Positions 1-64,000 of a stretch of DNA of 64,000 nucleotides are shown here, one piece after another; position 1 is the stretch's first letter; the number at the start of each line of letters is the position of its first letter. The translations under genes and the position numbers were made by a program. The notes under the pieces were generated by a model. The model did no database searches. It was not told where the DNA came from and worked only from the letters and a program-made list of their open reading frames with translations. The stretch covers positions 1 to 64,000 of the forward strand of contig JASEHH010000005.1 in the NCBI GenBank assembly GCA_030017685.1. The letters run 5' to 3'. Origin of the DNA: Thermodesulfobacteriota bacterium (GTDB lineage: Bacteria; Desulfobacterota; BSN033; UBA1163).

Positions 1-295
1 CGTCATGGAGGAGCGTGGCGGTATGGATGAATTCGATTAAACTGGCCATGGAGATGTGCGCTTCTCCTCGATATCCGCATGCCTTGGCTGAAAGCAAGAG
101 AAGAATAGGGCGGAGCCGTTTGCCCCCGCTGAGGAGAAGATGTTCTCCAATGGCGGCAATGATGGGAACGTTGGACTTTAAATTCCTGCGGAACTCAAGG
201 TCCACCTTTTTCAGATCGTCTCCAACCCATAGGAGGATTCCTTCTAAAGGAGACTTCTCTTCAATTCTCGAAATGGAAGTATTCAAAACGTTCAT
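1..295 (-). CDS. Polyprenyl (octaprenyl/heptaprenyl) diphosphate synthase, N-terminal part, truncated by window edge
   Basis: Reverse strand reads [31 protein letters not shown]...[34 protein letters not shown], typical of trans-prenyltransferases ([12 protein letters not shown]). The listed + ORF 15..302 is its shadow. Confidence 0.85.
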   Translation of the reverse strand, partial: [98 protein letters not shown]

Positions 296-469
296 CTCTT
301 AAATTTATTATCCTATTCATAACCCATTGTCAAAAGTATTTTATGAGAGCTCTGAAAAACTGCAACATTCGCTCTCGATTACACACCTGCCTACCGCAGG
401 CAGGGATTTCAAAAGATGATTACAAAGATTATCAGAGATTTCTGGGTTTTTTCAGAAATCTCTTTATCT

Positions 470-1276
470 TTATGGATGGAGAATCAAGGGGGGCATGATG
501 TTGAGTTCCACGCCGCTCGATTTCACCGATTCGATCAGGATGAACTTTGCGCTTTCCCCCGTACGGGGATGGACAAACTGAAAACGTTTTGGCTCCAGGC
601 TCTTCCTTCTCAGGGTTACCAGAAGGTCGGCCGTTCTCGAGGCGGGAAAGATGAGATAAAATCTTCCCTTATGCGGCAAGAGATAGGAGGCGATGGAGGC
701 GAGGTCATTCAGGGTTCCCTTTATTTCATGTCGTGCGATGGCCTTCTGCGGCGAAGGGTTTATCCTGCCAGTCCGATATTTTCGATAGGGAGGGTTGGAG
801 AGGACGACATCGAACGAACCCGGAGGGAAAGAGGCTTTTAATTTTCTGAAATCCCGGCGAAGGATGGAGATGCGATCTTCAAAACGGTTTAAGATGACAT
901 TTTTGATTGCACACTCAGCCAGTTCTTTCTGAATCTCCACGCCGACAATGGAGCAGGCATTTGTTGTCTGTGAGAGGATGAGGGGAAGAATCCCGCACCC
1001 TGTCCCCAGGTCAATGGCCTTTTCGTTCCTTCGAATGTTAACAAATTGGCCAAGCAGAACCGCATCGATTGAGAAACGGTATCCTTCTCTCTTCTGGAGA
1101 ATTTTTAACTTTTCATTGAAGAAGGAGTCCAGAGTTTCATCGGGAGATAGAAGAAATGGGGCCCCGTCTTTTTCCATCGGAGGAGTTCTCATTTTTCGTT
1201 TATAGGTCATTTCTTGCTTTTTTATCAGGTCTATGTTATTCATTTTAAAATTCATTTTGAGGTTTTCAAATGGCAA
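470..1276 (-). CDS. tRNA1(Val) (adenine-N6)-methyltransferase-like SAM-dependent methyltransferase; true start probably internal (about 1213)
   Basis: 268 aa ORF with SAM motif DLGTGCGILPLIL and NPPY motif (VVLSNPPYRKYRTGRINP). Confidence 0.8.
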   Translation of the reverse strand: MPFENLKMNFKMNNIDLIKKQEMTYKRKMRTPPMEKDGAPFLLSPDETLDSFFNEKLKILQKREGYRFSIDAVLLGQFVNIRRNEKAIDLGTGCGILPLILSQTTNACSIVGVEIQKELAECAIKNVILNRFEDRISILRRDFRKLKASFPPGSFDVVLSNPPYRKYRTGRINPSPQKAIARHEIKGTLNDLASIASYLLPHKGRFYLIFPASRTADLLVTLRRKSLEPKRFQFVHPRTGESAKFILIESVKSSGVELNIMPPLILHP

Positions 1277-1461
1277 AAAAGTGTGAGATCTGCGGTAAGG
1301 GGCCGGTTTTTGGACATAATGTCAGTCATGCAAATAATAAGACCCGTAAGGTCTGGTATCCGAATCTCCATAAGGTTAAGGCGGTCAAGGAGGGAAGGAC
1401 AATTAAGATAAAGATCTGCTCAAGATGCCTTCGCTCAGGTTCGATCACCAAGGCGGCCTGA
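1270..1461 (+). CDS. rpmB: 50S ribosomal protein L28
   Basis: MAKKCEICGKGPVFGHNVSHANNKTRKVWYPNL..., canonical L28. Confidence 0.97.
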   Translation: MAKKCEICGKGPVFGHNVSHANNKTRKVWYPNLHKVKAVKEGRTIKIKICSRCLRSGSITKAA

Positions 1462-1621
1462 TCCTGTTTCACAGGATAAGCACCAAATTCCAAGCAACAA
1501 ATCCCAGATAAATTTCAATACCCAAAATTCGAAATCTAAAATAACCGTTTGGGTCATTTGAAATTGGAGATTGGAGTTTATTTGGCCTTTGGAATTTGAG
1601 ATTTGGGATTTTATATTAAAG

Positions 1622-3793
1622 TTAGGATTCGGCCTGCGGTTCGATCCTCATCCTTTCCACCCGGTGGACCCCTTTTATCTTTTCAAGGCCTTTTATCACT
1701 TTCTTCAGATGATTTAAATCCCGAATCTGAAGTTCGAAGGTTCCAATGGCCCTTCTATCATCGGTCGTTTCCACACTCGCATTCGTGATGTTGGCTTCGT
1801 TGGAGGCGAAGGAACTGCTGATCTCTGCCAGCAATCCCTTCTTGTCATCTGAATAGATACGAATCCGAACAGGATAACTGTATCCCTTTGTCGAATCCCA
1901 TTCCACTTCCACCTTCCGGTTGGGATCCTCATCCACTACGCTCTGGCAATCGACCGTATGGATGGTCACTCCACGACCTCTTGTGATGAACCCCACCACC
2001 CTGTCTCCAGGTACGGGGTTGCAACATCCTGCATACCGGACCATCACATTATCGATACCTTTTATGAGGAGAGCATCTTTCGGACCGGCGCGGGTGATCT
2101 TATGAAGGAGGCTTTTCAGACGACTCTCTTCCTGTTCTTCCTTCTGTTCCAACCTTTCCGGAGGAAGGAGCTTTCCAATGATCTGGTTGGCGGTCACCTT
2201 TCCATAACCGACTGCGGCGATCAGTTCTTCCGCCCCCTGAAAACTGAATTCCCCGGCCACTTTTGCCAGTTCCCCTGACTTCATCAACTTGGTCTGATGA
2301 AGATCGTATTTTCGAAGTTCCTTGTCCAGAATCTCTTTCCCAAGAATGATCGATTTCTCCCTCTCCACCGATTTGAACCACTGACGGATCTTGGTCTTGG
2401 CCCGTGGGGTCTTGACAAATTTGAGCCAATCCTTGCTCGGCTTCTGATTGGGAGAGGTAAGGATCTCAACCGTATCTCCGCTTTTGAACTCATATTTCAG
2501 GGGAACGATCTTTCGGTTCACTTTTGCTCCGACACAATGATTTCCGATATCGGAATGGATGCTGTAAGCGAAGTCGACTGGAGTGGCCCCGGTGGGGAAT
2601 TCTTTCACCTCGCCTTTCGGGGTAAAGATATAGACCTCGTGGGGAAAGAGGTCGACCTTGACGCTTTCGATAAATTCTTTATCATCCTTTAGGTCGTGCT
2701 GCCATTCGAGGAGTTGCCTCAGCCAGGTAAATCGTTTGTCATCCGCCTCGTCCAGGGGTTTCCCTTCTTTATATTTCCAGTGAGCGGCAATGCCTTCCTC
2801 CGCGATCCGGTGCATCTCCTGAGTTCGAATCTGTATCTCAATCCGCTCACCGTAAGGCCCGATGGCAGCGGTATGAAGAGATTGATACAAATTCTCCTTG
2901 GGAAGACCGATATAGTCTTTGAATTTGCCGGGGATGGGTTTCCAGAGGGAGTGGATGATGCCCAGGACATCGTAACAATCTTTGATGCTATGGACAACGA
3001 TCCGGAAGGCGGTAATATCGTAGACCTGATCAAAATCGATATTCTGGTCCTTCATCTTCAGATAGATGCTGTAAATCTGTTTGAGCCGGCCGGTGACCTC
3101 TCCCTCGATCTTGCTTTCGTAAAGTTTCTTCATCAGGGTTCGTTTCATTTCATCGACATAACGGTGCCGCTCCCTCTCCTTTTTAGCGATCTTTCGCTGA
3201 ATCTCCCCGTAGATATCGGGGTAGCGGTGTTTGAAGGCGAGGTCTTCCAGCTCCGTTTTGATCCAGTCAATTCCAAGACGGTTGGCCAGGGGAGCGTAGA
3301 TGTCGAGGGTTTCCTGGGCGATCTCTTCCTGTCTTTCCGGAGAATGATATCGAAGGGTTCGCATATTGTGGAGGCGGTCAGCCAGCTTGACCAGGACCAC
3401 CCGAATATCTTTGACCATGGCCAGGATCATTTTCCGGAAATTTTCCGCCTGCCTCTCCTCAGATGATCGGAGGGAGATCCGGCTGATCTTGGTCACCCCG
3501 TCAACCAACTGGGAAATTTCATTTCCGAAGTTTTCACGAATCTCTTCGAGAGTGGCTAAAGTGTCCTCAACGGTATCATGAAGAAGGCCGGTGGCTAAGG
3601 TGGCGGCATCGAGCTGCATCTGGGTGAGTATTCCTGTTACTTCAAGAGGATGGGTGAGGTAAGGCTCCCCGGAGAGGCGGACCTGGCCTAAATGGACTTT
3701 GGCGGAGAAAACATAGGCCTTTCTTAGAAGGTCTGTGTCGGCATTGGGATTGTAGGAACCCAACCGGTCCAGAATGTCATTGAATCTCAGCAT
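1622..3793 (-). CDS. relA/spoT: Bifunctional (p)ppGpp synthetase/hydrolase RelA/SpoT
   Basis: 723 aa with HD domain (GLLHDTVEDT), synthetase domain, TGS (VYIFTPKGEVKEFPTGATPVDFAYSIHSDIG) and C-terminal ACT domain. Confidence 0.96.
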   Translation of the reverse strand: MLRFNDILDRLGSYNPNADTDLLRKAYVFSAKVHLGQVRLSGEPYLTHPLEVTGILTQMQLDAATLATGLLHDTVEDTLATLEEIRENFGNEISQLVDGVTKISRISLRSSEERQAENFRKMILAMVKDIRVVLVKLADRLHNMRTLRYHSPERQEEIAQETLDIYAPLANRLGIDWIKTELEDLAFKHRYPDIYGEIQRKIAKKERERHRYVDEMKRTLMKKLYESKIEGEVTGRLKQIYSIYLKMKDQNIDFDQVYDITAFRIVVHSIKDCYDVLGIIHSLWKPIPGKFKDYIGLPKENLYQSLHTAAIGPYGERIEIQIRTQEMHRIAEEGIAAHWKYKEGKPLDEADDKRFTWLRQLLEWQHDLKDDKEFIESVKVDLFPHEVYIFTPKGEVKEFPTGATPVDFAYSIHSDIGNHCVGAKVNRKIVPLKYEFKSGDTVEILTSPNQKPSKDWLKFVKTPRAKTKIRQWFKSVEREKSIILGKEILDKELRKYDLHQTKLMKSGELAKVAGEFSFQGAEELIAAVGYGKVTANQIIGKLLPPERLEQKEEQEESRLKSLLHKITRAGPKDALLIKGIDNVMVRYAGCCNPVPGDRVVGFITRGRGVTIHTVDCQSVVDEDPNRKVEVEWDSTKGYSYPVRIRIYSDDKKGLLAEISSSFASNEANITNASVETTDDRRAIGTFELQIRDLNHLKKVIKGLEKIKGVHRVERMRIEPQAES

Positions 3794-3859
3794 CTTAAAA
3801 CCATCTTACTATAACCTACGAAAAATTCAAAGGGGCTTTTTTGTCGCAGACAAAAAATT

Positions 3860-3888
3860 TTGACTTGAACGGGGAGGAAACTTATAAT
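3860..3888 (+). promoter_or_regulatory. Sigma70-type promoter: TTGACT - 17 nt - TATAAT
   Basis: Sequence ttgacttgaacggggaggaaacttataat about 70 bp upstream of the HlyD-family gene. Confidence 0.7.
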
Positions 3889-3956
3889 GAATTCTGCAAT
3901 CATCATTAAAGAGAATATTTCCTTCCACGGGAGAATGGTTTTCAAAGAGGGGTCTA

Positions 3957-4961
3957 ATGAAACGCTGGTTTATAGGAATTCTGGTCATTGCAGGGATTGG
4001 CGGTTTTTTAATCTATTTCTTGACGTTCAATCAAAACGAGAAGAACCATTACATTAAGGTGTCGGGAAATATTGAAACCACAGAGATAAATATCGGTTTC
4101 AAGATTTCGGGTAGGATTGTCCACCTCTCTGTCCAGGAGGGGGATCGGGTTGAGAAAGGACAAGAGATCGCCCGATTGGATGATGAGGATCTTCGCCAGC
4201 GGCTCGAATTAGCACGGGCCACCTTGAAGTCATCCAATGCTCGATTGGAAAAAATGCTTGCAGGTTCGAGGCCCGAAGAAGTGAAGGAGGCCGAAACAAG
4301 ATTTCAGCAGGCACAGTTCGATTTTGAGAATAAGAAGACCCAATACGAACGGATGAAGACCCTCTTTGACGGGCGTGTGATTCCCAGAGAGACACTGGAT
4401 AATGCGGAGGCCAAATTTAAGATCGCCAAGGCAGCCTTAGAGGGGGCAATGGAGGCCTACAAATTGGTGAAGGAGGGGCCGAGGAAAGAGGATATCGAAG
4501 ATGGAAGGGCTCAGGTGGAACAGGCCCGTGCTTCATTGAAGCTGGCGGAGACACAACTCGGTTACACGGTTCTTCATTCTCCGATCTCCGGGATTGTGCT
4601 CGTCAAATCGGCTGAGAAAGGCGAGGTGGTCAATCCGGGGACATCGATCCTCACCCTAGCGGATATTGTCAATGTCTGGTTGAAAGCCTATCTACCGGAG
4701 ACCGAACTCAGCCGTGTAGAATGGGGGCAGGAAGTTATTGTGACGACCGATCTCCGTCCTCAAAAAGAGTATAAGGGAAAAATAGCCTTCATTTCTTCTC
4801 AGTCCGAATTTACACCCAAACAGATCCAGACAGAGAAGGAGAGGGTGACCCTGGTCTACCGCATCAAAGTGGACATCCCCAATCCGGACCGTGAATTGAA
4901 GCCAGGCATGCCTGCCGACGGACGGATTCTACTGACATCGTCGGCAGCCCAGAAACCATAG
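3957..4961 (+). CDS. HlyD-family membrane fusion protein of an ABC exporter (YbhG-like)
   Basis: N-terminal TM segment, biotinyl-lipoyl-like halves (VSGNIETTEINIGFKISGRIVHLSVQEGDRVEKGQ; LHSPISGIVLVKSAEKGEVVNPG), coiled-coil hairpin. Confidence 0.88.
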   Translation: MKRWFIGILVIAGIGGFLIYFLTFNQNEKNHYIKVSGNIETTEINIGFKISGRIVHLSVQEGDRVEKGQEIARLDDEDLRQRLELARATLKSSNARLEKMLAGSRPEEVKEAETRFQQAQFDFENKKTQYERMKTLFDGRVIPRETLDNAEAKFKIAKAALEGAMEAYKLVKEGPRKEDIEDGRAQVEQARASLKLAETQLGYTVLHSPISGIVLVKSAEKGEVVNPGTSILTLADIVNVWLKAYLPETELSRVEWGQEVIVTTDLRPQKEYKGKIAFISSQSEFTPKQIQTEKERVTLVYRIKVDIPNPDRELKPGMPADGRILLTSSAAQKP

Positions 4962-5130
4962 TCGCAGCTCATGTACAGAGAAGATTATTGTATCCATAAA
5001 TTCCAAATCCCGAACTTCAAATTCCAAACAATCTCCAAATCCAAGTTTCGAATGACCCAAACGATTTATGAGTTTTTGAAAATTTGAATTTATTTGGGAT
5101 TTGGCGCTTGGAGTTTGGTGCTTATCTGAT

Positions 5131-6057
5131 ATGTTATCCATCCAAACGACCAATCTTACGAAGAAGTTTGAATCCGTCATTGCCGTGGACCGGCTCTGTC
5201 TGGAGGTGAAAACAGGGGAGATCTTCGGTCTCGTCGGTCCGGATGCCTCCGGAAAGACAACCACCCTCCGGATGCTTTGCGGACTTCTTCCTCCTGATGG
5301 AGGAGAGGCGAAAGTGGCGGGCTGTGATATTAAAAAAGAAGCTGAGTCTTTAAAGGAGAAAGTGGGATATCTGCCCCAGCGGTTCGGACTCTATGGAGAT
5401 CTCACTGTCCTTGAAAATATCCATTTCTATGCAGACCTCTATCAGGTCCCGAAGAAAGAGAGGAAGGATCGGATCGGGAGGCTCCTTCGATTTGCCGGCC
5501 TTGAGCCCTTCGGAAAAAGGAAGGCGCAGGATCTCTCCGGCGGGATGAAACAGAAACTGGGATTAATCGCTGCCTTGATTCATACCCCGGAGATCCTTTT
5601 CCTGGATGAGCCCACGAACGGAGTGGATCCCCTGTCGAGGAGGGATTTCTGGGTCATCCTTTATGACCTTTTAAAGGAGGGAGTCACGATCCTCTTTTCA
5701 ACCTCGTATATGGATGAGGCAGAGCGGTGCAGTCGCATCGGTTTGATCCATCAGGGAAAACTGTTGATCGCCGATACCCCCTCTGCTGTAAAAGCCCGGA
5801 TCGGAGGGACAGTCCTGGAATTGCGCCTTGAAGATCATCAGAAAGGGATGAAGATACTGGAAGGGATCGGGGCTTTTCGTAGCCTTGTTCTATCCGGAGA
5901 TAAGATTCATATCCTGGTAGATGATCCCAAAATGGGCGAAAGTGTCATCGGAGATGTCATGAGAGAAAAGGAGCTGGAGATACTGGGATTAACCGTGGTC
6001 AGGCCATCTCTTGAAGATGTTTTTGTCTCGATGGTGAAAGAAAGAATAAATAGTTGA
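5131..6057 (+). CDS. ABC-2 type transporter ATP-binding protein
   Basis: Walker A GPDASGKTTT, signature LSGGMKQKLG, Walker B ILFLDEPTNGVDP. The listed start at 5101 lies in repeat sequence; ATG at 5131 preferred. Confidence 0.9.
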   Translation: MLSIQTTNLTKKFESVIAVDRLCLEVKTGEIFGLVGPDASGKTTTLRMLCGLLPPDGGEAKVAGCDIKKEAESLKEKVGYLPQRFGLYGDLTVLENIHFYADLYQVPKKERKDRIGRLLRFAGLEPFGKRKAQDLSGGMKQKLGLIAALIHTPEILFLDEPTNGVDPLSRRDFWVILYDLLKEGVTILFSTSYMDEAERCSRIGLIHQGKLLIADTPSAVKARIGGTVLELRLEDHQKGMKILEGIGAFRSLVLSGDKIHILVDDPKMGESVIGDVMREKELEILGLTVVRPSLEDVFVSMVKERINS

Positions 6058-6139
6058 GAATTATGAATTGAGAATTAAGAGTTTTGTTCTTAAATTCATA
6101 ATTCATAACTCATAACTCATAACTCTGAACTCATAACTC

Positions 6140-7081
6140 ATGACGATGCCAATTTTTGCAGTTGAGGTAGAAGATCTGGTCAAGACCTTTGGCGATTTTG
6201 TCGCCGTAGATCACATCCGTTTCCAGGTGAAGAAGGGGGAGATCTTCGGTTTTCTCGGACCCAATGGGGCTGGAAAATCGACGACCATCCGAATGCTCTG
6301 CGGATTGTTAATGCCCACCTCAGGAAAAGGGAAGGTCGCAGGATTTGATGTCGTCGAAGAGCCAGAGAAGATCAAACAGGTCATTGGCTACATGTCTCAA
6401 AAGTTTTCCCTCTACGAAGATTTAACGGTGATGGAAAACCTCCGTTTCTTCGGAGGGATCTATGGCCTTACGGGTTCTGTCCAAAAGGCGAGAGAAGAAC
6501 AGGTGATCGAAATGGCCGGTTTCAAAGAACTCAGGGATCGAACCACCCGGACGTTGGCCGTGGGATGGAAACAGCGGCTTGCACTGGCCTGCGCTATCCT
6601 CCATCAGCCCGCCATTCTCTTCCTTGATGAGCCCACCTCAGGAGTGGATCCCCTTTCCCGCAGGAATTTCTGGAGCTTGATCCAGCAGATGGCGGAGGAA
6701 GGTATCACCTCTTTTGTTACAACCCACTATATGGATGAGGCAGAATATTGCGATCGACTGGCCATGATCTATCAGGGAAAGATCGTCGCCCTCGGCACTC
6801 CAACCGAATTGAAGATGGAGACTCTCTCGGGAGGCCTTCTGGAAGTGGAATGTGATCCCCTGATTCCAGCTCTCGATCTTCTGAAGAAGGCCCCATGGAC
6901 CTCTGAGGCGGCTGTCTTTGGAGACGGCCTCCATGTCATCGGGAAAGAAGGTGTGGATTCGGAACAGGAGATTAAATCATTATTTCAGGGAGGAGGAATT
7001 CTTCTGAAGAGATTGGAATGGATCCGGCCTTCTCTCGAAGATGTCTTCGTCTCGTTGATTGAAAGGGAGAACAAAAGGTGA
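6140..7081 (+). CDS. ABC-2 type transporter ATP-binding protein (YbhF C-half-like)
   Basis: Walker A GPNGAGKSTT, Walker B ILFLDEPTSGVDP. Confidence 0.9.
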   Translation: MTMPIFAVEVEDLVKTFGDFVAVDHIRFQVKKGEIFGFLGPNGAGKSTTIRMLCGLLMPTSGKGKVAGFDVVEEPEKIKQVIGYMSQKFSLYEDLTVMENLRFFGGIYGLTGSVQKAREEQVIEMAGFKELRDRTTRTLAVGWKQRLALACAILHQPAILFLDEPTSGVDPLSRRNFWSLIQQMAEEGITSFVTTHYMDEAEYCDRLAMIYQGKIVALGTPTELKMETLSGGLLEVECDPLIPALDLLKKAPWTSEAAVFGDGLHVIGKEGVDSEQEIKSLFQGGGILLKRLEWIRPSLEDVFVSLIERENKR

Positions 7082-8211
7082 GCCCTTCTCGGACCTGGGC
7101 CATTGCCAGGAAGGAATTTATCCACATCTACCGCGATCCAAGAAGCCTGGGACTGGTGATTCTCATGCCCGCCCTTCTGATGCTTCTCTTCGGCTATGCC
7201 GTGACCCTCGATGTGAAAAAGGTGAAGATGGCTGTTCTAAATGATGATGGAACTCAGGAGAGTCTTGCCTTCGTCCATCGGTTTAGCGGCTCTCCGTATT
7301 TCGACCTTTACCGTTTTGTTCAGGATAAAGGAGAGATGAGAAGGCTGATCGATGAGGGAACCGTCAAGATAGGGCTGGTCCTGCCGAGAGACTTCTCCAG
7401 AACAGTGAAAGCCGGGAAGAAAGCTTCGGTTCAGGTGGTTCTGGATGGGAGCGATTCCAATACAGCCAATATCATCCTCAGTTATGTCCAGGCCATCGTC
7501 CGGGAATACACACAGGAAAAGACCTTCCTGAAAATAGAACGGATGGGCAGAAAGAAGCCGGACCCGCCACTGGAAGGCCGAACAAGAATCTGGTTCAATG
7601 AAGAGTTGGAGTCGAAAAATTATTTTATCCCCGGACTTGTGGCCGTCATCATTTCGATCATCGGAGTGCTTCTCACCGGTCAGGTGGTGGTGAGGGAATG
7701 GGAGAAAGGGACCATGGAGCTTCTCATTTCCACTCCTGTCCGGAAAGCGGAGTTGATCATCGGGAAATTGTTCCCTTACTTCTTCCTGGGCCTCCTGGAT
7801 CTGTGGCTGGCTGTTCTGATGGGGAGGCTGGTGTTTCAAGTTCCAATGAGAGGAAGCGCGCTGCTCCTTCTCGTGCTCTCCTGTGTCTACCTGGTCGTGG
7901 CCCTGGCCATGGGTCTGACCATCTCCGCGGTGGCGGGAACCCAACTTTTAGCCAACCAGATGGCTATGATGATCGGTTTTCTTCCGACCTTCCTTCTTTC
8001 AGGGTTTACCTTTGCCATCTCGAATATGCCTTTCTGGCTTCAGATCATCACTCACGGGATTGCTCCCCGGTATTACGTGACTATCGTCAAGGAGATCTTT
8101 CTAAAAGGATCGGACTTTTCCTTTTTGTGGAGGGAGACTCTTGTTTTAGTCGGGATGGGACTGTTAGGGCTTCTCGTTGCGATTAGAAGTTTTAAGAAGG
8201 AGTTGAGGTGA
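7078..8211 (+). CDS. ABC-2 type permease (YbhS/YbhR-like)
   Basis: 377 aa, N-terminal TM, large extracytoplasmic domain, C-terminal TMs; overlaps upstream ATPase stop. Confidence 0.88.
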   Translation: MSPSRTWAIARKEFIHIYRDPRSLGLVILMPALLMLLFGYAVTLDVKKVKMAVLNDDGTQESLAFVHRFSGSPYFDLYRFVQDKGEMRRLIDEGTVKIGLVLPRDFSRTVKAGKKASVQVVLDGSDSNTANIILSYVQAIVREYTQEKTFLKIERMGRKKPDPPLEGRTRIWFNEELESKNYFIPGLVAVIISIIGVLLTGQVVVREWEKGTMELLISTPVRKAELIIGKLFPYFFLGLLDLWLAVLMGRLVFQVPMRGSALLLLVLSCVYLVVALAMGLTISAVAGTQLLANQMAMMIGFLPTFLLSGFTFAISNMPFWLQIITHGIAPRYYVTIVKEIFLKGSDFSFLWRETLVLVGMGLLGLLVAIRSFKKELR

Positions 8212-8215
8212 AAAT

Positions 8216-8383
8216 AAAGAAACAGGTTCAGGTCAAGGTTAAGGTTAAGAAACCGGTTTCGTCGATAGCCTGCAGTAGGCAGGGGTTAGGTCAGAGTTTT
8301 TTAAGTCTTCTGACTTAACCCTTTGACGCTAAACGATACGGGCCTCGTCGCCCTAACCTTAGCCCATTCCCCAATAGGTTTTT
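8216..8383. repeat. Intergenic inverted-repeat element, family T (telomere-like TTAGG/AAGGTTAAGG arms with CCCGTATCGTTTAGCGTCAAAGGGT core)
   Basis: 8318-8344 (ACCCTTTGACGCTAAACGATACGGGCC) is the exact reverse complement of 32283-32309. Confidence 0.8.
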
Positions 8384-9514
8384 ATGTTTAAACGAGTTCG
8401 ATTTCTATTTGTCAAAGAGTTGATTCAGGTCGTGAGAGATAAGCGGTTGAGAATCACGCTCATCTTTCCGCCCATTTTCCAGCTGATCGTTTTCGGATAT
8501 GCGGCGAACCTTGATGTGAAGAACATCGCCACCGCCATCAGGGATCTGGATCAAAGCGTGGACTCAAGGGATCTCACCGCCCGGTTCAGAAGTTCAAAAT
8601 ATTTCAAAATTGTTTCTCATCCCCAGACCCCCAAAGAGATTGAGGCGCTCATCAAAAAGGGAGAGATAACCATCAGCCTCGAAATCCCGAGCGGGTTTTC
8701 TCGGAAATTGAAAAAGGGTGAAACTGCAGCCCTTCAGATCATCGTCGATGGGACAGAGTCGAATACGGCCATGATTGCCTTAGGATATGTGAGCCGGATT
8801 CTTTCCGAATATTCAACGGAGATGATTGTAAAGAGGCTTAACCGGGAAGGGATGAAGGATTTCGAGGAGGCGGGAGCGGAACTGGAACATCGGGTCTGGT
8901 TCAACCCCAATTTCGAAAGCCGTTACTTTTATGTCCCTGGGGTCATCGCCACCATTGCCTTTCTTCTCCCCATGATCCTGACCGCTCAGGCCATTGTGAG
9001 GGAACGGGAGATGGGGACGCTCGAACAGATCATGGTCACCCCAATCCGCTCCTGGGAGATGGTTCTGGGCAAGACACTCCCCTTTGCCCTGATCGGTTTT
9101 ATCGATGTGGTCATGATCGCCCTGATCGGAGTATTCTGGTTTGAAGTTCCCCTCCGTGGAAACCCTCTCGTTCTTCTCCTGGGGAGTCTCCTCTTCCTCA
9201 TGAGTTCGGTGGGAATCGGCCTTTTCATTTCCACCATCTCAACGACACAACAGCAGGCCCAGATCTCCACCTTCTTCTTCATGAATCCGGCATTTATTCT
9301 TTCCGGCTTCGCCTTCCCTCTGGAAAATATGCCGCAGTGGCTTCAGTATCTTACCTATGTCAACCCTTTGAGATACTTTCTGGTGATCATCAGAGGGACC
9401 TTTCTGAAAGGAGTAGGACTGGAAGTCCTGTGGCCCCAGATGCTGGCCCTGGCTGTTCTGGGTGGGCTGATGATTACAATGAGTTCGATGAGGTTCCGAA
9501 AGAGATTGAAATAA
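8384..9514 (+). CDS. ABC-2 type permease (YbhR/YbhS-like)
   Basis: 376 aa; FVKELIQVVRDKRLRITLIFPPIFQLIVFGYAANLDVKNI plus five C-terminal TMs. Confidence 0.88.
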   Translation: MFKRVRFLFVKELIQVVRDKRLRITLIFPPIFQLIVFGYAANLDVKNIATAIRDLDQSVDSRDLTARFRSSKYFKIVSHPQTPKEIEALIKKGEITISLEIPSGFSRKLKKGETAALQIIVDGTESNTAMIALGYVSRILSEYSTEMIVKRLNREGMKDFEEAGAELEHRVWFNPNFESRYFYVPGVIATIAFLLPMILTAQAIVREREMGTLEQIMVTPIRSWEMVLGKTLPFALIGFIDVVMIALIGVFWFEVPLRGNPLVLLLGSLLFLMSSVGIGLFISTISTTQQQAQISTFFFMNPAFILSGFAFPLENMPQWLQYLTYVNPLRYFLVIIRGTFLKGVGLEVLWPQMLALAVLGGLMITMSSMRFRKRLK

Positions 9515-9625
9515 AAGAAGGGTTCAAGGGGTCAAGTGGACAAGGGGCCAAGTGAGAATCTTAAAAAAAATAATTTTAATTCCTAGAACCCTTGAACCCA
9601 TGAACCCTGGAACCCTAAAGGGGGA
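9515..9625. repeat. Phrase-type inverted repeat (GGGTTCAAGGGGTCAAG... / ...CCCTTGAACCCATGAACCCTGGAACCCT)
   Basis: Two arms of degenerate gGGTTCaa units facing complementary units. Confidence 0.6.
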
Positions 9626-9651
9626 GCCATAATGAATATTCGAGGAGCGTT

Positions 9652-10299
9652 ATGAAACACCTCCTGATGAAAATCTACAAGGGGCTCTACGATGCTTACG
9701 GTCCCCGTCACTGGTGGCCTGGTGAGACGCCTTTTGAAGTGATGGTGGGGGCAATCCTCACCCAGAATACTTCATGGAAAAATGTGGAAAAGGCCATCGG
9801 TCGTCTCAAGGAGAATGGCCTCCTCAGTAGCACCAAGATCAGGAGGCTCAGGAGAAACCAGTTGGCTTCCCTGATCCGGTCTTCAGGCTACTATCGAATC
9901 AAAGCGGAACGATTGAAGGCTTTTGTCAATTTTCTGTTCGAACATTATGACGGAAATCTTAATAGGATGAGAAAAGAAGAAATCAAAACGTTGAGAGAAA
10001 AACTTCTCAGGGTTAAGGGGATTGGTCTTGAAACGGCAGACAGCATTCTCCTCTATGGGCTTCAAAAACCGATATTCGTTGTCGACGCCTATACAAAACG
10101 GATTCTTTCAAGGCTTGGGATCGTTCCAGAAAAAGCTTCCTATGAGGCGATTCAAAACCTCTTTATGAACCATCTTCCACATGATGAAAGGCTTTTCAAT
10201 GAATACCATGCGCTCTTCGTCCATTTAGGAAAAACGGTGTGTAAAAAGAGTCCGGAATGTGATATATGTCCGATTAAAGGCATAGAGCATAGAGCATAG
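9652..10299 (+). CDS. Endonuclease III-like HhH-GPD domain protein
   Basis: AILTQNTSWKNVEKAI, HhH-GPD segment LRVKGIGLETADSILLYGLQKPIFVVDAYTKRIL, partial C-terminal Fe-S motif CKKSPECDIC. Confidence 0.85.
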   Translation: MKHLLMKIYKGLYDAYGPRHWWPGETPFEVMVGAILTQNTSWKNVEKAIGRLKENGLLSSTKIRRLRRNQLASLIRSSGYYRIKAERLKAFVNFLFEHYDGNLNRMRKEEIKTLREKLLRVKGIGLETADSILLYGLQKPIFVVDAYTKRILSRLGIVPEKASYEAIQNLFMNHLPHDERLFNEYHALFVHLGKTVCKKSPECDICPIKGIEHRA

Positions 10300-10450
10300 A
10301 GCATAGAGCATGGCGCAAAGCGTAAAATAAAAAGTGTAGCGCCTCCATTGACTGGAGGCGACAAAGGATTTCGTTCCGACATTTGTCGGAACGCTACAAA
10401 TTCTTTTTTAACGCTATGCTCTATGCGCTCTGCGCTTTGCGTTATTTAAA
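10281..10450. repeat. Phrase-type repeat (GCATAGAGCATAGAGCAT / ATGCTCTATGC) enclosing a compact two-hairpin element
   Basis: gcatagagcatagagcatagagcatggcgcaaagcg opposite ctatgctctatgcgctctgcgctttgcg; inner part 10336-10397. Confidence 0.75.
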
Positions 10451-10453
10451 ATT

Positions 10454-11188
10454 ATGGCTTACTGGGAAAAAGAGATTCATAGTTTGATGGGGAAGGCGAT
10501 CCACCGTTTTGGCTTGATCGAGGATGGAGACCGGATCCTTGTGGGAGTTTCAGAGGGAAAGGATAGCCTCACGCTTCTCCACCTCCTCAACGAACGCCGG
10601 AAGCGAGTCCCCATCCGTTACGAATTGATCCCGGTTCATATCGATTTAGGTTTTAATTCAGGACGAACCGAGATCCTGAAGGATTTTTTTGAATCGAGGG
10701 GCCTTTCCTATCACATTGAATTTACAGATATCGGGAAGAGGGCCAATAGCTCCGAGAACCGGGAGAACCCCTGTTTTCTCTGTTCATGGGAAAGGAGGAA
10801 ACGGCTTTTTTATCTGGCCCAGCATTTCAAATGTAACAAGATTGCCCTCGGCCACCACAAGGATGATATCATCGAGACCCTTCTTCTCAATATTTTTTAT
10901 AGTGCCGAAATCAGCACCATGCTTCCCCTTCAGGCCCTGTTTAAAGGAAAGGTCACTCTCATTCGGCCCCTTGCCCTCATCGAGGAGAAGAAAATTGAGC
11001 GGTTTGCAAGAGAGATGAGGCTGCCTTTCGGTCCGGGAGGCTGCCCCGTTTCCGGAAAGACAAAGAGAAAAGAAGTAAAGGAACTCATAGAGACTCTGGA
11101 AAAGAAGAACCGCCGTATCAAGGGAAATATTTTCCGCGCACTCTCGAACATTAAAATGGATTATCTATTGCAGAAGAAAGGGGGGTAA
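10454..11188 (+). CDS. TtcA-like tRNA 2-thiocytidine biosynthesis protein (PP-loop ATPase)
   Basis: PP-loop VGVSEGKDSLTLLHLL, CxxC (PCFLCSWERRKRLF), GHHKDDIIETLLLN, GGCPVSGKTKR. Confidence 0.8.
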   Translation: MAYWEKEIHSLMGKAIHRFGLIEDGDRILVGVSEGKDSLTLLHLLNERRKRVPIRYELIPVHIDLGFNSGRTEILKDFFESRGLSYHIEFTDIGKRANSSENRENPCFLCSWERRKRLFYLAQHFKCNKIALGHHKDDIIETLLLNIFYSAEISTMLPLQALFKGKVTLIRPLALIEEKKIERFAREMRLPFGPGGCPVSGKTKRKEVKELIETLEKKNRRIKGNIFRALSNIKMDYLLQKKGG

Positions 11189-11197
11189 TATTTTAGC

Positions 11198-11226
11198 TTG
11201 ACAATATTTTGGGAATTAAGTATAAG
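11198..11226 (+). promoter_or_regulatory. Sigma70-type promoter TTGACA - 17 nt - TATAAG, overlapping a TTAAGT...ACTTAA inverted repeat (11216-11239)
   Basis: Read directly upstream of the XRE-cupin regulator gene. Confidence 0.7.
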
Positions 11227-11260
11227 TTTACTCACTTAAATATAATTAACTTTAATTTCC

Positions 11261-11809
11261 ATGGATGATATCGGGGAAAAACTGAAGGCCCTCCGGCTGG
11301 CCAATCGAATGACCCTCAAGCAACTGGCTCAGAAGGCCGGTTGCACAGACGCCTATCTTTCCCAACTCGAAAGGGGACGAGCCAACCCTTCCATCATGAT
11401 CCTTAAAAAGGTTGCTTCTGCACTCAAAGTGAAAGTGGTCGACTTCTTCCTCGAAAACGAAACAGAGGAGAACGAAGTGGTCCTTAAGGAGAAGGAGAGG
11501 GTGAATATCAATTTTAAGCGGGGCGATGCAAAGATTCAGATGCTTGTCCGAAATATTCGGGATAAGCGAATGCAGCCCTTTTATACGACGATTGAACCGA
11601 AAGGAGGGTCAAGGGGGTCTTATTCGCATATCGGTGAGGAATTCGGGATTGTGCTCCAGGGACAATTGGAGATCAAACTGAATGAAAAGCCTTATCGATT
11701 GAAGAAGAACGAAAGTTTCTATTTTTCATCCCAGGAACCTCATAGCTGGTCCAATCCGGGCAAGAAAAAGACAGTGGTCATCTGGGTCGTGAGTCCGCCG
11801 ACGTTTTAA
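11261..11809 (+). CDS. XRE-family transcriptional regulator with C-terminal cupin domain
   Basis: HTH LKQLAQKAGCTDAYLSQLERGRANPSIMILKKVASAL plus cupin region SHIGEEFGIVLQGQLEIKL...SFYFSSQEPHSWSNPG. Confidence 0.9.
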   Translation: MDDIGEKLKALRLANRMTLKQLAQKAGCTDAYLSQLERGRANPSIMILKKVASALKVKVVDFFLENETEENEVVLKEKERVNINFKRGDAKIQMLVRNIRDKRMQPFYTTIEPKGGSRGSYSHIGEEFGIVLQGQLEIKLNEKPYRLKKNESFYFSSQEPHSWSNPGKKKTVVIWVVSPPTF

Positions 11810-11873
11810 CCCAACCCCGAAATTCCCACTCAAGGAGAAGAAGTGGGAGACAAACAGAAAGGAGGAATGAAAT

Positions 11874-12941
11874 ATGTGTAACGGATTCACCAGAAGGGAT
11901 TTTTTAAGGAATTCAGTTATCGGTGGTATTGCATTGGGAACTGGATTGGGTGGTTATCAGAGTGCTTACGGACAGACCACCAATTTAAGATTTAGCACCT
12001 GGCATACCCCTCTCAGCAGGGAGGTGAAAACCGTCTGGGAACCGATGCTCGAGGAGATCAAAAAGAAGAGTGGTGGGAAAATCACCTCCACCATGTATGC
12101 CGGCAGCGCTCTGGGCAAAGGGGCGGAACATTTCGATATCGTCGCCAAGGGACTATCCGATATGGGGTACTTCACCGCGACGTGGACACCGGGCCGGTTT
12201 CCTCTTTCGGATGTCCTGTCTCTGGCTGTCTGGGTCGATGGCAAAGACCTAGCCACCGACATCGGCAATGCAATGTACGAACGGATCCTCCATCGGGAGT
12301 TCAAGGATGTGAAGGTGATCGAATTGAACGGGTGCATCCAGTCCTTCCTGTGGACGAAAAAACTGGTCCAGTCCTTATCCGACATAAAAGGACTCAAGAT
12401 AAGATCTCCGGGTGGACATCAAACCCATTATATCAAAGCCCTGGGTGCAGAACCGATTTTTATGCCCCTCCCTGACGTCTATATGGCCATCGAAACAGGA
12501 ACCATCGATGGGCTGGTGACCTGTCCTCCTTTAGTCTTGGCTTTCAAACTGAATGAAGTGGCCAAACACGGAATAGTCACGACTTTCGGTTGTGTCACCG
12601 AAGGGGTGATCATGAACCAGGATAGCTGGAAAAAGGTCCCGGATGACCAGAAGAAGGTGATCGAGGCGGTGGGCCATAATCCTTTCCGTACTACCGGAGG
12701 ATTGACCAGAGAGGCTTACAAGGTCATGATGAAGGAGATTGCTGATAAAGGGGTGAAACTCTATACTCCTCCTGCCGATGAAGCAGAGCGCTGGTTTGAC
12801 GGGTTTAGAGAGGTGACAAGGAAGTGGGTAGCCGATCTGGAAGGGAAGGGGCTTCCAGGAAAAGAAGTCGTGAAGATGTATAACGTGGAGTGTGAAAAGA
12901 GGGGTGTGAAATGCGTCGCCTTCCCACCCGAATGGAAATAA
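11874..12941 (+). CDS. TRAP transporter substrate-binding protein (DctP family) with Tat-type signal
   Basis: RRDFLRNSVIGGIALGTGLGG signal; DctP-type features (LKIRSPGGHQTHYIKALGAEPIFMPLPDVYMAIETGTIDG). Confidence 0.92.
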   Translation: MCNGFTRRDFLRNSVIGGIALGTGLGGYQSAYGQTTNLRFSTWHTPLSREVKTVWEPMLEEIKKKSGGKITSTMYAGSALGKGAEHFDIVAKGLSDMGYFTATWTPGRFPLSDVLSLAVWVDGKDLATDIGNAMYERILHREFKDVKVIELNGCIQSFLWTKKLVQSLSDIKGLKIRSPGGHQTHYIKALGAEPIFMPLPDVYMAIETGTIDGLVTCPPLVLAFKLNEVAKHGIVTTFGCVTEGVIMNQDSWKKVPDDQKKVIEAVGHNPFRTTGGLTREAYKVMMKEIADKGVKLYTPPADEAERWFDGFREVTRKWVADLEGKGLPGKEVVKMYNVECEKRGVKCVAFPPEWK

Positions 12942-12971
12942 GCATCGCACAGGGAGGAGAAGAACGAAACG

Positions 12972-13457
12972 ATGATGTGGATGAAGATCAAAAAAGGGAT
13001 CCAGCGTTTTAACTACTGGTTGTGCGCTGGAGGCATGTTTCTTCTCCTTCCGTTGATGTTGCTGACGACGGGCGATGTGATTGGAAGAAAATTTTTTTCA
13101 AAAACGATTCCGGGATCATTTGAATTATCCGAATACATCCTGGCCACCTTTATCCTGCTGGGTGTTGCTTACACCCAGCAGGTGAGGGGTCATGTAGGCG
13201 TCTCCTTTTTTACTTCCAAATTATCTTCCCGCGGGCAAACCCTGTGCCAGATTTTAACAACCTTCCTCAGTCTGGTCATCATAGCCGTCGTGGTATGGCA
13301 GGGATTGCTCAAAGGGCTCGAGGAAAAAACCGTATCAGATATGTTGAGGATTCCCCAGTATCCATTTAGACTGCTCGTGTCCTTCGGAGGGTTTCTTCTA
13401 TGGATAGAACTTCTGATTGACCTCATCAGTTCAATAGGAAAGCTCGGGAGGAGGTAA
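12972..13457 (+). CDS. TRAP transporter small permease (DctQ family)
   Basis: Four TM segments, position between DctP and DctM. Confidence 0.9.
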   Translation: MMWMKIKKGIQRFNYWLCAGGMFLLLPLMLLTTGDVIGRKFFSKTIPGSFELSEYILATFILLGVAYTQQVRGHVGVSFFTSKLSSRGQTLCQILTTFLSLVIIAVVVWQGLLKGLEEKTVSDMLRIPQYPFRLLVSFGGFLLWIELLIDLISSIGKLGRR

Positions 13458-13459
13458 CC

Positions 13460-14767
13460 GTGGACCCCATCACTTCGGGAATATTGGGAAGCGTTTTGCT
13501 CATCATCCTTCTATTCCTCGGTATGCCCATCGCCTTTGTCATGATGTTGGTGGGATTTGTGGGGATCAGTTACCTAACATCCGTTCATGCCGCAATGCCT
13601 GTTGTGGCCAGGACGGTCTATGAAACCGCCTCCAATTATCCCTATACCATCATCCCTCTTTTTATCCTGATGGGGGGATTTGCAGGAAATGCCGGGATCA
13701 CGCAGGAGCTTTATCAAACCTTTGATAAGTGGTTCAGGAGGTTGCCGGGAGGATTGGGGATTGCCACCATTGCGGCATGCGCTGGGTTCGCTGCCTTAAG
13801 TGGCTCTTCTGTGGCTGGAGCGGCAGCCATGGGGACGATAGCCCTTCCAGAGATGAGACGGTTTAATTATGCTCCGAGGCTTGCCACAGGAGCAGTGGCG
13901 GCAGGAGGAACACTCGGTTTCCTCATCCCACCCAGTCTGGGCTTTGTGGTCTATGGGATGCTCACAGAGCAGTCCATAGGAAAACTTTTAATTTCAGGTG
14001 TCCTTCCCGGAGTTCTCCTCTCCATTGCATTCATAGCGATCATCTTTTTTATGGTAAAAATGAATCCGGCTTTAGCTCCGATGACACCTGGAGCTGTGAG
14101 CTGGAGGGAGAAAGTATTAGCTCTTTCGGGAATTTGGGAAACATTGCTGGTGTTCTTATTGGTCATGGGTGGGATCTATCTCGGTTTTATCAATCCTACA
14201 GAGGCGGGTGCGATCGGCGCAACAGCCCTTTTTGTGATTGTTTTACTTAAAAAGAGATTAACCCTTGACAACCTTTTTGTCTCCCTTCTGGAAGCGGTCC
14301 GGATTTCCGTCATGGTTCTCTTTCTTGTTGCGGGAGCCAATGTTTTCAGTTATTTCCTGGCTCTTTCTACAATCCCGACAGCCGTATCGACCTGGATGGC
14401 CGGGCTCCAAGTCTCTCCCTATGTCATCCTTGCAATCATCGTATCTATTTATTTAGTTCTCGGCTGTTTTTTAGATGCGATATCTATGATGGTTCTGACG
14501 ATGCCGGTCATCTTTCCGGTCATCACCACATTAGGATTTGATCCGATTTACTTCGGTGTCATCTGCGTGCTCATGATGGAGGCGGGTTTGATCACACCAC
14601 CCATGGGGCTCAACGTCTATACCCTTGCGGGCGTGGCAAAGGATGTTCCGATGGAGGAGATCTTCCGTGGCGCTATGCCTTTTCTTATTTCCATCATCGC
14701 AATCGTCTTCCTCGTAACGATTTTCCCTAAGATTGCCCTTTTTCTCCCGAATATGATGGGGAGGTAA
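13460..14767 (+). CDS. TRAP transporter large permease (DctM family)
   Basis: 435 aa, AACAGFAALSGSSVAGAAAMGTIALPEM, LGFLIPPSLGFVVYGMLTEQSIGKLLISGVLPG. Confidence 0.95.
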   Translation: MDPITSGILGSVLLIILLFLGMPIAFVMMLVGFVGISYLTSVHAAMPVVARTVYETASNYPYTIIPLFILMGGFAGNAGITQELYQTFDKWFRRLPGGLGIATIAACAGFAALSGSSVAGAAAMGTIALPEMRRFNYAPRLATGAVAAGGTLGFLIPPSLGFVVYGMLTEQSIGKLLISGVLPGVLLSIAFIAIIFFMVKMNPALAPMTPGAVSWREKVLALSGIWETLLVFLLVMGGIYLGFINPTEAGAIGATALFVIVLLKKRLTLDNLFVSLLEAVRISVMVLFLVAGANVFSYFLALSTIPTAVSTWMAGLQVSPYVILAIIVSIYLVLGCFLDAISMMVLTMPVIFPVITTLGFDPIYFGVICVLMMEAGLITPPMGLNVYTLAGVAKDVPMEEIFRGAMPFLISIIAIVFLVTIFPKIALFLPNMMGR

Positions 14768-14842
14768 AGGTAATTAGAAAGAGATAGATGTGAGCGTTTC
14801 CGTTCAATAATTGAGAAATCCATAACGAATGTCTGTTGTTTC

Positions 14843-14939
14843 GTCATTCCCGCGAAAGTGGGAATCCAGACGCTGTCTCTGCGAAAGCAGGGAACTATGT
14901 GATCAAAACACCTGGATTCCTGCCTGCGCAGGAATGACA
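14843..14939. repeat. REP-like inverted repeat, family R copy 1
   Basis: GTCATTCCCGCGAAAGTGGGAATCCAG ... CTGGATTCCTGCCTGCGCAGGAATGAC. Confidence 0.9.
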
Positions 14940-15005
14940 GGACTATTTAAAATATAGAGCATTAATATTGCTGGCATTAATAAAGGGAAACCACTTTAGA
15001 AAGGA

Positions 15006-16526
15006 TTGACGATGGAACCGAAGAGACTCAAAAATTTCATTAATGGACAGTGGGTGGAGTCAAAGACACATCGGTGGCTTGAGGTGAGAAATCCGGCCAC
15101 GGATGAGGTGATTGCCCTCTGTCCGGAAACAACCCCGGACGAAATTGATAGGACGGTAAGGCTCGCCCAGGAAGCCTTCTGGTCATGGAGAAACACGCCC
15201 CCACCCCGGCGCGCAAAATTCCTCTTCGATTTCCACGAGAAACTACAGAAACATCAGGATGAGATTGCGGGGTTGATTGTGAATGAAAACGGAAAGACCC
15301 TGGCCGATGCACGGGGAGAGATAACCCGGGCGATGGAATATGTGGAACATGCCTGCGCGGGGCCCGAACTTCTTAAGGGGAGTCATGCAGAAGATGTGGG
15401 GACCGGTGTCGATACGATGTACATTCGGGAACCCCTCGGCGTTTTCGTATTTCTCCCTCCTTTCAACTTTCCAGCCATGATCGCCCTCTACTTTGTGTGG
15501 GGACTTGCCGCAGGAGATACGGCGATCGTTAAGTCGAGCCGTCTGTGTCCGATGACGGTTACCAGGATAGTTGAGATTGCCGAGGAGTGCGGTTTTCCCA
15601 AAGGGGTGCTCAATCTTCTACACGGTTCAGGGAGTGGAGTGGGCGAAGCCCTGGTTACCCATCCCGGGACTGTTGGGGTTTCCTTTGTCGGCTCTTCGGA
15701 AGTGGGAGAGCGCGTCTATAAAACGGCAATTCATCATAACAAGAGGGCTCAATGCCAGGGAGGCGCAAAGAATCATGTCCTGATTGCCGAGGATGCCATC
15801 ATCGATGAGATCATGCAGAATGTGGTCGACTCCTGCTTCGGTCATGTGGGAGAGCGGTGTTTTGCCGTATCGAATGTGCTGGCTGTTGAGAAGGTTTATG
15901 GGAAGGTCAAAGAGAAGTTCCTCGATCTCTCCAAAAAACTCGTCCTGGGCTACGGCATGGAAAAAGGGGTGACCCTGGGTCCGGTCGTCTCCAAAGAGGC
16001 TTTAAACGAGATGCTCGTAGAGGTGGATCAGGGGATCAAAGATGGGGCAAAGCTCCTGCTCGACGGCAGGAATCCCAGAGTGGATAAATATCCCAAAGGA
16101 TATTTTATTGGTCCTACCGTTTTCGAGGCGGAACCGGAGATGCGCATCTTTCAACTGGAGGTGTTCGGACCGGTTCGCTGTCTCAAGAAGGTGAAGGATC
16201 TCGCAGAGGGTGTTCAGATCATCAATCAAAGCCCTTATGGCCATACGGCAAACATTTACACTGAGAATGGCGGATGGGCTCGAGAATTTGCCCGGTTGGT
16301 CGATGTGGGTCAGGTGGGGATCAATATCGGGACTCCTGCTCCTATTGCCTATTTTCCTGTCGGTGGGAGGAAGATTTCGATGTTCGGCGATATCCGGGGC
16401 CGGGCCAACGAGGCGATTGACTTCTATACCGACAAGAAGGTGATCATCAGCCGGTGGCATTCCTCGTTTCAGGGAGTGGCCAAGACACTGGACGATGGTT
16501 TTGCGATGAAGTATGGGAAGAAGTAA
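15006..16526 (+). CDS. Methylmalonate-semialdehyde-dehydrogenase-like (MmsA-type) aldehyde dehydrogenase
   Basis: 506 aa; MmsA-type motif QGGAKNH, FGHVGERCFAVS, C-terminal LVDVGQVGINIGTPAP...GDIRGRANEAIDFYTDKKVIISRW. Confidence 0.85.
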   Translation: MTMEPKRLKNFINGQWVESKTHRWLEVRNPATDEVIALCPETTPDEIDRTVRLAQEAFWSWRNTPPPRRAKFLFDFHEKLQKHQDEIAGLIVNENGKTLADARGEITRAMEYVEHACAGPELLKGSHAEDVGTGVDTMYIREPLGVFVFLPPFNFPAMIALYFVWGLAAGDTAIVKSSRLCPMTVTRIVEIAEECGFPKGVLNLLHGSGSGVGEALVTHPGTVGVSFVGSSEVGERVYKTAIHHNKRAQCQGGAKNHVLIAEDAIIDEIMQNVVDSCFGHVGERCFAVSNVLAVEKVYGKVKEKFLDLSKKLVLGYGMEKGVTLGPVVSKEALNEMLVEVDQGIKDGAKLLLDGRNPRVDKYPKGYFIGPTVFEAEPEMRIFQLEVFGPVRCLKKVKDLAEGVQIINQSPYGHTANIYTENGGWAREFARLVDVGQVGINIGTPAPIAYFPVGGRKISMFGDIRGRANEAIDFYTDKKVIISRWHSSFQGVAKTLDDGFAMKYGKK

Positions 16527-16535
16527 AAAATCACC

Positions 16536-16830
16536 AATAACCAAGCACCAATAATCAAATAATAACCAATATCCAAATTCTAATAACCAAATTTTTGAAA
16601 CACATTGGCTCTTTGAAAAGGCCTCTACTTATGTCATTCCCGTGAAAACGGGAATCCAGAATCTACAACCCTGGATTCCTGCTTCCGCAGGAATGACAAA
16701 CTTATTGTGCTATGTCACCAAATATTTTTCAAAGCGCTAAATTAATACAAATCTTGTTCGATTATTGGGAAATCGGAAATTATTTGGAGCTTGGAATTTG
16801 GTTATTGGAATTTTGATTTAAATTGCTAAA
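16536..16830. repeat. Nested repeat: phrase-F arms (CCAATAACCAA... / ...TTTGGTTATTGG) enclosing CTTTGAAAAG/TTTTCAAAG arms and REP-like family R copy 2 (16633-16698)
   Basis: Left arm 16536-16595, right arm about 16750-16830; inner REP gtcattcccgtgaaaacgggaatccag...ctggattcctgcttccgcaggaatgac. Confidence 0.85.
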
Positions 16831-16841
16831 GGGAAAGTCCA

Positions 16842-17312
16842 GTGGAGGTAACACTTAAATTCATATTGAATGGGAAGCCTATTGAGGTAAAGGTTCCTCC
16901 TCACTGGACCCTTCTACGGCTTCTTCGTGAGAAATTAGGGCTCACCGGGACAAAGGAGGGCTGTGGAATCGGTGAATGCGGAGCTTGCACTGTCCTGGTG
17001 GATGGTATCCCTCTTCACTCCTGTCTCCTCCTGGCCCCGAAGATAGAAGGGAAAAGTGTTGAAACTGTGGAAGGATTGGGAGGGCGGGATTCTCTCCATG
17101 CGCTTCAGAAATCTTTTGTTGATCATGGGGCGGTCCAGTGCGGATTCTGCACTCCTGGAATATTGATGTCCGCAAAAGCGCTCCTGGATGGAAACCTACA
17201 TCCATCGAAAGAAGAGGTGAAGGAGGCCATTTCCGGTCACCTCTGTCGATGCACTGGATACCAGCAGATCATTGAAGCGATTGAAGCCATCAATAAAGAT
17301 GTTAGAGAATAG
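16842..17312 (+). CDS. 2Fe-2S subunit of a molybdenum hydroxylase (xanthine dehydrogenase family)
   Basis: CGIGECGACTVLVDG and CGFCTPGILMSAKALL...GHLCRCTGYQQI: two [2Fe-2S] motifs. Confidence 0.93.
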   Translation: MEVTLKFILNGKPIEVKVPPHWTLLRLLREKLGLTGTKEGCGIGECGACTVLVDGIPLHSCLLLAPKIEGKSVETVEGLGGRDSLHALQKSFVDHGAVQCGFCTPGILMSAKALLDGNLHPSKEEVKEAISGHLCRCTGYQQIIEAIEAINKDVRE

Positions 17313-17325
17313 AGGGCAGAATTAT

Positions 17326-18195
17326 ATGATTCCTCCTTTTGACTATATAATTCCTGAAACGCTTGAGGAGGCCTGCAATATTCTATGGGAGGCCGGAAAA
17401 GACGTGGGAGTGATTGCAGGAGGGACGGACCGGGTGATCGGCCTGCGCAATGGAGATCACAGCCCCCGCCTTCTCATCGACATCACCCGAATTCCGGAAC
17501 TTCGAAAAATAGAAGAGCAGGACGGAAGGATATTGATAGGCGCCGCCGTTACCCATTCCGAAATTGCCTCTTCTCCTCTGCTGAAGAAATATGGCAGGGT
17601 CCTATCGGATGCAGCCTACGAAATCGGTTCGCCACAAATTAGAAACCTTGGAACAATCGGAGGTAATATTGTCAATGCCTCTCCGGCCGCAGATAGCCTT
17701 CCCCCTTTGATGGTGTTGAATGCTGTCGGAAAGATCGTCTCCAGAGAAGGGGCGAGAGAGGTCCCTCTTGATCAGCTTTTTAAGGGACCTTATGAGACGA
17801 ACCTGAAACCCCATGAGATACTGGTTCACATCGGTTTTGAGAAGCTCTCTTCCGTCATGAGAAGCAGTTTTGTAAGGCTTGCCAGAAGAGAGGCCATGGC
17901 CATTGCGAGGATGAGTATGGCCGTTGTTCTGCGGATTGAAAAGTCGACGAATCTCATTGAGGATATCCGCATCTCTCCTGGAGCCGTTATGCCCCGGCCG
18001 CAAAGAATGTCTGAGGTGGAAGAATTATTGAAACGTAAATCCCCTGACGAGGCAATACTGAAAACGGCCTCGCAAAAGGTTTCCGGGGTAATGGTCCGCA
18101 CAAGCGGTGTCCGATCCTCAACTTCCTATAAAGCGCCTGTGGTGGAGGCTTTATTTTTAAGGGCCATGAGAAGCTGTCTGGAGGATAGGGGATGA
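17326..18195 (+). CDS. FAD-binding subunit of a molybdenum hydroxylase
   Basis: AGGTD, IGSPQIRNLGTIGGNIVNASPAADSLPPL; ATG at 17326 preferred over listed 17272. Confidence 0.92.
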   Translation: MIPPFDYIIPETLEEACNILWEAGKDVGVIAGGTDRVIGLRNGDHSPRLLIDITRIPELRKIEEQDGRILIGAAVTHSEIASSPLLKKYGRVLSDAAYEIGSPQIRNLGTIGGNIVNASPAADSLPPLMVLNAVGKIVSREGAREVPLDQLFKGPYETNLKPHEILVHIGFEKLSSVMRSSFVRLARREAMAIARMSMAVVLRIEKSTNLIEDIRISPGAVMPRPQRMSEVEELLKRKSPDEAILKTASQKVSGVMVRTSGVRSSTSYKAPVVEALFLRAMRSCLEDRG

Positions 18196-20465
18196 GGAGA
18201 CAGGTGGGGACGGACATACCGAAGGTGGATGCGCTGGAGAAAGTTCTAGGGGAAGTCAGGTATGGTGCGGATCTCCCTGCAAAAGAGCCACTTTGTATTA
18301 AGGTTGTCCGGAGTCCAAAATCTCACGCCAAAATTGTGAGAATCGAAATGGATGAGGCTCTCCGCATTCCAGGAGTAGAGAGGGTTTTTACAGCAAAAGA
18401 TATTCCTGGAAAGAACCTCGTTGGAACGATTACCAAGGATCAGCCCATCCTGTGTTCGGATCGGGTGAGGTATATTGGTGACCCGGTCGCATTGGTCGCT
18501 GCCAAAACATCGGAGGCCGCAGAAGCGGCCGCTAAAAAAGTGGTTGTAGTTTATGAAGACCTTCCCGCTCTGAACCACCCTGAAGAGGCTTTCAAACTAA
18601 ATGGACCCCTGATTCACGATAAGGGAAATCTGCTTTTTGAATTTCATGTTATCAAAGGGGATGTTCAGAAGGGATTGAGAGAATCCCATCTCATCATAGA
18701 AAAGACCTATCAGACGACCTGGGTTGATCATGCCTACCTGGAGCCTGATGCAGGTATCTCCTTTCTTGATGAGAAGGGGAGGGTGACGGTCGTCTGTCCA
18801 ACCCAGAATGTTCATTACGATCAAAAAGAAGTGGCCTCTGTGCTTGGGTTGTCCCTGGATCAGGTGAGGATCATCCAATGTGCGACCGGAGGAGGCTTTG
18901 GGGGAAGGCTGGACATCACGATTCAGTGTTTGTTGGCTCTTGCAGTCTTTCATCTCAAAAAACCAGTGAAGATTGTTTACTCGAGGGAGGAGGTCTTTCA
19001 GGTTACGTCCAAACGCCATCCCTTAACGATTCGATATAAAAGTGGTGTGAAAGAAGATGGGACGCTGATTGCCGTGGAAGTGGAAATCTTAGGAGACACG
19101 GGGGCCTATGCTTCTTATGGACCAACGGTAGGCATCCGGTCTGCTGTTCATGCTACTGGACCCTATCACATTCCTAACGTGAAGGTGTGGAGTCGGATGG
19201 CCTATACCAATAATCCATGGTCAGGCGCGATGAGGGGATTCGGAGTGCCTCAGATGGCCTTTGCCCACGAATCTCAGATGGATCTCCTCGCCCAGGCTTT
19301 AAAGATCGATCCCCTTGAGTTTCGTCTAAAAAATTGTCTTCGCATCGGATCCGAGACAGCGACTGGTCAAACCCTGATGGCCAGTGTTGGCATAGGAGAG
19401 ACCTTGAGAAAAGTGAAGGAGTGCAGGGATAAAGCGAACCACTCCGGAGAGGATCCAAAGAGGCCCTTCATCAAGAGAGGGGTGGGAGTGGGCTCGATGT
19501 GGTATGGGATCGGCAATACAGGAATTGCCAACCCCTCGACAGCCCAGATGGAGATTGATCCCAATGGTGAAGTTCGCCTCTACATCGGAGTGGCGGATAT
19601 CGGGCAGGGATCTGACACCGTCCTTCTTCAAATCGCCTCCGAAGGATTAGGGATTCCTTTGAATGAGGTCCGCCTGATTCGGGCCGATACAGCCTTGACG
19701 ACGGATGCAGGGGCCACCTCGGCAAGCCGTCAAACCTATATCTCCGGAAATGCAATCCTCGATGCTATTAAATATTTAAAGCAGGAGGCGATCAAAGAGG
19801 CAGGTCTACTTCTGAGCATGGATGAAAAGGACTTATTTTATGAAGAGGGTAAAGTCAAAGCAAGAACATGTCTAACCACCTCTCTTCCGGTGAGGGAGGT
19901 GGCTAAGAGAAGAGGGAAGGTCATAAAGGGTGAAGGAAGCTTCGATCCTGAGACGACACGGCTCGATCCCAGGACAGGGCAGGGATCGCCCTATGCGACT
20001 TATGCCTTCGCCACCCATCTGGCAGAGGTGGAGGTAGACACGGAGACGGGCAAGGTGAAGGTGAAACGGGTTGTGGCAAGTCACGATGTGGGAAGGGCCA
20101 TCCACCCGAAGAACGTGATCGGTCAGATCACAGGTGGCGTTGCAATGGGAATGGGATTCGCTTTGATGGAGGAGTATGTTCCGGAAGGGACGACCTCTTT
20201 TGTCAACTATCTCATCCCGACATCAAAAGATATTCCTGAGGTGATTCCAATTCTTGTTGAAGAGAATGATCCCAGCGGTCCGTTTGGAGCGAAAGGCGTG
20301 GGAGAACCGGCCCTCATTCCGTGTGCGCCGGCCATATTAAATGCAATTGCGGATGCCATCGGAGAGAGAATATATCAACTTCCTGCCAACCTGGAAAGGG
20401 TGTTGGAGGCAGTTCAAAGAGGTGGAAGTGAAAATTCCAAACATCAAGCACCAATAACCAGATAA
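18192..20465 (+). CDS. Molybdopterin-binding catalytic subunit of a molybdenum hydroxylase (xanthine dehydrogenase family)
   Basis: 757 aa; CATGGGFGGRLD, SGAMRGFGVPQ, FGAKGVGEPALIP (catalytic Glu in GVGE). Confidence 0.93.
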   Translation: MRRQVGTDIPKVDALEKVLGEVRYGADLPAKEPLCIKVVRSPKSHAKIVRIEMDEALRIPGVERVFTAKDIPGKNLVGTITKDQPILCSDRVRYIGDPVALVAAKTSEAAEAAAKKVVVVYEDLPALNHPEEAFKLNGPLIHDKGNLLFEFHVIKGDVQKGLRESHLIIEKTYQTTWVDHAYLEPDAGISFLDEKGRVTVVCPTQNVHYDQKEVASVLGLSLDQVRIIQCATGGGFGGRLDITIQCLLALAVFHLKKPVKIVYSREEVFQVTSKRHPLTIRYKSGVKEDGTLIAVEVEILGDTGAYASYGPTVGIRSAVHATGPYHIPNVKVWSRMAYTNNPWSGAMRGFGVPQMAFAHESQMDLLAQALKIDPLEFRLKNCLRIGSETATGQTLMASVGIGETLRKVKECRDKANHSGEDPKRPFIKRGVGVGSMWYGIGNTGIANPSTAQMEIDPNGEVRLYIGVADIGQGSDTVLLQIASEGLGIPLNEVRLIRADTALTTDAGATSASRQTYISGNAILDAIKYLKQEAIKEAGLLLSMDEKDLFYEEGKVKARTCLTTSLPVREVAKRRGKVIKGEGSFDPETTRLDPRTGQGSPYATYAFATHLAEVEVDTETGKVKVKRVVASHDVGRAIHPKNVIGQITGGVAMGMGFALMEEYVPEGTTSFVNYLIPTSKDIPEVIPILVEENDPSGPFGAKGVGEPALIPCAPAILNAIADAIGERIYQLPANLERVLEAVQRGGSENSKHQAPITR

Positions 20466-20533
20466 ATTCCAATGACCAATATCCAATATCCAAAACTGAT
20501 TTATACACATCGACATTAGTCACAGCAAGGGGC

Positions 20534-20594
20534 GTCATTCCTGCGAAAGCAGGAATCCATTTTTGGACTGGATTCCCGTTTACACGGGAATGAC
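20534..20594. repeat. REP-like inverted repeat, family R copy 3, preceded by a phrase-F arm (about 20437-20500)
   Basis: GTCATTCCTGCGAAAGCAGGAATCCA ... TGGATTCCCGTTTACACGGGAATGAC. Confidence 0.88.
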
Positions 20595-20619
20595 ATGATT
20601 GATCGATAAGGAGGAATAG

Positions 20620-21783
20620 ATGCCAAAACTGATGATCAAAAATATTGGCACTCTCGTTTCTGGAGATATTTCCAATCCTCTTTTGACAGGAGATGCACTC
20701 ATCGTCGAAGGAGGTTTGATCCAAGCCATTGGCAGGGAGAAGGATCTCGATGTGAGGGGGATCGAACAGGTGATCGATGCAGGAAAGATGACCCTGACTC
20801 CGGGATTGATCGATTCCCACTGCCATCCTGTCCTTGGGGATTTCACGCCGAGGCAGAAGATGCTTGACTTCATCGAATCCTCCCTCCATGGGGGCGTGAC
20901 GACCGCTATCTCGGCAGGAGAGGTCCACCTTCCCGGAAGACCGAAAGATGTTGCAGGGACAAAGGCACTGGCCATCCTTGCCGCTAAATCTTTTGCCAAT
21001 GCCAGACCCTCTGGTGTAAAGGTGCTGGGAGGGAGCATCATCCTTGAGCCAGGCCTGCAGGAGAAGGATTTTGAAGAACTGGCAAGGGAAGGCGTGAAAG
21101 TGGTGGCTGAGATCGGCTTAGGGGGGGTGAAGAGTCCCAAGGAAGCGGCACCTATGGTCAAATGGGCAAAAAAATGCGGAATGGTTGTGATGATGCATAC
21201 AGGTGGGACTTCCATTCCCGGAAGCGCTACCGTTTCCGCTGATGATGTGATCGCAACGGATCCGGATATCGTCTCGCATATCAACGGCGGGCCCACTGCG
21301 GTCTCGTTTGCAGAAGCTGAAAAATTGATTCGGAAGACCGCACTCACCCTGGAGATTGCGCACTGTGGAAATTCGAAGATGATTGTGGATGTGATGAAGA
21401 TCGTAAAAGAGATGAAGGCATATCCACGGATCATCATTGGCAATGATGCCCCTTCCGGAACCGGCGTGATCCCCCTGGGGATTCTGAGGGTCATCAACTT
21501 TCTGGCTTCCCTCTGCGGCGTGAAGGCAGAGGAGGCCATTGCCATGGCAACAGGCAATACAGCAAAGGTTTATAGATTGAACAGAGGTGTGATTGAGGTT
21601 GGCAGAGAGGCTGATCTGGTCATTATGGATGCACCCTTGGGATCAGTTGGTAAAGATGCTCTCTCTGCGATTGAGGCAGGCGATATCCCAGGGATTGCGG
21701 CTGTTTTGATCGATGGCCGGATGAAGATCGGAGTGAGCCGCAATACACCGCCTCCGAATGGGAAGATAGCAATCAGTCAATAA
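20620..21783 (+). CDS. Enamidase-like amidohydrolase (E. barkeri Ena family)
   Basis: 387 aa; TPGLIDSHCHPVLGDFTPRQKMLDFIESSLHGGVTTAISAGEVHLPGRPKDVAGTKALA, MHTGGTSIPGSATVSADDVI, SHINGGPTA, GNDAPSGTGVIPLGILR. Recognised from memory as resembling enamidase. Confidence 0.82.
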   Translation: MPKLMIKNIGTLVSGDISNPLLTGDALIVEGGLIQAIGREKDLDVRGIEQVIDAGKMTLTPGLIDSHCHPVLGDFTPRQKMLDFIESSLHGGVTTAISAGEVHLPGRPKDVAGTKALAILAAKSFANARPSGVKVLGGSIILEPGLQEKDFEELAREGVKVVAEIGLGGVKSPKEAAPMVKWAKKCGMVVMMHTGGTSIPGSATVSADDVIATDPDIVSHINGGPTAVSFAEAEKLIRKTALTLEIAHCGNSKMIVDVMKIVKEMKAYPRIIIGNDAPSGTGVIPLGILRVINFLASLCGVKAEEAIAMATGNTAKVYRLNRGVIEVGREADLVIMDAPLGSVGKDALSAIEAGDIPGIAAVLIDGRMKIGVSRNTPPPNGKIAISQ

Positions 21784-21889
21784 GTGACTAAAGTTGAAAG
21801 TGCCTAAAGTGACTAAAGTTGGAAGTGAATAAAGTTTTAAAACTCACTTTAGACACTTTAGCTCACTTTAGTTCACTTTAGTCACTTAT
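21781..21889. repeat. Phrase-type hairpin built of AAGTGnnTAAAG units and their complement
   Basis: taagtgactaaagttgaaagtgcctaaagtgactaaagttggaagtgaataaagttttaa / aactcactttagacactttagctcactttagttcactttagtcactta. Confidence 0.88.
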
Positions 21890-21921
21890 ACTTTTTGACC
21901 CAATTTGAGAGATGGGGATTG

Positions 21922-23442
21922 ATGATGATTGTTAATTTAGAAACCTGTATTGGGTGCGGATTGTGCGTGGAGGTCTGTCCCCTTCAGGCCATCTCCATGA
22001 CGCCTGAGGAGAAGGCATGCATCTCCGATATCTGTGTTGATTGCAAAGCCTGCACAAGGGCTTGTCCAACAGAGGCCATTGCGCCTGAGGAAGAGCCAAA
22101 AGAGGGGGGGGTAAAATGTCCCTCCTGCCCGATCTTCTGCACGATCAGACCTGGCAATACTGGGGCGTGCCAGCGTTTTGTTAATCAAGATGGAAGCCTG
22201 ATTCGGAATATCCCACTCCAGCGCTATGAGGATGTGAAAGAGATCGTTGGTGAGGTCCATGAGGAGGTGATCCGGAGGCCATTGATTACTGGAATCGGCG
22301 CAGGGACGACCTATCCTGATACCAAACCCGCACCCTATATTGTCCAATCGGAACTGGATGGAATTGATGTTGTCACGGTTGTCACAGAAGCCCCGATGAG
22401 TTATAGCGGCATCAAGGTGAAGATCGATACGGACACACATATCGGTAAAGAAGGCGCTCCCGTTCTCATCGGGAAAAAGAGGATTGGCCATCTCTGTACG
22501 GAAGAGTATGGCTCTAAGATTCTCTCATTAGGAGGAGTCAATCTTCTTACCGGCGAAGAGGGCCTTGTCGTCGCCAAACTTATTGTCGATATCGCCAATC
22601 GGAGAGAGGTCCATCTCAAAGTGGAAGAGGGAGCGGAGATGGTTCTTCAAGTGGGCAAGGCTCCTATCATCAATGGCAAAACAGGTACCAGGATGAGAGT
22701 TGGTTGCGGCAGTGCATCTATGGGGCTCTTCGGAAGATATTTCCTGGATGCGGCAGATGAGGTGGTTGTCCTGGATTCCCATCTCATCGGGCAGTTCACA
22801 GAGCATGCGGCAGGAAAGGAGTTGGGGGCTAAATATAGCGGCGTCCGGTTGAGGGCGAGACAGTCCACTCCCGGTCGTTACTTCGGTGAACATGGCAAGG
22901 GATGGGGAGGGACGCCCATTGAGAGCCCGATCGAGATCATCGAGGGTTTCGATCCAAAGATCGCAAAACCGGGGATGACCGTCCTTATCACAGAGACAAC
23001 AGCAGAACGGGCCGCCATGTTTCGTCTGGATGAGAATGGTAAATTTACCCGGATGGATTTAAGCCCAAAAGCAAAGAGGGCAATCGATATGATGGCCTCT
23101 AACTGCCAGCCATCAACGGTTTCCGCCATCTATGTGGGCGGTGCAGGAGGAAGCGCCAGGGCGGGGGTCACAAAGATTCCCGTGAAACTGAATCAAGCCA
23201 TTCATCAGAACCGAGCAAAACTGACCGTGGGGGGAGCGCCGACCTATATTCTGCCAGGAGGTGGAATCACTTTCTTGGTCGATGTGGAAAAGGTAATGGT
23301 GAGAGCCTTCACCTATGTGCCGACTCCTGCGACAGTTGTTCCCCTCGAATATACGATGAGGCTGGATGAATATCTGGAGATAGGGGGGCATAAAGAGAAA
23401 ATTCGAAAATTGAAAGAGGTCTTGAAGGAGATTAAGAAATAA
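21922..23442 (+). CDS. 6-hydroxynicotinate-reductase-like iron-sulfur protein (Hnr family)
   Basis: Two ferredoxin-type motifs (CIGCGLCVEVCP; CVDCKACTRACP), an extra Cys set CPSCPIFCTIRPGNTGAC, and a large conserved C-terminal domain; directly downstream of the enamidase-like gene. ATG at 21922 preferred over TTG at 21895. Confidence 0.75.
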   Translation: MMIVNLETCIGCGLCVEVCPLQAISMTPEEKACISDICVDCKACTRACPTEAIAPEEEPKEGGVKCPSCPIFCTIRPGNTGACQRFVNQDGSLIRNIPLQRYEDVKEIVGEVHEEVIRRPLITGIGAGTTYPDTKPAPYIVQSELDGIDVVTVVTEAPMSYSGIKVKIDTDTHIGKEGAPVLIGKKRIGHLCTEEYGSKILSLGGVNLLTGEEGLVVAKLIVDIANRREVHLKVEEGAEMVLQVGKAPIINGKTGTRMRVGCGSASMGLFGRYFLDAADEVVVLDSHLIGQFTEHAAGKELGAKYSGVRLRARQSTPGRYFGEHGKGWGGTPIESPIEIIEGFDPKIAKPGMTVLITETTAERAAMFRLDENGKFTRMDLSPKAKRAIDMMASNCQPSTVSAIYVGGAGGSARAGVTKIPVKLNQAIHQNRAKLTVGGAPTYILPGGGITFLVDVEKVMVRAFTYVPTPATVVPLEYTMRLDEYLEIGGHKEKIRKLKEVLKEIKK

Positions 23443-23598
23443 ATAACCAATACCCAAAAACCAATAACCAAATAAATTCCAATCACCAATATCCAATATA
23501 CAAAAGCATTATTTAAGATCAATTTATGTTTGGTGATTGTAATTTGGTGATTGGTGATTATTTGGATCTTGGAATTTGGTTATTGGGAGTTGGTGGAT
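23443..23598. repeat. Phrase-F inverted repeat (AATAACCAATACCCAAAAACCAATAACC / GGTGATTGTAATTTGGTGATTGGTGATTATTTGG)
   Basis: Complementary low-complexity arms filling the whole spacer. Confidence 0.8.
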
Positions 23599-24480
23599 AT
23601 GAGAATGCAATTGGCCGAGAAAATATACTCGCATGATCCTATTCAGGTTCTTGCCAGCGGAACCGTCCTCGTGGATTATGGTCCCATGAGGATGTTCATC
23701 ACTGTTATGGAGAAAGGGAAACCTATTATAAGTTTAGCCAAAGAAGGCGCTTGTCTGGCGATACAAATTCTTGAAGACTTGGCAGAATTTCTTCCTGTGA
23801 TTAAAATAAAATCACAGGAGTTGAAAATCGAAGAGGCCTTTCCTGATGTCGTCCGAAGAATGATCGAAGCTACAAAAAAGATGGGGGAACCCGATCTCAC
23901 TCCGCTTGCGGCGGTTGCAGGGACGACCTCTGATAGGGTTGCTGATTTTATCTTCAGCAGGGGGGGGACGAAGGTCATCGTTGATAATGGAGGAGATATC
24001 GCCATCCGATTGAGAGAAGGCGAGGTGACGAGAATAGGAGTGAAGACAGATATTCAGGCAAGAGATCCAGATTATCTGATTACAGTTGATTCTACGACCG
24101 GAATCGGCGGGGTGGCAACGAGTGGCCTTGGGGGAAGAAGTTTCACCAAAGGGATTGCCTCAGCAGCAACCGTGCTTGCAGAAAACGCATCCCTGGCTGA
24201 CGCCGCGGCGACGGTGGTTGGAAATTTTACCAATGTGGATGACCCCAATATCACCAGAACCCTTGCTGAAAAAATATATCCTGACACGGATATTGCCGGA
24301 GAATGGGTGACAGTGGAGGTTGGGAAGTTATCATCAGAAAAAATTGAAGTGGCTTTGAACAGAGGACTGTCCAAGGCATACTCAATTTTCCAGAAGAGAT
24401 GGATTCAAGGAGCTTTGATTGCTGTTCAAGGGAACGTCGCTTGGACGGATTCATTAGATTCCTTATTAAAGAAATTGTAA
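23599..24480 (+). CDS. UPF0280 (COG2122, ApbE superfamily) protein
   Basis: FGPM-like start (VLVDYGPMRMFI), VDNGGDIAIRL, GVATSGLGGRSFTKGIASAATVLAENASLADAAATVVGN. The listed start at 23551 translates repeat sequence; ATG 23599 preferred. Confidence 0.82.
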   Translation: MRMQLAEKIYSHDPIQVLASGTVLVDYGPMRMFITVMEKGKPIISLAKEGACLAIQILEDLAEFLPVIKIKSQELKIEEAFPDVVRRMIEATKKMGEPDLTPLAAVAGTTSDRVADFIFSRGGTKVIVDNGGDIAIRLREGEVTRIGVKTDIQARDPDYLITVDSTTGIGGVATSGLGGRSFTKGIASAATVLAENASLADAAATVVGNFTNVDDPNITRTLAEKIYPDTDIAGEWVTVEVGKLSSEKIEVALNRGLSKAYSIFQKRWIQGALIAVQGNVAWTDSLDSLLKKL

Positions 24481-24489
24481 AAGATGGAA

Positions 24490-24627
24490 TCGTAAAAAGG
24501 TCATTCCCGTGAAAACGGGAATCCAGAGAATTCTAACTACTTGAAAATACTGGATTCCTGCTGGAGTTTATCCCGATGAAAATCGGGGCAGGAATGACTG
24601 ATAATGTGCTTTTCAGACTTTTTACGA
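24490..24627. repeat. Nested repeat: TCGTAAAAAG/CTTTTTACGA arms around REP-like family R copy 4 (24500-24598)
   Basis: tcattcccgtgaaaacgggaatccag ... ctggattcctgc[tggagtttatcccgatgaaaatcggg]gcaggaatgac. Confidence 0.85.
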
Positions 24628-24746
24628 GGCCATTATAAAAAGAAATCTCCCTTGCTCACCCCTCGCGGGAGAGGGGTAGCCTGCCTGCCCCGCCCTCGAT
24701 CGGGACCGGGGCCGGTAGGCAGGGGTGAGGGGCAGGAGGTGTGATT

Positions 24747-25325
24747 ATGGAAATCAGAAAATATGTCACCATTGTTGAGGAGACCGTGATAGAGGGGGGG
24801 AAAAAGGTTGATCCGCCAACTCGGAAAGCAGCTGCCATTGCAGTGATCAAAAATCCCTTTGCCGGAAAGTATGTGGAGAAGCTCGACTCCCTCATCGATA
24901 TTGGTGAGGCATTAGGAGGGATATTGGGGAAGAAGGCGGTTGAGGCATTAAAGATCGCCCCTGAAAAAGCAGAGAGCTATGGGAAGGCGGCCATTGTTGG
25001 AGTGGATGGCGAATTAGAACATGCGGCCGCCATCCTTCATCCAAAACTCGGGACTCCCTTAAGGGATGCGGTTGGTGGAGGAAAGGCAATCATCCCATCG
25101 GCCAAAAAGATGGGAGGGCCTGGAACGGAGATCGATGTCCCCCTTCATTATAAGGATGCGGCCTTTGTCAGGTCTCATTTCGATGCGATGAGCGTGAGGG
25201 TTCAGGATGCTCCTCGTTCTAATGAGATCGTTGTCGCCATTGTCGTGACCGATTCAGGCAGACCTCACGCAAGAATTGGCGGCTTAAAGAAAGAAGAGGC
25301 AAAAAAAGGAGACGGCCTGAAATAG
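24747..25325 (+). CDS. DUF1185 (PF06684, 'amino acid synthesis') family protein
   Basis: MEIRKYVTIVEETVIEGGKKVDPPTRKAAAIAVIKNPFAG...GVDGELEHAAAILHPKLGTPLRDAVGGGKAIIPS. Confidence 0.8.
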   Translation: MEIRKYVTIVEETVIEGGKKVDPPTRKAAAIAVIKNPFAGKYVEKLDSLIDIGEALGGILGKKAVEALKIAPEKAESYGKAAIVGVDGELEHAAAILHPKLGTPLRDAVGGGKAIIPSAKKMGGPGTEIDVPLHYKDAAFVRSHFDAMSVRVQDAPRSNEIVVAIVVTDSGRPHARIGGLKKEEAKKGDGLK

Positions 25326-25384
25326 TCCTCATTCCCCCACTCTTCTCTTCTTCTCAATGAGAGAAGGAAGGGTGAGGGGTTTTG
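25326..25384 (+). terminator. Terminator-like hairpin after the catabolic operon
   Basis: cctcattcccccactcttctcttcttctcaatgagagaaggaagggtgaggggtttt. Confidence 0.5.
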
Positions 25385-25661
25385 TATGTCCTGTACGAGA
25401 TTTGACCTAACTGACCATTTCAAAAAAATCTTGGATTTCGATTTGCACCCGCAAAGCATGCTCTGGAGCGATTCTGGGATTAAACCATTACGGATGGAAA
25501 TCGGGAACTCCAATTAAATAGTTGAAAATCATACCGAAAAATTTTCAATGATATGGAAACAGAAGATCTATAACAGATATTGTAACCATCGGAGTCGCCC
25601 TTTTTGTTAGGTCTGACCTTTAAAAAATCGCGAGAAAAATCACATTTTTTTCACGTACCCC

Positions 25662-25690
25662 TTGCCATTCGGTGGAGAATGTGCTATGGT
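25662..25690 (+). promoter_or_regulatory. Promoter TTGCCA - 17 nt - TATGGT upstream of the csp gene
   Basis: ttgccattcggtggagaatgtgctatggt. Confidence 0.6.
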
Positions 25691-25726
25691 TTACATCAGA
25701 AATTGGAAGTTTTTGTTTTCAGGCGG

Positions 25727-25758
25727 CCACAAAGACTTTTGACTTTGTGGTTTTTTTT
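25727..25758 (+). terminator. Intrinsic terminator/attenuator in the csp leader
   Basis: CCACAAAG acttttga CTTTGTGG TTTTTTTT, between promoter and start codon. Confidence 0.8.
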
Positions 25759-25797
25759 GGGACGAAACTTTAGAAATTAGAAAAGGAGATGAAAGAA

Positions 25798-25998
25798 ATG
25801 GCTCAAGGAACAGTGAAATGGTTTAATGACAGCAAGGGGTTCGGCTTTATTGCGAGAGACGATGGGACGGAGGTTTTTGTCCATCACTCGTCCATCAATG
25901 CTAGCGGCTTTAAAAGCCTGTCGGAAGGGGACAAGGTCAGCTTCGATACGGAAAAGGGACCGAAAGGTCTCAAGGCGGTTAACGTCGAGAAACTTTAA
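25798..25998 (+). CDS. Cold-shock domain protein (CspA family)
   Basis: [33 protein letters not shown]... Confidence 0.96.
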
Positions 25999-26214
25999 AG
26001 GAGCTAATCAGGCTCCTCCGCGGTGGTTGCCTCTTCATCTACCAACCTTCTACTTACCCTAGGCTTTCAGTCAATCATCCTGATCGTCTATAACGTGGCG
26101 GTTCGAGCGAGGTCTCGCAAGGCTTTCCCCTTACCCCGTTTTGCAATAGGGTTGCTGCACATTGAAGCGCCCCCCTGCAATATCGGGCACATCCGTACAA
26201 AAAGAAAGGAACAC

Positions 26215-27450
26215 ATGAGTTTTGATTCGTTTGATCTTCACCCCAAGATTGCAGCCGGCGTCCAGGCGCTCGGCTATTCCACACCCACTCCAATTCAGCG
26301 TCGGGCCATCCCACCGGTCCTCCAGGGACAGGACGTGTTAGGTCTGGCCCAGACCGGGACAGGCAAGACCGCTGCTTTTGTTCTGCCGATTCTGCAGCGT
26401 TTGGTCAAAACACCCCGGGGCTGCATTCAGGCCCTCGTCATCGCGCCGACACGCGAGTTGAGCGACCAGATCAACGCTACCTTCGAAACGCTGGGTCGCC
26501 AGACGCACCTGCGTAGTTTTCCGATCTACGGGGGTGTCCCCATTGCCCCGCAGATCCGAAAACTCCGATCCGGAGTCGAAATCGTCGTTGCCTGTCCGGG
26601 TCGGCTGCTCGACCACATCCGCCAGGGCACGATCCAGCTTTCACACCTGGAGGTACTCGTGCTCGATGAGGCAGACCGGATGTTGGATATGGGGTTTCTT
26701 CCCGATATCAAAGAGATTGTTAAGCATGTCCCGACCGTGCGCCAGAGACTGATGTTTGCGGCAACCATGCCGGACGACATCCGGCGGTTGGCCAAGGACG
26801 TCCTCCGCACCCCCGTCACGGTGCAGGTTGATTCCCCCGCGCCAGCAGCAACAGTCGCTCATGCGCTCTATCCGGTCGCCTCTCACCTCAAGACCACACT
26901 TCTCCTTCAACTGTTGCGCCATACCGAAACGGCCTCCGTCCTTATCTTCACGCGGACCAAACACCGGGCCCAACGTTTGGGAGATCAGATCGAAAGGGCT
27001 GGCTACCCGGCCACATCGCTTCAGGGAAACCTATCTCAGAACCAACGCCAGGCGGCCATCCGTGGATTCCGTAACGGCTCGTACCGGGTCCTCGTTGCAA
27101 CCGATATTGCCGCCCGGGGTATCGATGTCTCACGGATCTCGCATGTCATCAATTATGACATGCCTGACACCACGGATGCCTACACCCATCGGATCGGTCG
27201 TACCGGCCGGGCCGAGAAGACAGGCGATGCCTTCTCGTTGGTTACCCACGAGGACGAGGCCATAGTCCGTAGCATCGAGAATGTCCTTGGCACCAGGCTG
27301 GAGCGTCGAAGGCTGAACGGCTTCGATTATCAGAGGCCCGCGCTCCCGGAGAGAGGCAATAGTAATCCAAGGCAGAGGCAAGCGGCCCGTGGCCGACCCG
27401 ACCAAGAAAGAACTTTTAATAGAAATCTTTCCCTATCTGCAGAATCATAG
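26215..27450 (+). CDS. DEAD-box RNA helicase (RhlE-like)
   Basis: AQTGTGKTAAF, PTRELSDQI, VLDEADRMLDMGF, AATMPDDIRR, HRIGRTGR. ATG at 26215 (MSFDSFDLHPKI) preferred over listed 26023. Confidence 0.94.
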   Translation: MSFDSFDLHPKIAAGVQALGYSTPTPIQRRAIPPVLQGQDVLGLAQTGTGKTAAFVLPILQRLVKTPRGCIQALVIAPTRELSDQINATFETLGRQTHLRSFPIYGGVPIAPQIRKLRSGVEIVVACPGRLLDHIRQGTIQLSHLEVLVLDEADRMLDMGFLPDIKEIVKHVPTVRQRLMFAATMPDDIRRLAKDVLRTPVTVQVDSPAPAATVAHALYPVASHLKTTLLLQLLRHTETASVLIFTRTKHRAQRLGDQIERAGYPATSLQGNLSQNQRQAAIRGFRNGSYRVLVATDIAARGIDVSRISHVINYDMPDTTDAYTHRIGRTGRAEKTGDAFSLVTHEDEAIVRSIENVLGTRLERRRLNGFDYQRPALPERGNSNPRQRQAARGRPDQERTFNRNLSLSAES

Positions 27451-27530
27451 AATGTCTTATCTCGTAGGTTTCCTCTCGACGTGATGTGGTAGAAAGCATT
27501 TTCGAATTCTAGCCTCAATTGCATAGCCAT
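27420..27530 (-). pseudogene. N-terminal remnant of a REP-associated tyrosine transposase (RAYT, IS200-like Y1 family)
   Basis: MAMQLRLEFENAFYHITSRGNLRDKTFYDSADRERFL matches the RAYT N-terminal pattern (LRIEFPGAxYHVTSRGN); collapses into antisense rhlE sequence. Confidence 0.75.
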
Positions 27531-27721
27531 ACCTGTAATCTATTGAATTTGAATTACTTGTCAATCGAATTTTGAAGGTTTGACCCAAGAGCCCCTGGCC
27601 TTGTTAAGGGCTGACCACGGTGATGTCCCCAATTATGGCAGAGACGAACGGCGGAATCAGAAGGGGGGGCGCATCTAGTTATGAAAACCGAATTACCGAT
27701 GCCTGGCACCAGTTTCTCCAT

Positions 27722-28816
27722 TCAGACCTTCCGAATTAAATCATCGATATCTGCCGAGCGGAGGCCCTTTAAGAAGAGAAAGAGCAGCTCCGCTGTCCTC
27801 TCTACATCAGACCATTTGATTAACTCCGCCGGCGAATGGCTGTATCGCCTGGGAATGTAGACCCCGCCACAGGGGACCCCTTTTCCTGAGGTATGGATGG
27901 TGGAGGCATCAGTCCATGTCCGGAAGATATCCTTCTGGTGAGGGATTTTATTCTTTACGGCTGTCGAAATGAGCCGCTGCCTTATCTTCTTCGAATAGAT
28001 CGTTCCCTGTCCGAGGGCATTGACATCCATGGAGCGGATGACCGGTCCCTTTCCACATTCTTCCGTGGCCAGTTGAGGAGGGGTGATTGGATCGGCGGCA
28101 GGAACAGTATCGACGACGATCGCCATATCCGGCTCAAGGGCCTGGGCAGCGACCTTGGCTCCCCTGGAACCCACTTCCTCTTGAACCGCAGCCACCAGGA
28201 ATAATTGATAATCGACCTTCTCCTTTTTCATTCTTTCTGCCAGATCGATGAGAATGGCACAGCCTGCCCGGTTGTCAATCGATTTGCTGATGATCGTGTC
28301 CTTCCCGATGGATTGAAAATGTGGATGGTAGACAATGGGGTCCCCGATCTCGATCCCCCAGGCTCTGACCTCCTCTGCACTCTCTGCTCCTACATCGATC
28401 CAGAGCTCTGAGACAGAAATCGGACGTTTCAGGTCTTCGGCGGTCATCAGATGGCGATTTTTTACTCCAACCACACCGGTATAAATTCCTTTATCCGAGC
28501 AGATATCTACTTTGGTGCTGAGCAGGACCCTTTCGTCAAACATTCCGTTAAGGTCAAAGAAGATGTAGCCCCTTGGATCTATATATTTGACGAGCAGACA
28601 CATCTCATCTGTGTGGACACAGACCATCACCGATCTTCTTCCTTTTCCGACCTTCCCGACCACATTTCCCATGGGATCGATGGATACGTCGGGAAGATTC
28701 TTTTTCAATTCCGTGGAAACAAACTCGATCACCTTCTCTTCAAATCCGCTTCCGCCGGGAGTTTCGACTAATTTCTGAAATCGTTCAAGCATCATCTGAT
28801 TTTTCTGTTTCATCAC
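27722..28816 (-). CDS. M42-family metallopeptidase (glutamyl aminopeptidase/endoglucanase M-like)
   Basis: GGSGFEEKVIEFV, VHTDEM, SIDNRAGCAILIDLAERM, VAAVQEEVGSRGAKVAAQALEPDMAIVVDTVPA. Confidence 0.92.
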   Translation of the reverse strand: MMKQKNQMMLERFQKLVETPGGSGFEEKVIEFVSTELKKNLPDVSIDPMGNVVGKVGKGRRSVMVCVHTDEMCLLVKYIDPRGYIFFDLNGMFDERVLLSTKVDICSDKGIYTGVVGVKNRHLMTAEDLKRPISVSELWIDVGAESAEEVRAWGIEIGDPIVYHPHFQSIGKDTIISKSIDNRAGCAILIDLAERMKKEKVDYQLFLVAAVQEEVGSRGAKVAAQALEPDMAIVVDTVPAADPITPPQLATEECGKGPVIRSMDVNALGQGTIYSKKIRQRLISTAVKNKIPHQKDIFRTWTDASTIHTSGKGVPCGGVYIPRRYSHSPAELIKWSDVERTAELLFLFLKGLRSADIDDLIRKV

Positions 28817-28862
28817 TTACCCTCACTTTATCCTGTTTTTAATGGATGGCACATATTTTCAC

Positions 28863-29207
28863 CTATTTTCTGAGATAAATCCAGACGTTCAACCCGCCAA
28901 GGAGGAGGGTAACGATAAGAATGATCGTAGGGGAAATCTCTATATAAATAATCTTCTCCACATAGTGGATGATAAATGAACCTGTATAGGTGAGTCCGGG
29001 GTTATGTTTAGCTCTCAGCCAGGCTTCGAGATGTGTGAGAGGGCAATACCAGTCGAATATCTGAATGATAAAGGCGAAAGCAAGACCGGCGAGGTGGAAT
29101 GTCTTTACCGCCCGGCTCTTTCTCCCCCAAATGGCTCCGAGAAATAGAAAGACGATCCAGAGAAAATGAATCAGGACAGTGATATCTGCAAGAACCTTAT
29201 AAAACAT
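28863..29207 (-). CDS. DUF2784 family membrane protein
   Basis: MFYKVLADITVLIHFLWIVFLFLG...DWYCPLTHLEAWLR. Confidence 0.8.
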   Translation of the reverse strand: MFYKVLADITVLIHFLWIVFLFLGAIWGRKSRAVKTFHLAGLAFAFIIQIFDWYCPLTHLEAWLRAKHNPGLTYTGSFIIHYVEKIIYIEISPTIILIVTLLLGGLNVWIYLRK

Positions 29208-29225
29208 TCTTCACTTAAACTTTCC

Positions 29226-30194
29226 CTAACCATCCCTCTCCACACGGGGGAGAGGGGAAGGGTGAGGGGGCTGGCGGATCTCAAGGGGAGTTGATGGCGA
29301 AGCCTTCTCCCTTGCGATCTGAAGCAGGACAACTGCCGCAATCACGCCTATTCCACCTAAAACCTGTAATGGATAGAGCACTTCGCCCAGGACAAAATAA
29401 GCGGCAACCCCTGCCACCATGGGTTCCCAGGTCGAAGTGATGCTTGCACGGGTTGCACGGATCCGTTCCATCCCCTTGAAGTAGAAGCCGAAAGGAATGA
29501 GGGTGGAGAAGATGGCGATATAGAGAAAGGCGATCCAGACCTTGAGGGGGTGGCTGTCATGGATGATTTTTGTCGGTGGGACAAGAATCATATAGAATAT
29601 CGCACTCAATCCAAATCCATAAAGGATGAGTGTCCACGGATCATACTTCTTCAATCCTCTTTCACCATAAAGGGCATAAAAAGTGAAGAAAAAAGAGGCG
29701 GTCAGGCCACTCATGATCCCGACTTTATTGAGGCGTAAGAGATCGATTTGATAGCCGCCCACAACGAGATAACATCCTGCTACAGCTAAAAAGAGAGCGG
29801 AGATCTTTGTCCTGGAAATCGGTTCTTTTTGGAAGAGGAACGCATAAAAAGAGACCCAGACCGGTTGAAGATACTGGAGGAGAATGGCAGGCCCTACATG
29901 GATCTGACTGATCGTATAATAATAAAAATATTGCATTCCCGTTATTGCTACACATCCCAGTATGAAGAAGTAAGGCAAGTCTCTTGGGGAGATGACGATC
30001 CGCCTCCGGTCGTAGAAAAGAAGAACGATAAGGAGGATGAGCGTGGCAAGGGTCAGCCGGACAAGAATGAGTTCGGCTGGGGGAAGACCAATATTGAAAA
30101 GCGATTTTGCCACCACACTGGAAATGCCCCAAAGCGTTGCTCCGATGAGGATGTAGAGATAACCACTCCATTCGCTCTTCTTCATTGCCTCCAT
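29226..30194 (-). CDS. EamA/DMT-superfamily transporter
   Basis: Ten TM segments, two EamA repeats (GATLWGISSVVAKSLF...; STWEPMVAGVAAYFVLGEVL). Confidence 0.9.
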   Translation of the reverse strand: MEAMKKSEWSGYLYILIGATLWGISSVVAKSLFNIGLPPAELILVRLTLATLILLIVLLFYDRRRIVISPRDLPYFFILGCVAITGMQYFYYYTISQIHVGPAILLQYLQPVWVSFYAFLFQKEPISRTKISALFLAVAGCYLVVGGYQIDLLRLNKVGIMSGLTASFFFTFYALYGERGLKKYDPWTLILYGFGLSAIFYMILVPPTKIIHDSHPLKVWIAFLYIAIFSTLIPFGFYFKGMERIRATRASITSTWEPMVAGVAAYFVLGEVLYPLQVLGGIGVIAAVVLLQIAREKASPSTPLEIRQPPHPSPLPRVERDG

Positions 30195-30267
30195 CGTTGC
30201 ACAAAATCAAATAAAAAATCAATCGACTTTTTCTTATGGAAATTGGAGATGGGTTCAGATTTCCTTC

Positions 30268-30678
30268 CTAATCCTTCACTTCTTTGGGTTGTTGTTTTAA
30301 TGTCCATTTATTCACAGAGGGTGATGTTCCACCCACCCCGATAAAAGAGGCGACCTCCTGACCTTTTTCCAGGTTAGCGATGGTGTGGATACGCCGATCG
30401 AAATCCTTTAATTTGGAGAATTGTTTTTCCAGTTCTTCAATTTTTGTTGAGAATAATTGAATGTGAGACTTTTGAACCAGCGCCTCGTGGCGCAATTGAT
30501 TCAGGAGAGAGATTTTCTTCTTAACCTGGATATAGTCACACAACAAGAATGTAAGAGCAAGTTGAAAAAAGATGAGAAGGTAAAGGAGGGTTTTAAAAGT
30601 TTCTTTTCCCATCCTCAAACGTCTGATCCCGAAGGTTGTATGGCTGAAGATGATGATATTTAAATAATCTTTATCCAT
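30268..30678 (-). CDS. Hypothetical protein with one TM segment and a coiled coil
   Basis: LLYLLIFFQLALTFLLCDYI followed by heptad-like KKKISLLNQLRHEALVQKSHIQLFSTKIEELEKQFSKL. Confidence 0.5.
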   Translation of the reverse strand: MDKDYLNIIIFSHTTFGIRRLRMGKETFKTLLYLLIFFQLALTFLLCDYIQVKKKISLLNQLRHEALVQKSHIQLFSTKIEELEKQFSKLKDFDRRIHTIANLEKGQEVASFIGVGGTSPSVNKWTLKQQPKEVKD

Positions 30679-30698
30679 CCTTCACTCCGGTCCGAACT

Positions 30699-31364
30699 TC
30701 ATTTAAATGGAATGATAAATCCAGGTTCATTTTCAGAAGGGGTCACATTCATCTTTAAAAACACGCGCTGACTCACTGGATTATAAGTTAAACGGAATTC
30801 CATAAATATTGCTTTGAATATTTCTTCTCTCTTAGGCTTAAAAGGTTTAAATTTATCCAAGACCCTACCTTCATCAAAATATTTATTTCCCGTTGATGGT
30901 GATCCAAAAATGGATTGGCTCGACTCTGGTTTTGATAAGTGAGCTTCGGCCGTCCCCATAAAATTAAAGAGTTTATCTTTCCAAACATGTTGAGCGAAGT
31001 CATATGAAGAAATCACACTATCCAGGCATTCTGTCAATGGAATCCTCTTTTTATCTTCCACAGCTTTTACAAAGTTTATTTTGAGTGTGGTTCTTCTCAC
31101 CCTTGCTCCATAATCTATGTATGGAATATCGGTTAGGGATCTTTTTTGATTTTTTCCTGATAACTGAGTCGTGGTTTTTGTAGGGCCCTTCTTTTCCCGC
31201 ATGGTTCTTTTATTTTCATCCATTTTTTTTCTTATTTCTTGATTAGTCATGTTATGTATCGATTTTACTTCATCAGCCCATCCCGGAGCGATGAATCCAA
31301 AAATGAACAGAATTAACAAAATTGAACCCTTTTTAATCATGGATATTAGAATCTTCGAAATCAT
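30699..31364 (-). CDS. Hypothetical secreted protein
   Basis: Signal-like N-terminus ILLILFIFGFIAPGWA, no family recognised. Confidence 0.55.
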   Translation of the reverse strand: MISKILISMIKKGSILLILFIFGFIAPGWADEVKSIHNMTNQEIRKKMDENKRTMREKKGPTKTTTQLSGKNQKRSLTDIPYIDYGARVRRTTLKINFVKAVEDKKRIPLTECLDSVISSYDFAQHVWKDKLFNFMGTAEAHLSKPESSQSIFGSPSTGNKYFDEGRVLDKFKPFKPKREEIFKAIFMEFRLTYNPVSQRVFLKMNVTPSENEPGFIIPFK

Positions 31365-31554
31365 CGAATCTGAAAGCTGTGAATAGAAAGTGTTTTTTGA
31401 TTTCGGGATTTTCTGTTATGCAGGAGATACAGATTTCATATAGATAATAGGCAATTTAAATGCCAATATTATTATTGGAAAGATAGTTAGAGAGACTTTC
31501 CAACGATTTGCGTCCAAAGGTCCATTTTGTTAAAATAAATTAAGAAATGGAGAG

Positions 31555-32196
31555 TTGTTTATGAAGAGTGGAGGAATCTTTCTCGTCTTTTTGAACCTGT
31601 TGATCTTCTCAGTCTTTTCAGGGCTTTCAATGGCCGGAGAAGGAGAGAAGACGGACTTCAAGGCCCAGCAGGAAAAGTTGGCGCTGGAGTGGAGAAAGGA
31701 GAGGGATGAATTCCTTAAGAGTCACCAGCGCTCCCCTCTGACCCCCAAGGAGAAAAAAATTTTTAAGGGTTTAAAATACTATGCATTCGACCCCAATTAT
31801 GCTTTTTTCGGGGAGATTAAGCGGACTATCCTCCATATCAACAACCCGGATTATTATGCAACCTTTCTGACCAATAAGGGGACCAACAAACGCTATATCC
31901 GATACGGAAAATTTCATTTTCAATTGAACGGGAAGGAGCATGTGCTTGGAATTTATAAATCGATTTTGAGCGATATTCTCTTCATCCCTTTTAAGGACAG
32001 GACGAATGGAAAAGAGACGTATGAAGGAGGGAGGTATATCGATGCCGAGATCCTCCCCGGATATAAAATGACTCTCGATTTTAATATGAGCTACAGTCCT
32101 TCTTGTGCCTATAACGATAAATTCGTCTGCGTGCTCCCCCCGCGTGAGAACATGATGGAGATTGAGATCCGGGCCGGCGAGAAGAATTTCAAGTAA
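31555..32196 (+). CDS. DUF1684 family secreted protein
   Basis: FLKSHQRSPLTPKEKKIFKGLKYYAFDPNYAF ... GKETYEGGRYIDAEI...LDFNMSYSPSCAYNDKFVCVLPPRENMMEIEIRAGEK. Confidence 0.75.
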   Translation: MFMKSGGIFLVFLNLLIFSVFSGLSMAGEGEKTDFKAQQEKLALEWRKERDEFLKSHQRSPLTPKEKKIFKGLKYYAFDPNYAFFGEIKRTILHINNPDYYATFLTNKGTNKRYIRYGKFHFQLNGKEHVLGIYKSILSDILFIPFKDRTNGKETYEGGRYIDAEILPGYKMTLDFNMSYSPSCAYNDKFVCVLPPRENMMEIEIRAGEKNFK

Positions 32197-32400
32197 TTGC
32201 CCATGGCTGGCAAACCACTCCTGCTTACTGAAGGCAGGCACAAACCATGAAAATGGGCCGTAGGTCACGGTTAGGGTTAGGAGGCCCGTATCGTTTAGCG
32301 TCAAAGGGTAAGGGTAAGAATTTAAGACGACACACGTAACCCCTTGACGAAACGGGCGTCTTAACCTTTACCTTTTGACCCTTGATATTTTCATTTTTCA
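32191..32400. repeat. Family T element, copy at the 3' side of the cbiO-like gene
   Basis: AAGTAATTGCCCATGGC ... AACCATGAAAATGGGCC ... GGTTAGGGTTAGGAGGCCCGTATCGTTTAGCGTCAAAGGGTAAGGG; shares its first 17 nt with 34142-34158. Confidence 0.8.
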
Positions 32401-33197
32401 TGCCTATGAAACAGGTAGTGGGAATGAATGTGCCTGTGGGCCATGTCGCCATGGCGGTGGATATGCTCGTGGATCAGATTAACCCTGAGCAGGAGTTCTT
32501 CATCTTTTAAAATGTCAATGGCGCTTCCTGTTTTTTCCATCCGGTGCTCCTCTGAGAGGACCCCTACGGTTGCCTGAAGTTCGTCCACCAGGGAGAGGTC
32601 ATGGGTGGCAATGACCAGGGTTTTCCCTGCCTCATTCAAAGCGAGCATGAGTTCCACGAGAAAACATTGCGTTTTCGGATCGAGCCCATTGGTGGGTTCA
32701 TCAAGGAGCAGAACTTCCGGGTTCGTGGTCAGGACAGACCCGATGGCCACCTTCTTCTTTTCCCCTCCTGAGAGCATATAGGAGGGTCTGTCTTTCAGGT
32801 TTTCGATACCCAGCATCTTCATGATCTCGAAAGCCCTGTCCAGAGCCTCTTCCTTGCTAATTTCTAACTGAAGGGGTCCGTAAAGGAGTTCATCAAGCAC
32901 CGTGGGACAGAAAAGCTGGACATCCGGGTCCTGAAAGACATATCCAACCCGTTCCCTGAAAAACCGCATGAAGCCCTTTTCCTTCAAACTCTTTGTTGAA
33001 ACCTCATGCCCCCTGAAAAAGATTCTGCCGCTGGAAAGAGGAATGAGTCCATTCATGATCTGTAGGAGAGTTGTCTTCCCGGACCCATTGGCGCCAATGA
33101 TAGCAAACCTCTCTCCTTCTCGGACTTCAAGATTGATGTTTGAAATGGCCGAAATGATATCTTGATATTTATAGCTGGCGCTATCGAGGACAATCAT
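32391..33197 (-). CDS. Energy-coupling factor ABC ATPase (CbiO/NikO family)
   Basis: Walker A GANGSGKTT, LSGGEKKKVAIGSVL, LLLDEPTNGLDP; His-rich C-terminus (HEHIHRHGDMAHRHIHSHYLFHRHEK). ATG at 33197. Confidence 0.9.
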   Translation of the reverse strand: MIVLDSASYKYQDIISAISNINLEVREGERFAIIGANGSGKTTLLQIMNGLIPLSSGRIFFRGHEVSTKSLKEKGFMRFFRERVGYVFQDPDVQLFCPTVLDELLYGPLQLEISKEEALDRAFEIMKMLGIENLKDRPSYMLSGGEKKKVAIGSVLTTNPEVLLLDEPTNGLDPKTQCFLVELMLALNEAGKTLVIATHDLSLVDELQATVGVLSEEHRMEKTGSAIDILKDEELLLRVNLIHEHIHRHGDMAHRHIHSHYLFHRHEK

Positions 33198-33217
33198 CTT
33201 TTCCACCTCTTCACCCC

Positions 33218-34141
33218 TTAAATCCATAGGATCAGAACTCCTGCCAAGAAAAGAAAAGTTCCTACTGACCAGTCCCATCTGCCGAGCTTCGCAAACACGC
33301 TGATATGGATGGGCCCTGAAAACCCTCTGCTGAGCATGGCCTTGAAGACCTCTTCACCCCTCTGCTGTGTTTTTCCGAAGATGAAGGTGATCCTTCCGGC
33401 AATCCATTTTCTTGCACTCCCGTGGCTGAGGTCCCTGATCAGCCTGCTTTTTTTAGCAAGATACATCTCCTCCAAGATTCGAGCGAAGAGGAGGAAGTAC
33501 TTATAGGAAAGGCCAATGATGAGGAGAAGAGTGTCAGGGATTTTGAAGACTCTCAAGGCTTTCAGGATCTCCGGAAAGGATGTCGTGTGAAGGATCAAAA
33601 AAGAGAGGGAGAGAGAGTTGAAGACCCGCAGCGTGAGCACAGCCACTCCATGGAGTCCTTCCTTGGTGAAGCCGATCGTTTCTGGAATATGATAGATCCA
33701 GAGCTCACGGGATTTCGAGAAGTGAAAAATCGGAAGGACCAGTTCGCCTTCCCTTGCAACATTTAAAGCAGAGGGAAGGGCGATGAGAAAGCCGAAAACG
33801 AAGGTGAGAAATAGAATCTTCCGGTAAAAATAGGTAATCTTCAGTTGAGAAAGGATGGCCAACACAAAAAAGAAGAGGCTGATGAGGGTTGCTGAACCGA
33901 TGTCGCGCTTGAGGCTCACGATCACTAAGAAGAAGGCCATGAACAGGATTTTGACCCGGGCGTCCACCCCCTGGAGAAATCCATTCCTTGAAGTGGACTC
34001 CCATTGCCGGTAAGCGGTGCTGATCGCTTCGCCAATATGGTGAAGGCCCTTTTCGAGAAAAGATATTTTTGCCTTCCCCTCAAGTCTGAAGGACCCAAGG
34101 GAAGGCCGAACGAGTAAGAACGAAGGTATCCAATCTCTCAT
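33218..34141 (-). CDS. Energy-coupling factor transmembrane protein (CbiQ/NikQ family)
   Basis: GVDARVKILFMAFFLVIVSL, multiple TMs, RAMLSRGF-like (EVFKAMLSRGFSG). Confidence 0.9.
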   Translation of the reverse strand: MRDWIPSFLLVRPSLGSFRLEGKAKISFLEKGLHHIGEAISTAYRQWESTSRNGFLQGVDARVKILFMAFFLVIVSLKRDIGSATLISLFFFVLAILSQLKITYFYRKILFLTFVFGFLIALPSALNVAREGELVLPIFHFSKSRELWIYHIPETIGFTKEGLHGVAVLTLRVFNSLSLSFLILHTTSFPEILKALRVFKIPDTLLLIIGLSYKYFLLFARILEEMYLAKKSRLIRDLSHGSARKWIAGRITFIFGKTQQRGEEVFKAMLSRGFSGPIHISVFAKLGRWDWSVGTFLFLAGVLILWI

Positions 34142-34330
34142 AAGTAATTGCCCATGGCCGTTAGGTTACTCACGAACCATGAAAATAGCCTGTGGGTAAG
34201 GTTATGGTTACGAAGCCCGTTTCGTAATTCGGTAAGGGTTACGTAAAAAGAATTTAAAGACGGTAAACGTAGCCTTTTATTAACGATACGGGCCTCGTTA
34301 CCCTTACCGTTAGACTTCTATTTTCTAACT
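34142..34330. repeat. Family T element, copy at the 5' side of the cbiQ-like gene
   Basis: AAGTAATTGCCCATGGC...AACCATGAAAATAGCC...GGTAAGGTTATGGTTACGAAGCCCGTTTCG...AACGATACGGGCCTCGTTACCCTTACC. Confidence 0.8.
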
Positions 34331-34343
34331 AATGGCTTCTTAT

Positions 34344-35327
34344 TTAAAAGTAAAATGAAAGGGTTCCGATGATCCTAACCTTTTCGAGTCCTTCAGCCCC
34401 CTGTTGCTCATTCTTTTCATTCAAATGCTTGAGGGTTGGAAATTTTAGCAATAGTCCAAGATTCGCATTCCAGAGTTTTGGGAAGGAGAACCTCAACCCT
34501 GGTGACAGGTAGAGGATTGTTCCGCCAGTGGCCCTCAGCTTTTCTTTTCCTTCTTCATCTCTTGAAAGATGGAGGAGATTGAGCTCAAGAATGCCATCGA
34601 TCTTCGAGATAAACTTCTCGGGTTTTCCATAGAGTTCATAGACTCCGGCAAGGTTGGCCCTCCACTCATTTCCGAATTTGAAATTTTCTCTCCGTGTAAA
34701 AATTTCATAAGCGGTTTCCGCAACCAAAGTCAAGGGCCCTGTGATCTGCCTTGCGGCAGAAACACCGAGGGTAAAGGTGTGACTTCCGAAACCAGGCTGC
34801 ATCCCGGGGTCAATCTCTTCCCCGAGTTCTTTACGATTTTTACCGGTAGGAAGGGTGAATCCTCCGAATAGAGAGAGATAGGTCTTCTTCGTTTCCTCGA
34901 ATGAGACGGCGGTGTCCTTTGCCGTGTTCAGACGAATCGCCTTGACGGATGGGTCATAATTCAGTCCGAGATTAAATAGAAATTTGACATCCCCTATGCC
35001 TTTTAAAGAGCCGAGGTCATCCTGTCTCTTGATATTGTAAGGCAGGAAGAGACTGCCCGTAAGGGAGGATGTTATTCCGTAAGAGAGGCCCATGTTGTAA
35101 AAGGTAAAAGAAGATTTATTGGTGGGTTCGGCAAAAGTTCGCTTCTTCCACTCCACCTGCTCAATCCTCGAAGACAGGACAAAGCCTCCCTGTGGAAGGG
35201 TAAGGGGTGAATTCGTTTCAATCGGGCTACCGGGGCCGAGAGCAAGACTGACGCCCCCATGATGTGCCATTGCCGGTAAGGGAAAAAGCAAAATACTGAA
35301 ACTCAGAACTGCCACAATCCATTTCAT
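34344..35327 (-). CDS. Putative outer-membrane beta-barrel-like protein in the metal-transport locus
   Basis: Signal peptide, alternating beta-strand-like pattern, C-terminal aromatic (GTLSFYF). Confidence 0.55.
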   Translation of the reverse strand: MKWIVAVLSFSILLFPLPAMAHHGGVSLALGPGSPIETNSPLTLPQGGFVLSSRIEQVEWKKRTFAEPTNKSSFTFYNMGLSYGITSSLTGSLFLPYNIKRQDDLGSLKGIGDVKFLFNLGLNYDPSVKAIRLNTAKDTAVSFEETKKTYLSLFGGFTLPTGKNRKELGEEIDPGMQPGFGSHTFTLGVSAARQITGPLTLVAETAYEIFTRRENFKFGNEWRANLAGVYELYGKPEKFISKIDGILELNLLHLSRDEEGKEKLRATGGTILYLSPGLRFSFPKLWNANLGLLLKFPTLKHLNEKNEQQGAEGLEKVRIIGTLSFYF

Positions 35328-35328
35328 T

Positions 35329-35814
35329 TTAAGTTCCTCCTTTCTCGAGTTTTAAAGGTTTATCTGTTTTAGTCTGGAGCTTTCTCGATTTCAGCAGGGC
35401 ATAGACACCGAAGAGGCCGAATATGAGGCTCACTCCAATGATCAGTTTTGTATGCGTTGCAGCAAGGGGTTTGCTGAACGTCTTCAGATTGATCGCCTCG
35501 TCCACCTTCACTTCGATCGTCACACCATGAAAACCATGAGACGACTCGCCCAGGATCTTGATCTTCCAGGCTCCGGTCCGGTCGGGAACGAAAGAGACAA
35601 AACCGTTCTTGTCCGTCCTTCCGGTCTGGTGAGGCATCTTTTCCCCGGGACCATAGATCTCATATTCGGAATAGCTCGCAGGGTCTTTCTCGGAATAGAA
35701 GATCCTTGTCGATATCCCTTTCTGTTGGACATCATAGTGAATCGAATGGGCATAAAGAGGAAGATGAATGACAAGAAGACCAAACACAATGAATGCGGTA
35801 AAAGCGATTCTCAT
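35329..35814 (-). CDS. NikL-like periplasmic accessory protein with C-terminal TM
   Basis: HSIHYDVQQKGISTRIFYSEKDPASYSEYEIYGPGEKMPHQTGRTDKNGFVSFVPDRTGAWKIK; adjacent to CbiM. Confidence 0.55.
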   Translation of the reverse strand: MRIAFTAFIVFGLLVIHLPLYAHSIHYDVQQKGISTRIFYSEKDPASYSEYEIYGPGEKMPHQTGRTDKNGFVSFVPDRTGAWKIKILGESSHGFHGVTIEVKVDEAINLKTFSKPLAATHTKLIIGVSLIFGLFGVYALLKSRKLQTKTDKPLKLEKGGT

Positions 35815-37223
35815 TTTGTCACCTCGAATGTCAATGTAGATGTCATCGTCACGAAATCGGCATCCGGATCATTCTTCACCGGTTCTTTATAATTCACCGA
35901 TATGACCTGATGCCCCTTCACCAATTTCACCTTTCCTACGCCTTCTTTGTCTGTTACCGACTGCTTCTGATGGTCCCCTCCCTCTACATCCAATCCTGAA
36001 ATCGGCTTTCCCAGATGGAGGACCCTGAGAGAAAAGAGGTCTCCTGATTTCAACTCGAAAGGGTTTTGGAGAGGAAGAATGTCAAGTTTTGCCTGTGGAA
36101 TTGCCTTTTGGACCGGCTCATTCCAGGAAAAGATGGCCTTCGTATAGTAAAAGGACCGGACCGATTCGACCACTCTGCTCGCCTGTCTCTTGGGAAGGTT
36201 CTTCCATCCGTAGATGGTCTTGGACCAGTAACCGTGATCGATCTCGGCAAAGAGCAGTGAGGGACGTCCTTCGGTATTGATAAGGACACCGCCCTTTTTC
36301 TTTTCTCTTTGCGCATTCATTTCCTTGCCCTGGAGATCGAAGACTTTGATCCCCTTGACCTGGGCAGAGTCGAATTCGAGCCTCTGGGTTCCGTGGCCAT
36401 ACACAACTAAGAGCTCCTCGCCCTTCATTTCAATCCAGAAGTCATGAGCCCACAGGTGCGTGGGAAGGGTCCAGAGGGCGATGACCGCAAAGAAAGCCGG
36501 TAACATTTTCCACAAGGTTGTCATTTTGGGCTGCCATTTGAAGATCAACAGTAGAACGAGAACTGTCACTGTAACCTCGAGGAGGCCCACAGCGGTGAGA
36601 TGGGGGATCATCATCGCAGGGATGGCAATTTTTAGTGGAAAAGGAAAATAGGTAGAAGCTTGGGGGCCGGTCCCATGGAGGTAAGGTTGAAGGCCCAATT
36701 CAATGGCGGCAAAGAACCCTCCCAGGTTGATCGCCAGATAGGAGGCGACCCCTGCCCCAATCAATCGATAGAGGAGACCCCGCGAAGAAGTGGCCTGATC
36801 ACTCAGAGGTATTTTGAATAACTTGTGACATGCTTTGACAAAGACGCGGTACACCGAAAAACCTGTCAGCACTCCCACAAATGCCACATTAAAGCAGTTG
36901 GCACCAATGGCAGTGATCCCTCCATCACCAAAAACCAACGCCTGAATGAATAAGGCAGTGGAGACCGCGAGAATCGCTGCCCACGGGCCCAGAAGCACTG
37001 CGACAAGGGTTGAACCGGTGATGTGCCCGGTCGTTCCTCCTGGTAAAGGAAATGTGAAGATCATGGCCACCATGCTAAAGGCCGATGCCATGGCAAGAAA
37101 GGGGATCTGGGTCACTTCAACGCTCTGTTTGACCTTTCTCGAGGCATACATCCAAATCGGCACCATGACGGCCCAGAGGCCACCATAGGTTATGGGTCCC
37201 AAATATCCATCGGGTATGTGCAT
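35811..37223 (-). CDS. CbiM/NikM-type metal uptake protein fused to a DUF4198/NikK-like periplasmic domain
   Basis: N-terminus MHIPDGYLGPITYGGLWAV and GGTTGHITGSTLVAVLLGPWAAILA; C-terminal half HLWAHDFWIEMKGEELLVVYGHG... Confidence 0.8.
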   Translation of the reverse strand: MHIPDGYLGPITYGGLWAVMVPIWMYASRKVKQSVEVTQIPFLAMASAFSMVAMIFTFPLPGGTTGHITGSTLVAVLLGPWAAILAVSTALFIQALVFGDGGITAIGANCFNVAFVGVLTGFSVYRVFVKACHKLFKIPLSDQATSSRGLLYRLIGAGVASYLAINLGGFFAAIELGLQPYLHGTGPQASTYFPFPLKIAIPAMMIPHLTAVGLLEVTVTVLVLLLIFKWQPKMTTLWKMLPAFFAVIALWTLPTHLWAHDFWIEMKGEELLVVYGHGTQRLEFDSAQVKGIKVFDLQGKEMNAQREKKKGGVLINTEGRPSLLFAEIDHGYWSKTIYGWKNLPKRQASRVVESVRSFYYTKAIFSWNEPVQKAIPQAKLDILPLQNPFELKSGDLFSLRVLHLGKPISGLDVEGGDHQKQSVTDKEGVGKVKLVKGHQVISVNYKEPVKNDPDADFVTMTSTLTFEVTK

Positions 37224-37270
37224 AAATCCTCCTTGTTCAATTTAAAAAACGTGACTTTGTCCGTTCGCCA

Positions 37271-37398
37271 TGTCTGTTTATAAATGTCTTTTTCCGTCAT
37301 GCCGGACTTGATCCGGCATCCAGAGACCCTTGAAAACACTGGATTCCGGCTTTCGCCGGAATGACAATTTTTTAAAAAACGTAATTTATGGACAGACA
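37271..37398. repeat. Nested repeat: TGTCTGTTTATAAAT/ATTTATGGACAGACA arms around REP-like family R copy 5 (37296-37365)
   Basis: gtcatgccggacttgatccggcatccagag...ctggattccggctttcgccggaatgac. Confidence 0.85.
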
Positions 37399-37400
37399 CT

Positions 37401-37457
37401 AAATAAAAAAGCCACGAAGAGTTTCTTTCGCTTCTGCGAAAGTTTGGCCTTCGTGGC
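37401..37457 (-). terminator. Terminator-like hairpin downstream of cooT-like gene
   Basis: GCCACGAAG...CTTTCGCttctGCGAAAG...CTTCGTGGC followed on the - strand by TTTTTTATTT. Confidence 0.65.
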
Positions 37458-37606
37458 CTTAATAGATCATTGAAAATTGTAAAATGCAAAGTTAGCAGTT
37501 CAAAATAATGTTCAGAATGAATATTTTTCTTTTTCTACTTTTACGAATTCATCAATGCTAACTTTTTAATTTACAATTTATATTTTGCATTAAGGTTTAA
37601 GGGGAT

Positions 37607-37795
37607 TTAGACTTCTTCCAGTACAATCCGGTGGTCGAGGAGATTCATCTCCTTGATTCGAGCTTTAATCCTTTTCTGTTCTCCGAAGATATTCTGGAGG
37701 TAGAGCTCCTCCTTTTCCGGGCGAAGGACGGAGATGTCCTCAAGGATCAATTCCTCCTTCCCTTCTTTTAGCAGGTATGCATTGGCCTCACACAT
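37607..37795 (-). CDS. CooT family nickel-binding protein
   Basis: MCEANAYLLKEGKEELILEDISVLRPEKEELYLQNIFGEQKRIKARIKEMNLLDHRIVLEEV. Confidence 0.8.
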   Translation of the reverse strand: MCEANAYLLKEGKEELILEDISVLRPEKEELYLQNIFGEQKRIKARIKEMNLLDHRIVLEEV

Positions 37796-37856
37796 GGGTT
37801 CCTCCTATATAAAATAACGTGTCCGTGCCCGTGTCTCGTGTCCGCACATCCCTTTT

Positions 37857-38282
37857 TCAGTCCTGAATAATTTCCTTTATCCGTTTGATCAATTGGTCAA
37901 TCAAATGGGGAAGGGGTTCCTTGGGGGCTCCGATGATTTCCACATCGGGCATCTTTAAGGGAAGAAGACATTTCGAGGCGGGAGACGATGCAATGGCCTC
38001 TGCCATTTTCGGCGTCAACTCCCCCATCATCGAATTGGCAAGGACGATGGCTGTTGTCCCCACGATCATATCCACTGTCTTAACTGTTTGAACGATGGCG
38101 TTTTCTCCGGAGGCTCCTTTATTCGCCCCTGCCTTTAACATCGCCCCCGTGGCCATGGCGTTTGTCCCTAAGCCGATAAGATCCACTTCTTCTCCGAAGG
38201 CTTCTCGAAGGCGTTTGATCATCAAGCCTCCGATGCCCCCTCCCTGTCCATCAATCACTGCAATCAACTTTTTCTTTTCCAT
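37857..38282 (-). CDS. DUF3842 family protein
   Basis: IAVIDGQGGGIGGLMIKRLREAFGEEVDLIGLGTNAMATGAMLKAGANKGASGENAIVQTV. ATG at 38282. Confidence 0.8.
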   Translation of the reverse strand: MEKKKLIAVIDGQGGGIGGLMIKRLREAFGEEVDLIGLGTNAMATGAMLKAGANKGASGENAIVQTVKTVDMIVGTTAIVLANSMMGELTPKMAEAIASSPASKCLLPLKMPDVEIIGAPKEPLPHLIDQLIKRIKEIIQD

Positions 38283-38286
38283 ATTA

Positions 38287-38345
38287 AAGCAATAAAAAAG
38301 CCACTTGTGGGCCCCCCTTTCCTGAGGCACTTCACCTTCGTGGCT
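38287..38345 (-). promoter_or_regulatory. Leader hairpin with T-run immediately upstream of the DUF3842 start codon; promoter TTGACA (38380-38375)/TTATAT about 17 nt apart
   Basis: - strand: TTGACAAATCCCCCCCGTTCCGTTTATATAAAATTAGCCACGAAGG...CACAAGTGGCTTTTTTATTGCTTTAATATG. Confidence 0.5.
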
Positions 38346-38947
38346 AATTTTATATAAACGGAACGGGGGGGATTTGTCAAATTTTTCTTTTTCTGCCTAC
38401 GCAGAAGACCACGCCTGCGTGCCGTAACGTACTTCGGTGTGCAGGTACAGCCTTGGCCGTGGATGAATTCGTAGCTCCCACCGAAAGCATTCCAGTGCCA
38501 GAGGTATCATGCTTCGGCGGATTTTGTTGAGGGGCGGATAACCCACCGGAGCCCCCGCCTTCGCGAAGGCCGCTTCGGCGGCCGTAGGAAGGTTGGCGAA
38601 ATTTTACCTTTCACTTTCTTATCACTTCAAGAGATTGTTAAAAAATCAAATAATCTATGCCCTCAGACCGTCAGAGCATAAAGAGCAGGTGGTTTGACCC
38701 CTAAAATACTGAGTTTGAACATAGCACCTACAAAGAGTTAGGATTTGCCTGCAGTTGGAGTTGATGATTTCCGATTGAACGGCAAAACTCACCGGCGGCA
38801 ATTCGCCGTCTGCCGGAGGCCTTATAAGCGTTAGGCCACATCAATACCTTATTACTGATGCCTGACCCCAAGCTTGTGCTATTTTCATGAAATTTTTTCG
38901 TTTCGCCTCTTGAGTTTTTTTGGGGGGCAGGTCTCGCATACAAATTT

Positions 38948-39997
38948 TTAGACTCGCTCTTTCTGTATTTTATCCAGCATTGCTTCGGCTTCGGCTATTG
39001 TACGGTCAATTACTTCTTCTACACTGGGAACGTCTTTAATGCCGCCAACATTCTGGCCGGCAAAAAGTATGCCCTCACTGACATCGCCCTGACTAATGGC
39101 CATCAGATGGCGCCTGTTACCAACCGCCTGGCGGGCCAGTACCCACAGCGGTTGTCCCTCTTCCTGTCCCATCATCTGGAAGCTCATGACAATAAATTTC
39201 CCGTACGAGAGCTTCATAAAGTCTTTTACTTCCTTGGCGCCTTTGAAAGCCTCCACCATGGGGAAACCGCTCCTCATCATCTTTTCGGCCGCTTTCGTTT
39301 TCAGTACCCTGCCCAGCATACCGTCAAATACGTTGCTGTACAGTGTATCCTGCTCTGATGCCTCAATGACCAGTTGCTTGTAGTTTTCATGTACCATGCT
39401 TTCCTTGGTAACGGTGAACCGTGTACCCATGGAAATACCATCTGCACCCAATGCCAATGCAGCGGCAAGACCCCTACCGTTGTAGAAACCGCCGGCTGCG
39501 ATTAGGGGAACCGTTACCTGGCCGGCCACTACGGGGATCAGCACAAGCGAAGTCGCTACATCACCATGTGCGGCCGCTTCGTGGCCGGTTACGACCAGCG
39601 CATCGCAACCGAGTTGCTGCGCTTTTGCAGCATGCCTGGCTATCGCTATGGTACCTACTACCTTTCCCCCATATGCATGTACCTGGTCCACAAACCAGGG
39701 CTTGCCCAGTGAGTAGTTTATTACTGGGACTTTCTCATCGATGGCAGCCTGGATATTTTCCTTGGCGTTGGGACCAATTAATATCTGGTTGACGCCAAAA
39801 GGTTTATCAGTAAGCTTCCGGATTTCCCTGATTAATTTGAGCGTGTCTTCGGGACCGCAATGCGCAATTGCCAGGATGCCGAGGCCGCCGGCATTACACA
39901 CCGTGGAAACCAGTTTGGGATCTGTAATCCAGTTCATTCCTGCCAGCATTATCGGATGTTTAATTCCGAATAACTCCGTCATACGTGTTTTGAACAT
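38948..39997 (-). CDS. Nitronate monooxygenase / 2-nitropropane dioxygenase family flavoprotein
   Basis: MLAGMNWITDPKLVSTVCNAGGLGILA, LVVTGHEAAAHGDVATSLVLIPVV, PLIAAGGFYNGRGLAAALALGADGISMGTRF. Confidence 0.9.
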   Translation of the reverse strand: MFKTRMTELFGIKHPIMLAGMNWITDPKLVSTVCNAGGLGILAIAHCGPEDTLKLIREIRKLTDKPFGVNQILIGPNAKENIQAAIDEKVPVINYSLGKPWFVDQVHAYGGKVVGTIAIARHAAKAQQLGCDALVVTGHEAAAHGDVATSLVLIPVVAGQVTVPLIAAGGFYNGRGLAAALALGADGISMGTRFTVTKESMVHENYKQLVIEASEQDTLYSNVFDGMLGRVLKTKAAEKMMRSGFPMVEAFKGAKEVKDFMKLSYGKFIVMSFQMMGQEEGQPLWVLARQAVGNRRHLMAISQGDVSEGILFAGQNVGGIKDVPSVEEVIDRTIAEAEAMLDKIQKERV

Positions 39998-40060
39998 TAA
40001 TCTATTCCTCCTAACGAAGTTACCGAACTCAATTCCGAAAAACTCACCAAAACGCTACAG

Positions 40061-41872
40061 CTAATCCCTGAGAAAATACCGGTCCGGATCGAACACCCGC
40101 AGGGTAGCCAGGTCTCTGTCATCGGGAACAGGAAATTTTGTCGGATCATCGATGACCCTCAAATCCCATCCGCATTGGTCCAGGATCTCCCGGATTGCCA
40201 TATCTCTTCCTTTGGGCAATTGATCTTCAAAATAGGAGGTGAGAGTGAACTCTCGGTCGTCGCCCAGTTTTTCAAACACGCCGAGGGGGGAAACAAGGGT
40301 CCTGGCTGCTGGACCTGGACTTGTTATGAAAGGGAGTTTTTCGACGAAACGTTTCCTGGACTGAGGCATGATCACCACCACTTCCCTGGCGGCGGACATC
40401 ACATCGTTGGCGCCTCCGGAGCCTGTAATTAGCGTCTTCTTTTCAGTAAAGGTAGTGTTCAGGTTTCCAAATTTGTCCACCTGGGCGGCGCTCAGCGTCC
40501 CAAGGCACGCCGTTCGCCGGTTCGGCATCATAATCCCGAGCATGGTGAGAATACTGCCCAATTCAATGCATGTAGGAATATTTGACAGGTTAAAGAGAAA
40601 CGGCTCGCCCGGCCTGGGATCGAACCCGAAAAAGCCCAGTTCCGACACCAGTTCCGCCTCCGCCCCTTCTTCTTTAAGGCCGTATATTGCCACCCAGGCG
40701 GCCAAACTCGCCAGGCCTGCACCGGCGAGAATCAACCTACACGGGCCTTGCCGTATTTTGTTCCTGATGATTTCCGCACCGGCCAGCACTGCCCTCTCTA
40801 AGGGAGAGGGGATAAGGGATCTTGCGCTGATATCAAGGATTTTATCGTTCAGGTCATAGAACCATTCGTTTTGATGAGAACGGCCCTTCAAAAGATGCAC
40901 CCTTTTGCTTCCCAGCCTCGCAAAGTAGTCTTTGCGATCTTTACAACCCAGAATCCATTCCTTGATCCAGACATCCAGTGCCCCTGGATCCTTTGCTGCT
41001 TTTCTAAGCTCGATATAAAATGGGATATCCTCGCAATAGCTGTCTACCCCAGAAAGGCCCTGGCTGTTCAATCCGCTGGGATGCGCACCCATGGGCATTT
41101 CGGATACGGTGCTTACAAAGCTCCCGGGAAGTCTCACCAGATGAGAGTTTTGGCGTATAAAATCCGTGGAGACTATCTTTTCTACGGTTACTATTGCCCC
41201 CTTCCTGCTCCCAAAAATACCGTAAACGTCCTCTCCCCTGGGGGGCATAAAAATGGTATTTCCGAATTTATCGGCGGCATGTCCATGTACTAAGGTGATA
41301 TCGGGATTAAGTGCCCGAACCGCTGCGAGTCCCGGTACTTCTCCGAAGGGATCGTCTATAACCCCGCAGTCCTTCTCGTTGGCAATTGCCATGTCACTTC
41401 CCACAAGGGATCGCGTAGGTAAAAATCCGATGCCCATGGCGCCTGCAAGAAGCCTTAGGGTAAAGGTGAGAAAGCTCCAGTTCTCAAATGAGACCCGATC
41501 CTCACTTAAGATTCGATTATAAACCGGGTTGGGCCCCATTGTAGGATAGGCCTCGCCCACAAATGCAGTGATGGCCTTCTTAATCATCCCGGCGTGGAAT
41601 AGCGTCATTATCGGTCCGTGAAGCGTGCCGGCCACAATGGTGAAGTTCGGTCGCCGATTCCAAAACTGCCTGTACAGTTCGTAAATAGCGGCATGGGAAC
41701 GATAGTGCAGGCCTAAAACGTGAATACTCATTCCCTCCTCGATATTCTGCCGGATGGCCTCGCCTAAAGGCACGAGTTTTGACTTGCCTTCCTCAGGGGG
41801 CAATGAAAAACGTGCCTCGATAATGTCTTGAAAAAATTGATATATTCCTGTCTCAGAGGAAATCATCTCCAC
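40061..41872 (-). CDS. Fused two-domain (alpha+beta) CoA-transferase, glutaconate-type
   Basis: 603 aa; GctA-like half (FVGEAYPTMGPNPVYNRI) and GctB-like half (ELVSELGFFGFDPRPGEPFLFNL; ITGSGGANDVMSAAREVVVIMP). Confidence 0.75.
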   Translation of the reverse strand: MEMISSETGIYQFFQDIIEARFSLPPEEGKSKLVPLGEAIRQNIEEGMSIHVLGLHYRSHAAIYELYRQFWNRRPNFTIVAGTLHGPIMTLFHAGMIKKAITAFVGEAYPTMGPNPVYNRILSEDRVSFENWSFLTFTLRLLAGAMGIGFLPTRSLVGSDMAIANEKDCGVIDDPFGEVPGLAAVRALNPDITLVHGHAADKFGNTIFMPPRGEDVYGIFGSRKGAIVTVEKIVSTDFIRQNSHLVRLPGSFVSTVSEMPMGAHPSGLNSQGLSGVDSYCEDIPFYIELRKAAKDPGALDVWIKEWILGCKDRKDYFARLGSKRVHLLKGRSHQNEWFYDLNDKILDISARSLIPSPLERAVLAGAEIIRNKIRQGPCRLILAGAGLASLAAWVAIYGLKEEGAEAELVSELGFFGFDPRPGEPFLFNLSNIPTCIELGSILTMLGIMMPNRRTACLGTLSAAQVDKFGNLNTTFTEKKTLITGSGGANDVMSAAREVVVIMPQSRKRFVEKLPFITSPGPAARTLVSPLGVFEKLGDDREFTLTSYFEDQLPKGRDMAIREILDQCGWDLRVIDDPTKFPVPDDRDLATLRVFDPDRYFLRD

Positions 41873-42642
41873 CTCTTTTTCCTCTTGTAGCGTTTGTAAC
41901 CCTTTATAGATCCGTCCTTTGTGATTCCAAGATAGAATTCCTTGACATCTTCCTGCTCCTCCAGCCGTTTAGTGGTGTCGGAAAGAACGATCCTTCCGTT
42001 TTCCAGAACGTAACCGAACGCTGCGACATTCAATGCCCGGTGGGCGTTTTGCTCCACCAGCAGGATTGCTGTCCCTTCTTCATTGATTTTTTTGATGATC
42101 CTAAAAATCTCATCAACTATGAGGGGGGACAGGCCAAGAGAGGGTTCATCCAGCAGAAGAAGTTTTGGCCTCGACATTAGGGCCCGGCCGATGGCAACCA
42201 TCTGTTGTTCGCCGCCGCTTAGGGTCTCTGCGCGCTGGCTTTTTTTATCTTTCAAAACAGGAAAATGCCCAAAGACCCTGGCATAATCACTGTCAAGGTC
42301 ATGGTCTTTTCTCCTTATATAGGTCCCCATCCTAAGATTTTCCTGAACAGTAAGCCTTGGGAAAAGCTGCCGACCCTCCGGAACATGGGATATCCCAAGA
42401 CGAACAATCTTTTCAGGGTCCGTCCTCTCAATCCTTTTTCCCATAAATTCGATTGTCCCCTTTTCGGGCTGGTCATCGTTGAGGACCCTGGAAATTGTGC
42501 GCAGAAGGGTTGTCTTGCCGGCACCGTTTGATCCGAGAACCGTGACAATCTGGCCTTCCTTCACTTCGATGGATATCCCCCTGATCGCCTCAATGAAACT
42601 GTCATAATAGGTCTCTATGTTATTAACTTCTAACAACGGCAT
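41863..42642 (-). CDS. Branched-chain amino acid-type ABC transporter ATP-binding protein (LivF family)
   Basis: GSNGAGKTTLLRTISRVL, LSGGEQQMVAIGRALM, LLLDEPSLGLSPLIV. Confidence 0.93.
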   Translation of the reverse strand: MPLLEVNNIETYYDSFIEAIRGISIEVKEGQIVTVLGSNGAGKTTLLRTISRVLNDDQPEKGTIEFMGKRIERTDPEKIVRLGISHVPEGRQLFPRLTVQENLRMGTYIRRKDHDLDSDYARVFGHFPVLKDKKSQRAETLSGGEQQMVAIGRALMSRPKLLLLDEPSLGLSPLIVDEIFRIIKKINEEGTAILLVEQNAHRALNVAAFGYVLENGRIVLSDTTKRLEEQEDVKEFYLGITKDGSIKGYKRYKRKKRWR

Positions 42643-43402
42643 TACTCTCCCCGAGATAGGCATTAATCACCTCTTGATTGGACTGAATCTCCTCAGGTTG
42701 ACCCTCGGCGATGTTCTTACCGTAATCTAGTACTGCAATGCGGTCTGACACCCCCATAACGAGCCGCATGTTATGCTCAACAAGGATGATCGTTACACCG
42801 AGGTCTTCTTGAATATCCTTAATCCATATCATCAGATCCTGAGTCTCTTCCAGGCTCATGCCTGAGGAGACCTCGTCCATTAATAACACTCTTGGTTCAA
42901 GAGCAAGAGCTCGTCCAAGCTCCACGAGTTTTTGCACACCATAAGGCAGCCTTCCAATCCGTTTATTCCTATGCACCTGAAGTTCGAGAAAGTCAATGAC
43001 CTCTTCCGCCTTTCTTCTATGCCCTATCTCTTCCCGCCAGGCCTTTCCGTAGAAGATAGCTTGAGAGAGCAGGCCCGATCTTCTGAAGATATGCCTGCCG
43101 AGAAGGATATTCTCAATAACGGTCATGTTGGTAAAAAGCTCTATGTTTTGAAATGTTCTCGCGATTCCGAGTCTGCTAATCTCGTGAGCCTTCAGTTTCA
43201 ATATGTCTTGGCCTTGAAAAGTGATCTTGCCTCTGTCGGGGTTATACAGCCGGCTAATGCAATTGAATAGAGTCGTCTTTCCCGCACCGTTTGGGCCAAT
43301 AACTGATAAAACCTCCCCTTCATTAACTTCCAGACTCACATTATTGAGAGCCGTAACCCCCCCAAATCTGATTGTCAGATTTTGTACGCATAGGAATTTC
43401 AT
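42623..43402 (-). CDS. Branched-chain amino acid-type ABC transporter ATP-binding protein (LivG family)
   Basis: GPNGAGKTTLFNCISRLY, RLPYGVQKLVELGRALALEPRVLLMDEVSSGM. Confidence 0.93.
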   Translation of the reverse strand: MKFLCVQNLTIRFGGVTALNNVSLEVNEGEVLSVIGPNGAGKTTLFNCISRLYNPDRGKITFQGQDILKLKAHEISRLGIARTFQNIELFTNMTVIENILLGRHIFRRSGLLSQAIFYGKAWREEIGHRRKAEEVIDFLELQVHRNKRIGRLPYGVQKLVELGRALALEPRVLLMDEVSSGMSLEETQDLMIWIKDIQEDLGVTIILVEHNMRLVMGVSDRIAVLDYGKNIAEGQPEEIQSNQEVINAYLGESNAVVRS

Positions 43403-43424
43403 ATTAGATCCGTTTTTTCACCTG

Positions 43425-44450
43425 TTATAGAGGAAACGTTCGCCACCAGTTCCTTATTTTGACCCAAAAGCCATAAAAGCCAATAGGTCGGTAGATTACG
43501 AACAGCATAAGAGTAATACCGTAAACCGCTGCCTGAAGACTGTATCCAGTTTTGACCGCTGCGGGCAAGTAGTCCTTGGTAAAGGAGATGATCTCGGGTA
43601 GTACAGTAATGAAGATCGCCCCCATAACAGAGCCAGTGATTGATCCAAGCCCTCCCACTACAACCATTACGATGAATCCGATGGAATGAAAGAGGGTAAA
43701 GTTGTCAACGCTTATAAAGAGAATGAAATGGGCGTAAAGGCTTCCTGCCAAACCCGCATATATGGCGCTCACCGTGAAGGCCATGGCCTTATACCAGCCA
43801 AGATTAATACCCATAGTTTCAGCCGCGGTCTCGCTGTCTCTGATGGCCATCAAAGTGCGCCCGAAGCTGCTCCTGACCATGTTTTTTGCCATGAAAAGGA
43901 GGATTGCTAAACTGATGAATGTAATGAAGAAGTATTTCTTGTATGAATCGAATGTCAGCCCAAAAATGATTGGTGGAATGACAGCAAATCCGTCGGCCCC
44001 ACCCGTTAAACTTCGCCACTGCAAAATCATTTCATCGGTAACGAATCCGAATGCCATTGTCGCCAGTGCCAGGTAAATTCCCGTAAGCCGGAGTGAAGGA
44101 AGCCCCACAACAAAACCGATAAGTCCCGTGAGGGCGCCTGATGCAGGTAAGGCAAGCAAGAAAGGAACGCCGAGTTTCACGGTTAATATAGAAGAAGTGT
44201 AAGCACCGATAGCCATAAATGCAGCGTGTCCCAAGGAAATGAGTCCTGTAAACCCACTCAAGATATTGAGGCCTACTGCAGCGATGATATTGATGAATAT
44301 CAGATTGAGCATGTAAGCTACATAGTCCCCGCCTATTTGGCAAAAAACGACAATCCCCGCCACGAGAGAAGCAATCCATCCCCATTTATAAAACTTATCA
44401 AAGATACGAATATCTTGCGAATAGCTTTCTCGAAGATCCATTATATTCAC
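43425..44450 (-). CDS. Branched-chain amino acid-type ABC permease (LivM family)
   Basis: LNILSGFTGLISLGHAAFMAIGAYTSSIL, VVGGLGSITGSVMGAI. Confidence 0.93.
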   Translation of the reverse strand: MNIMDLRESYSQDIRIFDKFYKWGWIASLVAGIVVFCQIGGDYVAYMLNLIFINIIAAVGLNILSGFTGLISLGHAAFMAIGAYTSSILTVKLGVPFLLALPASGALTGLIGFVVGLPSLRLTGIYLALATMAFGFVTDEMILQWRSLTGGADGFAVIPPIIFGLTFDSYKKYFFITFISLAILLFMAKNMVRSSFGRTLMAIRDSETAAETMGINLGWYKAMAFTVSAIYAGLAGSLYAHFILFISVDNFTLFHSIGFIVMVVVGGLGSITGSVMGAIFITVLPEIISFTKDYLPAAVKTGYSLQAAVYGITLMLFVIYRPIGFYGFWVKIRNWWRTFPL

Positions 44451-45313
44451 ACCTTCTTCTGTTCGTGGGTGCCAAAAATTCCTTCAGGCCTGATCATCAG
44501 CACTGCCATCATAACAATATACGCGAAGATATCCTTAACCCAGGGGGGTAGATAGATACCAGCCAGGTTCTCTGAAATCCCGATGATCACTCCCCCCACG
44601 AGCGCACCAGGTATACTGTTGAAACCGCCGATTACAGCTGCAGGGAAGGCCTTGAGACCGAGGAAACCCATGTTGACGCTCAGAAAAGTAATAGGAGCGA
44701 TAATCATTCCGGCCACGGCACCCACCATAGCGCTGATAGCCCAGGTCATGGAATAGCCCTGTTTTACGCTGACGCCCATCAGAAGACTTGCCAAAGGATT
44801 CTGTGCCAGCGATTGGAGGGATATGCCCAAGGTCGTGAACTTGAAAAAAAGAAAGAGAAGAATGACCAGACCAAGGGTAACCAGGATAATCGAAATATCA
44901 ACGGGAGCTATGACGAAACTACTGATCCTGATGGTTTCTTCCGAAAACAAAAGCGGGAAAGCGAGGGTGTCGTAAGACCAGATCATGCCTGCGAAGGCCC
45001 TCAAGGTGATGGACATGCCTATGGTCACAATGATAATCGAAACTACCGGTTCTCCAACGAGAGGTCGAATGAGCACCCGCTCAAGTAATATGCCTATGCC
45101 TCCACAAATGATGGGGGTTAGCAAAAAAGCAAGTACAAAAGGAACGTTAAAAATGGTGATCAGGGTAAAAGCGACAAAAGCTCCAAGCATCATTATTTCG
45201 CCCTGAGCAAAATTGATCACCGCGGTTGTCTTGAAAATCAGGACAAAACCAATCGCAATCAATCCATAAACACATCCCAGAGCCAACCCGCTTATGATCT
45301 GTTGTATAATCAT
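44447..45313 (-). CDS. Branched-chain amino acid-type ABC permease (LivH family)
   Basis: GLALGCVYGLIAIGFVLIFKTTAVINFAQGEIMMLGAF. Confidence 0.95.
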   Translation of the reverse strand: MIIQQIISGLALGCVYGLIAIGFVLIFKTTAVINFAQGEIMMLGAFVAFTLITIFNVPFVLAFLLTPIICGGIGILLERVLIRPLVGEPVVSIIIVTIGMSITLRAFAGMIWSYDTLAFPLLFSEETIRISSFVIAPVDISIILVTLGLVILLFLFFKFTTLGISLQSLAQNPLASLLMGVSVKQGYSMTWAISAMVGAVAGMIIAPITFLSVNMGFLGLKAFPAAVIGGFNSIPGALVGGVIIGISENLAGIYLPPWVKDIFAYIVMMAVLMIRPEGIFGTHEQKKV

Positions 45314-45341
45314 GCCGACCTTTGCTCTCGCATTCTATCAA

Positions 45342-47147
45342 TTAGTACATGCTCTCAATGATATCTTTATATATCTCGCTTACCTTTTTTCTCTTCACCT
45401 TCATGGTTGGAGTCAGTTCGTCGTCTTCTTGGTCGAGAATCTTCTCGGCAATGGCGAAGTTCTTAATCTGCTCCACCCGGCTGAGTTCCGAGTTTACCTT
45501 TTCCACTTCGTCCCCAATCAGTTTTCTTATCTCTTTTGTCTTAGTCAAACTCGCGTAGGTTGTGAATGGGATTCTATTGTCTTGGGCGTATTTAATAATG
45601 TTGTCTTCGTCAACGATGATTATTGTTGTCAGGTATTTCCTCCTGTCCCCGATTACGACGGCATCTACTATATAGGGACTAAACTTCAGCAGGTTTTCAA
45701 TATACTGCGGGGATATGTTCTTTCCACCCGATGTGATGATCAAGTCCTTCTTCCGTCCGGTTATTCGCAAAAGTCCATCATGAGACAATTCTCCCAGATC
45801 TCCAGTATGAAGCCATCCGTCAATCAACGTCCGTCTTGTATTCTCTTCATCCTTGAAATAGCCCTGAAACACATTGTCTCCTCTGACAAGGATTTCACCA
45901 TCTTCTGCTATCTTGACCTCAACCCCTGGCAATGGCTCTCCACAAGTCCCCAATCGTATATTCTGGTCCCTGTGCACAGTGACCAGTGCCGAGCTTTCCG
46001 TCATTCCATAGCTTTCTCGAATATTCACGCCCAATGCATGAAAATATTCCAAGACGTCCGGGCTTATCGGAGCTGCCCCCGATAGGATAAAACGAGCCCT
46101 GTCGATTCCCAGAAGTTTTTTGATATTTCGAAAAATTGTAATCGATACAAGGAGGTTAGCTAATAAAAGCGGAATAGGCTGTCGCTGGTGATTTAATCTC
46201 CGTCGTGCTGCCTTGTTTCCTATATACATCGCAAAACGGTAGCACTGTTGTTTAATCCAAGTGGCCTCCTGAACGCCAAGGTTGATGAACGAGTGAAATT
46301 TTTCCCAGATCCTCGGAACTGCGAAGAAGAAGGTGGGAGACACTTCTCTGAGATTATCGGGCACCGTGTCGGGACTCTCTGCAAAAAATACTGTGAATCC
46401 CATGTTGATGGCGTGATAAACCGACAGGGTCCTCTCAGCAATATGACAAAGGGGGAGATATGAAAGGACCACGTCGGTTTCAAAGGCCGGGACTTGCCTG
46501 GCGAAGGCGTTGCTGTTGAAGATAACGTTGGCATGAGATAGCATAACGGCCTTAGGCGGTCCGGTGGTACCGGAGGTATAGACAAACGTTGCTATGTCAT
46601 CAGGCCCCGTCTTTTCAAGCCTCTGTTCGAAAAGTCCCGGGTTCTTTTCATCGAATTCCTTTCCCGCCTGAAGCAATTCATCGAAGCTCATCACCATGGG
46701 ATCATGGAAATGCTTTAGCCCTTTCATATCCATGACGACTATCTTCTCGAGCTTTGGGAGCTGGTCTCTGATCTCCAGAGCCTTGTCCAACTGCTCTTCA
46801 TCCTCGACGAAAAAGAACCGGGCCTCTGAATGGGAAAGGTGGTACGCTACCTCTTCGGCCGAGCAGGTGGCATATACTCCCACCGAGATCCCGTTTACTG
46901 AAAGATTGCCCAAGTCGGCATACAACCACTCCGGGCGGCTATCCCCGATAATTGCAACACGGTCTTTCGGATCCAAACCAAGGGCAACCAGCCCCATGCT
47001 GACCTGCCGGACCCTTTGGCCGTATTCCCTCCAGGTTATCTTGTTCCATATGCCCAGTTCCTTTTTCCTAAGGGCCACACGTTCCTTGTATCTTTCCACC
47101 CTTTGGAAGAAGAGTTTAGGAACTGTATCCTGTGCCATTCTTTTCAT
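45342..47147 (-). CDS. AMP-dependent acyl-CoA synthetase (long-chain type)
   Basis: YTSGTTGPPKAVMLSHANV, SGAAPISPDVLEYFHALGVNIRESYGMTESS, GWLHTGDLGELSHDGLLRITGRKKDLIITSGGKNISPQ. Confidence 0.95.
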   Translation of the reverse strand: MKRMAQDTVPKLFFQRVERYKERVALRKKELGIWNKITWREYGQRVRQVSMGLVALGLDPKDRVAIIGDSRPEWLYADLGNLSVNGISVGVYATCSAEEVAYHLSHSEARFFFVEDEEQLDKALEIRDQLPKLEKIVVMDMKGLKHFHDPMVMSFDELLQAGKEFDEKNPGLFEQRLEKTGPDDIATFVYTSGTTGPPKAVMLSHANVIFNSNAFARQVPAFETDVVLSYLPLCHIAERTLSVYHAINMGFTVFFAESPDTVPDNLREVSPTFFFAVPRIWEKFHSFINLGVQEATWIKQQCYRFAMYIGNKAARRRLNHQRQPIPLLLANLLVSITIFRNIKKLLGIDRARFILSGAAPISPDVLEYFHALGVNIRESYGMTESSALVTVHRDQNIRLGTCGEPLPGVEVKIAEDGEILVRGDNVFQGYFKDEENTRRTLIDGWLHTGDLGELSHDGLLRITGRKKDLIITSGGKNISPQYIENLLKFSPYIVDAVVIGDRRKYLTTIIIVDEDNIIKYAQDNRIPFTTYASLTKTKEIRKLIGDEVEKVNSELSRVEQIKNFAIAEKILDQEDDELTPTMKVKRKKVSEIYKDIIESMY

Positions 47148-47168
47148 TTATCTCCCCCTCAGGGTCGA

Positions 47169-48359
47169 TCATTTACCTCCTCGCCACTCTGTAAGCTTTT
47201 CGAACTGTCCACTCTTGGCATTGGCCTTGACAATAAATGCGGAATGAGCGCCGGCTCTCAGATTGGGTCCAAAGGTTATGTTGGGCCCCACACCGGTGTT
47301 AAAATCTTTAATTCCCTCCATTGCTTTTACGAACTTCTCACGAGTCAGATCTTGACCGGTGAGCCTTAAGCCCTCAGAGAATACCTTCGCGTAAAGGTAT
47401 CCGACACTATGATAGAAGCCGGGAGTTCCCTTGTCATACTTCTTTGTTCTCTCTAAGTATTCCTTCCAGCCTGGTCGCTGAGAGTCCAAAAGTTCGCCAC
47501 AGGCTACCCCCAATAAACCATCGGCCGCGGGACCTGAAAGCTTTATAGTGATTGGGTCTGAGGCTGCAGAGGAGACCATGAAAGTAGGCTTCCAGCCCAG
47601 TTTTGCGGCCTCCTTGACCACACCGGCAGTCTCTCTGTATATGGTCGCAAGAAAACAATACTCGACTCCGGCCTCCATCATTCTCACTACCTGGGGATTG
47701 AAATCTATAGCTCCCCTTTTGTAAGTTACCGTGGCGATGATAGGGATGCCGTACATCTTTGTCTGCCGTTCAAGGCCATCAAGACAGTCCTTGCCAAAGT
47801 CATCATCCTGATATATCATTCCTATTTTGGGCTTCTTTACACCTAGATCGTTGACAATATAGTCCAGTCCAATTCTCATCTGGTCGTTGTAATTCGTCAG
47901 GAGAGCAAAAACGTACTTTTTGGGCGGGTCCGCTATCTCAGGAGAAAACGAGCCTAAACCGACCATAGGGAGCCCGATCCTCTCCAGAGCTGGTATCATA
48001 GCTTTTGACGTTGGCGTCCCCGCGCCGCCAACGATGGCAAAAACCTGATCCCGGTCATTGAGCTTAGCCACTGAAGCTGCTGCCCTGGAAGGGTTGTAGC
48101 CGTGGTCCTCTATGACCTGTGTGATTTTGCGGCCGTGGATTCCTCCATCATCGTTGATGGCGGAAAAATAGACGCTCATGCCGTCGGATACAGATTTGCC
48201 GACAATGGCGATGGGGCCTGTCATGTCCAAGGATGAACCCACCTTGATCGAGGTTTCGGTCACACCGGGTTCACCCCCGAAAACATGAACTGTGACAAGC
48301 ATTGAAAGAATTACTAAACTTACCGCCAACCCCATGATCCTATCTTTTTTACTTTTCAT
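47169..48359 (-). CDS. ABC transporter substrate-binding protein (LivK-like)
   Basis: Signal peptide; IKVGSSLDMTGPIAIVGKSVSDGMSVYFSAINDDGGIHGRKI. Confidence 0.93.
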   Translation of the reverse strand: MKSKKDRIMGLAVSLVILSMLVTVHVFGGEPGVTETSIKVGSSLDMTGPIAIVGKSVSDGMSVYFSAINDDGGIHGRKITQVIEDHGYNPSRAAASVAKLNDRDQVFAIVGGAGTPTSKAMIPALERIGLPMVGLGSFSPEIADPPKKYVFALLTNYNDQMRIGLDYIVNDLGVKKPKIGMIYQDDDFGKDCLDGLERQTKMYGIPIIATVTYKRGAIDFNPQVVRMMEAGVEYCFLATIYRETAGVVKEAAKLGWKPTFMVSSAASDPITIKLSGPAADGLLGVACGELLDSQRPGWKEYLERTKKYDKGTPGFYHSVGYLYAKVFSEGLRLTGQDLTREKFVKAMEGIKDFNTGVGPNITFGPNLRAGAHSAFIVKANAKSGQFEKLTEWRGGK

Positions 48360-48374
48360 GATCCCCTCCTTTTT

Positions 48375-49166
48375 TTACTTTTTAAGGTTAAAGTTGGGCT
48401 TCCTCCTTGCCAGGAGGGCCTGAAGACCTTCCTGGTGGTCCTCTGTCTTCCAAAGAAGTGACTGGGCTTCTACTTCCCTTTCAAGTAAGGCCGCCAAATC
48501 CATTTCCAGACCCCTTTGCATGATATTCTTCATCAGGCCAAGGCTGTCCTTTGGCTTATTGGCCATTCTTTCGGCCAAACCGTTTACTGCAGAATCGAGA
48601 TCTTCGGAAGGAACCATTTCTGATACAATACCCAATTTCAGGGCCTCCCCGGCAGAAAAGATGTTCCCTTCGAAAACAAGTTTCTTTGCCGCTCGCAGGC
48701 CTATAACTCTCGGCAGGAAATACATGCATCCCATGTCAGGGATAATCCCTATGTTTGAGAAGACAAACCCGAAGCGTGCCTTTTCTGAGGCGACGACGAA
48801 ATCGCATGCCAGTGCCAGAGATGCGCCCCCGCCGATGGCGTCACCATTTACCTTGGCTATGGTCACCTTCTCCAGCATGTAGAGTTGCTGCATCGGCCTT
48901 ATACTTCGTTGAAGTCGCCTTCTGCTGGCCGGCGGCCCCATTGACTGGAACTCCTTGATGGTGTCCATGTCTCCGCCGGCGGAAAAAGCGCGTCCTGCCC
49001 CCGTCAACACAACGCAACGCACCTCATCGTCGGCTTCGATAATATCGAGGATCTCCTTCAGGTCCGTGCACACTTGCGGTGTGATAGCGTTCATGCGTTC
49101 AGGCCGGTTCAATGTTATGGTGCCGATCCCATCTGATTTTTCATAATTTATGGTTTCCAGTTCCAT
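48375..49166 (-). CDS. Enoyl-CoA hydratase/isomerase (crotonase) family protein
   Basis: GIGTITLNRPERMNAITPQV, FSAGGDMD, GDAIGGGASLALACDFVVASEKARFGFVFSNIGIIPDMG. ATG at 49166. Confidence 0.92.
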   Translation of the reverse strand: MELETINYEKSDGIGTITLNRPERMNAITPQVCTDLKEILDIIEADDEVRCVVLTGAGRAFSAGGDMDTIKEFQSMGPPASRRRLQRSIRPMQQLYMLEKVTIAKVNGDAIGGGASLALACDFVVASEKARFGFVFSNIGIIPDMGCMYFLPRVIGLRAAKKLVFEGNIFSAGEALKLGIVSEMVPSEDLDSAVNGLAERMANKPKDSLGLMKNIMQRGLEMDLAALLEREVEAQSLLWKTEDHQEGLQALLARRKPNFNLKK

Positions 49167-49200
49167 TTTACCTCCTTCTCCTTTATGCGAAAAACGCCGA

Positions 49201-50253
49201 TCACTCCATGCTGACAACGATACGAACCGGATTACCCACTTTCTTCTCAAGATCCGAAACCCCCTGATTTACTTCATTCAAGGGAATGACCGAACTAACC
49301 GATTCACTGAGATCCAATTTCCCCGAGGCCGCAATGGCCATGAGTCTTTCAAGGTCGCCGATATCGCTTCCAAAGGAGCCGATTAATGCCAAATCGTTGT
49401 ACACGAAAAAAAATGGAGAAATTATGTTGATTCGTTCCGGTCCGATGCCAACGGTCACGGCCCTGCCTCCTCTGCGCAGCGATCTCACGGCCTGGTCAAT
49501 AGCCGCGTTCACCCCTACGAATTCGAAGGCCACATCCACACCGTATCCGCGGTTGGCTGACATCACCTCCTTGTACGGTTTCTCGATACCGGCATTGACC
49601 GTGATGTCCGCACCTACCCTGAGGGCCCTTTCGAGGGCATAATCGGATGTGTCTACGGCAATAATTCTTGCCGCCCCTGCCAATCTGCAAAACTGGATGG
49701 CATTCATTCCCAGTCCGCCGCACCCGAAGATTGCAACAGTCTCACCCGGTCTCACCTGACCTCTTTTCGTCACTGCGTGAAAAGGGGTTGCCCCGGCATC
49801 GGTCATAATTGCCGCCTCCCTGAAGGAGACATTGACCGGTATCCTCACCAGATTCTTCGCTGGTATTACGATGTAATCCGCAAATGCCCCATCACGGTGC
49901 ATACCCAGGACTCTGGCATTGATGCATATCCCGTCATGCCCCTCCCGGCACGGGGGACACGCCCCGCAAGTAACCTGTGGATAAATGGCCACACGATCCC
50001 CCTTATTCCAGCCCCGGACCCCGTCGCCCAGATCACTGATGACGCCCGAGGGTTCGTGTCCCAGAGTGATGGGGGTATATGCAGTGGCCACCGTCCCGTC
50101 CAATGCAGTATGCACGTCGGTCCCACAGATTCCACAGGCCTTCATCTTGACAAGCACCTCTCCCGGACCGGGACACGGGATATCGATCTCCTCAATTAGC
50201 AGGGGTGTCTTCACCTTGTGCAGTCTTGCTGCCATCATCTTCTTTTCGTTCAT
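49201..50253 (-). CDS. Zinc-dependent alcohol dehydrogenase family protein
   Basis: CGICGTDVHTALDG, GHEPSGVI, CGACPPCREGHDGICINARVLG, IFGCGGLGMNAIQFCRLAGA. Confidence 0.93.
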   Translation of the reverse strand: MNEKKMMAARLHKVKTPLLIEEIDIPCPGPGEVLVKMKACGICGTDVHTALDGTVATAYTPITLGHEPSGVISDLGDGVRGWNKGDRVAIYPQVTCGACPPCREGHDGICINARVLGMHRDGAFADYIVIPAKNLVRIPVNVSFREAAIMTDAGATPFHAVTKRGQVRPGETVAIFGCGGLGMNAIQFCRLAGAARIIAVDTSDYALERALRVGADITVNAGIEKPYKEVMSANRGYGVDVAFEFVGVNAAIDQAVRSLRRGGRAVTVGIGPERINIISPFFFVYNDLALIGSFGSDIGDLERLMAIAASGKLDLSESVSSVIPLNEVNQGVSDLEKKVGNPVRIVVSME

Positions 50254-50267
50254 GCTTTCCTCCCTTT

Positions 50268-51410
50268 TTAGAGCCCGATGTTTCTGGCTATGATGTTCCT
50301 GTGTATCTGGGAAGTCCCCTCGCCGATCTCCAGGAGCTTGCAGTCCCGGTAAAACCTCGAAACCGGATACTCGTCCATAAAGCCGTACCCTCCATGGATT
50401 TGAACTGCTTGTGCACAGATATTCGAAGCGATCTCTGTGGCAAAAAGCTTGGCCATGGAGGACTCCTTGATGCAGGGGGCCTTATTAGACGCCAGCCACG
50501 CGGCCTGATACGTCAACAGTTTTGCCGCCTCAATCTGAGTGGCCATATCAGCTAACATCCATTGAATGCCCTGAAATTTTCCAATGGGTTGTCCGAACTG
50601 GTATCGGGTTTTCGCATAATCAAGGGCTGCATCGTATGCTGCCCGGGCCATGCCCACTGCAAAGGCGGCAGCCACAATGCGCCCCTCGGTCAATGTCCCC
50701 ATGGCCGCTATGAAACCGGTGTTCTCTTTCCCTAACATATTTGAAGCCGGAACACTGCACTCGTCGAAGACCAGCTCTGCTGCCTCCGATGCCTTCATTC
50801 CCATCTTCTTCAACTTTTTTGATACGGAGAACCCTGGCGTATTCTTGTCCACAATGAAAAGGCTGATTCCCTTCATTCCGAGAGAGGGATCGGTGACCGC
50901 AGTGACGACGACGAAATCCGCAAAAGTCCCGTTGGTGATAAACATCTTCGTCCCATTGATTATGAAAGCATCCCCCTCTCTTTTCGCCCTGGTCGTCATG
51001 GAACCAGGATCCGATCCTGCCCCGGGCTCGGCAAATCCCCAGGCGCCGACCATATCACCCCGTATTCCCGGTATGAGATATTTCCTTTTCTGTTCGCTGC
51101 TTCCAAAGAACAATATGGCCGACATGGCGAGATAAAGATGAACATAAATTCCCAGGTAGATCCCTGGTGATACATAGCCAAGTTCCTCCGACATGATAAC
51201 GGAAAACATGGTGTCCCCCCCGATACCCCCGAATTCCTCCGGAAATCGGGCGCCCAAGTAACCCAGTTCTCCAATCTTCCTGAAAATGAACTGTGGGTAC
51301 TCTGCTCTTTCCTCGTACTCGTCAACGAGGGAAACTATCTCCTTTTTGGCAAATCTTCGCAGTGCATCGCGGAAAGCTTCTTGCTCATCCGTCAGGGAAA
51401 GATCGATCAT
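50268..51410 (-). CDS. Acyl-CoA dehydrogenase family protein
   Basis: GAWGFAEPGAGSDPGSM, GTKMFITNG, YRDCKLLEIGEGTSQIHRNIIAR. ATG at 51410. Confidence 0.94.
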   Translation of the reverse strand: MIDLSLTDEQEAFRDALRRFAKKEIVSLVDEYEERAEYPQFIFRKIGELGYLGARFPEEFGGIGGDTMFSVIMSEELGYVSPGIYLGIYVHLYLAMSAILFFGSSEQKRKYLIPGIRGDMVGAWGFAEPGAGSDPGSMTTRAKREGDAFIINGTKMFITNGTFADFVVVTAVTDPSLGMKGISLFIVDKNTPGFSVSKKLKKMGMKASEAAELVFDECSVPASNMLGKENTGFIAAMGTLTEGRIVAAAFAVGMARAAYDAALDYAKTRYQFGQPIGKFQGIQWMLADMATQIEAAKLLTYQAAWLASNKAPCIKESSMAKLFATEIASNICAQAVQIHGGYGFMDEYPVSRFYRDCKLLEIGEGTSQIHRNIIARNIGL

Positions 51411-51421
51411 GATTGTTTCTC

Positions 51422-52210
51422 CTATTTGCCTTGAAATAAAGGTTTTCTTTTTTCCTTCAATGCCTTGATCCCTTCCCTGGCATCGGCAGACTGGATACAC
51501 AGCGTCTGGGCATAGCACTCAAAATCAAGCTCCGTGGCCAGGTCCTTGTCCAGGCTCCCTGCCAGTGCTCTTTTCGTCATTTTTATGGCAAGGGTGGGAC
51601 CGTTTAGGATCCTGTTCACGAAGCGGGCCACCTCATCATCAAGGCTTTCGTGAGGGACGACTCTTGTGAGCATACCCAAGCGATATGCTTCGGGAGCTTC
51701 CACCACCTCCCCCAGCAAAAGCATTTCAGCGGCCCTTGTGGGGCCCACCAGTCTTGGAATCAGGTATGTTGCTCCCGCATCCGCACCGGCAAGTCCAACC
51801 CGCACAAAAAGCAAGCCAAGCTTTGCCGTCTCCACGGCGATCTTGAAATCGCAGGCGAGAGCCAACATTGCACCACCGCCATAGGCGTCTCCGTTGACCC
51901 TTGAAATGACGGGAATGTGAAGAGTCCGTATCCCTTCGATACAGTCGAGAAATACCTTGACCGCCCTTTCAGCAAGGATGGGATCAGCATTAACCCTCAG
52001 AACCTCCTCCATATCTGCACCGGCACAAAATGCCTTCCCTTCTCCTGTCAGGATCAGCACCTTGAGTGTTTCATTCTGGCGTATAATCCTGAGCGCGTCT
52101 CTTATGTCCACTCCCAATTGGGTGGTCATGGCGTTAAGAACAGCAGGGCGATTCATTGTAATCGTAGCGGTGGCTCCGTCGATAATCAGATTTATGGTTT
52201 CATAGTCCAT
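51422..52210 (-). CDS. Enoyl-CoA hydratase/isomerase (crotonase) family protein
   Basis: ATITMNRPAVLNAMTTQLG, FCAGADMEEV, GDAYGGGAMLALACDFKIAVETAKLGLLFVRVGLAGADAGATYLIPRLVG. Confidence 0.93.
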   Translation of the reverse strand: MDYETINLIIDGATATITMNRPAVLNAMTTQLGVDIRDALRIIRQNETLKVLILTGEGKAFCAGADMEEVLRVNADPILAERAVKVFLDCIEGIRTLHIPVISRVNGDAYGGGAMLALACDFKIAVETAKLGLLFVRVGLAGADAGATYLIPRLVGPTRAAEMLLLGEVVEAPEAYRLGMLTRVVPHESLDDEVARFVNRILNGPTLAIKMTKRALAGSLDKDLATELDFECYAQTLCIQSADAREGIKALKEKRKPLFQGK

Positions 52211-52312
52211 GATCTCTCCTTTCCCTACACGTAACTCTTCAGGTGTTTAGGCTGAAGGCTGTTAGTCGTTGCGCATGGATCGAATCAAGGCGCGTTCCTA
52301 CAGTCTAAAAGC

Positions 52313-53197
52313 CTACAATCTATCTACCTGAGTAAGTATCAGCTTTTTTTTCAAACCCAATATCTCACGCGCTTCGTCAGGCGTGGCGATCGGCCTGCCG
52401 ATCTCCCGGGCGATCCGATCTGTTTTCTCAACAAATTGAGCGTTACTCTCTGCCATTACTCCCCGAGAGATATAGAGGTTGTCCTCCATCCCCACCCTGA
52501 CGTGCCCCCCCAGCAACATCCCCATAGTAACCATGGGGAACTGGTGAATACCGATCCCTATGACCTGCCAGGTGGACCCTTCAGGCAAATTTTCACTCAG
52601 GTAGAGAAGATGCTTCGGGGTTGGAGTATTGATCTGGCCTGGAATCCCCATGACAAAGCTGAAATGCATCGGCTTAACTATTGCACCGATCTTTTCAAAC
52701 AGCAGGGCATTGTTGATCATGCCCGGGTCATAGATCTCAATCTCCGGTTTAGTTCCGGCTTCCAACATGGTCCTGGCGATCAGCTCCAGGTCCGAATAAG
52801 ACTGGCTTAGCGTGAAATCGGAAAGCCATTTTCCATTCTCGAAATCATACCGCCCTGTCATGGTAGTGCCGATATTGAACGAGGCCAGCTCGGGTTTCAA
52901 GGCGGGTATCATACCTATTCTCTCCTTTAGAGAGATTTTGGCTGCTCCGCCCGTTGAAAGGCAAATCACAAGATCGGTTTTGGCCATTATCCCGTCTGAT
53001 ATCACCTTGAAAACCCCGGGGTCTGCTGTGGGCTTTCCTTCTCTGTCCCTGGCATGGATATGAACGATGGCCGCGCCCGCCTCCCGGCACTCAATGGCCT
53101 GTCGGATGATCTCTTCGGGCTGTTCCGGAAGGTTAGGATTGGCCTCTTTCCCGTGTTGAGCCCCTGTCAAGGCAACAGTGATGATTAGTTTTTCCAT
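52313..53197 (-). CDS. Beta-keto acid cleavage enzyme (BKACE, DUF849)
   Basis: IITVALTGAQHGKEANPNLPEQPEEIIRQAIECREAGAAIVHIHARD, GLEDNLY-like VRVGMEDNLYISRGVMAESNAQFV. ATG at 53197. Confidence 0.92.
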   Translation of the reverse strand: MEKLIITVALTGAQHGKEANPNLPEQPEEIIRQAIECREAGAAIVHIHARDREGKPTADPGVFKVISDGIMAKTDLVICLSTGGAAKISLKERIGMIPALKPELASFNIGTTMTGRYDFENGKWLSDFTLSQSYSDLELIARTMLEAGTKPEIEIYDPGMINNALLFEKIGAIVKPMHFSFVMGIPGQINTPTPKHLLYLSENLPEGSTWQVIGIGIHQFPMVTMGMLLGGHVRVGMEDNLYISRGVMAESNAQFVEKTDRIAREIGRPIATPDEAREILGLKKKLILTQVDRL

Positions 53198-53198
53198 C

Positions 53199-53978
53199 CT
53201 ATTCTCCTGTAAAATGGGCCTTTCTTTTTTCGATAAAGGCGCCCATTCCTTCTTTCTGGTCTCTGGTTGCCCAGTTGAGCCCAACGGTGTTGATGGAAAA
53301 ATCTATGGCCGTCTCAAGGTCCGTGGTCATCCACTTGTTGATGATATCCTTCTGCGTCTCTAATGCCCTGGGACTTTTTGAGGCAATCTTCTCGGCCCAC
53401 TTTAAGGTCTCTTTTTCAAGCTCCTCCCGTGGAACAACACTGTTAAGGAGATTAAACTTTTCTGCCCGTTTTACATCCCAAAGTTCACCCATAAAGCATA
53501 GTTCCTTTGTCCCGAAGATTCCGATTGCGGCAGGTAGGATAGCCGCCTCCACGATAGCCGGGATCCCCACGTTGATGTTTGGTAATCCGAACAGGGCATC
53601 TTCCGAGGCAATGAGAATGTCGCAGGAAAGGGCAAGCTCCAGCCCCGCTCCAAGGCAGCGGCCATGGATTGACGCGATGATCGGTTTTCCTATAAACCGG
53701 CATGTGCCGAAGGTCTGGTGGAGAAGCCGGCCTACCTCCCTGACTCCCCAGGAATCCATATCCTTGACATAGGCCACGTCTATTCCGGAACTGAAACCTT
53801 TAAGGCAGGCTGAATTCAACACTGCGACAACCACCTCTTTGTCTCTGGCCAATTCCCGGACCGCGTCCGTGATTTCCTCCAGCATCTCACCGTTCAATGC
53901 ATTCAGGACTTCAGGCCTGTTCAGGGTGATTGTTCCAAGTCTACCCTCTTTCTTATATTTGATTGTTTTATAGGTCAT
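53199..53978 (-). CDS. Enoyl-CoA hydratase/isomerase (crotonase) family protein
   Basis: GTITLNRPEVLNALNGEMLEEI, GFSSGIDVAYV, GRCLGAGLELALSCDILIASEDALFGLPNINVGIPAIVEAA. ATG at 53978. Confidence 0.92.
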   Translation of the reverse strand: MTYKTIKYKKEGRLGTITLNRPEVLNALNGEMLEEITDAVRELARDKEVVVAVLNSACLKGFSSGIDVAYVKDMDSWGVREVGRLLHQTFGTCRFIGKPIIASIHGRCLGAGLELALSCDILIASEDALFGLPNINVGIPAIVEAAILPAAIGIFGTKELCFMGELWDVKRAEKFNLLNSVVPREELEKETLKWAEKIASKSPRALETQKDIINKWMTTDLETAIDFSINTVGLNWATRDQKEGMGAFIEKRKAHFTGE

Positions 53979-54003
53979 TTTCTTGTCTCTCCCCGGTGGC
54001 AAT

Positions 54004-55149
54004 TTACAGGCCGCTCTGTTTTGCAATTATCTCCCGCATCACCTCGTTTGTGCCCCCCCCGATGGTGAAGGCAGCCACGTCCCGGTAAATCCGGCATACC
54101 GGGTACTCCTCCATATATCCGTACCCACCATGCATCTGAAGAACCTCATTGGCCACCTCTTTGACCAGGTTAGCAGTAAAAAGCTTGGCCATAGAGATTT
54201 CCTTTTCTGCCCTGATCCCACTGTTTGCAGCATCTACGGCCAGATAAGTGAGTTGCCGCGCAGCCATGATTTGGGTGTACAGATCCGCAAGCTTATGCCT
54301 CCAGACTTGATATTCCAGAACTGGTCGTCCAGAAATCTCCCTGCTCTCGCCGTATGCCACAGCCTCTTCCATGAGGGCCTCCATGGCGCCCAGTGCGAAT
54401 CCACACAAAACGATCCTCTCACCCTGGAAATGATGCATGATATACTTGAAGCCCGCGTTCTCCTCGCCAATGATATTTGACGCTGGAACAACGCAATCTT
54501 CGAAAGAGAGTTCTGTTGTGGCCGAACAGTGGACGCCCATCTTTTTGAGTTTCCGGCCGACTGAAAACCCGGGTGTATTGGTGGGGATTACGATAAGACT
54601 TACCCCTTTGGTACCCTGACCTCCGGTCCGCACTGCCAGGAGGACATAATCGGCTATGGACCCATTGGTAATGAAGGTCTTGGCGCCATTAATGATATAG
54701 GAGTCCCCCTCGCGGCGGGCTGTGGTCCTGATAGAGCCTACGTCCGAACCTGTGGAAGGCTCGGTAACTCCAAGGCATCCAAGGAGTTCCCCTTTGATGG
54801 CCGGGACGAGGTATTGCTGCTTCAACTCCTCGCTTCCCTCTTCATGGATGGCGGCGGTGCACATTTCGCACTGCATGAGAATGGAAACAGCAGCCCCCAT
54901 ATACTTGGATTTGGCAAGTTCCTCGCAGAGGATCAGAGTGTACCAAAAATCAAGGCCGCTCCCACCATACTTCTCATCGTATCGTGTACCCAGAATCCCC
55001 AAATCGCCGAGTTTCAGGAAAACTTCCCTCGGGACCTCACCCATTTCCTCCCAGTGTTCGGCGTTGGGTTTGATCTCCTTCTTCACAAAGCCACTCACCA
55101 TCTTTCGGAACATCTCGTGCTCATCGGTGAACGGATTCATAAAACTCAT
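54004..55149 (-). CDS. Acyl-CoA dehydrogenase family protein
   Basis: GCLGVTEPSTGSDVGSIRTTA, GAKTFITNGSIADY, RIYRDVAAFTIGGGTNEVMREIIAKQ. ATG at 55149. Confidence 0.94.
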   Translation of the reverse strand: MSFMNPFTDEHEMFRKMVSGFVKKEIKPNAEHWEEMGEVPREVFLKLGDLGILGTRYDEKYGGSGLDFWYTLILCEELAKSKYMGAAVSILMQCEMCTAAIHEEGSEELKQQYLVPAIKGELLGCLGVTEPSTGSDVGSIRTTARREGDSYIINGAKTFITNGSIADYVLLAVRTGGQGTKGVSLIVIPTNTPGFSVGRKLKKMGVHCSATTELSFEDCVVPASNIIGEENAGFKYIMHHFQGERIVLCGFALGAMEALMEEAVAYGESREISGRPVLEYQVWRHKLADLYTQIMAARQLTYLAVDAANSGIRAEKEISMAKLFTANLVKEVANEVLQMHGGYGYMEEYPVCRIYRDVAAFTIGGGTNEVMREIIAKQSGL

Positions 55150-55174
55150 TTTACATGCTCCTTTCGTCGTAGGT

Positions 55175-56026
55175 TCAATTGTCAAGCTTGAAGGCTCGTA
55201 TTGCATTATCCCGCAGCAATTTCTTTTTGGCTTCGGGTTTTAGGTCTAATTCCTCGACCTCATCAACGCAGCGTTTAAAGGAAAGGAGAGGGTAGTCCGT
55301 CGCCCACAATACCTTATCCTGCCCCCAGGAATTGCAGTACGCCTTGAAGGAGTCAGGCCAAAGCTTCGGAGTGCGAGCTGAGGTCTCAACGTAGACATTC
55401 GGGAACTTCCACGCCAGAGTCATCATCTCCTCGTGCCATGGTTGTCCCAGATGAGCTCCTACAATCGTGAGATCGGGGAAACCAAGGGCAATTTCGTCTA
55501 AATAGATAGGACGGCCGCATTCGGAGGGAAGGAGGGGTCCCGTGTGACCTACCTGGAAGACAACAGCAATGTCCAGCTCGCAGCATTTGGCCAGGAGTGG
55601 GTAGTAGAGTTTGTCATTAGGCGGAAGCCCAACTCTCCCGTTCCCATAAGCATAAGGTTCAAGCCTCAGGGCACGGCAGTTGTACTCCTTAACACATCTC
55701 TCCACTTCATAGTAGGCCGCCATCCCGTGCCTCGGGTCAACGGTACAGGCCATGGCAAACTTGTCAGGATGTTTCAGTGCCAATTCCCCGGCTTCTGTAT
55801 TGCTGCAGAGTTCCTTACCCTCGAATACGAACGCGGAAAGGAGGATCTTGACTACCCCTGCCTCTTCCATCTCTTGGAGCAATTGTTCGAGTGTCTTGCC
55901 TTTCCTGAACACCTCATAAACGCCGTAGCGCTTGAAGATATGCCAGAATGAATCCGGCCAGAGATTTGACCTTTCAGGTGTGATCAAGGTAGCCCATGCG
56001 TCAATTGCACCTACTTTTTCGCTCAT
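55175..56026 (-). CDS. Amidohydrolase_2 (ACMSD-like TIM-barrel) family protein
   Basis: EKVGAIDAWATLI, ALRLEPYAYGNG, DLTIVGAHLGQPWHEEMMTLAWKFPNVYVETSA, KVLWATDYPLL. ATG at 56026. Confidence 0.85.
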   Translation of the reverse strand: MSEKVGAIDAWATLITPERSNLWPDSFWHIFKRYGVYEVFRKGKTLEQLLQEMEEAGVVKILLSAFVFEGKELCSNTEAGELALKHPDKFAMACTVDPRHGMAAYYEVERCVKEYNCRALRLEPYAYGNGRVGLPPNDKLYYPLLAKCCELDIAVVFQVGHTGPLLPSECGRPIYLDEIALGFPDLTIVGAHLGQPWHEEMMTLAWKFPNVYVETSARTPKLWPDSFKAYCNSWGQDKVLWATDYPLLSFKRCVDEVEELDLKPEAKKKLLRDNAIRAFKLDN

Positions 56027-56055
56027 TTCATTCCTCCTTACTCTCATTCTCAGAT

Positions 56056-56847
56056 TTACTTCCCCTTGAAACGGGGCTCTCTCTTTTCTGAAAAAGCCCG
56101 CTGGCCTTCCTTTGCATCTTCTGTTTGCCTGATTGGTTCCGCAAGAAACTGCTCTAAGCGCAACCCCTCTGCCAAGGGGAGGTCCAGTCCCCGGTAAATG
56201 GCCTCTTTGGCTGCCCGGACCGCGAGGGGTGCGTTATTGCATATACGTTCCGCCATTTTGATCGCTTCGGCTATTACCTCTTTTGCCGGAACTACACGAC
56301 TTACAAGGCCTATTTCAAATGCCTCTTGGGCGTTAATCCGATCTGCACACAGGATCATCTCCAGGCTTTTGGAAAGGGAAATTAGCCTGGGTAGCCGTTG
56401 CGTTCCTCCGGCCCCTGGGATGATCCCCCTGCTCACCTCGACAAGCCCGAAAGTTGCGGTTTCAGCAGCTATTCTGATATCGCATGCGAGGGCGATCTCA
56501 AGCCCACCTGCGAGGCAATGCCCGTTAATCGCGGCGATAATCGGTTTCCATATGTCAAGGTTGCGTGTAATCCCGCCAACCCCGGGCCCTTTTTCAGCCT
56601 TCTCTCTCCTTTCAATAGGCGTCATGCTGCTATAGTAGTTTCGCAGACCCTTGAGATCGCCTCCGGCACAAAAGGCCCTGTCCCCGGCCCCAGTAATAAT
56701 CGCAACCCATAAGTCAGGGTCATCTCGAAACTCTATCCAGGACTTATTCAGCCCATCAAGCGTCTCCCCGTCGAGGGAATTCATGGCCTCAGGGCGATTG
56801 ATTGTGATGATGGCAATTTTTTCCTTTTTCTCAAACAGGACAGCCAT
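56056..56847 (-). CDS. Enoyl-CoA hydratase (canonical crotonase)
   Basis: FCAGGDLKGL, GHCLAGGLEIALACDIRIAAETATFGLVEVSRGIIPGAGGTQRLPRLISLSKSLEMIL. ATG at 56847. Confidence 0.94.
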   Translation of the reverse strand: MAVLFEKKEKIAIITINRPEAMNSLDGETLDGLNKSWIEFRDDPDLWVAIITGAGDRAFCAGGDLKGLRNYYSSMTPIERREKAEKGPGVGGITRNLDIWKPIIAAINGHCLAGGLEIALACDIRIAAETATFGLVEVSRGIIPGAGGTQRLPRLISLSKSLEMILCADRINAQEAFEIGLVSRVVPAKEVIAEAIKMAERICNNAPLAVRAAKEAIYRGLDLPLAEGLRLEQFLAEPIRQTEDAKEGQRAFSEKREPRFKGK

Positions 56848-56878
56848 GAATCTCCTCCTCTGCCTTTTTCCTCTTGCA

Positions 56879-57328
56879 TCAAACAGGACGAAAGCATTCA
56901 ATGTCCAAGATATGACCCTTTCTTTCTTCCGAAAAGATCGCCCGGACCCTCATGCCATGATCAAGTTTAGTGACCTCAGTCTCGCTCAAAAAATGGACTA
57001 TTGACGTGTCTGCACCATCGAGTTTGATTATCCCATAAGCTAAAGGGGCCTCTTTTGGATGATGGTTTTCCTTGTGGTATACAACCGTGAAGGTCACCAG
57101 AGTCCCTTCCGGTCCCACCTCAACCCATTCATCCGTCTCCACAAAGCACTCCTTACAGAACAACTGCGCAGGCACAATCACCCTTTGGCACAGGGGGCAC
57201 CTCTTCCCCATGATCCTTTGGCGATCTCTCAGTTCGACAAAAAACCGGCTGGCTGTTTTGCCTGCCGCATAGCTGAAATGCATATCGACTTTACCCTGAA
57301 GGACCATCCTTTCCACATGATCGCTCAT
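56879..57328 (-). CDS. Zn-ribbon/OB-fold (DUF35) protein
   Basis: GKRCPLCQRVIVPAQLFCKECFVETDEWVEVGPEGTLVTFTVV. ATG at 57328. Confidence 0.92.
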   Translation of the reverse strand: MSDHVERMVLQGKVDMHFSYAAGKTASRFFVELRDRQRIMGKRCPLCQRVIVPAQLFCKECFVETDEWVEVGPEGTLVTFTVVYHKENHHPKEAPLAYGIIKLDGADTSIVHFLSETEVTKLDHGMRVRAIFSEERKGHILDIECFRPV

Positions 57329-57347
57329 CTCTCTCCTCCTCTTACTT

Positions 57348-57824
57348 TCATTCCTCAATGCCCTTGAAGTAGAGGATGTCCCCGATATTCCCCTCTCTCT
57401 TCTCCTTCAGCACCGCCTCCACTCGCATTCCGATATACAGTTTGCCCGGATCCCCCTCTTCCAGGATGTGATTGATGGCGGAGTATGCCCCATCTAGCTG
57501 AATCAGGCCTGCTCCATAGGGTATGGGCCGCGGTTTTCCCGTGGTCAAATCAATGAAAGAAAAACAAATGGAGGTATAGGCAACCACCGTGCCTTTGGGA
57601 CCAACTTGCACCCACTCTTCCGTCCTGGCAAAGCACTCCCCGCAAACAGGACGCGGAGGCACCAGGACTCGCCTGCATTCAGGGCACCTTACCCCCATGA
57701 TTCTTCCGGTCTCCTTCATCTCCTTAAAAAACCTTTCATAGTGTGCCCCGGCAGGAAATCGGTAATGAAGTTTCATATGTACAGGAACTCGAAGAAGCTC
57801 TTCCTGCTGTACCTCTCTTCTCAT
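57348..57824 (-). CDS. Zn-ribbon/OB-fold (DUF35) protein
   Basis: GVRCPECRRVLVPPRPVCGECFARTEEWVQVGPKGTVVAYTSI. Confidence 0.92.
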   Translation of the reverse strand: MRREVQQEELLRVPVHMKLHYRFPAGAHYERFFKEMKETGRIMGVRCPECRRVLVPPRPVCGECFARTEEWVQVGPKGTVVAYTSICFSFIDLTTGKPRPIPYGAGLIQLDGAYSAINHILEEGDPGKLYIGMRVEAVLKEKREGNIGDILYFKGIEE

Positions 57825-57834
57825 GGTGCACCTC

Positions 57835-58995
57835 TTAATACGGCTTACTGGACAATATCAGGACATCGCTCCAGCAATAGACCCCGTAGCCGGTAACCAG
57901 TGCCAGGTTAACATCCGGGACCTGTCGCTTGCCGCCCCTTCCATGAATCTGGAGAGCGCCTTCGGCCACACGGATTGTTCCGGATGCCCCTACGGGATTA
58001 GTTGAGATGACCCCCCCGGAAGGATTAACAGGGAGCTCACCATCCATCTGTGTGACCCCACCATCGATCAGCATTCCACCTTCACCGTCTTTACAGAACC
58101 CCAGCGCCTCATACCAAGCGATCTCGGCGTAGGTCAAAGGATCATAAATTTCAGCCACGTCGAACTCCTTCAGGGGTTCTTTAATGCCTACGATTTCATA
58201 GGCCGCTTTAGCGGCTTCCCTTAGGCTTCTCATGGTGCTGAGACGATTTTTTACTTCACCCAAATAGATGTGATCATGCCGGGTGACTGCCGCCCTCACC
58301 CAGGCGGGCCTGGGGCACCTCTTTTTTGCTATTTCTTCAGAGGCAAAAATAATAGCGCAGGCCCCGTCCGATTGGGGGCACATCTCTAAACGATGAACAG
58401 GGTAGGCCAAAATAGGAGATTCAAGCACCTCTTTAACGGTAAGGTCAGGCATCTGGAGGTGGGCGTGCGGATTATTGCAGGCATTGCGACGAGCCTTGAC
58501 GGCCACCTTGGCCGATTGCTCCTCGGTAACACCCCGATCCGCCATGTATGCCGATACGGAGAGAGCAAAATTGCCGATGGCCGCTGCAGCGATATGGCGA
58601 TCCCAAAAGGGATCTGTCAGGGCCATGCCTCCTGAGGCATCGCCTTCGGAATGCTTCTCAAAGCCCACGACCATAACCCTATCAAACAGCCCGGAGGCCA
58701 CATGATAGTAACCCGAAATGGCCCCTGATGTCCCTGAAGTGCCTCCCGTGGAGATTTTAAATGCGTGCTTCATGAAAGCGCCTGCCCCTTCTCCACACCA
58801 CATGTCAGGAAGCGCTCTCCCTTCAAAAAGCTCCATGTTGGCCAGCACTACCGCGTCAATGTCCTTTATGGTCATTTCCGCATCCTTTAGCGCCGCTGTG
58901 GCAGCTTCATAGACCAGTTCCATCTCATTGACATCTTCCCGGCTGCTACAATGGTTGGTCTGCCCGGTTCCTATAATGGCTGCCCTCTTTCCCAC
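57835..58995 (-). CDS. Thiolase-fold protein (lipid-transfer/SCPx-like), lacking the nucleophilic Cys
   Basis: MGKRAAIIGTGQTNH..., VNPSGGVISTNPVGASGTIRVAEGALQIHG; the expected C(A/S)TGS region reads ISTGGTSGTSG. Confidence 0.88.
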   Translation of the reverse strand: MGKRAAIIGTGQTNHCSSREDVNEMELVYEAATAALKDAEMTIKDIDAVVLANMELFEGRALPDMWCGEGAGAFMKHAFKISTGGTSGTSGAISGYYHVASGLFDRVMVVGFEKHSEGDASGGMALTDPFWDRHIAAAAIGNFALSVSAYMADRGVTEEQSAKVAVKARRNACNNPHAHLQMPDLTVKEVLESPILAYPVHRLEMCPQSDGACAIIFASEEIAKKRCPRPAWVRAAVTRHDHIYLGEVKNRLSTMRSLREAAKAAYEIVGIKEPLKEFDVAEIYDPLTYAEIAWYEALGFCKDGEGGMLIDGGVTQMDGELPVNPSGGVISTNPVGASGTIRVAEGALQIHGRGGKRQVPDVNLALVTGYGVYCWSDVLILSSKPY

Positions 58996-59012
58996 TTAGG
59001 TCTACCCCCTTT

Positions 59013-60155
59013 TCAATTTCCCACGATCATCACATACTGCCCTTGCCCACAGCATCCGGTTGTTCCATGGGCTAAGGCCTTCCTGGCCCCCCTAACCTGC
59101 CGGGCGCCCGCTTCTCCGCGAACCTGCAAGACCGCCTCCACCAAGCGAGTCAATCCAGCCACTGTAACGGGATTACCCGCTATCATTCCTCCTGATGGAT
59201 TAACGGGAAGCGTCCCTCCCAAGGATGTCATTCCTTTCTGGAGGATTTTTGCTCCCTCACCCCTGCCGCAGAAGCCCAATAGCTCCGTCCAGAGAAGCTC
59301 CTGATAGGAGAAGGCGGCAGAGACCTCAGCCACATCCAGCTCCTCTAAAGGATCGGAAATCCCCGCCATACCGTAGGCCTTTTTCGAAGCCCTGATCAGG
59401 GCATCCCCTCCTGCCAAGTCACGGTCGCCCAGGTAATGGGAATCCAGGCAACTTCCTGCCCCGAGTATCCATATCGGCTTTTTTGAAAGGGCCTTCGCCT
59501 TCTCTCGAGATGCCAGAACAACAGCGCATGCTCCGTCTGAAATTGGAGCGACATCCATTTCCTTTATAGGATAGGCCAACATTGGGGAATCCATCACTTC
59601 ATCTACAGTGGCCTCCCTTGCCACCTGGGCATAGGGGTTATTTTGAGCGTCTCTGAGATTTTTGATTACGACCCGGGCACAGTCTTTTTGCGAAATTCCG
59701 AATTGCTTCATATAATGATTAGCCTGAAGCGCTCCTGCTGAAAGATAGTCCAGCCCCAAAGTCTGCTGATAAATAGGGTCGAAGACCCAATTACTAATCT
59801 CGTAATAAGCTCCCATGGAACCTCTGCACTGTGAAACCACCAAGGTGATCTCCGAAACACCTGCGAGAATGGTCATAATACCCTGAAATGCTGCCCCCAA
59901 ACCATCGCCTGCGACCCTGCTTTCCGGTTTCATGATCGCTCCGACGACATCTGTCAACATCTGATTTGAGGCGGTCCTCCCGTCCCAGAGATCCACACTG
60001 GATGTAACGATGCTGTCCAAATCATCTCTCTTTACGCCCGCATCTGCCATAGCCTCCAGGACAACGTTGAAAACCGTTTCAATAATAGCCTCGTAACCTT
60101 TATCTGACTCAAATTTTGTCTGACTCGCACCTATAACGGCAACCTGCGGATTCAT
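59013..60155 (-). CDS. Thiolase-fold protein (lipid-transfer/SCPx-like), lacking the nucleophilic Cys
   Basis: VAVIGASQTKF, VNPSGGMIAGNPVTVAGLTRLVEAVLQVRG; the nucleophile region reads RVAGDGLGAAFQG. Confidence 0.88.
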   Translation of the reverse strand: MNPQVAVIGASQTKFESDKGYEAIIETVFNVVLEAMADAGVKRDDLDSIVTSSVDLWDGRTASNQMLTDVVGAIMKPESRVAGDGLGAAFQGIMTILAGVSEITLVVSQCRGSMGAYYEISNWVFDPIYQQTLGLDYLSAGALQANHYMKQFGISQKDCARVVIKNLRDAQNNPYAQVAREATVDEVMDSPMLAYPIKEMDVAPISDGACAVVLASREKAKALSKKPIWILGAGSCLDSHYLGDRDLAGGDALIRASKKAYGMAGISDPLEELDVAEVSAAFSYQELLWTELLGFCGRGEGAKILQKGMTSLGGTLPVNPSGGMIAGNPVTVAGLTRLVEAVLQVRGEAGARQVRGARKALAHGTTGCCGQGQYVMIVGN

Positions 60156-60281
60156 TGCAAATTTTCCCCCCCTATCCCTGTGCAGGTAAAAAGAATCAGA
60201 TAAGCTTCTGACCTTTTTACTTCTTATCTTCCAAATGACACATGCAAGGCCGCAACCAAATGGTTTGATAGCGGCACTCTC

Positions 60282-60845
60282 TTATAGAATCTTAATGGGT
60301 GGTGAATTTACCCACAAAATTTCCGATCCCTCAGGATCAACTCCATAGATCGCATGCGGGACAGTTGACCTGAAGTATATGGTATCCCCTTCTTTCAGGA
60401 TATGGACCTCGTCTCCGAGCTCAACCTTAATCTCCCCTTTCAAAACCAGGCCGAATTCGTCCCCCTCATGGGTATATCTTTCTGTCGGGACTTCGAAGCG
60501 TTCTATCCTCGCTTGAACGACCTCGAACCTCTTGCTCCTCAGGGAAGGGTTAAGCAGCTCGAAATAAATTTTGTTGTCATCGCTGGTCCAGACCTTTCGG
60601 TCTTCTTTATGACAGACAATGGTAGCCTTTTGTTTTTCGTTCTCCCCTAAGATATAGCCGGCATCCATACCCAAAAAATTTGACAATTTAATAAGCGTCG
60701 AAAGTGATGGAGAAGTGTTGTTGTTTTCCACCTTGGAGATGAGACTCACTGAAAGACCTGTCTCTCTGGCTACATCCTTAAGTTTTAGCCCTTTTTTCAG
60801 CCTAATCTCTCTTATTTTAGGACCTATATCTATTTTGGCTTTCAT
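60282..60845 (-). CDS. XRE-family transcriptional regulator with C-terminal cupin domain
   Basis: LKLKDVARETGLSVSLISKVENNNTSPSLSTLIKLSNFLG; cupin TPTERYTHEGDEFGLVLKGEIKVELGDEVHILKEGDTIYFRSTVPHAIYG-like region. Confidence 0.92.
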   Translation of the reverse strand: MKAKIDIGPKIREIRLKKGLKLKDVARETGLSVSLISKVENNNTSPSLSTLIKLSNFLGMDAGYILGENEKQKATIVCHKEDRKVWTSDDNKIYFELLNPSLRSKRFEVVQARIERFEVPTERYTHEGDEFGLVLKGEIKVELGDEVHILKEGDTIYFRSTVPHAIYGVDPEGSEILWVNSPPIKIL

Positions 60846-60876
60846 TTAAGCTACCTCAATTCAAAAAATTTCGGTT

Positions 60877-60905
60877 ATAATTACACAAATGGTCAAATCT
60901 GTCAA
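60877..60905 (-). promoter_or_regulatory. Sigma70-type promoter TTGACA - 17 nt - AATTAT upstream of the XRE-cupin gene
   Basis: - strand ttgacagatttgaccatttgtgtaattat. Confidence 0.6.
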
Positions 60906-61016
60906 CAATTATTTTACTATTTATAAAATAAATTTCTTAAAAGGAAATCATAAGGCTCCCTTACCTCAAGAATCCACCCGATCTCATCACCTTTAAATCA
61001 AATTTTAGGTACATTA

Positions 61017-61322
61017 GTGTCCGGATATTTCATCCCCATTGAGATAAAGGTTAAGAGCTCAGGCGGCGCCTTCGATCTGAAAGTGAAAGAGTCATATCCA
61101 CCGGAATTCAAACTCTATGACCCAGCAACAGGAGAATGGATAATGGATAATCCATGGATCATCAGTATGTCTATTGAATCTGATGAAACGAAGACGATCC
61201 TTTACTATGCTCTGGTACCTGATCGACCAGACAAATACAACTTACAGACAGAGGTGGGATACATGGAAAACGGAAGTTACAATTTTTATCAGGACCTCAG
61301 TATAGATATCGTGGTGGAGTAG
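61017..61322 (+). pseudogene. Probable C-terminal fragment of a secreted/surface protein, or a small orphan gene (GTG start)
   Basis: 101 aa beta-rich sequence (FIPIEIKVKSSGGAFDLKVKESYPPEFKLYDPATGEW...); no convincing start or signal peptide. Confidence 0.4.
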
Positions 61323-61379
61323 AGTTCTGGATGGAGGATAATACGATCGTAGCCTTATAGCCTTATAGCTATTTCTTGG

Positions 61380-62546
61380 TTATTGTTTGAAATATTTTAT
61401 AATGGCGTTGACGAGGTTTTTGGCTATTTTTTCCTGGAATCCACTTTGGTTGAGGAGGCGTTCATCGTCTTTGTTGGTGATGAAGGCCACTTCAACCAGG
61501 ACCGAAGGAATATCCGGAGCCCTTAATACGATGAAATTGGCCTGCCGGTAGGAGGGATATTTTAGCGGATGGATTTCCTTCATCTCGTCAAGAGTCAATT
61601 CGGCGAATCGGAAGCTTTCCTTCATCGAGTTGTTCTGCATGAGGTCGAGTAGAATCTGGTTTAAATTGGGGTCTTTGCTGAGGGAGGCCGGCCTCAGGAA
61701 AGCCCCTCCAAGGATGTTGGACATATTCTCCTTATCGGCCAGGAGTTTGGCGGCTTGATCCGAAGCGCCGGAAAGGGAGAGGCAGTAGACAGAGGACCCT
61801 CTGGCCTGGGGGTTAAAACTTCCATCGGCATGCAGACTGATGAAAAGATCTGCGCTATATTCCCTCGCTATCCTTACCCTCTGCTCGAGGGGAATAAAAT
61901 AATCCCCTTTCCGTGTCAGGAAAGCTTTTACTTCTTTCTGTTGGTTGAATAGATGAATCGCCTTTTCCCCCACCTTCAATACGATATCCTTCTCCAGTGT
62001 TTTGCGGGGCCCCACGGCTCCGGGGTCTTCTCCGCCATGGCCGGGGTCGATGACGACGATCTTTGTGCCCTTCGATCTGACCTCCTTCTGTTTCTGCCTT
62101 TCCTCCTGATCCTTTTTCTCCTGCCCCACATCGATGAGGTCGATGACGAGGCGATGGGTCTTGCCAAGGTCGGGCTTCAGCGTGAAGATATTCGCCTGGA
62201 GGGGAGTCTTCTGATAGAGCACCAGTCGGGCCTTTCCCTTTCCGAGATCAGTCAGGCTGATTTTGAGAAGATATTTATCCTTAACCTCCAATTCTTTCTT
62301 TTTCGGCAGAGAGGTGATGCCGGTTAATTCAACCTGGCATAGCGGAGGGTTTTCCTGGGAGGAACTCTCATATTGAACCGATTCCGTAAGGTCTATGACC
62401 ACACGCGTGTGATCAGGGGCAGACCAGAACCGAATATCGGTGATGGCCGCCCCGAAAACAGAAAGAGGAAGGTGAAGAATCAGGATGACAGAAATGAGAA
62501 AGGGTTTGATTTTTGATGAAAAAGGTCCCATTTCCTCACCGATCAT
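61380..62546 (-). CDS. N-acetylmuramoyl-L-alanine amidase with N-terminal AMIN domain (AmiC-like)
   Basis: IVVIDPGHGGEDPGAVGPRKTLEKDIVLKV, SLHADGSFNPQARGSSVYCLS, FIVLRAPDIPSVLVEVAFITNKDDERLL. Confidence 0.94.
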   Translation of the reverse strand: MIGEEMGPFSSKIKPFLISVILILHLPLSVFGAAITDIRFWSAPDHTRVVIDLTESVQYESSSQENPPLCQVELTGITSLPKKKELEVKDKYLLKISLTDLGKGKARLVLYQKTPLQANIFTLKPDLGKTHRLVIDLIDVGQEKKDQEERQKQKEVRSKGTKIVVIDPGHGGEDPGAVGPRKTLEKDIVLKVGEKAIHLFNQQKEVKAFLTRKGDYFIPLEQRVRIAREYSADLFISLHADGSFNPQARGSSVYCLSLSGASDQAAKLLADKENMSNILGGAFLRPASLSKDPNLNQILLDLMQNNSMKESFRFAELTLDEMKEIHPLKYPSYRQANFIVLRAPDIPSVLVEVAFITNKDDERLLNQSGFQEKIAKNLVNAIIKYFKQ

Positions 62547-62564
62547 TTTTAAACGATCTTATTC

Positions 62565-63767
62565 TCAACCAATCTTAAAGACCATGGCGGCTCCGGTATC
62601 CCCTGCCGCGCACCCGGCCCACAGGCCATAGCCACCGCCCAGCAGGACGATCTCCTCGATCAATTCGGCGATAAGCCTTCCTGCAGTCGGTCCCTGTGGA
62701 TGGCCATAGATCATAGAATTTCCATAATTGTTCATCCAGTAGACATCCATCCCCATCATTTTGGCCATATAGATGTCATTCACCACAAAGGGGCTGTGCG
62801 TCTTGACGGCCTTGAGATCTTTTACGGTTAACCCTGCGTCTCTAAGGGCCATTTCAGAAGCAGGGACAGGCGCTTCTGCCATATAACCCTTTTTCGATCT
62901 CGCAAAACCATAGGAGAGAATTTGAATCTCGGTCTTCGAGTCCTCGCTCCACTCTTTCGCCTTTTCCCGTGTGGTGACAATAAAACCGCAGTTTCCATCC
63001 GCCGGATGAGTCTGGGAGCCAAAACTGTGAACGCCCCCTGGCTCGACCGGCGCCAGTTTGGCAAGGCCTTCGGCTGAGGTAGGTGTTATCCCCTCATCTT
63101 CTTCTATGAGTTTTACCCCTTTTTTACCTACTTTAACCTCCACAGGGAACATATATCTCTTCTGAAACGCCCGGTCATTGGCCGTGGAGTCAAGATATTG
63201 CTGATATCTCTTCAAAGTGACGGTGTCACACTCCTCTTTGGTAGCCCCGATCTTTTTAGCCACATTTTCAGCGGTCTGAATCATTTTGAAACCCGCCCAC
63301 GGGTCACTGTTGAAGTTATCCATCATCCAGTTTTCCGACACAACCTCTCCGCCAGGGCCGAGCGGATTCGGCCAGATCGTATGAGGACCGTTCGAACAAC
63401 GATCGGACAACAGGGCATATCCAGCCTGGTAAGCTCCGAGTTCGATGTTCTGGGCGGCGAGATAGATGGCGGTGGCTGAAGTGGTGCATGCCTGGTTGAT
63501 CATAAGGGCCGGCACGTCCTTTGCGCCTTCGACGAGCATGGCGGCCGACCAGGTATGGCTATAAAACATGTGGTGCTGGGCAATCGTGATCCCGTAGTAG
63601 AGATAGTCGATGATAGTAGGATCCAGTTTTCTCTTTTTGAACCACCTGTTGGCGGTTGCCGCTCCAAGGGAGATGGCATTTTCATTGGCAAGGCTTCCCT
63701 GCCAGCGGCAGAACGGGGAAGAGTAGTACCCTCGAAATGGAATATAGGCTTTGTTTAATCTGGTCAT
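62565..63767 (-). CDS. Thiolase family protein (acetyl-CoA acyltransferase-like)
   Basis: MINQACTTSATAIYLAAQNIELG (nucleophilic Cys), MIYGHPQGPTAGR, GGYGLWAGCAAGDTGAAMVF. Confidence 0.88.
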   Translation of the reverse strand: MTRLNKAYIPFRGYYSSPFCRWQGSLANENAISLGAATANRWFKKRKLDPTIIDYLYYGITIAQHHMFYSHTWSAAMLVEGAKDVPALMINQACTTSATAIYLAAQNIELGAYQAGYALLSDRCSNGPHTIWPNPLGPGGEVVSENWMMDNFNSDPWAGFKMIQTAENVAKKIGATKEECDTVTLKRYQQYLDSTANDRAFQKRYMFPVEVKVGKKGVKLIEEDEGITPTSAEGLAKLAPVEPGGVHSFGSQTHPADGNCGFIVTTREKAKEWSEDSKTEIQILSYGFARSKKGYMAEAPVPASEMALRDAGLTVKDLKAVKTHSPFVVNDIYMAKMMGMDVYWMNNYGNSMIYGHPQGPTAGRLIAELIEEIVLLGGGYGLWAGCAAGDTGAAMVFKIG

Positions 63768-63856
63768 CGTATTTCCTCCTTATTTTGGGAATCGTGAGGC
63801 GTGATTTGTTAAAAAATTTATGCGGATCAAGAATCACCAATCACCTCTCACTTTTT

Positions 63857-64000
63857 TTAATATTTATACCAGCCTCCTTTTGTTTTCCTTCCTAATTTTC
63901 CGGCACGGACCATTGACCTCAACAGGGTAGGGGTGGACCATTTGCTCTCCTTGTTCAATTCCTTGTAGAGGTATTCCGTCACATGAAGGGCAATGTCAGC
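63857..64000 (-). CDS. 3-hydroxyacyl-CoA dehydrogenase, C-terminal end, truncated by window edge
   Basis: - strand reads ADIALHVTEYLYKELNKESKWSTPTLLRSMVRAGKLGRKTKGGWYKY*, typical HAD C-terminus. Confidence 0.75.
   Translation of the reverse strand, partial: ADIALHVTEYLYKELNKESKWSTPTLLRSMVRAGKLGRKTKGGWYKY

Follow-up and report, generated by a model that had tools for sequence, protein, structure and literature searches.

An MmsA-type aldehyde dehydrogenase in anaerobic nicotinate clusters as a proposed link between 2-formylglutarate and glutaryl-CoA

Our sequence comparisons suggest that an MmsA-type aldehyde dehydrogenase (ALDH) gene in the nicotinate cluster of a Thermodesulfobacteriota bacterium (GCA_030017685.1) probably encodes a 2-formylglutarate dehydrogenase (decarboxylating, CoA-acylating). 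The reaction that it most likely catalyses is 2-formylglutarate + CoA + NAD -> glutaryl-CoA + CO2 + NADH. The wider reading, held a shade less firmly and still considered likely, is that two MmsA-like families, deeply divergent but interchangeable, make up this undescribed dehydrogenase and that it marks a third nicotinate route, free of B12, in anaerobic Desulfobacterota-like and Bacillota lineages. The window, i.e. the whole stretch of DNA that was analysed, covers 64,000 nt (positions 1-64,000 of contig JASEHH010000005.1).

The ALDH open reading frame spans 15006-16526 on the + strand, with a TTG at 15006 and an ATG at 15012. A Shine-Dalgarno-like AAAGGA precedes the ATG, which is therefore the probable start and preferred over the TTG (gene 15012-16526, 504 aa); residue numbers are counted from the TTG at 15006. 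The MmsA-type motifs named in the original prediction, QGGAKNH and FGHVGERCF, were both found, and the family call agrees with them. The NCBIfam model TIGR01722 (methylmalonate-semialdehyde dehydrogenase, MMSDH) scores 468.9 bits at a curated cut-off of 448.5, the runner-up family reaches 334.8, and the top ten PDB sequence matches are all MMSDH, with 1t90 as the best. This score above cut-off also speaks for an ordinary methylmalonate/malonate semialdehyde dehydrogenase placed here by chance, a reading that we regard as highly improbable and as the least probable of those weighed here: the same genome carries a separate MMSDH (gene C153) with the higher score of 511 bits, and the two ALDH types of nicotinate clusters, A and B (see below), form clades of their own that track the enamidase almost perfectly. 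The window ALDH resembles MmsA/IolA, the methylmalonate(malonate)-semialdehyde dehydrogenase (TIGR01722, PDB 1T90), in family, catalytic Cys, paired arginines and missing Glu268, but differs in its separate clade, its location in a nicotinate cluster and the presence of H413, R455 and R466.

In the alignment, C285, R108, R284 and Q251 of the window ALDH occupy the positions of the MmsA catalytic Cys, Arg124, Arg301 and Glu268, respectively. The equivalents of Arg124 and Arg301 are invariant in 16 type-A sequences, 30 type-B sequences and the MmsA set, and the catalytic Cys is kept. A hydrolytic-type ALDH from the same set has neither arginine and retains the Glu. In B. subtilis MmsA both arginines bind the beta-carboxylate, as Talfournier and co-workers reportedly found in 2011; the absence of Glu268 from types A and B presumably fits acyl transfer to CoA, not to water. 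The paired arginines could be inherited, not selected. A hydrolytic ALDH forming glutarate (or a tricarboxylate) that is later activated by a CoA ligase or transferase is very unlikely, because all 46 type-A and type-B sequences have Gln or Asn where the general base Glu268 would stand and the family call is CoA-acylating; in its favour, free glutarate is the product of the aerobic route described in PMC3511419. As for the additional basic residues, H413, R455 and R466 are common to A and B and rare or absent in MmsA, and K302 and R430 follow this pattern less strictly. R455 and R466 fall in the C-terminal loop, known from other ALDHs to line the substrate entrance, which makes them candidates, as a lead only, for holding the extra carboxylate. 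An AlphaFold2 model built from 11 sequences has a pLDDT of 77, with active-site loop residues 281-283 and 448-478 below 50.

The genes around the ALDH, all on the + strand, would by homology take up nicotinate, hydroxylate and reduce it, and open its ring to give 2-formylglutarate. An XRE-cupin transcriptional regulator (11261-11809; HTH_3 and Cupin_2), retained beside many ena clusters and probably the cluster regulator, is followed by a TRAP transporter consisting of substrate-binding protein (DctP, 11874-12941; probable nicotinate uptake), small permease (DctQ, 12972-13457) and large permease (DctM, 13460-14767), all three assigned from sequence character and colinear in relatives. Downstream of the ALDH lie the nicotinate dehydrogenase subunits: the [2Fe-2S] subunit (16842-17312; Fer2/Fer2_2), the FAD subunit (17272-18195; FAD_binding_5, CO_deh_flav_C) and the molybdopterin subunit (18192-20465), which unites two Eubacterium barkeri subunits in one chain, its halves matching chains A and B of 3HRD. 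The E. barkeri nicotinate dehydrogenase 3HRD is the best PDB match of this Mo-hydroxylase. The 2-formylglutarate-forming enamidase (20620-21783) matches E. barkeri enamidase 2VUN end to end (470 bits, about 59% identity). NCBIfam offers no dedicated family for the 6-hydroxynicotinate reductase with its fused ferredoxin domain (21895-23442), which was assigned by its E. barkeri cluster homologue (486 bits) and by homologues in plasmid records that carry the annotation 6-hydroxynicotinate reductase. A UPF0280/ApbE-like protein (23551-24480) and an AA_synth (PF06684) protein (24741-25325), to which no role is assigned, are near-constant companions of hnr-ena. In plasmid clusters of Proteobacteria (L252, L253, L257, L258) the AA_synth gene is present twice, and all but one of these four also contain an annotated ferredoxin-NADP reductase.

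The claim that the ALDH belongs to the same operon as these genes is borne out as far as strand, colinearity and conservation in relatives go, but gaps of 100-320 bp hold REP-like palindromes. Neither promoter nor terminator scans of the cluster outperformed shuffled sequence, terminator-like hits being no more frequent than in shuffles. The palindromes (GTCATTCC...GGAATCCAG / CTGGATTCC...GGAATGAC) occur in four cluster gaps (14842-14939, 16632-16698, 20533-20594 and 24499-24526) and belong to a family with more than 80 matches per strand genome-wide, the reversed control giving 0. A second catabolic cluster lies on the - strand of the window (38948-60845) and comprises a branched-chain-type ABC transporter, an acyl-CoA ligase, several crotonases, thiolase-like genes, two acyl-CoA dehydrogenases nearest to acryloyl-CoA reductase and an XRE-cupin regulator resembling that of the nicotinate cluster.

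Two MmsA-like families with 35-38% identity to each other occur in nicotinate clusters, type A (including the window ALDH) and type B. Among 396 sampled genomes of the phylum the enamidase is present in 59. Type A was found in 14 genomes, all 14 enamidase-positive, and type B in 36, of which 35 are enamidase-positive; thus A or B (50/396 overall) occurs in 49 of the 59 enamidase-positive genomes vs one of the 337 others, and A and B never occur in the same genome. The sole enamidase-negative type-B gene lies on a contig of only 6.8 kb, directly adjoining an AA_synth gene, so that its nicotinate cluster has probably been cut. Ten of the 59 enamidase-positive genomes have neither A nor B, two of them with more distant enamidase homologues and no reductase alongside. 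Several type-B genes sit away from the nicotinate cluster on their contig. TIGR01722 is the top family in all tabulated A and B cluster representatives and matches 11/11 members of A2; type-B relatives score 386-391, i.e. under the curated cut-off of 448.5.

In the family to which the window belongs, L035 and L040 carry type A between DctM and the [2Fe-2S] subunit, and L037, L039 and L043 carry type B in that slot. On the reductase tree (n=87) the states A, B and Hgd (the branch marker of E. barkeri, see below) need 11 changes vs 4 for route alone (ALDH or Hgd), so that the route has changed only about four times and A and B have been exchanged at least about seven times. Repeated exchange in one pathway slot argues that both types do the same reaction. 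In the ALDH tree, A and B each form one clade with full support. In the phylogeny proposed for placing the ALDH against MmsA, the window ALDH falls into its own clade (support 100), and A and B may be sisters or may have arisen separately from MmsA (p-AU 0.26 and 0.30 for the branching of MmsA versus A+B); since a single A+B clade is compatible with the data (p-AU 0.30), we do not claim that each was recruited from MmsA independently. MmsA-like genes 46-47% identical to the window ALDH also occur outside nicotinate clusters (L251:8135-9580 and G007:C11), the former adjoining a branched-chain-type ABC transporter and a molybdopterin oxidoreductase-like gene.

The E. barkeri nicotinate fermentation cluster (L094) shares nicotinate dehydrogenase, 6-hydroxynicotinate reductase, enamidase, UPF0280 and AA_synth with the window, but goes on with Hgd, Hmd, Mgm, Mii, DmdAB and Dml and has no ALDH within the 21 kb covered. 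None of these continuing genes is among the cluster genes of the window, which has the ALDH instead. A wider scan of genome contigs gave 79 named loci including E. barkeri, 63 of them with enamidase and reductase. The E. barkeri genes Hgd, Mgm, Mii, Hmd, Dml and DmdAB, named by known gene order and sequence character, were the queries for the downstream branch. Among these 63, Hgd/Mgm alone was found in 44, ALDH alone in 10, neither in 9 and both in none (Fisher p 7e-7, with loci treated as independent despite kinship). Clusters of the window's own phylum gave 33 with ALDH, 0 with Hgd/Mgm at cut-off and 18 with neither. Short contigs account for most of these 18, among which L063 breaks off in an incomplete Hgd scoring just below cut-off. 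Two draft assemblies hold mixed clusters. In a Dethiobacter type-B cluster an Hgd-family gene (L166:4711-5379) has lost about 84 internal residues in frame, and in PH28_bin88 (L127:11480-14906) an apparently intact 2-hydroxymethylglutarate dehydratase (Hmd)-like gene stands beside a type-A ALDH, with no Hgd and no mutase in that cluster. Both look like leftovers, and the shortened Dethiobacter gene is possibly a relic of the B12 route. In the source genome of the window the match to E. barkeri 2-methyleneglutarate mutase is restricted to the B12-binding end, the catalytic part being absent. The single Hgd homologue of this genome was rejected as a route gene because it is a TIGR01505 tartronate-semialdehyde reductase; its neighbour resembles, by eye, hydroxypyruvate isomerase.

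The proposed downstream step is represented by the Desulfococcus multivorans glutaryl-CoA dehydrogenase (3MPI), of which the window's genome has a candidate homologue. For this candidate 3MPI is the best solved relative (378 vs 311 bits) and NF045552 the best family (467.4 bits vs a cut-off of 470), and it lies near benzoyl-CoA pathway genes that score above cut-off for TIGR03200 and TIGR03201. The searchable literature gives no link between the 3MPI enzyme and nicotinate. Ranking with a human glutaryl-CoA dehydrogenase fragment gave no discrimination among candidates; the one named here was chosen by its 3MPI and NF045552 matches. The source genome also has a sodium-pumping decarboxylase beta subunit with no substrate assigned. 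A close glutaryl-CoA dehydrogenase is present in 39/46 ALDH-type vs 2/26 Hgd-type genomes (p 8e-11), and the Bacillota/Actinomycetota rows alone give 6/8 vs 2/26 (p 5e-4). This association is suggestive only, because the bit threshold was chosen after a score gap had been seen and only 2-3 independent pairs remain after removal of kinship. The window acyl-CoA dehydrogenases at 50268 and 54004 were rejected as glutaryl-CoA dehydrogenases, their best family being acryloyl-CoA reductase and the glutaryl model giving 301.6 and 264.3 bits.

An order of events in which 2-formylglutarate loses CO2 first, spontaneously or through some other enzyme, and the ALDH merely oxidises glutarate semialdehyde to glutaryl-CoA, appears unlikely, although it deserves more weight than the two alternatives treated above. 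Beta-formyl acids decarboxylate readily as a matter of general chemistry, decarboxylation in the Azorhizobium route is said to precede oxidation (a finding ascribed to Kitts, 1992), and the CoA-acylating features would fit glutarate semialdehyde as a substrate equally well. However, the beta-carboxylate arginines are invariant in two deeply split families and would be superfluous for glutarate semialdehyde, which argues against decarboxylation before the ALDH, and the unmatched families that recur widely in the clusters are, judged by eye, transporters and regulators only. The nicotinate route of Azorhizobium and Bradyrhizobiaceae, which PMC3511419 and its references describe as passing through glutarate, shares with the window the first three steps and a glutarate-level product. 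Related aerobic proteobacterial clusters (Comamonadaceae, Sulfitobacter and Rhizobium plasmids) differ from that of the window in having no MmsA-type ALDH within 10 kb. The reaction can therefore be done otherwise, in agreement with a different aerobic solution (PMC3511419).

Oxidative decarboxylation by the ALDH itself is thus the reading that we prefer. With NAD, the enzyme would convert the aldehyde of 2-formylglutarate into a thioester on Cys285, the beta-carboxylate being bound by Arg108 and Arg284; going by MmsA chemistry, CO2 would then be lost and the glutaryl group passed to CoA. Glutaryl-CoA could enter the benzoyl-CoA lower pathway via glutaryl-CoA dehydrogenase, for which the candidate gene is present. 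The MmsA-type route would replace the B12-dependent branch of E. barkeri and make the transfer of CoA, as needed in the Azorhizobium route, unnecessary. The bypass of the E. barkeri branch put forward in the original prediction has gained support from the mutual exclusion, the near-exclusive co-occurrence with enamidase, the A/B swaps, the arginines and the glutaryl-CoA dehydrogenase candidate, and its one-step decarboxylation stays a proposal.

We know of no described enzyme that converts 2-formylglutarate to glutaryl-CoA, and the MmsA class is to our knowledge the only ALDH class with beta-decarboxylation. The prediction had likewise named no described enzyme with this activity, and the open-access literature on 6-hydroxynicotinate reductase and 2-formylglutarate, in its accessible part, proposes no such step. 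What would be new is the application of MmsA chemistry to a new substrate, the upper nicotinate pathway that it would complete being already known. If true, our reading adds a substrate to the beta-decarboxylating ALDH class, and many genomes could be annotated beyond 'methylmalonate-semialdehyde dehydrogenase', given A or B in 50/396 genomes of this phylum. Respiring or syntrophic anaerobes may then route vitamin B3 to glutaryl-CoA in a way that needs no B12 and conserves both a thioester and NADH.

Follow-up and report, generated by a model that had tools for sequence, protein, structure and literature searches.

Organization of the gene cluster

We analysed 64,000 nucleotides of contig JASEHH010000005.1 from a Thermodesulfobacteriota bacterium, and this whole stretch is called the window. 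The genes and motifs considered here are as follows.

15006-16526 (+): CoA-acylating methylmalonate-semialdehyde dehydrogenase (MMSDH)-type protein (TIGR01722, 469 bits; cut-off 448.5)
16842-20465 (+): molybdenum hydroxylase of the nicotinate-dehydrogenase type, three genes (2Fe-2S, FAD and Mo subunits)
20620-21783 (+): enamidase-like amidohydrolase, which occurs in nearly all Hnr loci
21922-23442 (+): hnr-like gene, 506 aa, putative 6-hydroxynicotinate reductase (Hnr)
21946-22170 (+): Fe-S region of Hnr, with two ferredoxin-type four-Cys motifs (C9-C48) and a third motif, CxxCx3Cx9C (C66-C83)
22705-22707 (+): codon of Hnr C262, within GCGSA[ST], a candidate cofactor-site residue
23599-24480 (+): UPF0280/COG2122 gene, 293 aa, from the Hnr-linked clade; its product is a candidate maturation partner of Hnr (from ORF, profiles, tree and co-occurrence)
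23986-23997 (+): UPF0280 codons N130-G131-G132-D133 (NGGD), equivalent of the ApbE GGD strand
24115-24138 (+): UPF0280 codons A173-T174-S175-G176-L-G-G-R180; S175 is the equivalent of ApbE Ser241 (PMC12052999)
24196-24213 (+): UPF0280 codons A200-D201-A-A-A-T205, equivalents of ApbE Asp285 and of D280/T284 in E. coli Ftp (PMC4767422)
24741-25325 (+): AA_synth (PF06684) protein, a conserved neighbour

The UPF0280 protein is encoded by an intact ORF. This ORF was listed as 23551-24480 with a TTG start; however, the ATG of 23599 is the best-fitting start because the homologues begin there. The gene lies directly downstream of the hnr-like gene, as the sequence-only reading of this DNA had described. 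It is on the same strand, 156 bp beyond the hnr-like gene's end at 23442.

Just upstream of the cluster, 11261-14767 encodes an HTH-cupin regulator together with a DctP-type binding protein and a TRAP-type permease of large size, which are the probable regulator and the probable substrate importer. The MMSDH-type protein probably serves a later step of the same nicotinate pathway, and an enzyme of this type is also encoded in a Firmicute cluster (L189, 3329-4822). Since 2-formylglutarate is a substituted malonate semialdehyde, such an enzyme could convert it directly to glutaryl-CoA and CO2, a route that would be an alternative to the hgd/mgm/mii/dml branch of E. barkeri. The AA_synth protein is almost as constant a neighbour in Hnr clusters as UPF0280. 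The operon gaps of the window (21784-21900, 23443-23598, and 24481-24740) contain a short repeated sequence, with agtgactaaagtt, ccaataaccaa, and a tcccgtgaaaacgggaatccag-like inverted repeat, and contrast with the tight or overlapping gene spacing in many relatives.

Characterization of the Hnr protein

The gene adjacent to UPF0280 is a putative Hnr gene: its product carries Fe-S motifs for three clusters, it lies in a molybdenum-hydroxylase/enamidase gene context, and its homologues sit in clusters of the E. barkeri type. The Hnr of E. barkeri is said to contain two [4Fe-4S] clusters and one [2Fe-2S] cluster, which the set of two ferredoxin-type motifs and a third four-Cys motif fits, and reportedly also a covalently bound flavin. 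In the Hnr alignment, the twelve Cys within residues 9-83 were conserved at 98-100%, and outside the Fe-S motifs no Cys other than C262 was invariant (64/64). The alignment also includes invariant or nearly invariant Ser/Thr. The GCGSA[ST] motif was rejected as a flavinylation site, as position 266 is Ser/Thr in 58 of 64 sequences and neither in the remaining 6.

Outside the ferredoxin part, the comparison of Hnr with PDB and Pfam gave only a weak similarity to GCV_T_C, seen for 18 of the 47 members, and an AlphaFold model from a 10-sequence alignment reached a pLDDT of 52, too low for use. The search for further Hnr sequences in viral contigs returned none.

Co-occurrence and adjacency of Hnr and UPF0280

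We searched 395 genomes of the phylum of the source bacterium. The search resulted in 62 Hnr matches in 58 genomes, and the UPF0280 matches fell into two score classes (176-516 bits versus at most 95 bits). Hnr and the Hnr-clade UPF0280 occurred together in 57 genomes, Hnr alone in 1, this UPF0280 alone in 2, and neither in 335 (Fisher p 3e-65); in the sole genome with Hnr only, the contig stops 304 bp beyond the Hnr gene. A high-score UPF0280 gene was directly downstream of 56 of the 62 Hnr genes on the same strand, the spacing of the HMM matches ranging from -8 to 433 bp, and the two genes overlap in some genomes. Of the six exceptions, three (G186, G131, and G237) are explained by a contig end or a split gene, two (G161 and G159) have Hnr and UPF0280 on separate contigs, and one is a second Hnr (G044). 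Among the hnr loci detected in the genome_contigs collection, UPF0280 was directly downstream in 9/9, down to 51% Hnr identity, and one of these nine is a Firmicute locus with the remaining genes rearranged.

In a second search, 398 genomes of the Firmicutes, here the phylum of Acididesulfobacillus, were used. Hnr was found in 15 of them, all 15 with a high-class UPF0280, which adjoins Hnr at 14 of the 16 Hnr genes; the enamidase gene adjoins Hnr at about 12 of the 16. In three clusters (L181, L184, and L192), the hnr-UPF0280 pair is followed by hgd-, B12 mutase-, mii-, and dml-like genes, the sequences being judged by eye. These are nicotinate clusters of the E. barkeri type; therefore, the pair belongs to a genuine Hnr system. 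The pair was also intact where other genes are shuffled (L019, L183, L189, and L192).

A point against the partnership is that a few Hnr genes have no adjoining UPF0280, among them that of G161 and second copies in G044, G768, and G511 (3 kb away in the last), although each of these genomes encodes UPF0280 elsewhere. Two of the second copies (L196, 8636-12549, in G768; L113, 4019-7482, in G044) have other neighbours: downstream of one are two genes for enamidase-like proteins and one for a RidA-like protein, whereas the other precedes genes for an enamidase and for a dehydrogenase similar to aspartate dehydrogenase. They perhaps act on other substrates.

The protein distances of Hnr and UPF0280 were correlated over 69 pairs with r = 0.85, whereas the best of 999 permutations gave 0.16; this value is supporting evidence only, as shared host ancestry would contribute. 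The two genomes with an Hnr-clade UPF0280 and no Hnr (G200 and G340; L111, 7598-8464, and L112) are related, and their orphan copies carry changes at otherwise invariant motifs, namely NGGD to NGED, VAG to VRG, and GGRS to GHPG. Judged by these changes, the orphan copies represent decay where Hnr is absent, a natural loss experiment.

The cluster occurs in scattered lineages and was probably transferred horizontally, so that UPF0280 might be a neutral passenger of a mobile catabolic cluster. This is highly improbable given that its motifs are invariant across both phyla, that the pair is kept despite rearrangement, and that UPF0280 decays only where Hnr is missing. The association proposed by the sequence-only reading was thus borne out by near-perfect co-occurrence, adjacency, co-divergence, a clade of its own, and decay in genomes devoid of Hnr. 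That the window UPF0280 is a dedicated Hnr partner is well supported by the co-occurrence, the adjacency, and the separate clade, and the Hnr-clade UPF0280 can serve as a marker gene for the anaerobic nicotinate pathway.

Two UPF0280 clades with two partners

The earlier statement that UPF0280/COG2122 lacks a function is outdated. In Desulfovibrio vulgaris, COG2122 is needed for homocysteine synthesis together with DUF39 and a NIL/ferredoxin protein, and its fitness profile matches that of DUF39 at r = 0.98 (PMC5764234). The same study cites a proposed role of COG2122 in persulfide formation, and MA1715 of Methanosarcina has been called a sulfur trafficking protein (PMC12068725).

The tree of 102 UPF0280 proteins separated the Hnr-linked clade from the homocysteine clade with a support of 100/100 across a branch of 2.18. 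L279, a row that carried the homocysteine label and yet grouped with Hnr-clade proteins, is the L111 orphan gene itself. In 54 genomes, the homocysteine-clade UPF0280 and DUF39 occurred together in 37, DUF39 alone in 2, this UPF0280 alone in 4, and neither in 11. The clades are fully separated by partner in the Firmicutes: among the 15 genomes with Hnr, five have DUF39, each with exactly one low-class UPF0280 beside it; in the ten with no DUF39, the Hnr-clade copy is the only UPF0280. The complete Acididesulfobacillus genome (L019, G400) likewise has the Hnr-linked copy as its sole UPF0280, with neither DUF39 nor a true ApbE. Therefore, a homocysteine role cannot be what keeps the Hnr-linked copy. 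Lying in a separate clade and not tracking DUF39, the window UPF0280 falls outside the homocysteine group. The source genome also carries a homocysteine-type UPF0280 and one DUF39, on separate contigs (L272, C246; L278, C221).

Two alignment positions distinguish the clades: position 173 is Ala in 64 of 75 Hnr-clade sequences versus Cys in 27 of 28 of the homocysteine clade, and position 180 is Arg (72/75) versus His (26/28). The recognition of an Hnr-bound clade sets apart two functions that share one family name, and Hnr-linked copies are not to be annotated as homocysteine genes.

The homocysteine system suggests an alternative in which UPF0280 is a sulfur or Fe-S handling partner, serving the Hnr clusters or an Hnr thiol. 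The genetic requirement for COG2122 with DUF39 and NIL/ferredoxin and the naming of MA1715 speak for it. The order DUF39-NIL/Fdx-UPF0280 (L273) resembles that of Hnr, with its ferredoxin domain, and UPF0280. In addition, a segment of Hnr is weakly similar to the part of DUF39 that surrounds the active Cys. On the other hand, the Hnr clade has no conserved Cys, its best column reaching 13/75. This speaks against a persulfide carrier, and that specific role was rejected; moreover, Cys173 and His180 of the homocysteine clade are replaced there as described above. The DUF39 Cys aligns with Ser/Tyr of Hnr. We therefore regard a sulfur or Fe-S handling partner as rather unlikely.

Hnr and DUF39 each have a paired UPF0280 and each use a ferredoxin domain or subunit. 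The similarity itself concerns Hnr residues 148-162 (22363-22407), DVVTVVTEAPMSYSG, which resemble the DUF39 active-Cys motif DVVTTGTFGPMCSSG. Set against DVVTTGTFxPMCSSG of DUF39, the Hnr segment is striking by eye, and the Cys is not shared. We do not claim homology of Hnr to DUF39/COG1900, as the best local match (DVVTxxTxxPMxxSG) scored 26.5 versus 25.5 for the best of 60 controls with reversed or column-shuffled profiles, a difference that is not significant; the match is kept only as a lead.

Relationship of UPF0280 to ApbE

ApbE proteins are FAD:protein FMN transferases. The Pfam ApbE profile (PF02424) matched the window UPF0280 weakly, with 27.7 bits (cut-off 25.6) and over residues 74-185 only. 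The NCBIfam profile of UPF0280, PRK04334.1-2 (NF003322), clearly matched residues 15-285 with an E of 8e-65 and 218.7 bits, which is below its equivalog cut-off of 290 bits. The profile comparison of UPF0280 with 30 true ApbE (hhalign) gave 97% and an E of 1e-10, the alignment beginning at ApbE column 186, in the second half of ApbE. The predicted UPF0280 structure had a pLDDT of 63, a medium confidence, and was weak across residues 147-213. Its best match was 2o34 (DVU1097; Foldseek E 8e-7; VIA Z 10.9; 193 residues), followed by ApbE/Ftp/FmnB entries with Z of 7.3-8.6, and the remainder had Z of at most 5.9. The predicted structure together with the profile comparison places UPF0280 in the ApbE fold superfamily.

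The catalytic residues of ApbE are Ser241, His257, and Asp285 (PMC12052999), and D280 and T284 bind metal in E. coli Ftp (PMC4767422). In the alignment of 103 UPF0280 sequences from both clades, S175 was kept in 103, D201 in 102, and T205 in 102; D201 and T205 are the counterparts of ApbE Asp285 and of the Ftp metal ligands. NGGD is invariant or nearly so in both clades. R180, an Hnr-clade-specific residue, sits near the place that the phosphate-binding Arg takes in ApbE (R240 in E. coli Ftp) and may be its equivalent. In contrast, the segment with the general base His257 (HHI-D-P-x-TG) was deleted in the UPF0280 profile alignment, and the N-terminal FAD-binding region (GaFDxT) had no counterpart there. 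In agreement with the latter, the ApbE homology of COG2122 has been described as not seeming to extend to the flavin-binding region (PMC5764234). The search for a conserved His in the Hnr clade found no column above 22/75.

The sequence-only reading had proposed UPF0280 as flavin transferase or maturase for Hnr. As an ApbE-type FMN transferase, UPF0280 would cleave FAD and join FMN via a phosphoester to a Ser/Thr of Hnr. The ApbE homology, found by Pfam, profile comparison, and structure, is consistent with this mechanism, as are the nearly universal equivalents of Ser241, Asp285, and the metal-ligand Thr, the invariant or nearly invariant Ser/Thr available in Hnr, and the covalent flavin that E. 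barkeri Hnr reportedly carries. True ApbE was not found in 32 of 73 Hnr genomes, some of which are incomplete, and the true ApbE of the source genome has a signal-like N-terminus and is probably not cytosolic, whereas UPF0280 has no clear hydrophobic signal segment. A classical ApbE is therefore not a general solution for a cytosolic Hnr, which leaves UPF0280 as the only ApbE-fold candidate for the Hnr flavin.

Against the transferase stand the missing His257 segment, the missing N-terminal part, and the poor conservation of His in the Hnr clade. The ApbE target motif, D-x-x-[ST]-G-A-[ST] (PMC12052999), was found in 0 of 63 Hnr sequences, which confirmed for the window Hnr and extended to the whole set the earlier remark that the classical motif is missing; the nearest look-alike is the GCGSA[ST] motif with its incompletely conserved position 266. 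In addition, covalent flavin links other than the phosphoester (8-alpha to His, Cys, or Tyr) form with no transferase (PMC12052999), so Hnr may need none. Consequently, the earlier proposal stands in part: the maturase fits the link to Hnr well, whereas for the transferase the fold and part of the active site are kept, yet UPF0280 lacks the catalytic His and the N-terminal FAD-binding part, and Hnr lacks the target motif. Flavin transfer by UPF0280 onto Hnr is possible but less likely than not, and the phosphoester version of it is a doubtful one.

Proposed role of UPF0280 in Hnr maturation

Our preferred reading, to which we assign a probability of about 0.55, is that UPF0280 works in the cytosol as a dedicated partner of Hnr and most probably as its maturation factor, using a surviving metal/phosphate site by a mechanism different from that of ApbE. 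NGGD, S175, R180, D201, and T205 would form this site, where the protein would bind a divalent metal and the phosphate of a nucleotide or flavin, and it would help Hnr to acquire its functional cofactor state, possibly the covalent flavin. The mechanism would differ from that of ApbE because UPF0280 has neither the general-base His nor the N-terminal FAD-binding part, and Hnr has no ApbE target motif. We infer that UPF0280 acts on Hnr and matures it, and that flavin is the cofactor involved.

A counterpoint to the maturase is that enamidase and AA_synth are linked to Hnr almost as well, by pathway-wide selection; a maturase, a subunit, and a pathway enzyme would look the same from co-inheritance alone. 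UPF0280 might instead be a metabolic enzyme or a part of Hnr, for example a FAD/nucleotide hydrolase or an accessory turnover subunit. The metal/phosphate site is kept, an ApbE relative, the Ftp of T. pallidum, hydrolyses FAD (PMC4767422), and strict gene pairing with overlap in some genomes is often seen for subunits. However, no additional step is required between 6-hydroxynicotinate and formylglutarate in the pathway. Active Hnr purified from E. barkeri reportedly consisted, moreover, of a single kind of subunit, and we consider an enzyme or subunit role unlikely.

A more speculative extension of the maturation factor is that UPF0280 represents a second, cytosolic class of ApbE-fold cofactor installers that operate with no ApbE His, the Hnr clade installing or activating the Hnr flavin and the sister clade modifying DUF39/ferredoxin analogously; we hold this generalization to be improbable as a whole. 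What is new here is an Hnr-specific variant of an already known UPF0280 family. As this COG2122 clade is tied one-to-one to a single purifiable enzyme, the source of the Hnr flavin and the chemistry of COG2122 can be addressed together.

Comparison with known systems

Three known systems are related to the pair described here. The nicotinate fermentation of E. barkeri uses ndh, hnr, ena, hgd, mgm, mii, and dml, and the first three enzyme types are also present in the window. Unlike E. barkeri, the window has the MMSDH-type dehydrogenase, and no hgd-, mgm-, mii-, or dml-like genes were seen next to hnr; clusters similar to that of E. barkeri and harboring hnr-UPF0280 are L181, L184, and L192. 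In the literature searched, UPF0280 was not found mentioned for the E. barkeri nicotinate pathway.

The ApbE/Ftp/FmnB proteins (PF02424) have a common fold with UPF0280, in which the equivalents of Ser241, Asp285, and the metal-ligand Thr are present. Unlike them, UPF0280 has neither the His257/DPxTG segment nor the GaFDxT region nor a signal-like segment, and unlike the partners in ApbE systems, Hnr has no target motif.

The closest counterparts are the COG2122 proteins of homocysteine synthesis (MA1715, DvMF_0044, and DVU1097 with structure 2o34). In their clade Cys173/His180 is present, and neither the GP motif nor the C-terminal insertion occurs. They are of the same family and fold as the window UPF0280, share NGGD, TS(S)G, and ADAAAT with it, and, like the Hnr-clade copy, adjoin a ferredoxin-dependent reductase system.

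Follow-up and report, generated by a model that had tools for sequence, protein, structure and literature searches.

The closest described relatives of the genes considered here are Ltp3 and Ltp4, which are known from genetics to form a heteromeric aldol-lyase, as described in a review that cites Wilbrink 2012 (PMC6678751). A review on the Ltp3-Ltp4 pathway states that re-thioesterification is mandatory and lists it without an assigned enzyme (PMC6678751). The catalytic base of Ltp2 is Tyr294, and Sal has the YD motif as well (PMC12329534).

The window, by which we mean the whole 64,000-nucleotide stretch of contig JASEHH010000005.1 that was analysed, contains a run of genes in which two tandem thiolase-fold genes (here A and B) are accompanied by two DUF35 genes:

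60282..60845, minus strand: XRE-cupin regulator, the first gene of the run, kept upstream of B in loci L039-L041
59013..60155, minus strand: B subunit (Ltp4-like), thiolase fold, presumed non-catalytic partner
57835..58995, minus strand: A subunit (Ltp3-like), thiolase fold, presumed catalytic
57348..57824, minus strand: DUF35a, 158 aa, zinc ribbon and OB fold
56879..57328, minus strand: DUF35b, 149 aa, zinc ribbon and OB fold
56056..56901, minus strand: enoyl-CoA hydratase, the next gene, a candidate hydratase forming the 3-hydroxyacyl-CoA
55175..56047, minus strand: Amidohydro_2 metal hydrolase/decarboxylase (by Pfam)
54004..55206, minus strand: acyl-CoA dehydrogenase
53199..54026, minus strand: enoyl-CoA hydratase/isomerase family protein
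52313..53284, minus strand: BKACE (beta-keto acid cleavage enzyme, PF05853), with HIHAR and GHVRVGMEDN intact; proposed to follow the aldolase as its partner
51422..52210, minus strand: enoyl-CoA hydratase family protein
50268..51518, minus strand: second acyl-CoA dehydrogenase
49201-50253: zinc-type dehydrogenase within the operon

The coordinates, frames and motifs quoted in a preliminary description of this DNA are all correct. A (386 aa) begins with GTG at 58995 and carries ISTGGTSGTSG and STNPVGASG, and B (380 aa) begins with ATG at 60155 and carries VAGDGLGAAFQ and AGNPVTVAG. For DUF35b, ATG at 57328 is the best start, and a TTG upstream at 57358 is less likely. Both A and B match Thiolase_N and Thiolase_C_1 in Pfam; the two DUF35 genes that adjoin them, as had been described, match zf-ChsH2 and OB_ChsH2_C, both above the Pfam cut-offs, and a C-x2-C-x10-C-x2-C zinc-ribbon motif can be read directly in each. 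Three orthologues with 79-94% identity (in Desulfobacteraceae, Deltaproteobacteria and Desulfobacterales MAGs) have the same motifs and four-gene order as the window. The thiolase at 62565-63767, on re-reading, retains QACTTSA and YGHPQG as claimed and matches the canonical Thiolase_N/C families.

Single-chain AlphaFold models of A (pLDDT 92.1) and B (pLDDT 94.2) are confident thiolase folds (pTM 0.94), and both match SCP2-type thiolase-fold chains across their full length with Z scores of 44-55, placing them, as modelled, in the thiolase superfamily fold over their whole length. The structural matches of A are DUF35-associated thiolase-fold subunits: 6esq (Z 54.9), BbsB (51.4), Ltp2 (46.4) and Sal (46.2). 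Judged by their residues, however, A and B are not thiolases (acetyl-CoA C-acyltransferases), having neither the Cys nor the GHP His. We aligned 63 A and 67 B homologues with thiolases and Ltp2. The column of the nucleophilic Cys, located at the N-terminal end of the third helix of the N domain, is Gly in all 63 A proteins (Gly85 in the window), and in the B proteins is Gly in 57, Ser in five, Phe in three, Ala in two and Cys in none. At the GHP His column all 63 A proteins have Asn (Asn333), and the 67 B proteins have His (28), Asn (25), Val (10), Asp (3) or Ser (1). The loss of both residues noted previously thus holds for window A and B; as a family trait, loss of the His holds throughout A but in only part of B, with the window's B, which has Asn328, among the losers. 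On this alignment the losses are attributable neither to chance nor to sequencing error.

The A family has a distinctive set of residues at these positions. Tyr284 lies at the HDAF His column, aligns with Ltp2 Tyr294 and is present in 63/63, so that the Tyr base in YDxF characteristic of Ltp2 and Sal is present; Asn333 occupies the column of Ltp2 Tyr344, and Pro286 is found in 62/63. Tyr284, Asn333, Glu282 and Gly371 are invariant in all 63, among which identity falls to about 36%. The catalytic acid of Ltp2 or Sal (Tyr344 or Cys304, the latter column placed by the published YDC motif) is without a counterpart in A. In B the Tyr column is unconserved, with Ser279 in the window and Tyr in 24/67, and Gly85 is preceded by an acidic residue (D84 in the window) in all 67 (58 Asp and nine Glu).

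A and B form two separate, supported clades, the first including the actinobacterial PRK08313 proteins and the second the PRK07937 proteins, although the Desulfobacterota proteins miss the cut-offs of these curated actinobacterial NCBIfam subfamilies (in the window, 380.6 vs 514 for A, and 190.4 vs 419 for B). B directly adjoins A in 83 of 88 loci and is upstream in all 83, and the two trees mirror each other (distance correlation r = 0.93, with a permutation maximum of 0.13). Two DUF35 genes accompany A in 70/88 loci, and DUF35a is directly downstream of A in most. Matches of the B type above 300 bits occur in about 35 of 297 sampled Desulfobacterota genomes. The preliminary description had suggested two bipartite retro-aldolase complexes, but since the A and B clades almost always co-occur and conservation of the Tyr base is confined to A, the four products are best read, from sequence, as one heteromeric retro-aldolase and not two enzymes. 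A reading of B as another active enzyme in its own right is a weak alternative, although the Tyr in 24/67 B proteins may mean that it is active in some lineages. The broader suggestion of a thiolase-fold/DUF35 complex that cleaves C-C bonds, is not a thiolase and may be heteromeric gains support from the Tyr and Asn of A, the Ltp3/Ltp4-type homology and the strict A:B pairing.

The explanation that we regard as probable is that the four genes encode one Ltp3/Ltp4-type heteromeric retro-aldolase, arranged DUF35b-B-A-DUF35a, with A catalytic, a preference for tertiary 3-hydroxyacyl-CoAs, and coupling to BKACE where this is present. From the predicted fold, residue conservation, pairing, gene context and fusions we infer the heterodimer, the base and oxyanion roles, the reaction, the substrate and the channelling. 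Two zinc-ribbon/OB subunits would lie at the sides of a thiolase-fold A:B heterodimer, giving the active-site cleft its shape and serving as docking points for neighbouring enzymes. B would be a partner lacking a conserved base. Tyr284 of A would remove the proton from the beta-hydroxyl of the 3-hydroxyacyl-CoA, after which the C2-C3 bond would break, the enolate of acetyl-CoA (or acyl-CoA) being held by backbone NH groups in the Gly371 region together with Asn333; no acyl-enzyme would form and free CoA would not be used. The preferred substrate would be a tertiary 3-hydroxyacyl-CoA. Such a compound cannot be oxidised to the 3-ketoacyl-CoA. Counting against this explanation are the Pro286 and Asn333 of A at the acid or oxyanion positions of Ltp2 and Sal, and the Phe that one haloarchaeal pair carries in the Tyr column.

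The contents of the window operon are catabolic (an uptake system, a ligase, dehydrogenases and hydratases), with two acyl-CoA dehydrogenases and four crotonases, and we found in it no HAD- or SDR-type 3-hydroxyacyl-CoA dehydrogenase and no intact thiolase, which speaks for the retro-aldolase explanation. The zinc-type dehydrogenase at 49201-50253 could oxidise a hydroxyl, which counts against the retro-aldolase explanation.

The link to BKACE, overlooked in the preliminary description, is the most informative clue to the likely substrate. BKACE is present in 16 of 76 module loci where 1.0 is expected (P = 2e-14, against a uniform background, an enrichment that general clustering of catabolic genes inflates), and in 13 of these it is fused or no more than about 0.5 kb away. 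Of the three BKACE genes in the window's genome, two adjoin such a module. A new observation is that, in relatives, gene fusion has joined the DUF35 partners to BKACE, to a MaoC hydratase or to SCP2: DUF35b to BKACE in two loci (L060 and L063), DUF35 to MaoC in L111, L117 and L124 (with DUF35b as the MaoC partner in L111 and L124), and DUF35a to SCP2 or to CoA ligase-SCP2. Our literature search on BKACE, DUF35 and anaerobic thiolase-like systems returned no description of a link between BKACE, DUF35 and thiolases. Both the window and fused BKACE copies have intact HxHAR and GHxRVGxEDN motifs. As gene architecture, the fusions suggest direct transfer of both products of the proposed retro-aldolase to another enzyme. 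In BKACE-bearing loci the likely substrate would be of the 3-hydroxy-3-alkylglutaryl-CoA type, a tertiary 3-hydroxy-3-(carboxymethyl)acyl-CoA, cleaved to acetyl-CoA and a free beta-keto acid; these are the two substrates of BKACE, which would convert them to acyl-CoA and acetoacetate with no ATP or CoA spent. Somewhat more tentatively, with the chances a little below even, there may be a widespread Desulfobacterota metabolon in which a heteromeric retro-aldolase, joined to BKACE via DUF35, cuts tertiary 3-hydroxy-3-alkylglutaryl-CoAs, at which beta-oxidation of branched and ring-derived acids comes to a dead end, and transfers the two products to BKACE, where exchange with acetyl-CoA yields an acyl-CoA again. 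Counting against the coupling are the presence of BKACE near only about one fifth of the modules and its position in the window, in the same operon but non-adjacent, four genes from DUF35b. A biotin carboxylase link as a general route to the substrate was considered and rejected; a carboxyltransferase (PF01039) neighbours just a single Desulfobacterota module (L125) and a single haloarchaeal pair (L139), which means that the carboxylation proposed for branched sterols is no general route in these loci. A source that needs no carboxylase would be the opening of rings with alkyl substituents, for which there is a precedent (PMC12583861).

The 60 of 76 module loci with no BKACE in reach speak for a retro-aldolase whose substrate lacks the beta-carboxymethyl group, releasing an aldehyde or plain ketone and an acyl-CoA, with BKACE serving another pathway step. 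Ltp2 and Sal do release a ketone or aldehyde (PMC12329534), and the DUF35b-MaoC fusion in L111 and L124 is an Ltp2/Sal-type arrangement. We consider this unlikely, as the two DUF35b-BKACE fusion loci and about ten with an adjacent BKACE are hard to explain unless BKACE uses the aldolase product. It is quite improbable that the proteins are still thiolases or acyltransferases with a relocated nucleophile such as Cys206 of A (57/63) or the C-terminal Cys369 of B (38/67), even though the DUF35-partnered relatives BbsAB, 6esq and PhlC perform Claisen chemistry: a search of the 63 A and 67 B sequences for a relocated Cys gave none that is invariant, Cys206 is shared with the aldolase Ltp2, no A has the activating His, and a thiolase is not what the fusions with BKACE and MaoC would require. 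Operation in the synthetic direction, by an aldol-type condensation (HMG-CoA synthase-like) or a Friedel-Crafts acylation (PhlABC-like), would accord with the best structural match being the thiolase/HMG-CoA synthase/DUF35 complex 6esq and with DUF35a best matching a PhlB-type chain, but fold score does not follow chemistry within the superfamily, the operon is catabolic, and the Cys is gone from the nucleophile site in A and B (PhlC and the 6esq thiolase are Cys enzymes); we give it very little credence. Equally far-fetched is that A and B are both catalytically dead scaffolds or regulators for neighbouring enzymes, as the loss of the thiolase Cys and His and the docking of other enzymes by DUF35 domains might imply, because the invariance of the four A residues looks like active-site conservation and Ltp3 and Ltp4 are reported to be essential for branched side chain degradation.

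Beta-oxidation halts at tertiary beta-carbons, which are abundant in terpenoids, steroids, hopanoids and naphthenic acids. To our knowledge the anaerobic answers are few: ThnQS is one, in the case of naphthalene, and LrcC has been put forward for limonene. A family of thiolase-fold lyases with multiple paralogues would add a further general one. A retro-aldolase with a second enzyme could handle branched acids of ring origin in anoxic sediments. A concrete reaction sequence of hydratase, aldolase and BKACE follows from the fusions, and the metabolon, if correct, would fill the re-thioesterification step of the Ltp3-Ltp4 pathway. Automated annotation labels proteins of this kind as thiolases, acetyl-CoA acetyltransferases or lipid-transfer proteins. 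With the Tyr/Asn signature, many proteins annotated as thiolases can be re-read.

Among thiolase-fold systems with DUF35 partners, BbsAB (benzoylsuccinyl-CoA thiolase, PDB 7pxp) likewise has a separate DUF35 subunit and acts in an anaerobic pathway. The analogy drawn with it previously stands for the DUF35 architecture but not for the chemistry: BbsAB is a genuine thiolase with one thiolase-fold subunit type, and BbsB, by sequence alignment, keeps the HDAF and GHP motifs, so we rejected it as a functional model. Ltp2-ChsH2 (PDB 6ok1) is similar in combining a thiolase fold and DUF35 with no Cys nucleophile and a Tyr base at the HDAF His column, but Ltp2 is homodimeric with one DUF35 type, shows 25% identity, and has its catalytic acid Tyr344 and His296 replaced in A by Asn333 and Pro286. 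Sal-Shy (PDB 9myr) is also a thiolase-fold retro-aldolase with DUF35 and a YD motif; it differs in that Sal is homodimeric, its acid Cys304 is Pro in A, and the Shy DUF35 is fused to MaoC. LrcC (limonene ring cleavage) and ThnQS (naphthalene) have been proposed or reported to act in anaerobes as lyases of tertiary 3-hydroxyacyl-CoAs (PMC12583861, PMC12016498), ThnQS being AtuA-like and of another family, and LrcC, named only as a member of the HMG-CoA synthase superfamily, being set beside the unit by description. No BKACE coupling is described for either. The window and fused BKACE proteins share their HxHAR and GHxRVGxEDN motifs with the 3-keto-5-aminohexanoate cleavage enzyme (PF05853, PDB 2y7d). 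Here fusion or gene order ties BKACE to a complex of the thiolase-fold/DUF35 kind, unlike the characterised members, all of which are stand-alone as far as we know. The closest parallel is with actinobacterial Ltp3-Ltp4 (Rhodococcus rhodochrous DSM 43269; M. tuberculosis Rv3522-Rv3523 with Rv3521): the actinobacterial pairs, assigned to the Ltp3/Ltp4 type by position, length and NCBIfam model, likewise have two thiolase-fold genes in tandem, the Ltp4-type B preceding the Ltp3-type A, along with two DUF35 domains, and fall in the same two clades. In the actinobacterial operons examined the two DUF35s are fused as one protein of 332-339 aa, whereas in Desulfobacterota each has its own gene or is joined to BKACE, MaoC or SCP2, and the operons are those of presumed anaerobes with ring/CoA catabolism instead of sterol clusters.

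Four consecutive genes on the minus strand, from 60155 down to 56879, encode two thiolase-fold subunits (Ltp4-like B and Ltp3-like A) and two DUF35 proteins, in a run that starts with a regulator:

60282–60845, XRE-cupin regulator, first gene of the run
59013–60155, minus strand, B, 380 aa, Thiolase_N and Thiolase_C_1 (Pfam)
57835–58995, minus strand, A, 386 aa, Thiolase_N and Thiolase_C_1 (Pfam)
57348–57824, minus strand, DUF35a, 158 aa, zf-ChsH2 and OB_ChsH2_C (Pfam)
56879–57328, minus strand, DUF35b, 149 aa, zf-ChsH2 and OB_ChsH2_C (Pfam)

This module is followed by genes for a crotonase, an Amidohydro_2 protein, an acyl-CoA dehydrogenase, a crotonase and a beta-keto acid cleavage enzyme (BKACE), then a crotonase, an acyl-CoA dehydrogenase, a zinc-type dehydrogenase, a crotonase and a branched-chain-type ABC uptake system (its parts assigned from inspected translations only), and finally a CoA ligase, a fused CoA transferase and a nitronate-monooxygenase-fold protein. 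Neither a HAD- or SDR-type 3-hydroxyacyl-CoA dehydrogenase nor an intact thiolase was found in the run, although the zinc-type dehydrogenase could nonetheless oxidize a hydroxyl group. The thiolase at 62565–63767, previously described as intact, does look so in translation, with Cys and GHP retained, and lies outside the operon; an N-acetylmuramoyl-L-alanine amidase-like gene (61380–62546) separates it from the regulator. A second XRE-cupin type regulator is at 11261–11809, and each of the two adjoins a transport or catabolic cluster. The CoA transferase (40061–41872; 603 aa) has two CoA_trans stretches, apparently both class I halves in one chain, and with the nitronate-monooxygenase-fold protein next to it (38948–39997) is reminiscent of IpdAB/IpdC or ThnP. 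Elsewhere, downstream of TRAP-type transporter genes, 16842–23442 encodes an apparent three-subunit molybdenum hydroxylase set (from translations), then an amidohydrolase-like protein and an Fe-S protein with 4Fe-4S domains, possibly for N-heterocycle or purine catabolism.

The motifs given for A and B in the preliminary description are exact on re-reading of the translations, and the loss of the thiolase Cys extends to all members of an alignment of 63 A and 67 B proteins (Desulfobacterota genomes and public MAGs, with PDB relatives), the column being Gly throughout A and free of Cys in B. The claimed loss of the GHP His holds for all 63 A (Asn) and the window B, but 28 of the 67 B retain His (Asn 25, Val 10, Asp 3, Ser 1). 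At the column of the HDAF His all 63 A have Tyr, and the 67 B vary (Tyr 24, Ser 21, Cys 7, Asn 5, and others). Because its Tyr, Asn and Gly columns are invariant, A has fixed new residues and not merely lost old ones. The residue directly ahead of the old Cys site in B is Asp or Glu in 67/67; that this side chain might extend into the active site of A is speculation.

A and B both give confident AlphaFold models, which best match 6esq, the DUF35-associated thiolase of Methanothermococcus, followed by SCP2-type thiolases, BbsB, PhlC, Ltp2 and Sal; this ranking mixes thiolases with aldolases, and the functional call is therefore drawn from residues and context. DUF35 chains in the PDB, among them the ones in 6esq and ChsH2, are matches for both DUF35a and DUF35b. 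In the sequence alignment Tyr284 and Asn333 of A correspond to Tyr294 and Tyr344 of the steroid aldolase Ltp2 (6ok1), and in Ltp2 and Sal this first Tyr is the base initiating retro-aldol cleavage (PMC12329534). The second catalytic group differs (His296/Tyr344 in Ltp2, Cys304 in Sal, Pro286/Asn333 in A). From the common base and the differing second group, roles carried over by alignment, we infer retro-aldol chemistry for A/B and assign the proton donor of A to no residue.

The preliminary description proposed two bipartite complexes, retro-aldolases or other C–C-cleaving enzymes, possibly in a heteromeric assembly; the C–C-cleaving and heteromeric parts are supported, whereas the gene pairing favors one complex. 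B directly adjoins A for 83 of 88 A genes, upstream in all 83, and two DUF35 genes are close to A in 70/88; the exceptions include contig ends, divergent B proteins of actinobacteria and an intervening DUF35 gene. The order is DUF35b-B-A-DUF35a in many loci. The A and B sequences fall into two separate clades, each supported (100/99 and 98/95), with trees mirroring each other, a few more divergent pairs falling outside both. Their pairwise distances correlate (r = 0.93; permutation maximum 0.13), which shows a lasting partnership but does not demonstrate contact, because shared operon inheritance alone would also give high correlation. We conclude that A, B and the DUF35 proteins are one putative complex.

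The same A and B clades include pairs on Streptomyces and Tsukamurella plasmids, which match NCBIfam PRK08313 (A) and PRK07937 (B) and adjoin a single protein with two DUF35 domains; their order and length agree with the Rv3521-ltp4-ltp3 gene listing (PMC6429209). A Rhodococcus qingshengii plasmid (L068, 9081–11679) has an A-like gene, a shortened 304-aa B-like 'hypothetical protein', one DUF35 gene and a MaoC pair, possibly a reduced version of the complex. On a Natrinema gelatinilyticum plasmid (L139, 9743–14335) a haloarchaeal thiolase-fold pair is accompanied by a carboxyltransferase and a single DUF35, and an Amidohydro_2 gene lies farther along; Phe occupies the Tyr column of its A-like protein, which may therefore have a different chemistry. 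Among ten genomes of the genus, only the window's has a module match at E < 1e-80, a patchiness that fits a mobile catabolic island. Two further A/B modules, each with two DUF35 genes, are present in this genome, one (contig C270, 3374–6793) beside BKACE, ABC uptake and ligase genes and the other (contig C129, 2627–6071) of a divergent A/B subtype.

The BKACE reaction is an exchange in which a beta-keto acid and acetyl-CoA give an acyl-CoA and acetoacetate. BKACE genes are present in 16 of 76 module loci of the phylum (1.18 Mb), 13 of the 16 being fused or within ~0.5 kb; their density across the same genomes as a whole predicts 1.0 instead of 16. This background is uniform whereas catabolic genes cluster, and the immediate adjacency and fusions therefore outweigh the P value. 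Two of the three BKACE genes in the window's genome are beside a module (in the window, four genes from DUF35b, and on C270), and DUF35b is fused to BKACE in loci L060 and L063 (Pfam). Elsewhere the fusion partner of DUF35b is a MaoC hydratase, and that of DUF35a is SCP2 or CoA ligase-SCP2. Three loci have both of the latter types side by side, adjoining A/B:

L111, 6251–8599, CoA ligase-SCP2-DUF35a; 8617–9516, DUF35b-MaoC
L124, 6011–8437, CoA ligase-SCP2-DUF35a; 5097–5990, DUF35b-MaoC
L117, 3351–6446, CoA ligase-SCP2-DUF35a; 6473–7375, DUF35b-MaoC

These represent an almost complete activation-hydration-cleavage assembly in four proteins. Given this range of fusions, the DUF35 subunits appear to be ports at which the preceding step (hydratase), the following one (BKACE or ligase) and also a lipid carrier could dock.

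The proposed reaction would be retro-aldol cleavage of a 3-hydroxy-3-(carboxymethyl)acyl-CoA to acetyl-CoA and a beta-keto acid. Both products would be the two BKACE substrates, and the chemistry of the two steps fits. A carboxylase would be dispensable if ring opening supplied the carboxymethyl group. One parallel is the proposed limonene route, in which 3-isopropenylglutaryl-CoA is converted to a tertiary alcohol and cleaved (PMC12583861). The naphthalene thn operon faces the same tertiary alcohol problem and, like the window, has an amidohydrolase-superfamily member and a CoA transferase, but its lyase, ThnQS, is different from A/B (PMC12016498). We found no earlier report in searchable papers linking BKACE to a thiolase-fold aldolase; the apparently new part is this physical link by fusion, in a module whose predicted function is that of a thiolase-fold aldolase of the known Ltp3/Ltp4 and Ltp2/Sal kind.
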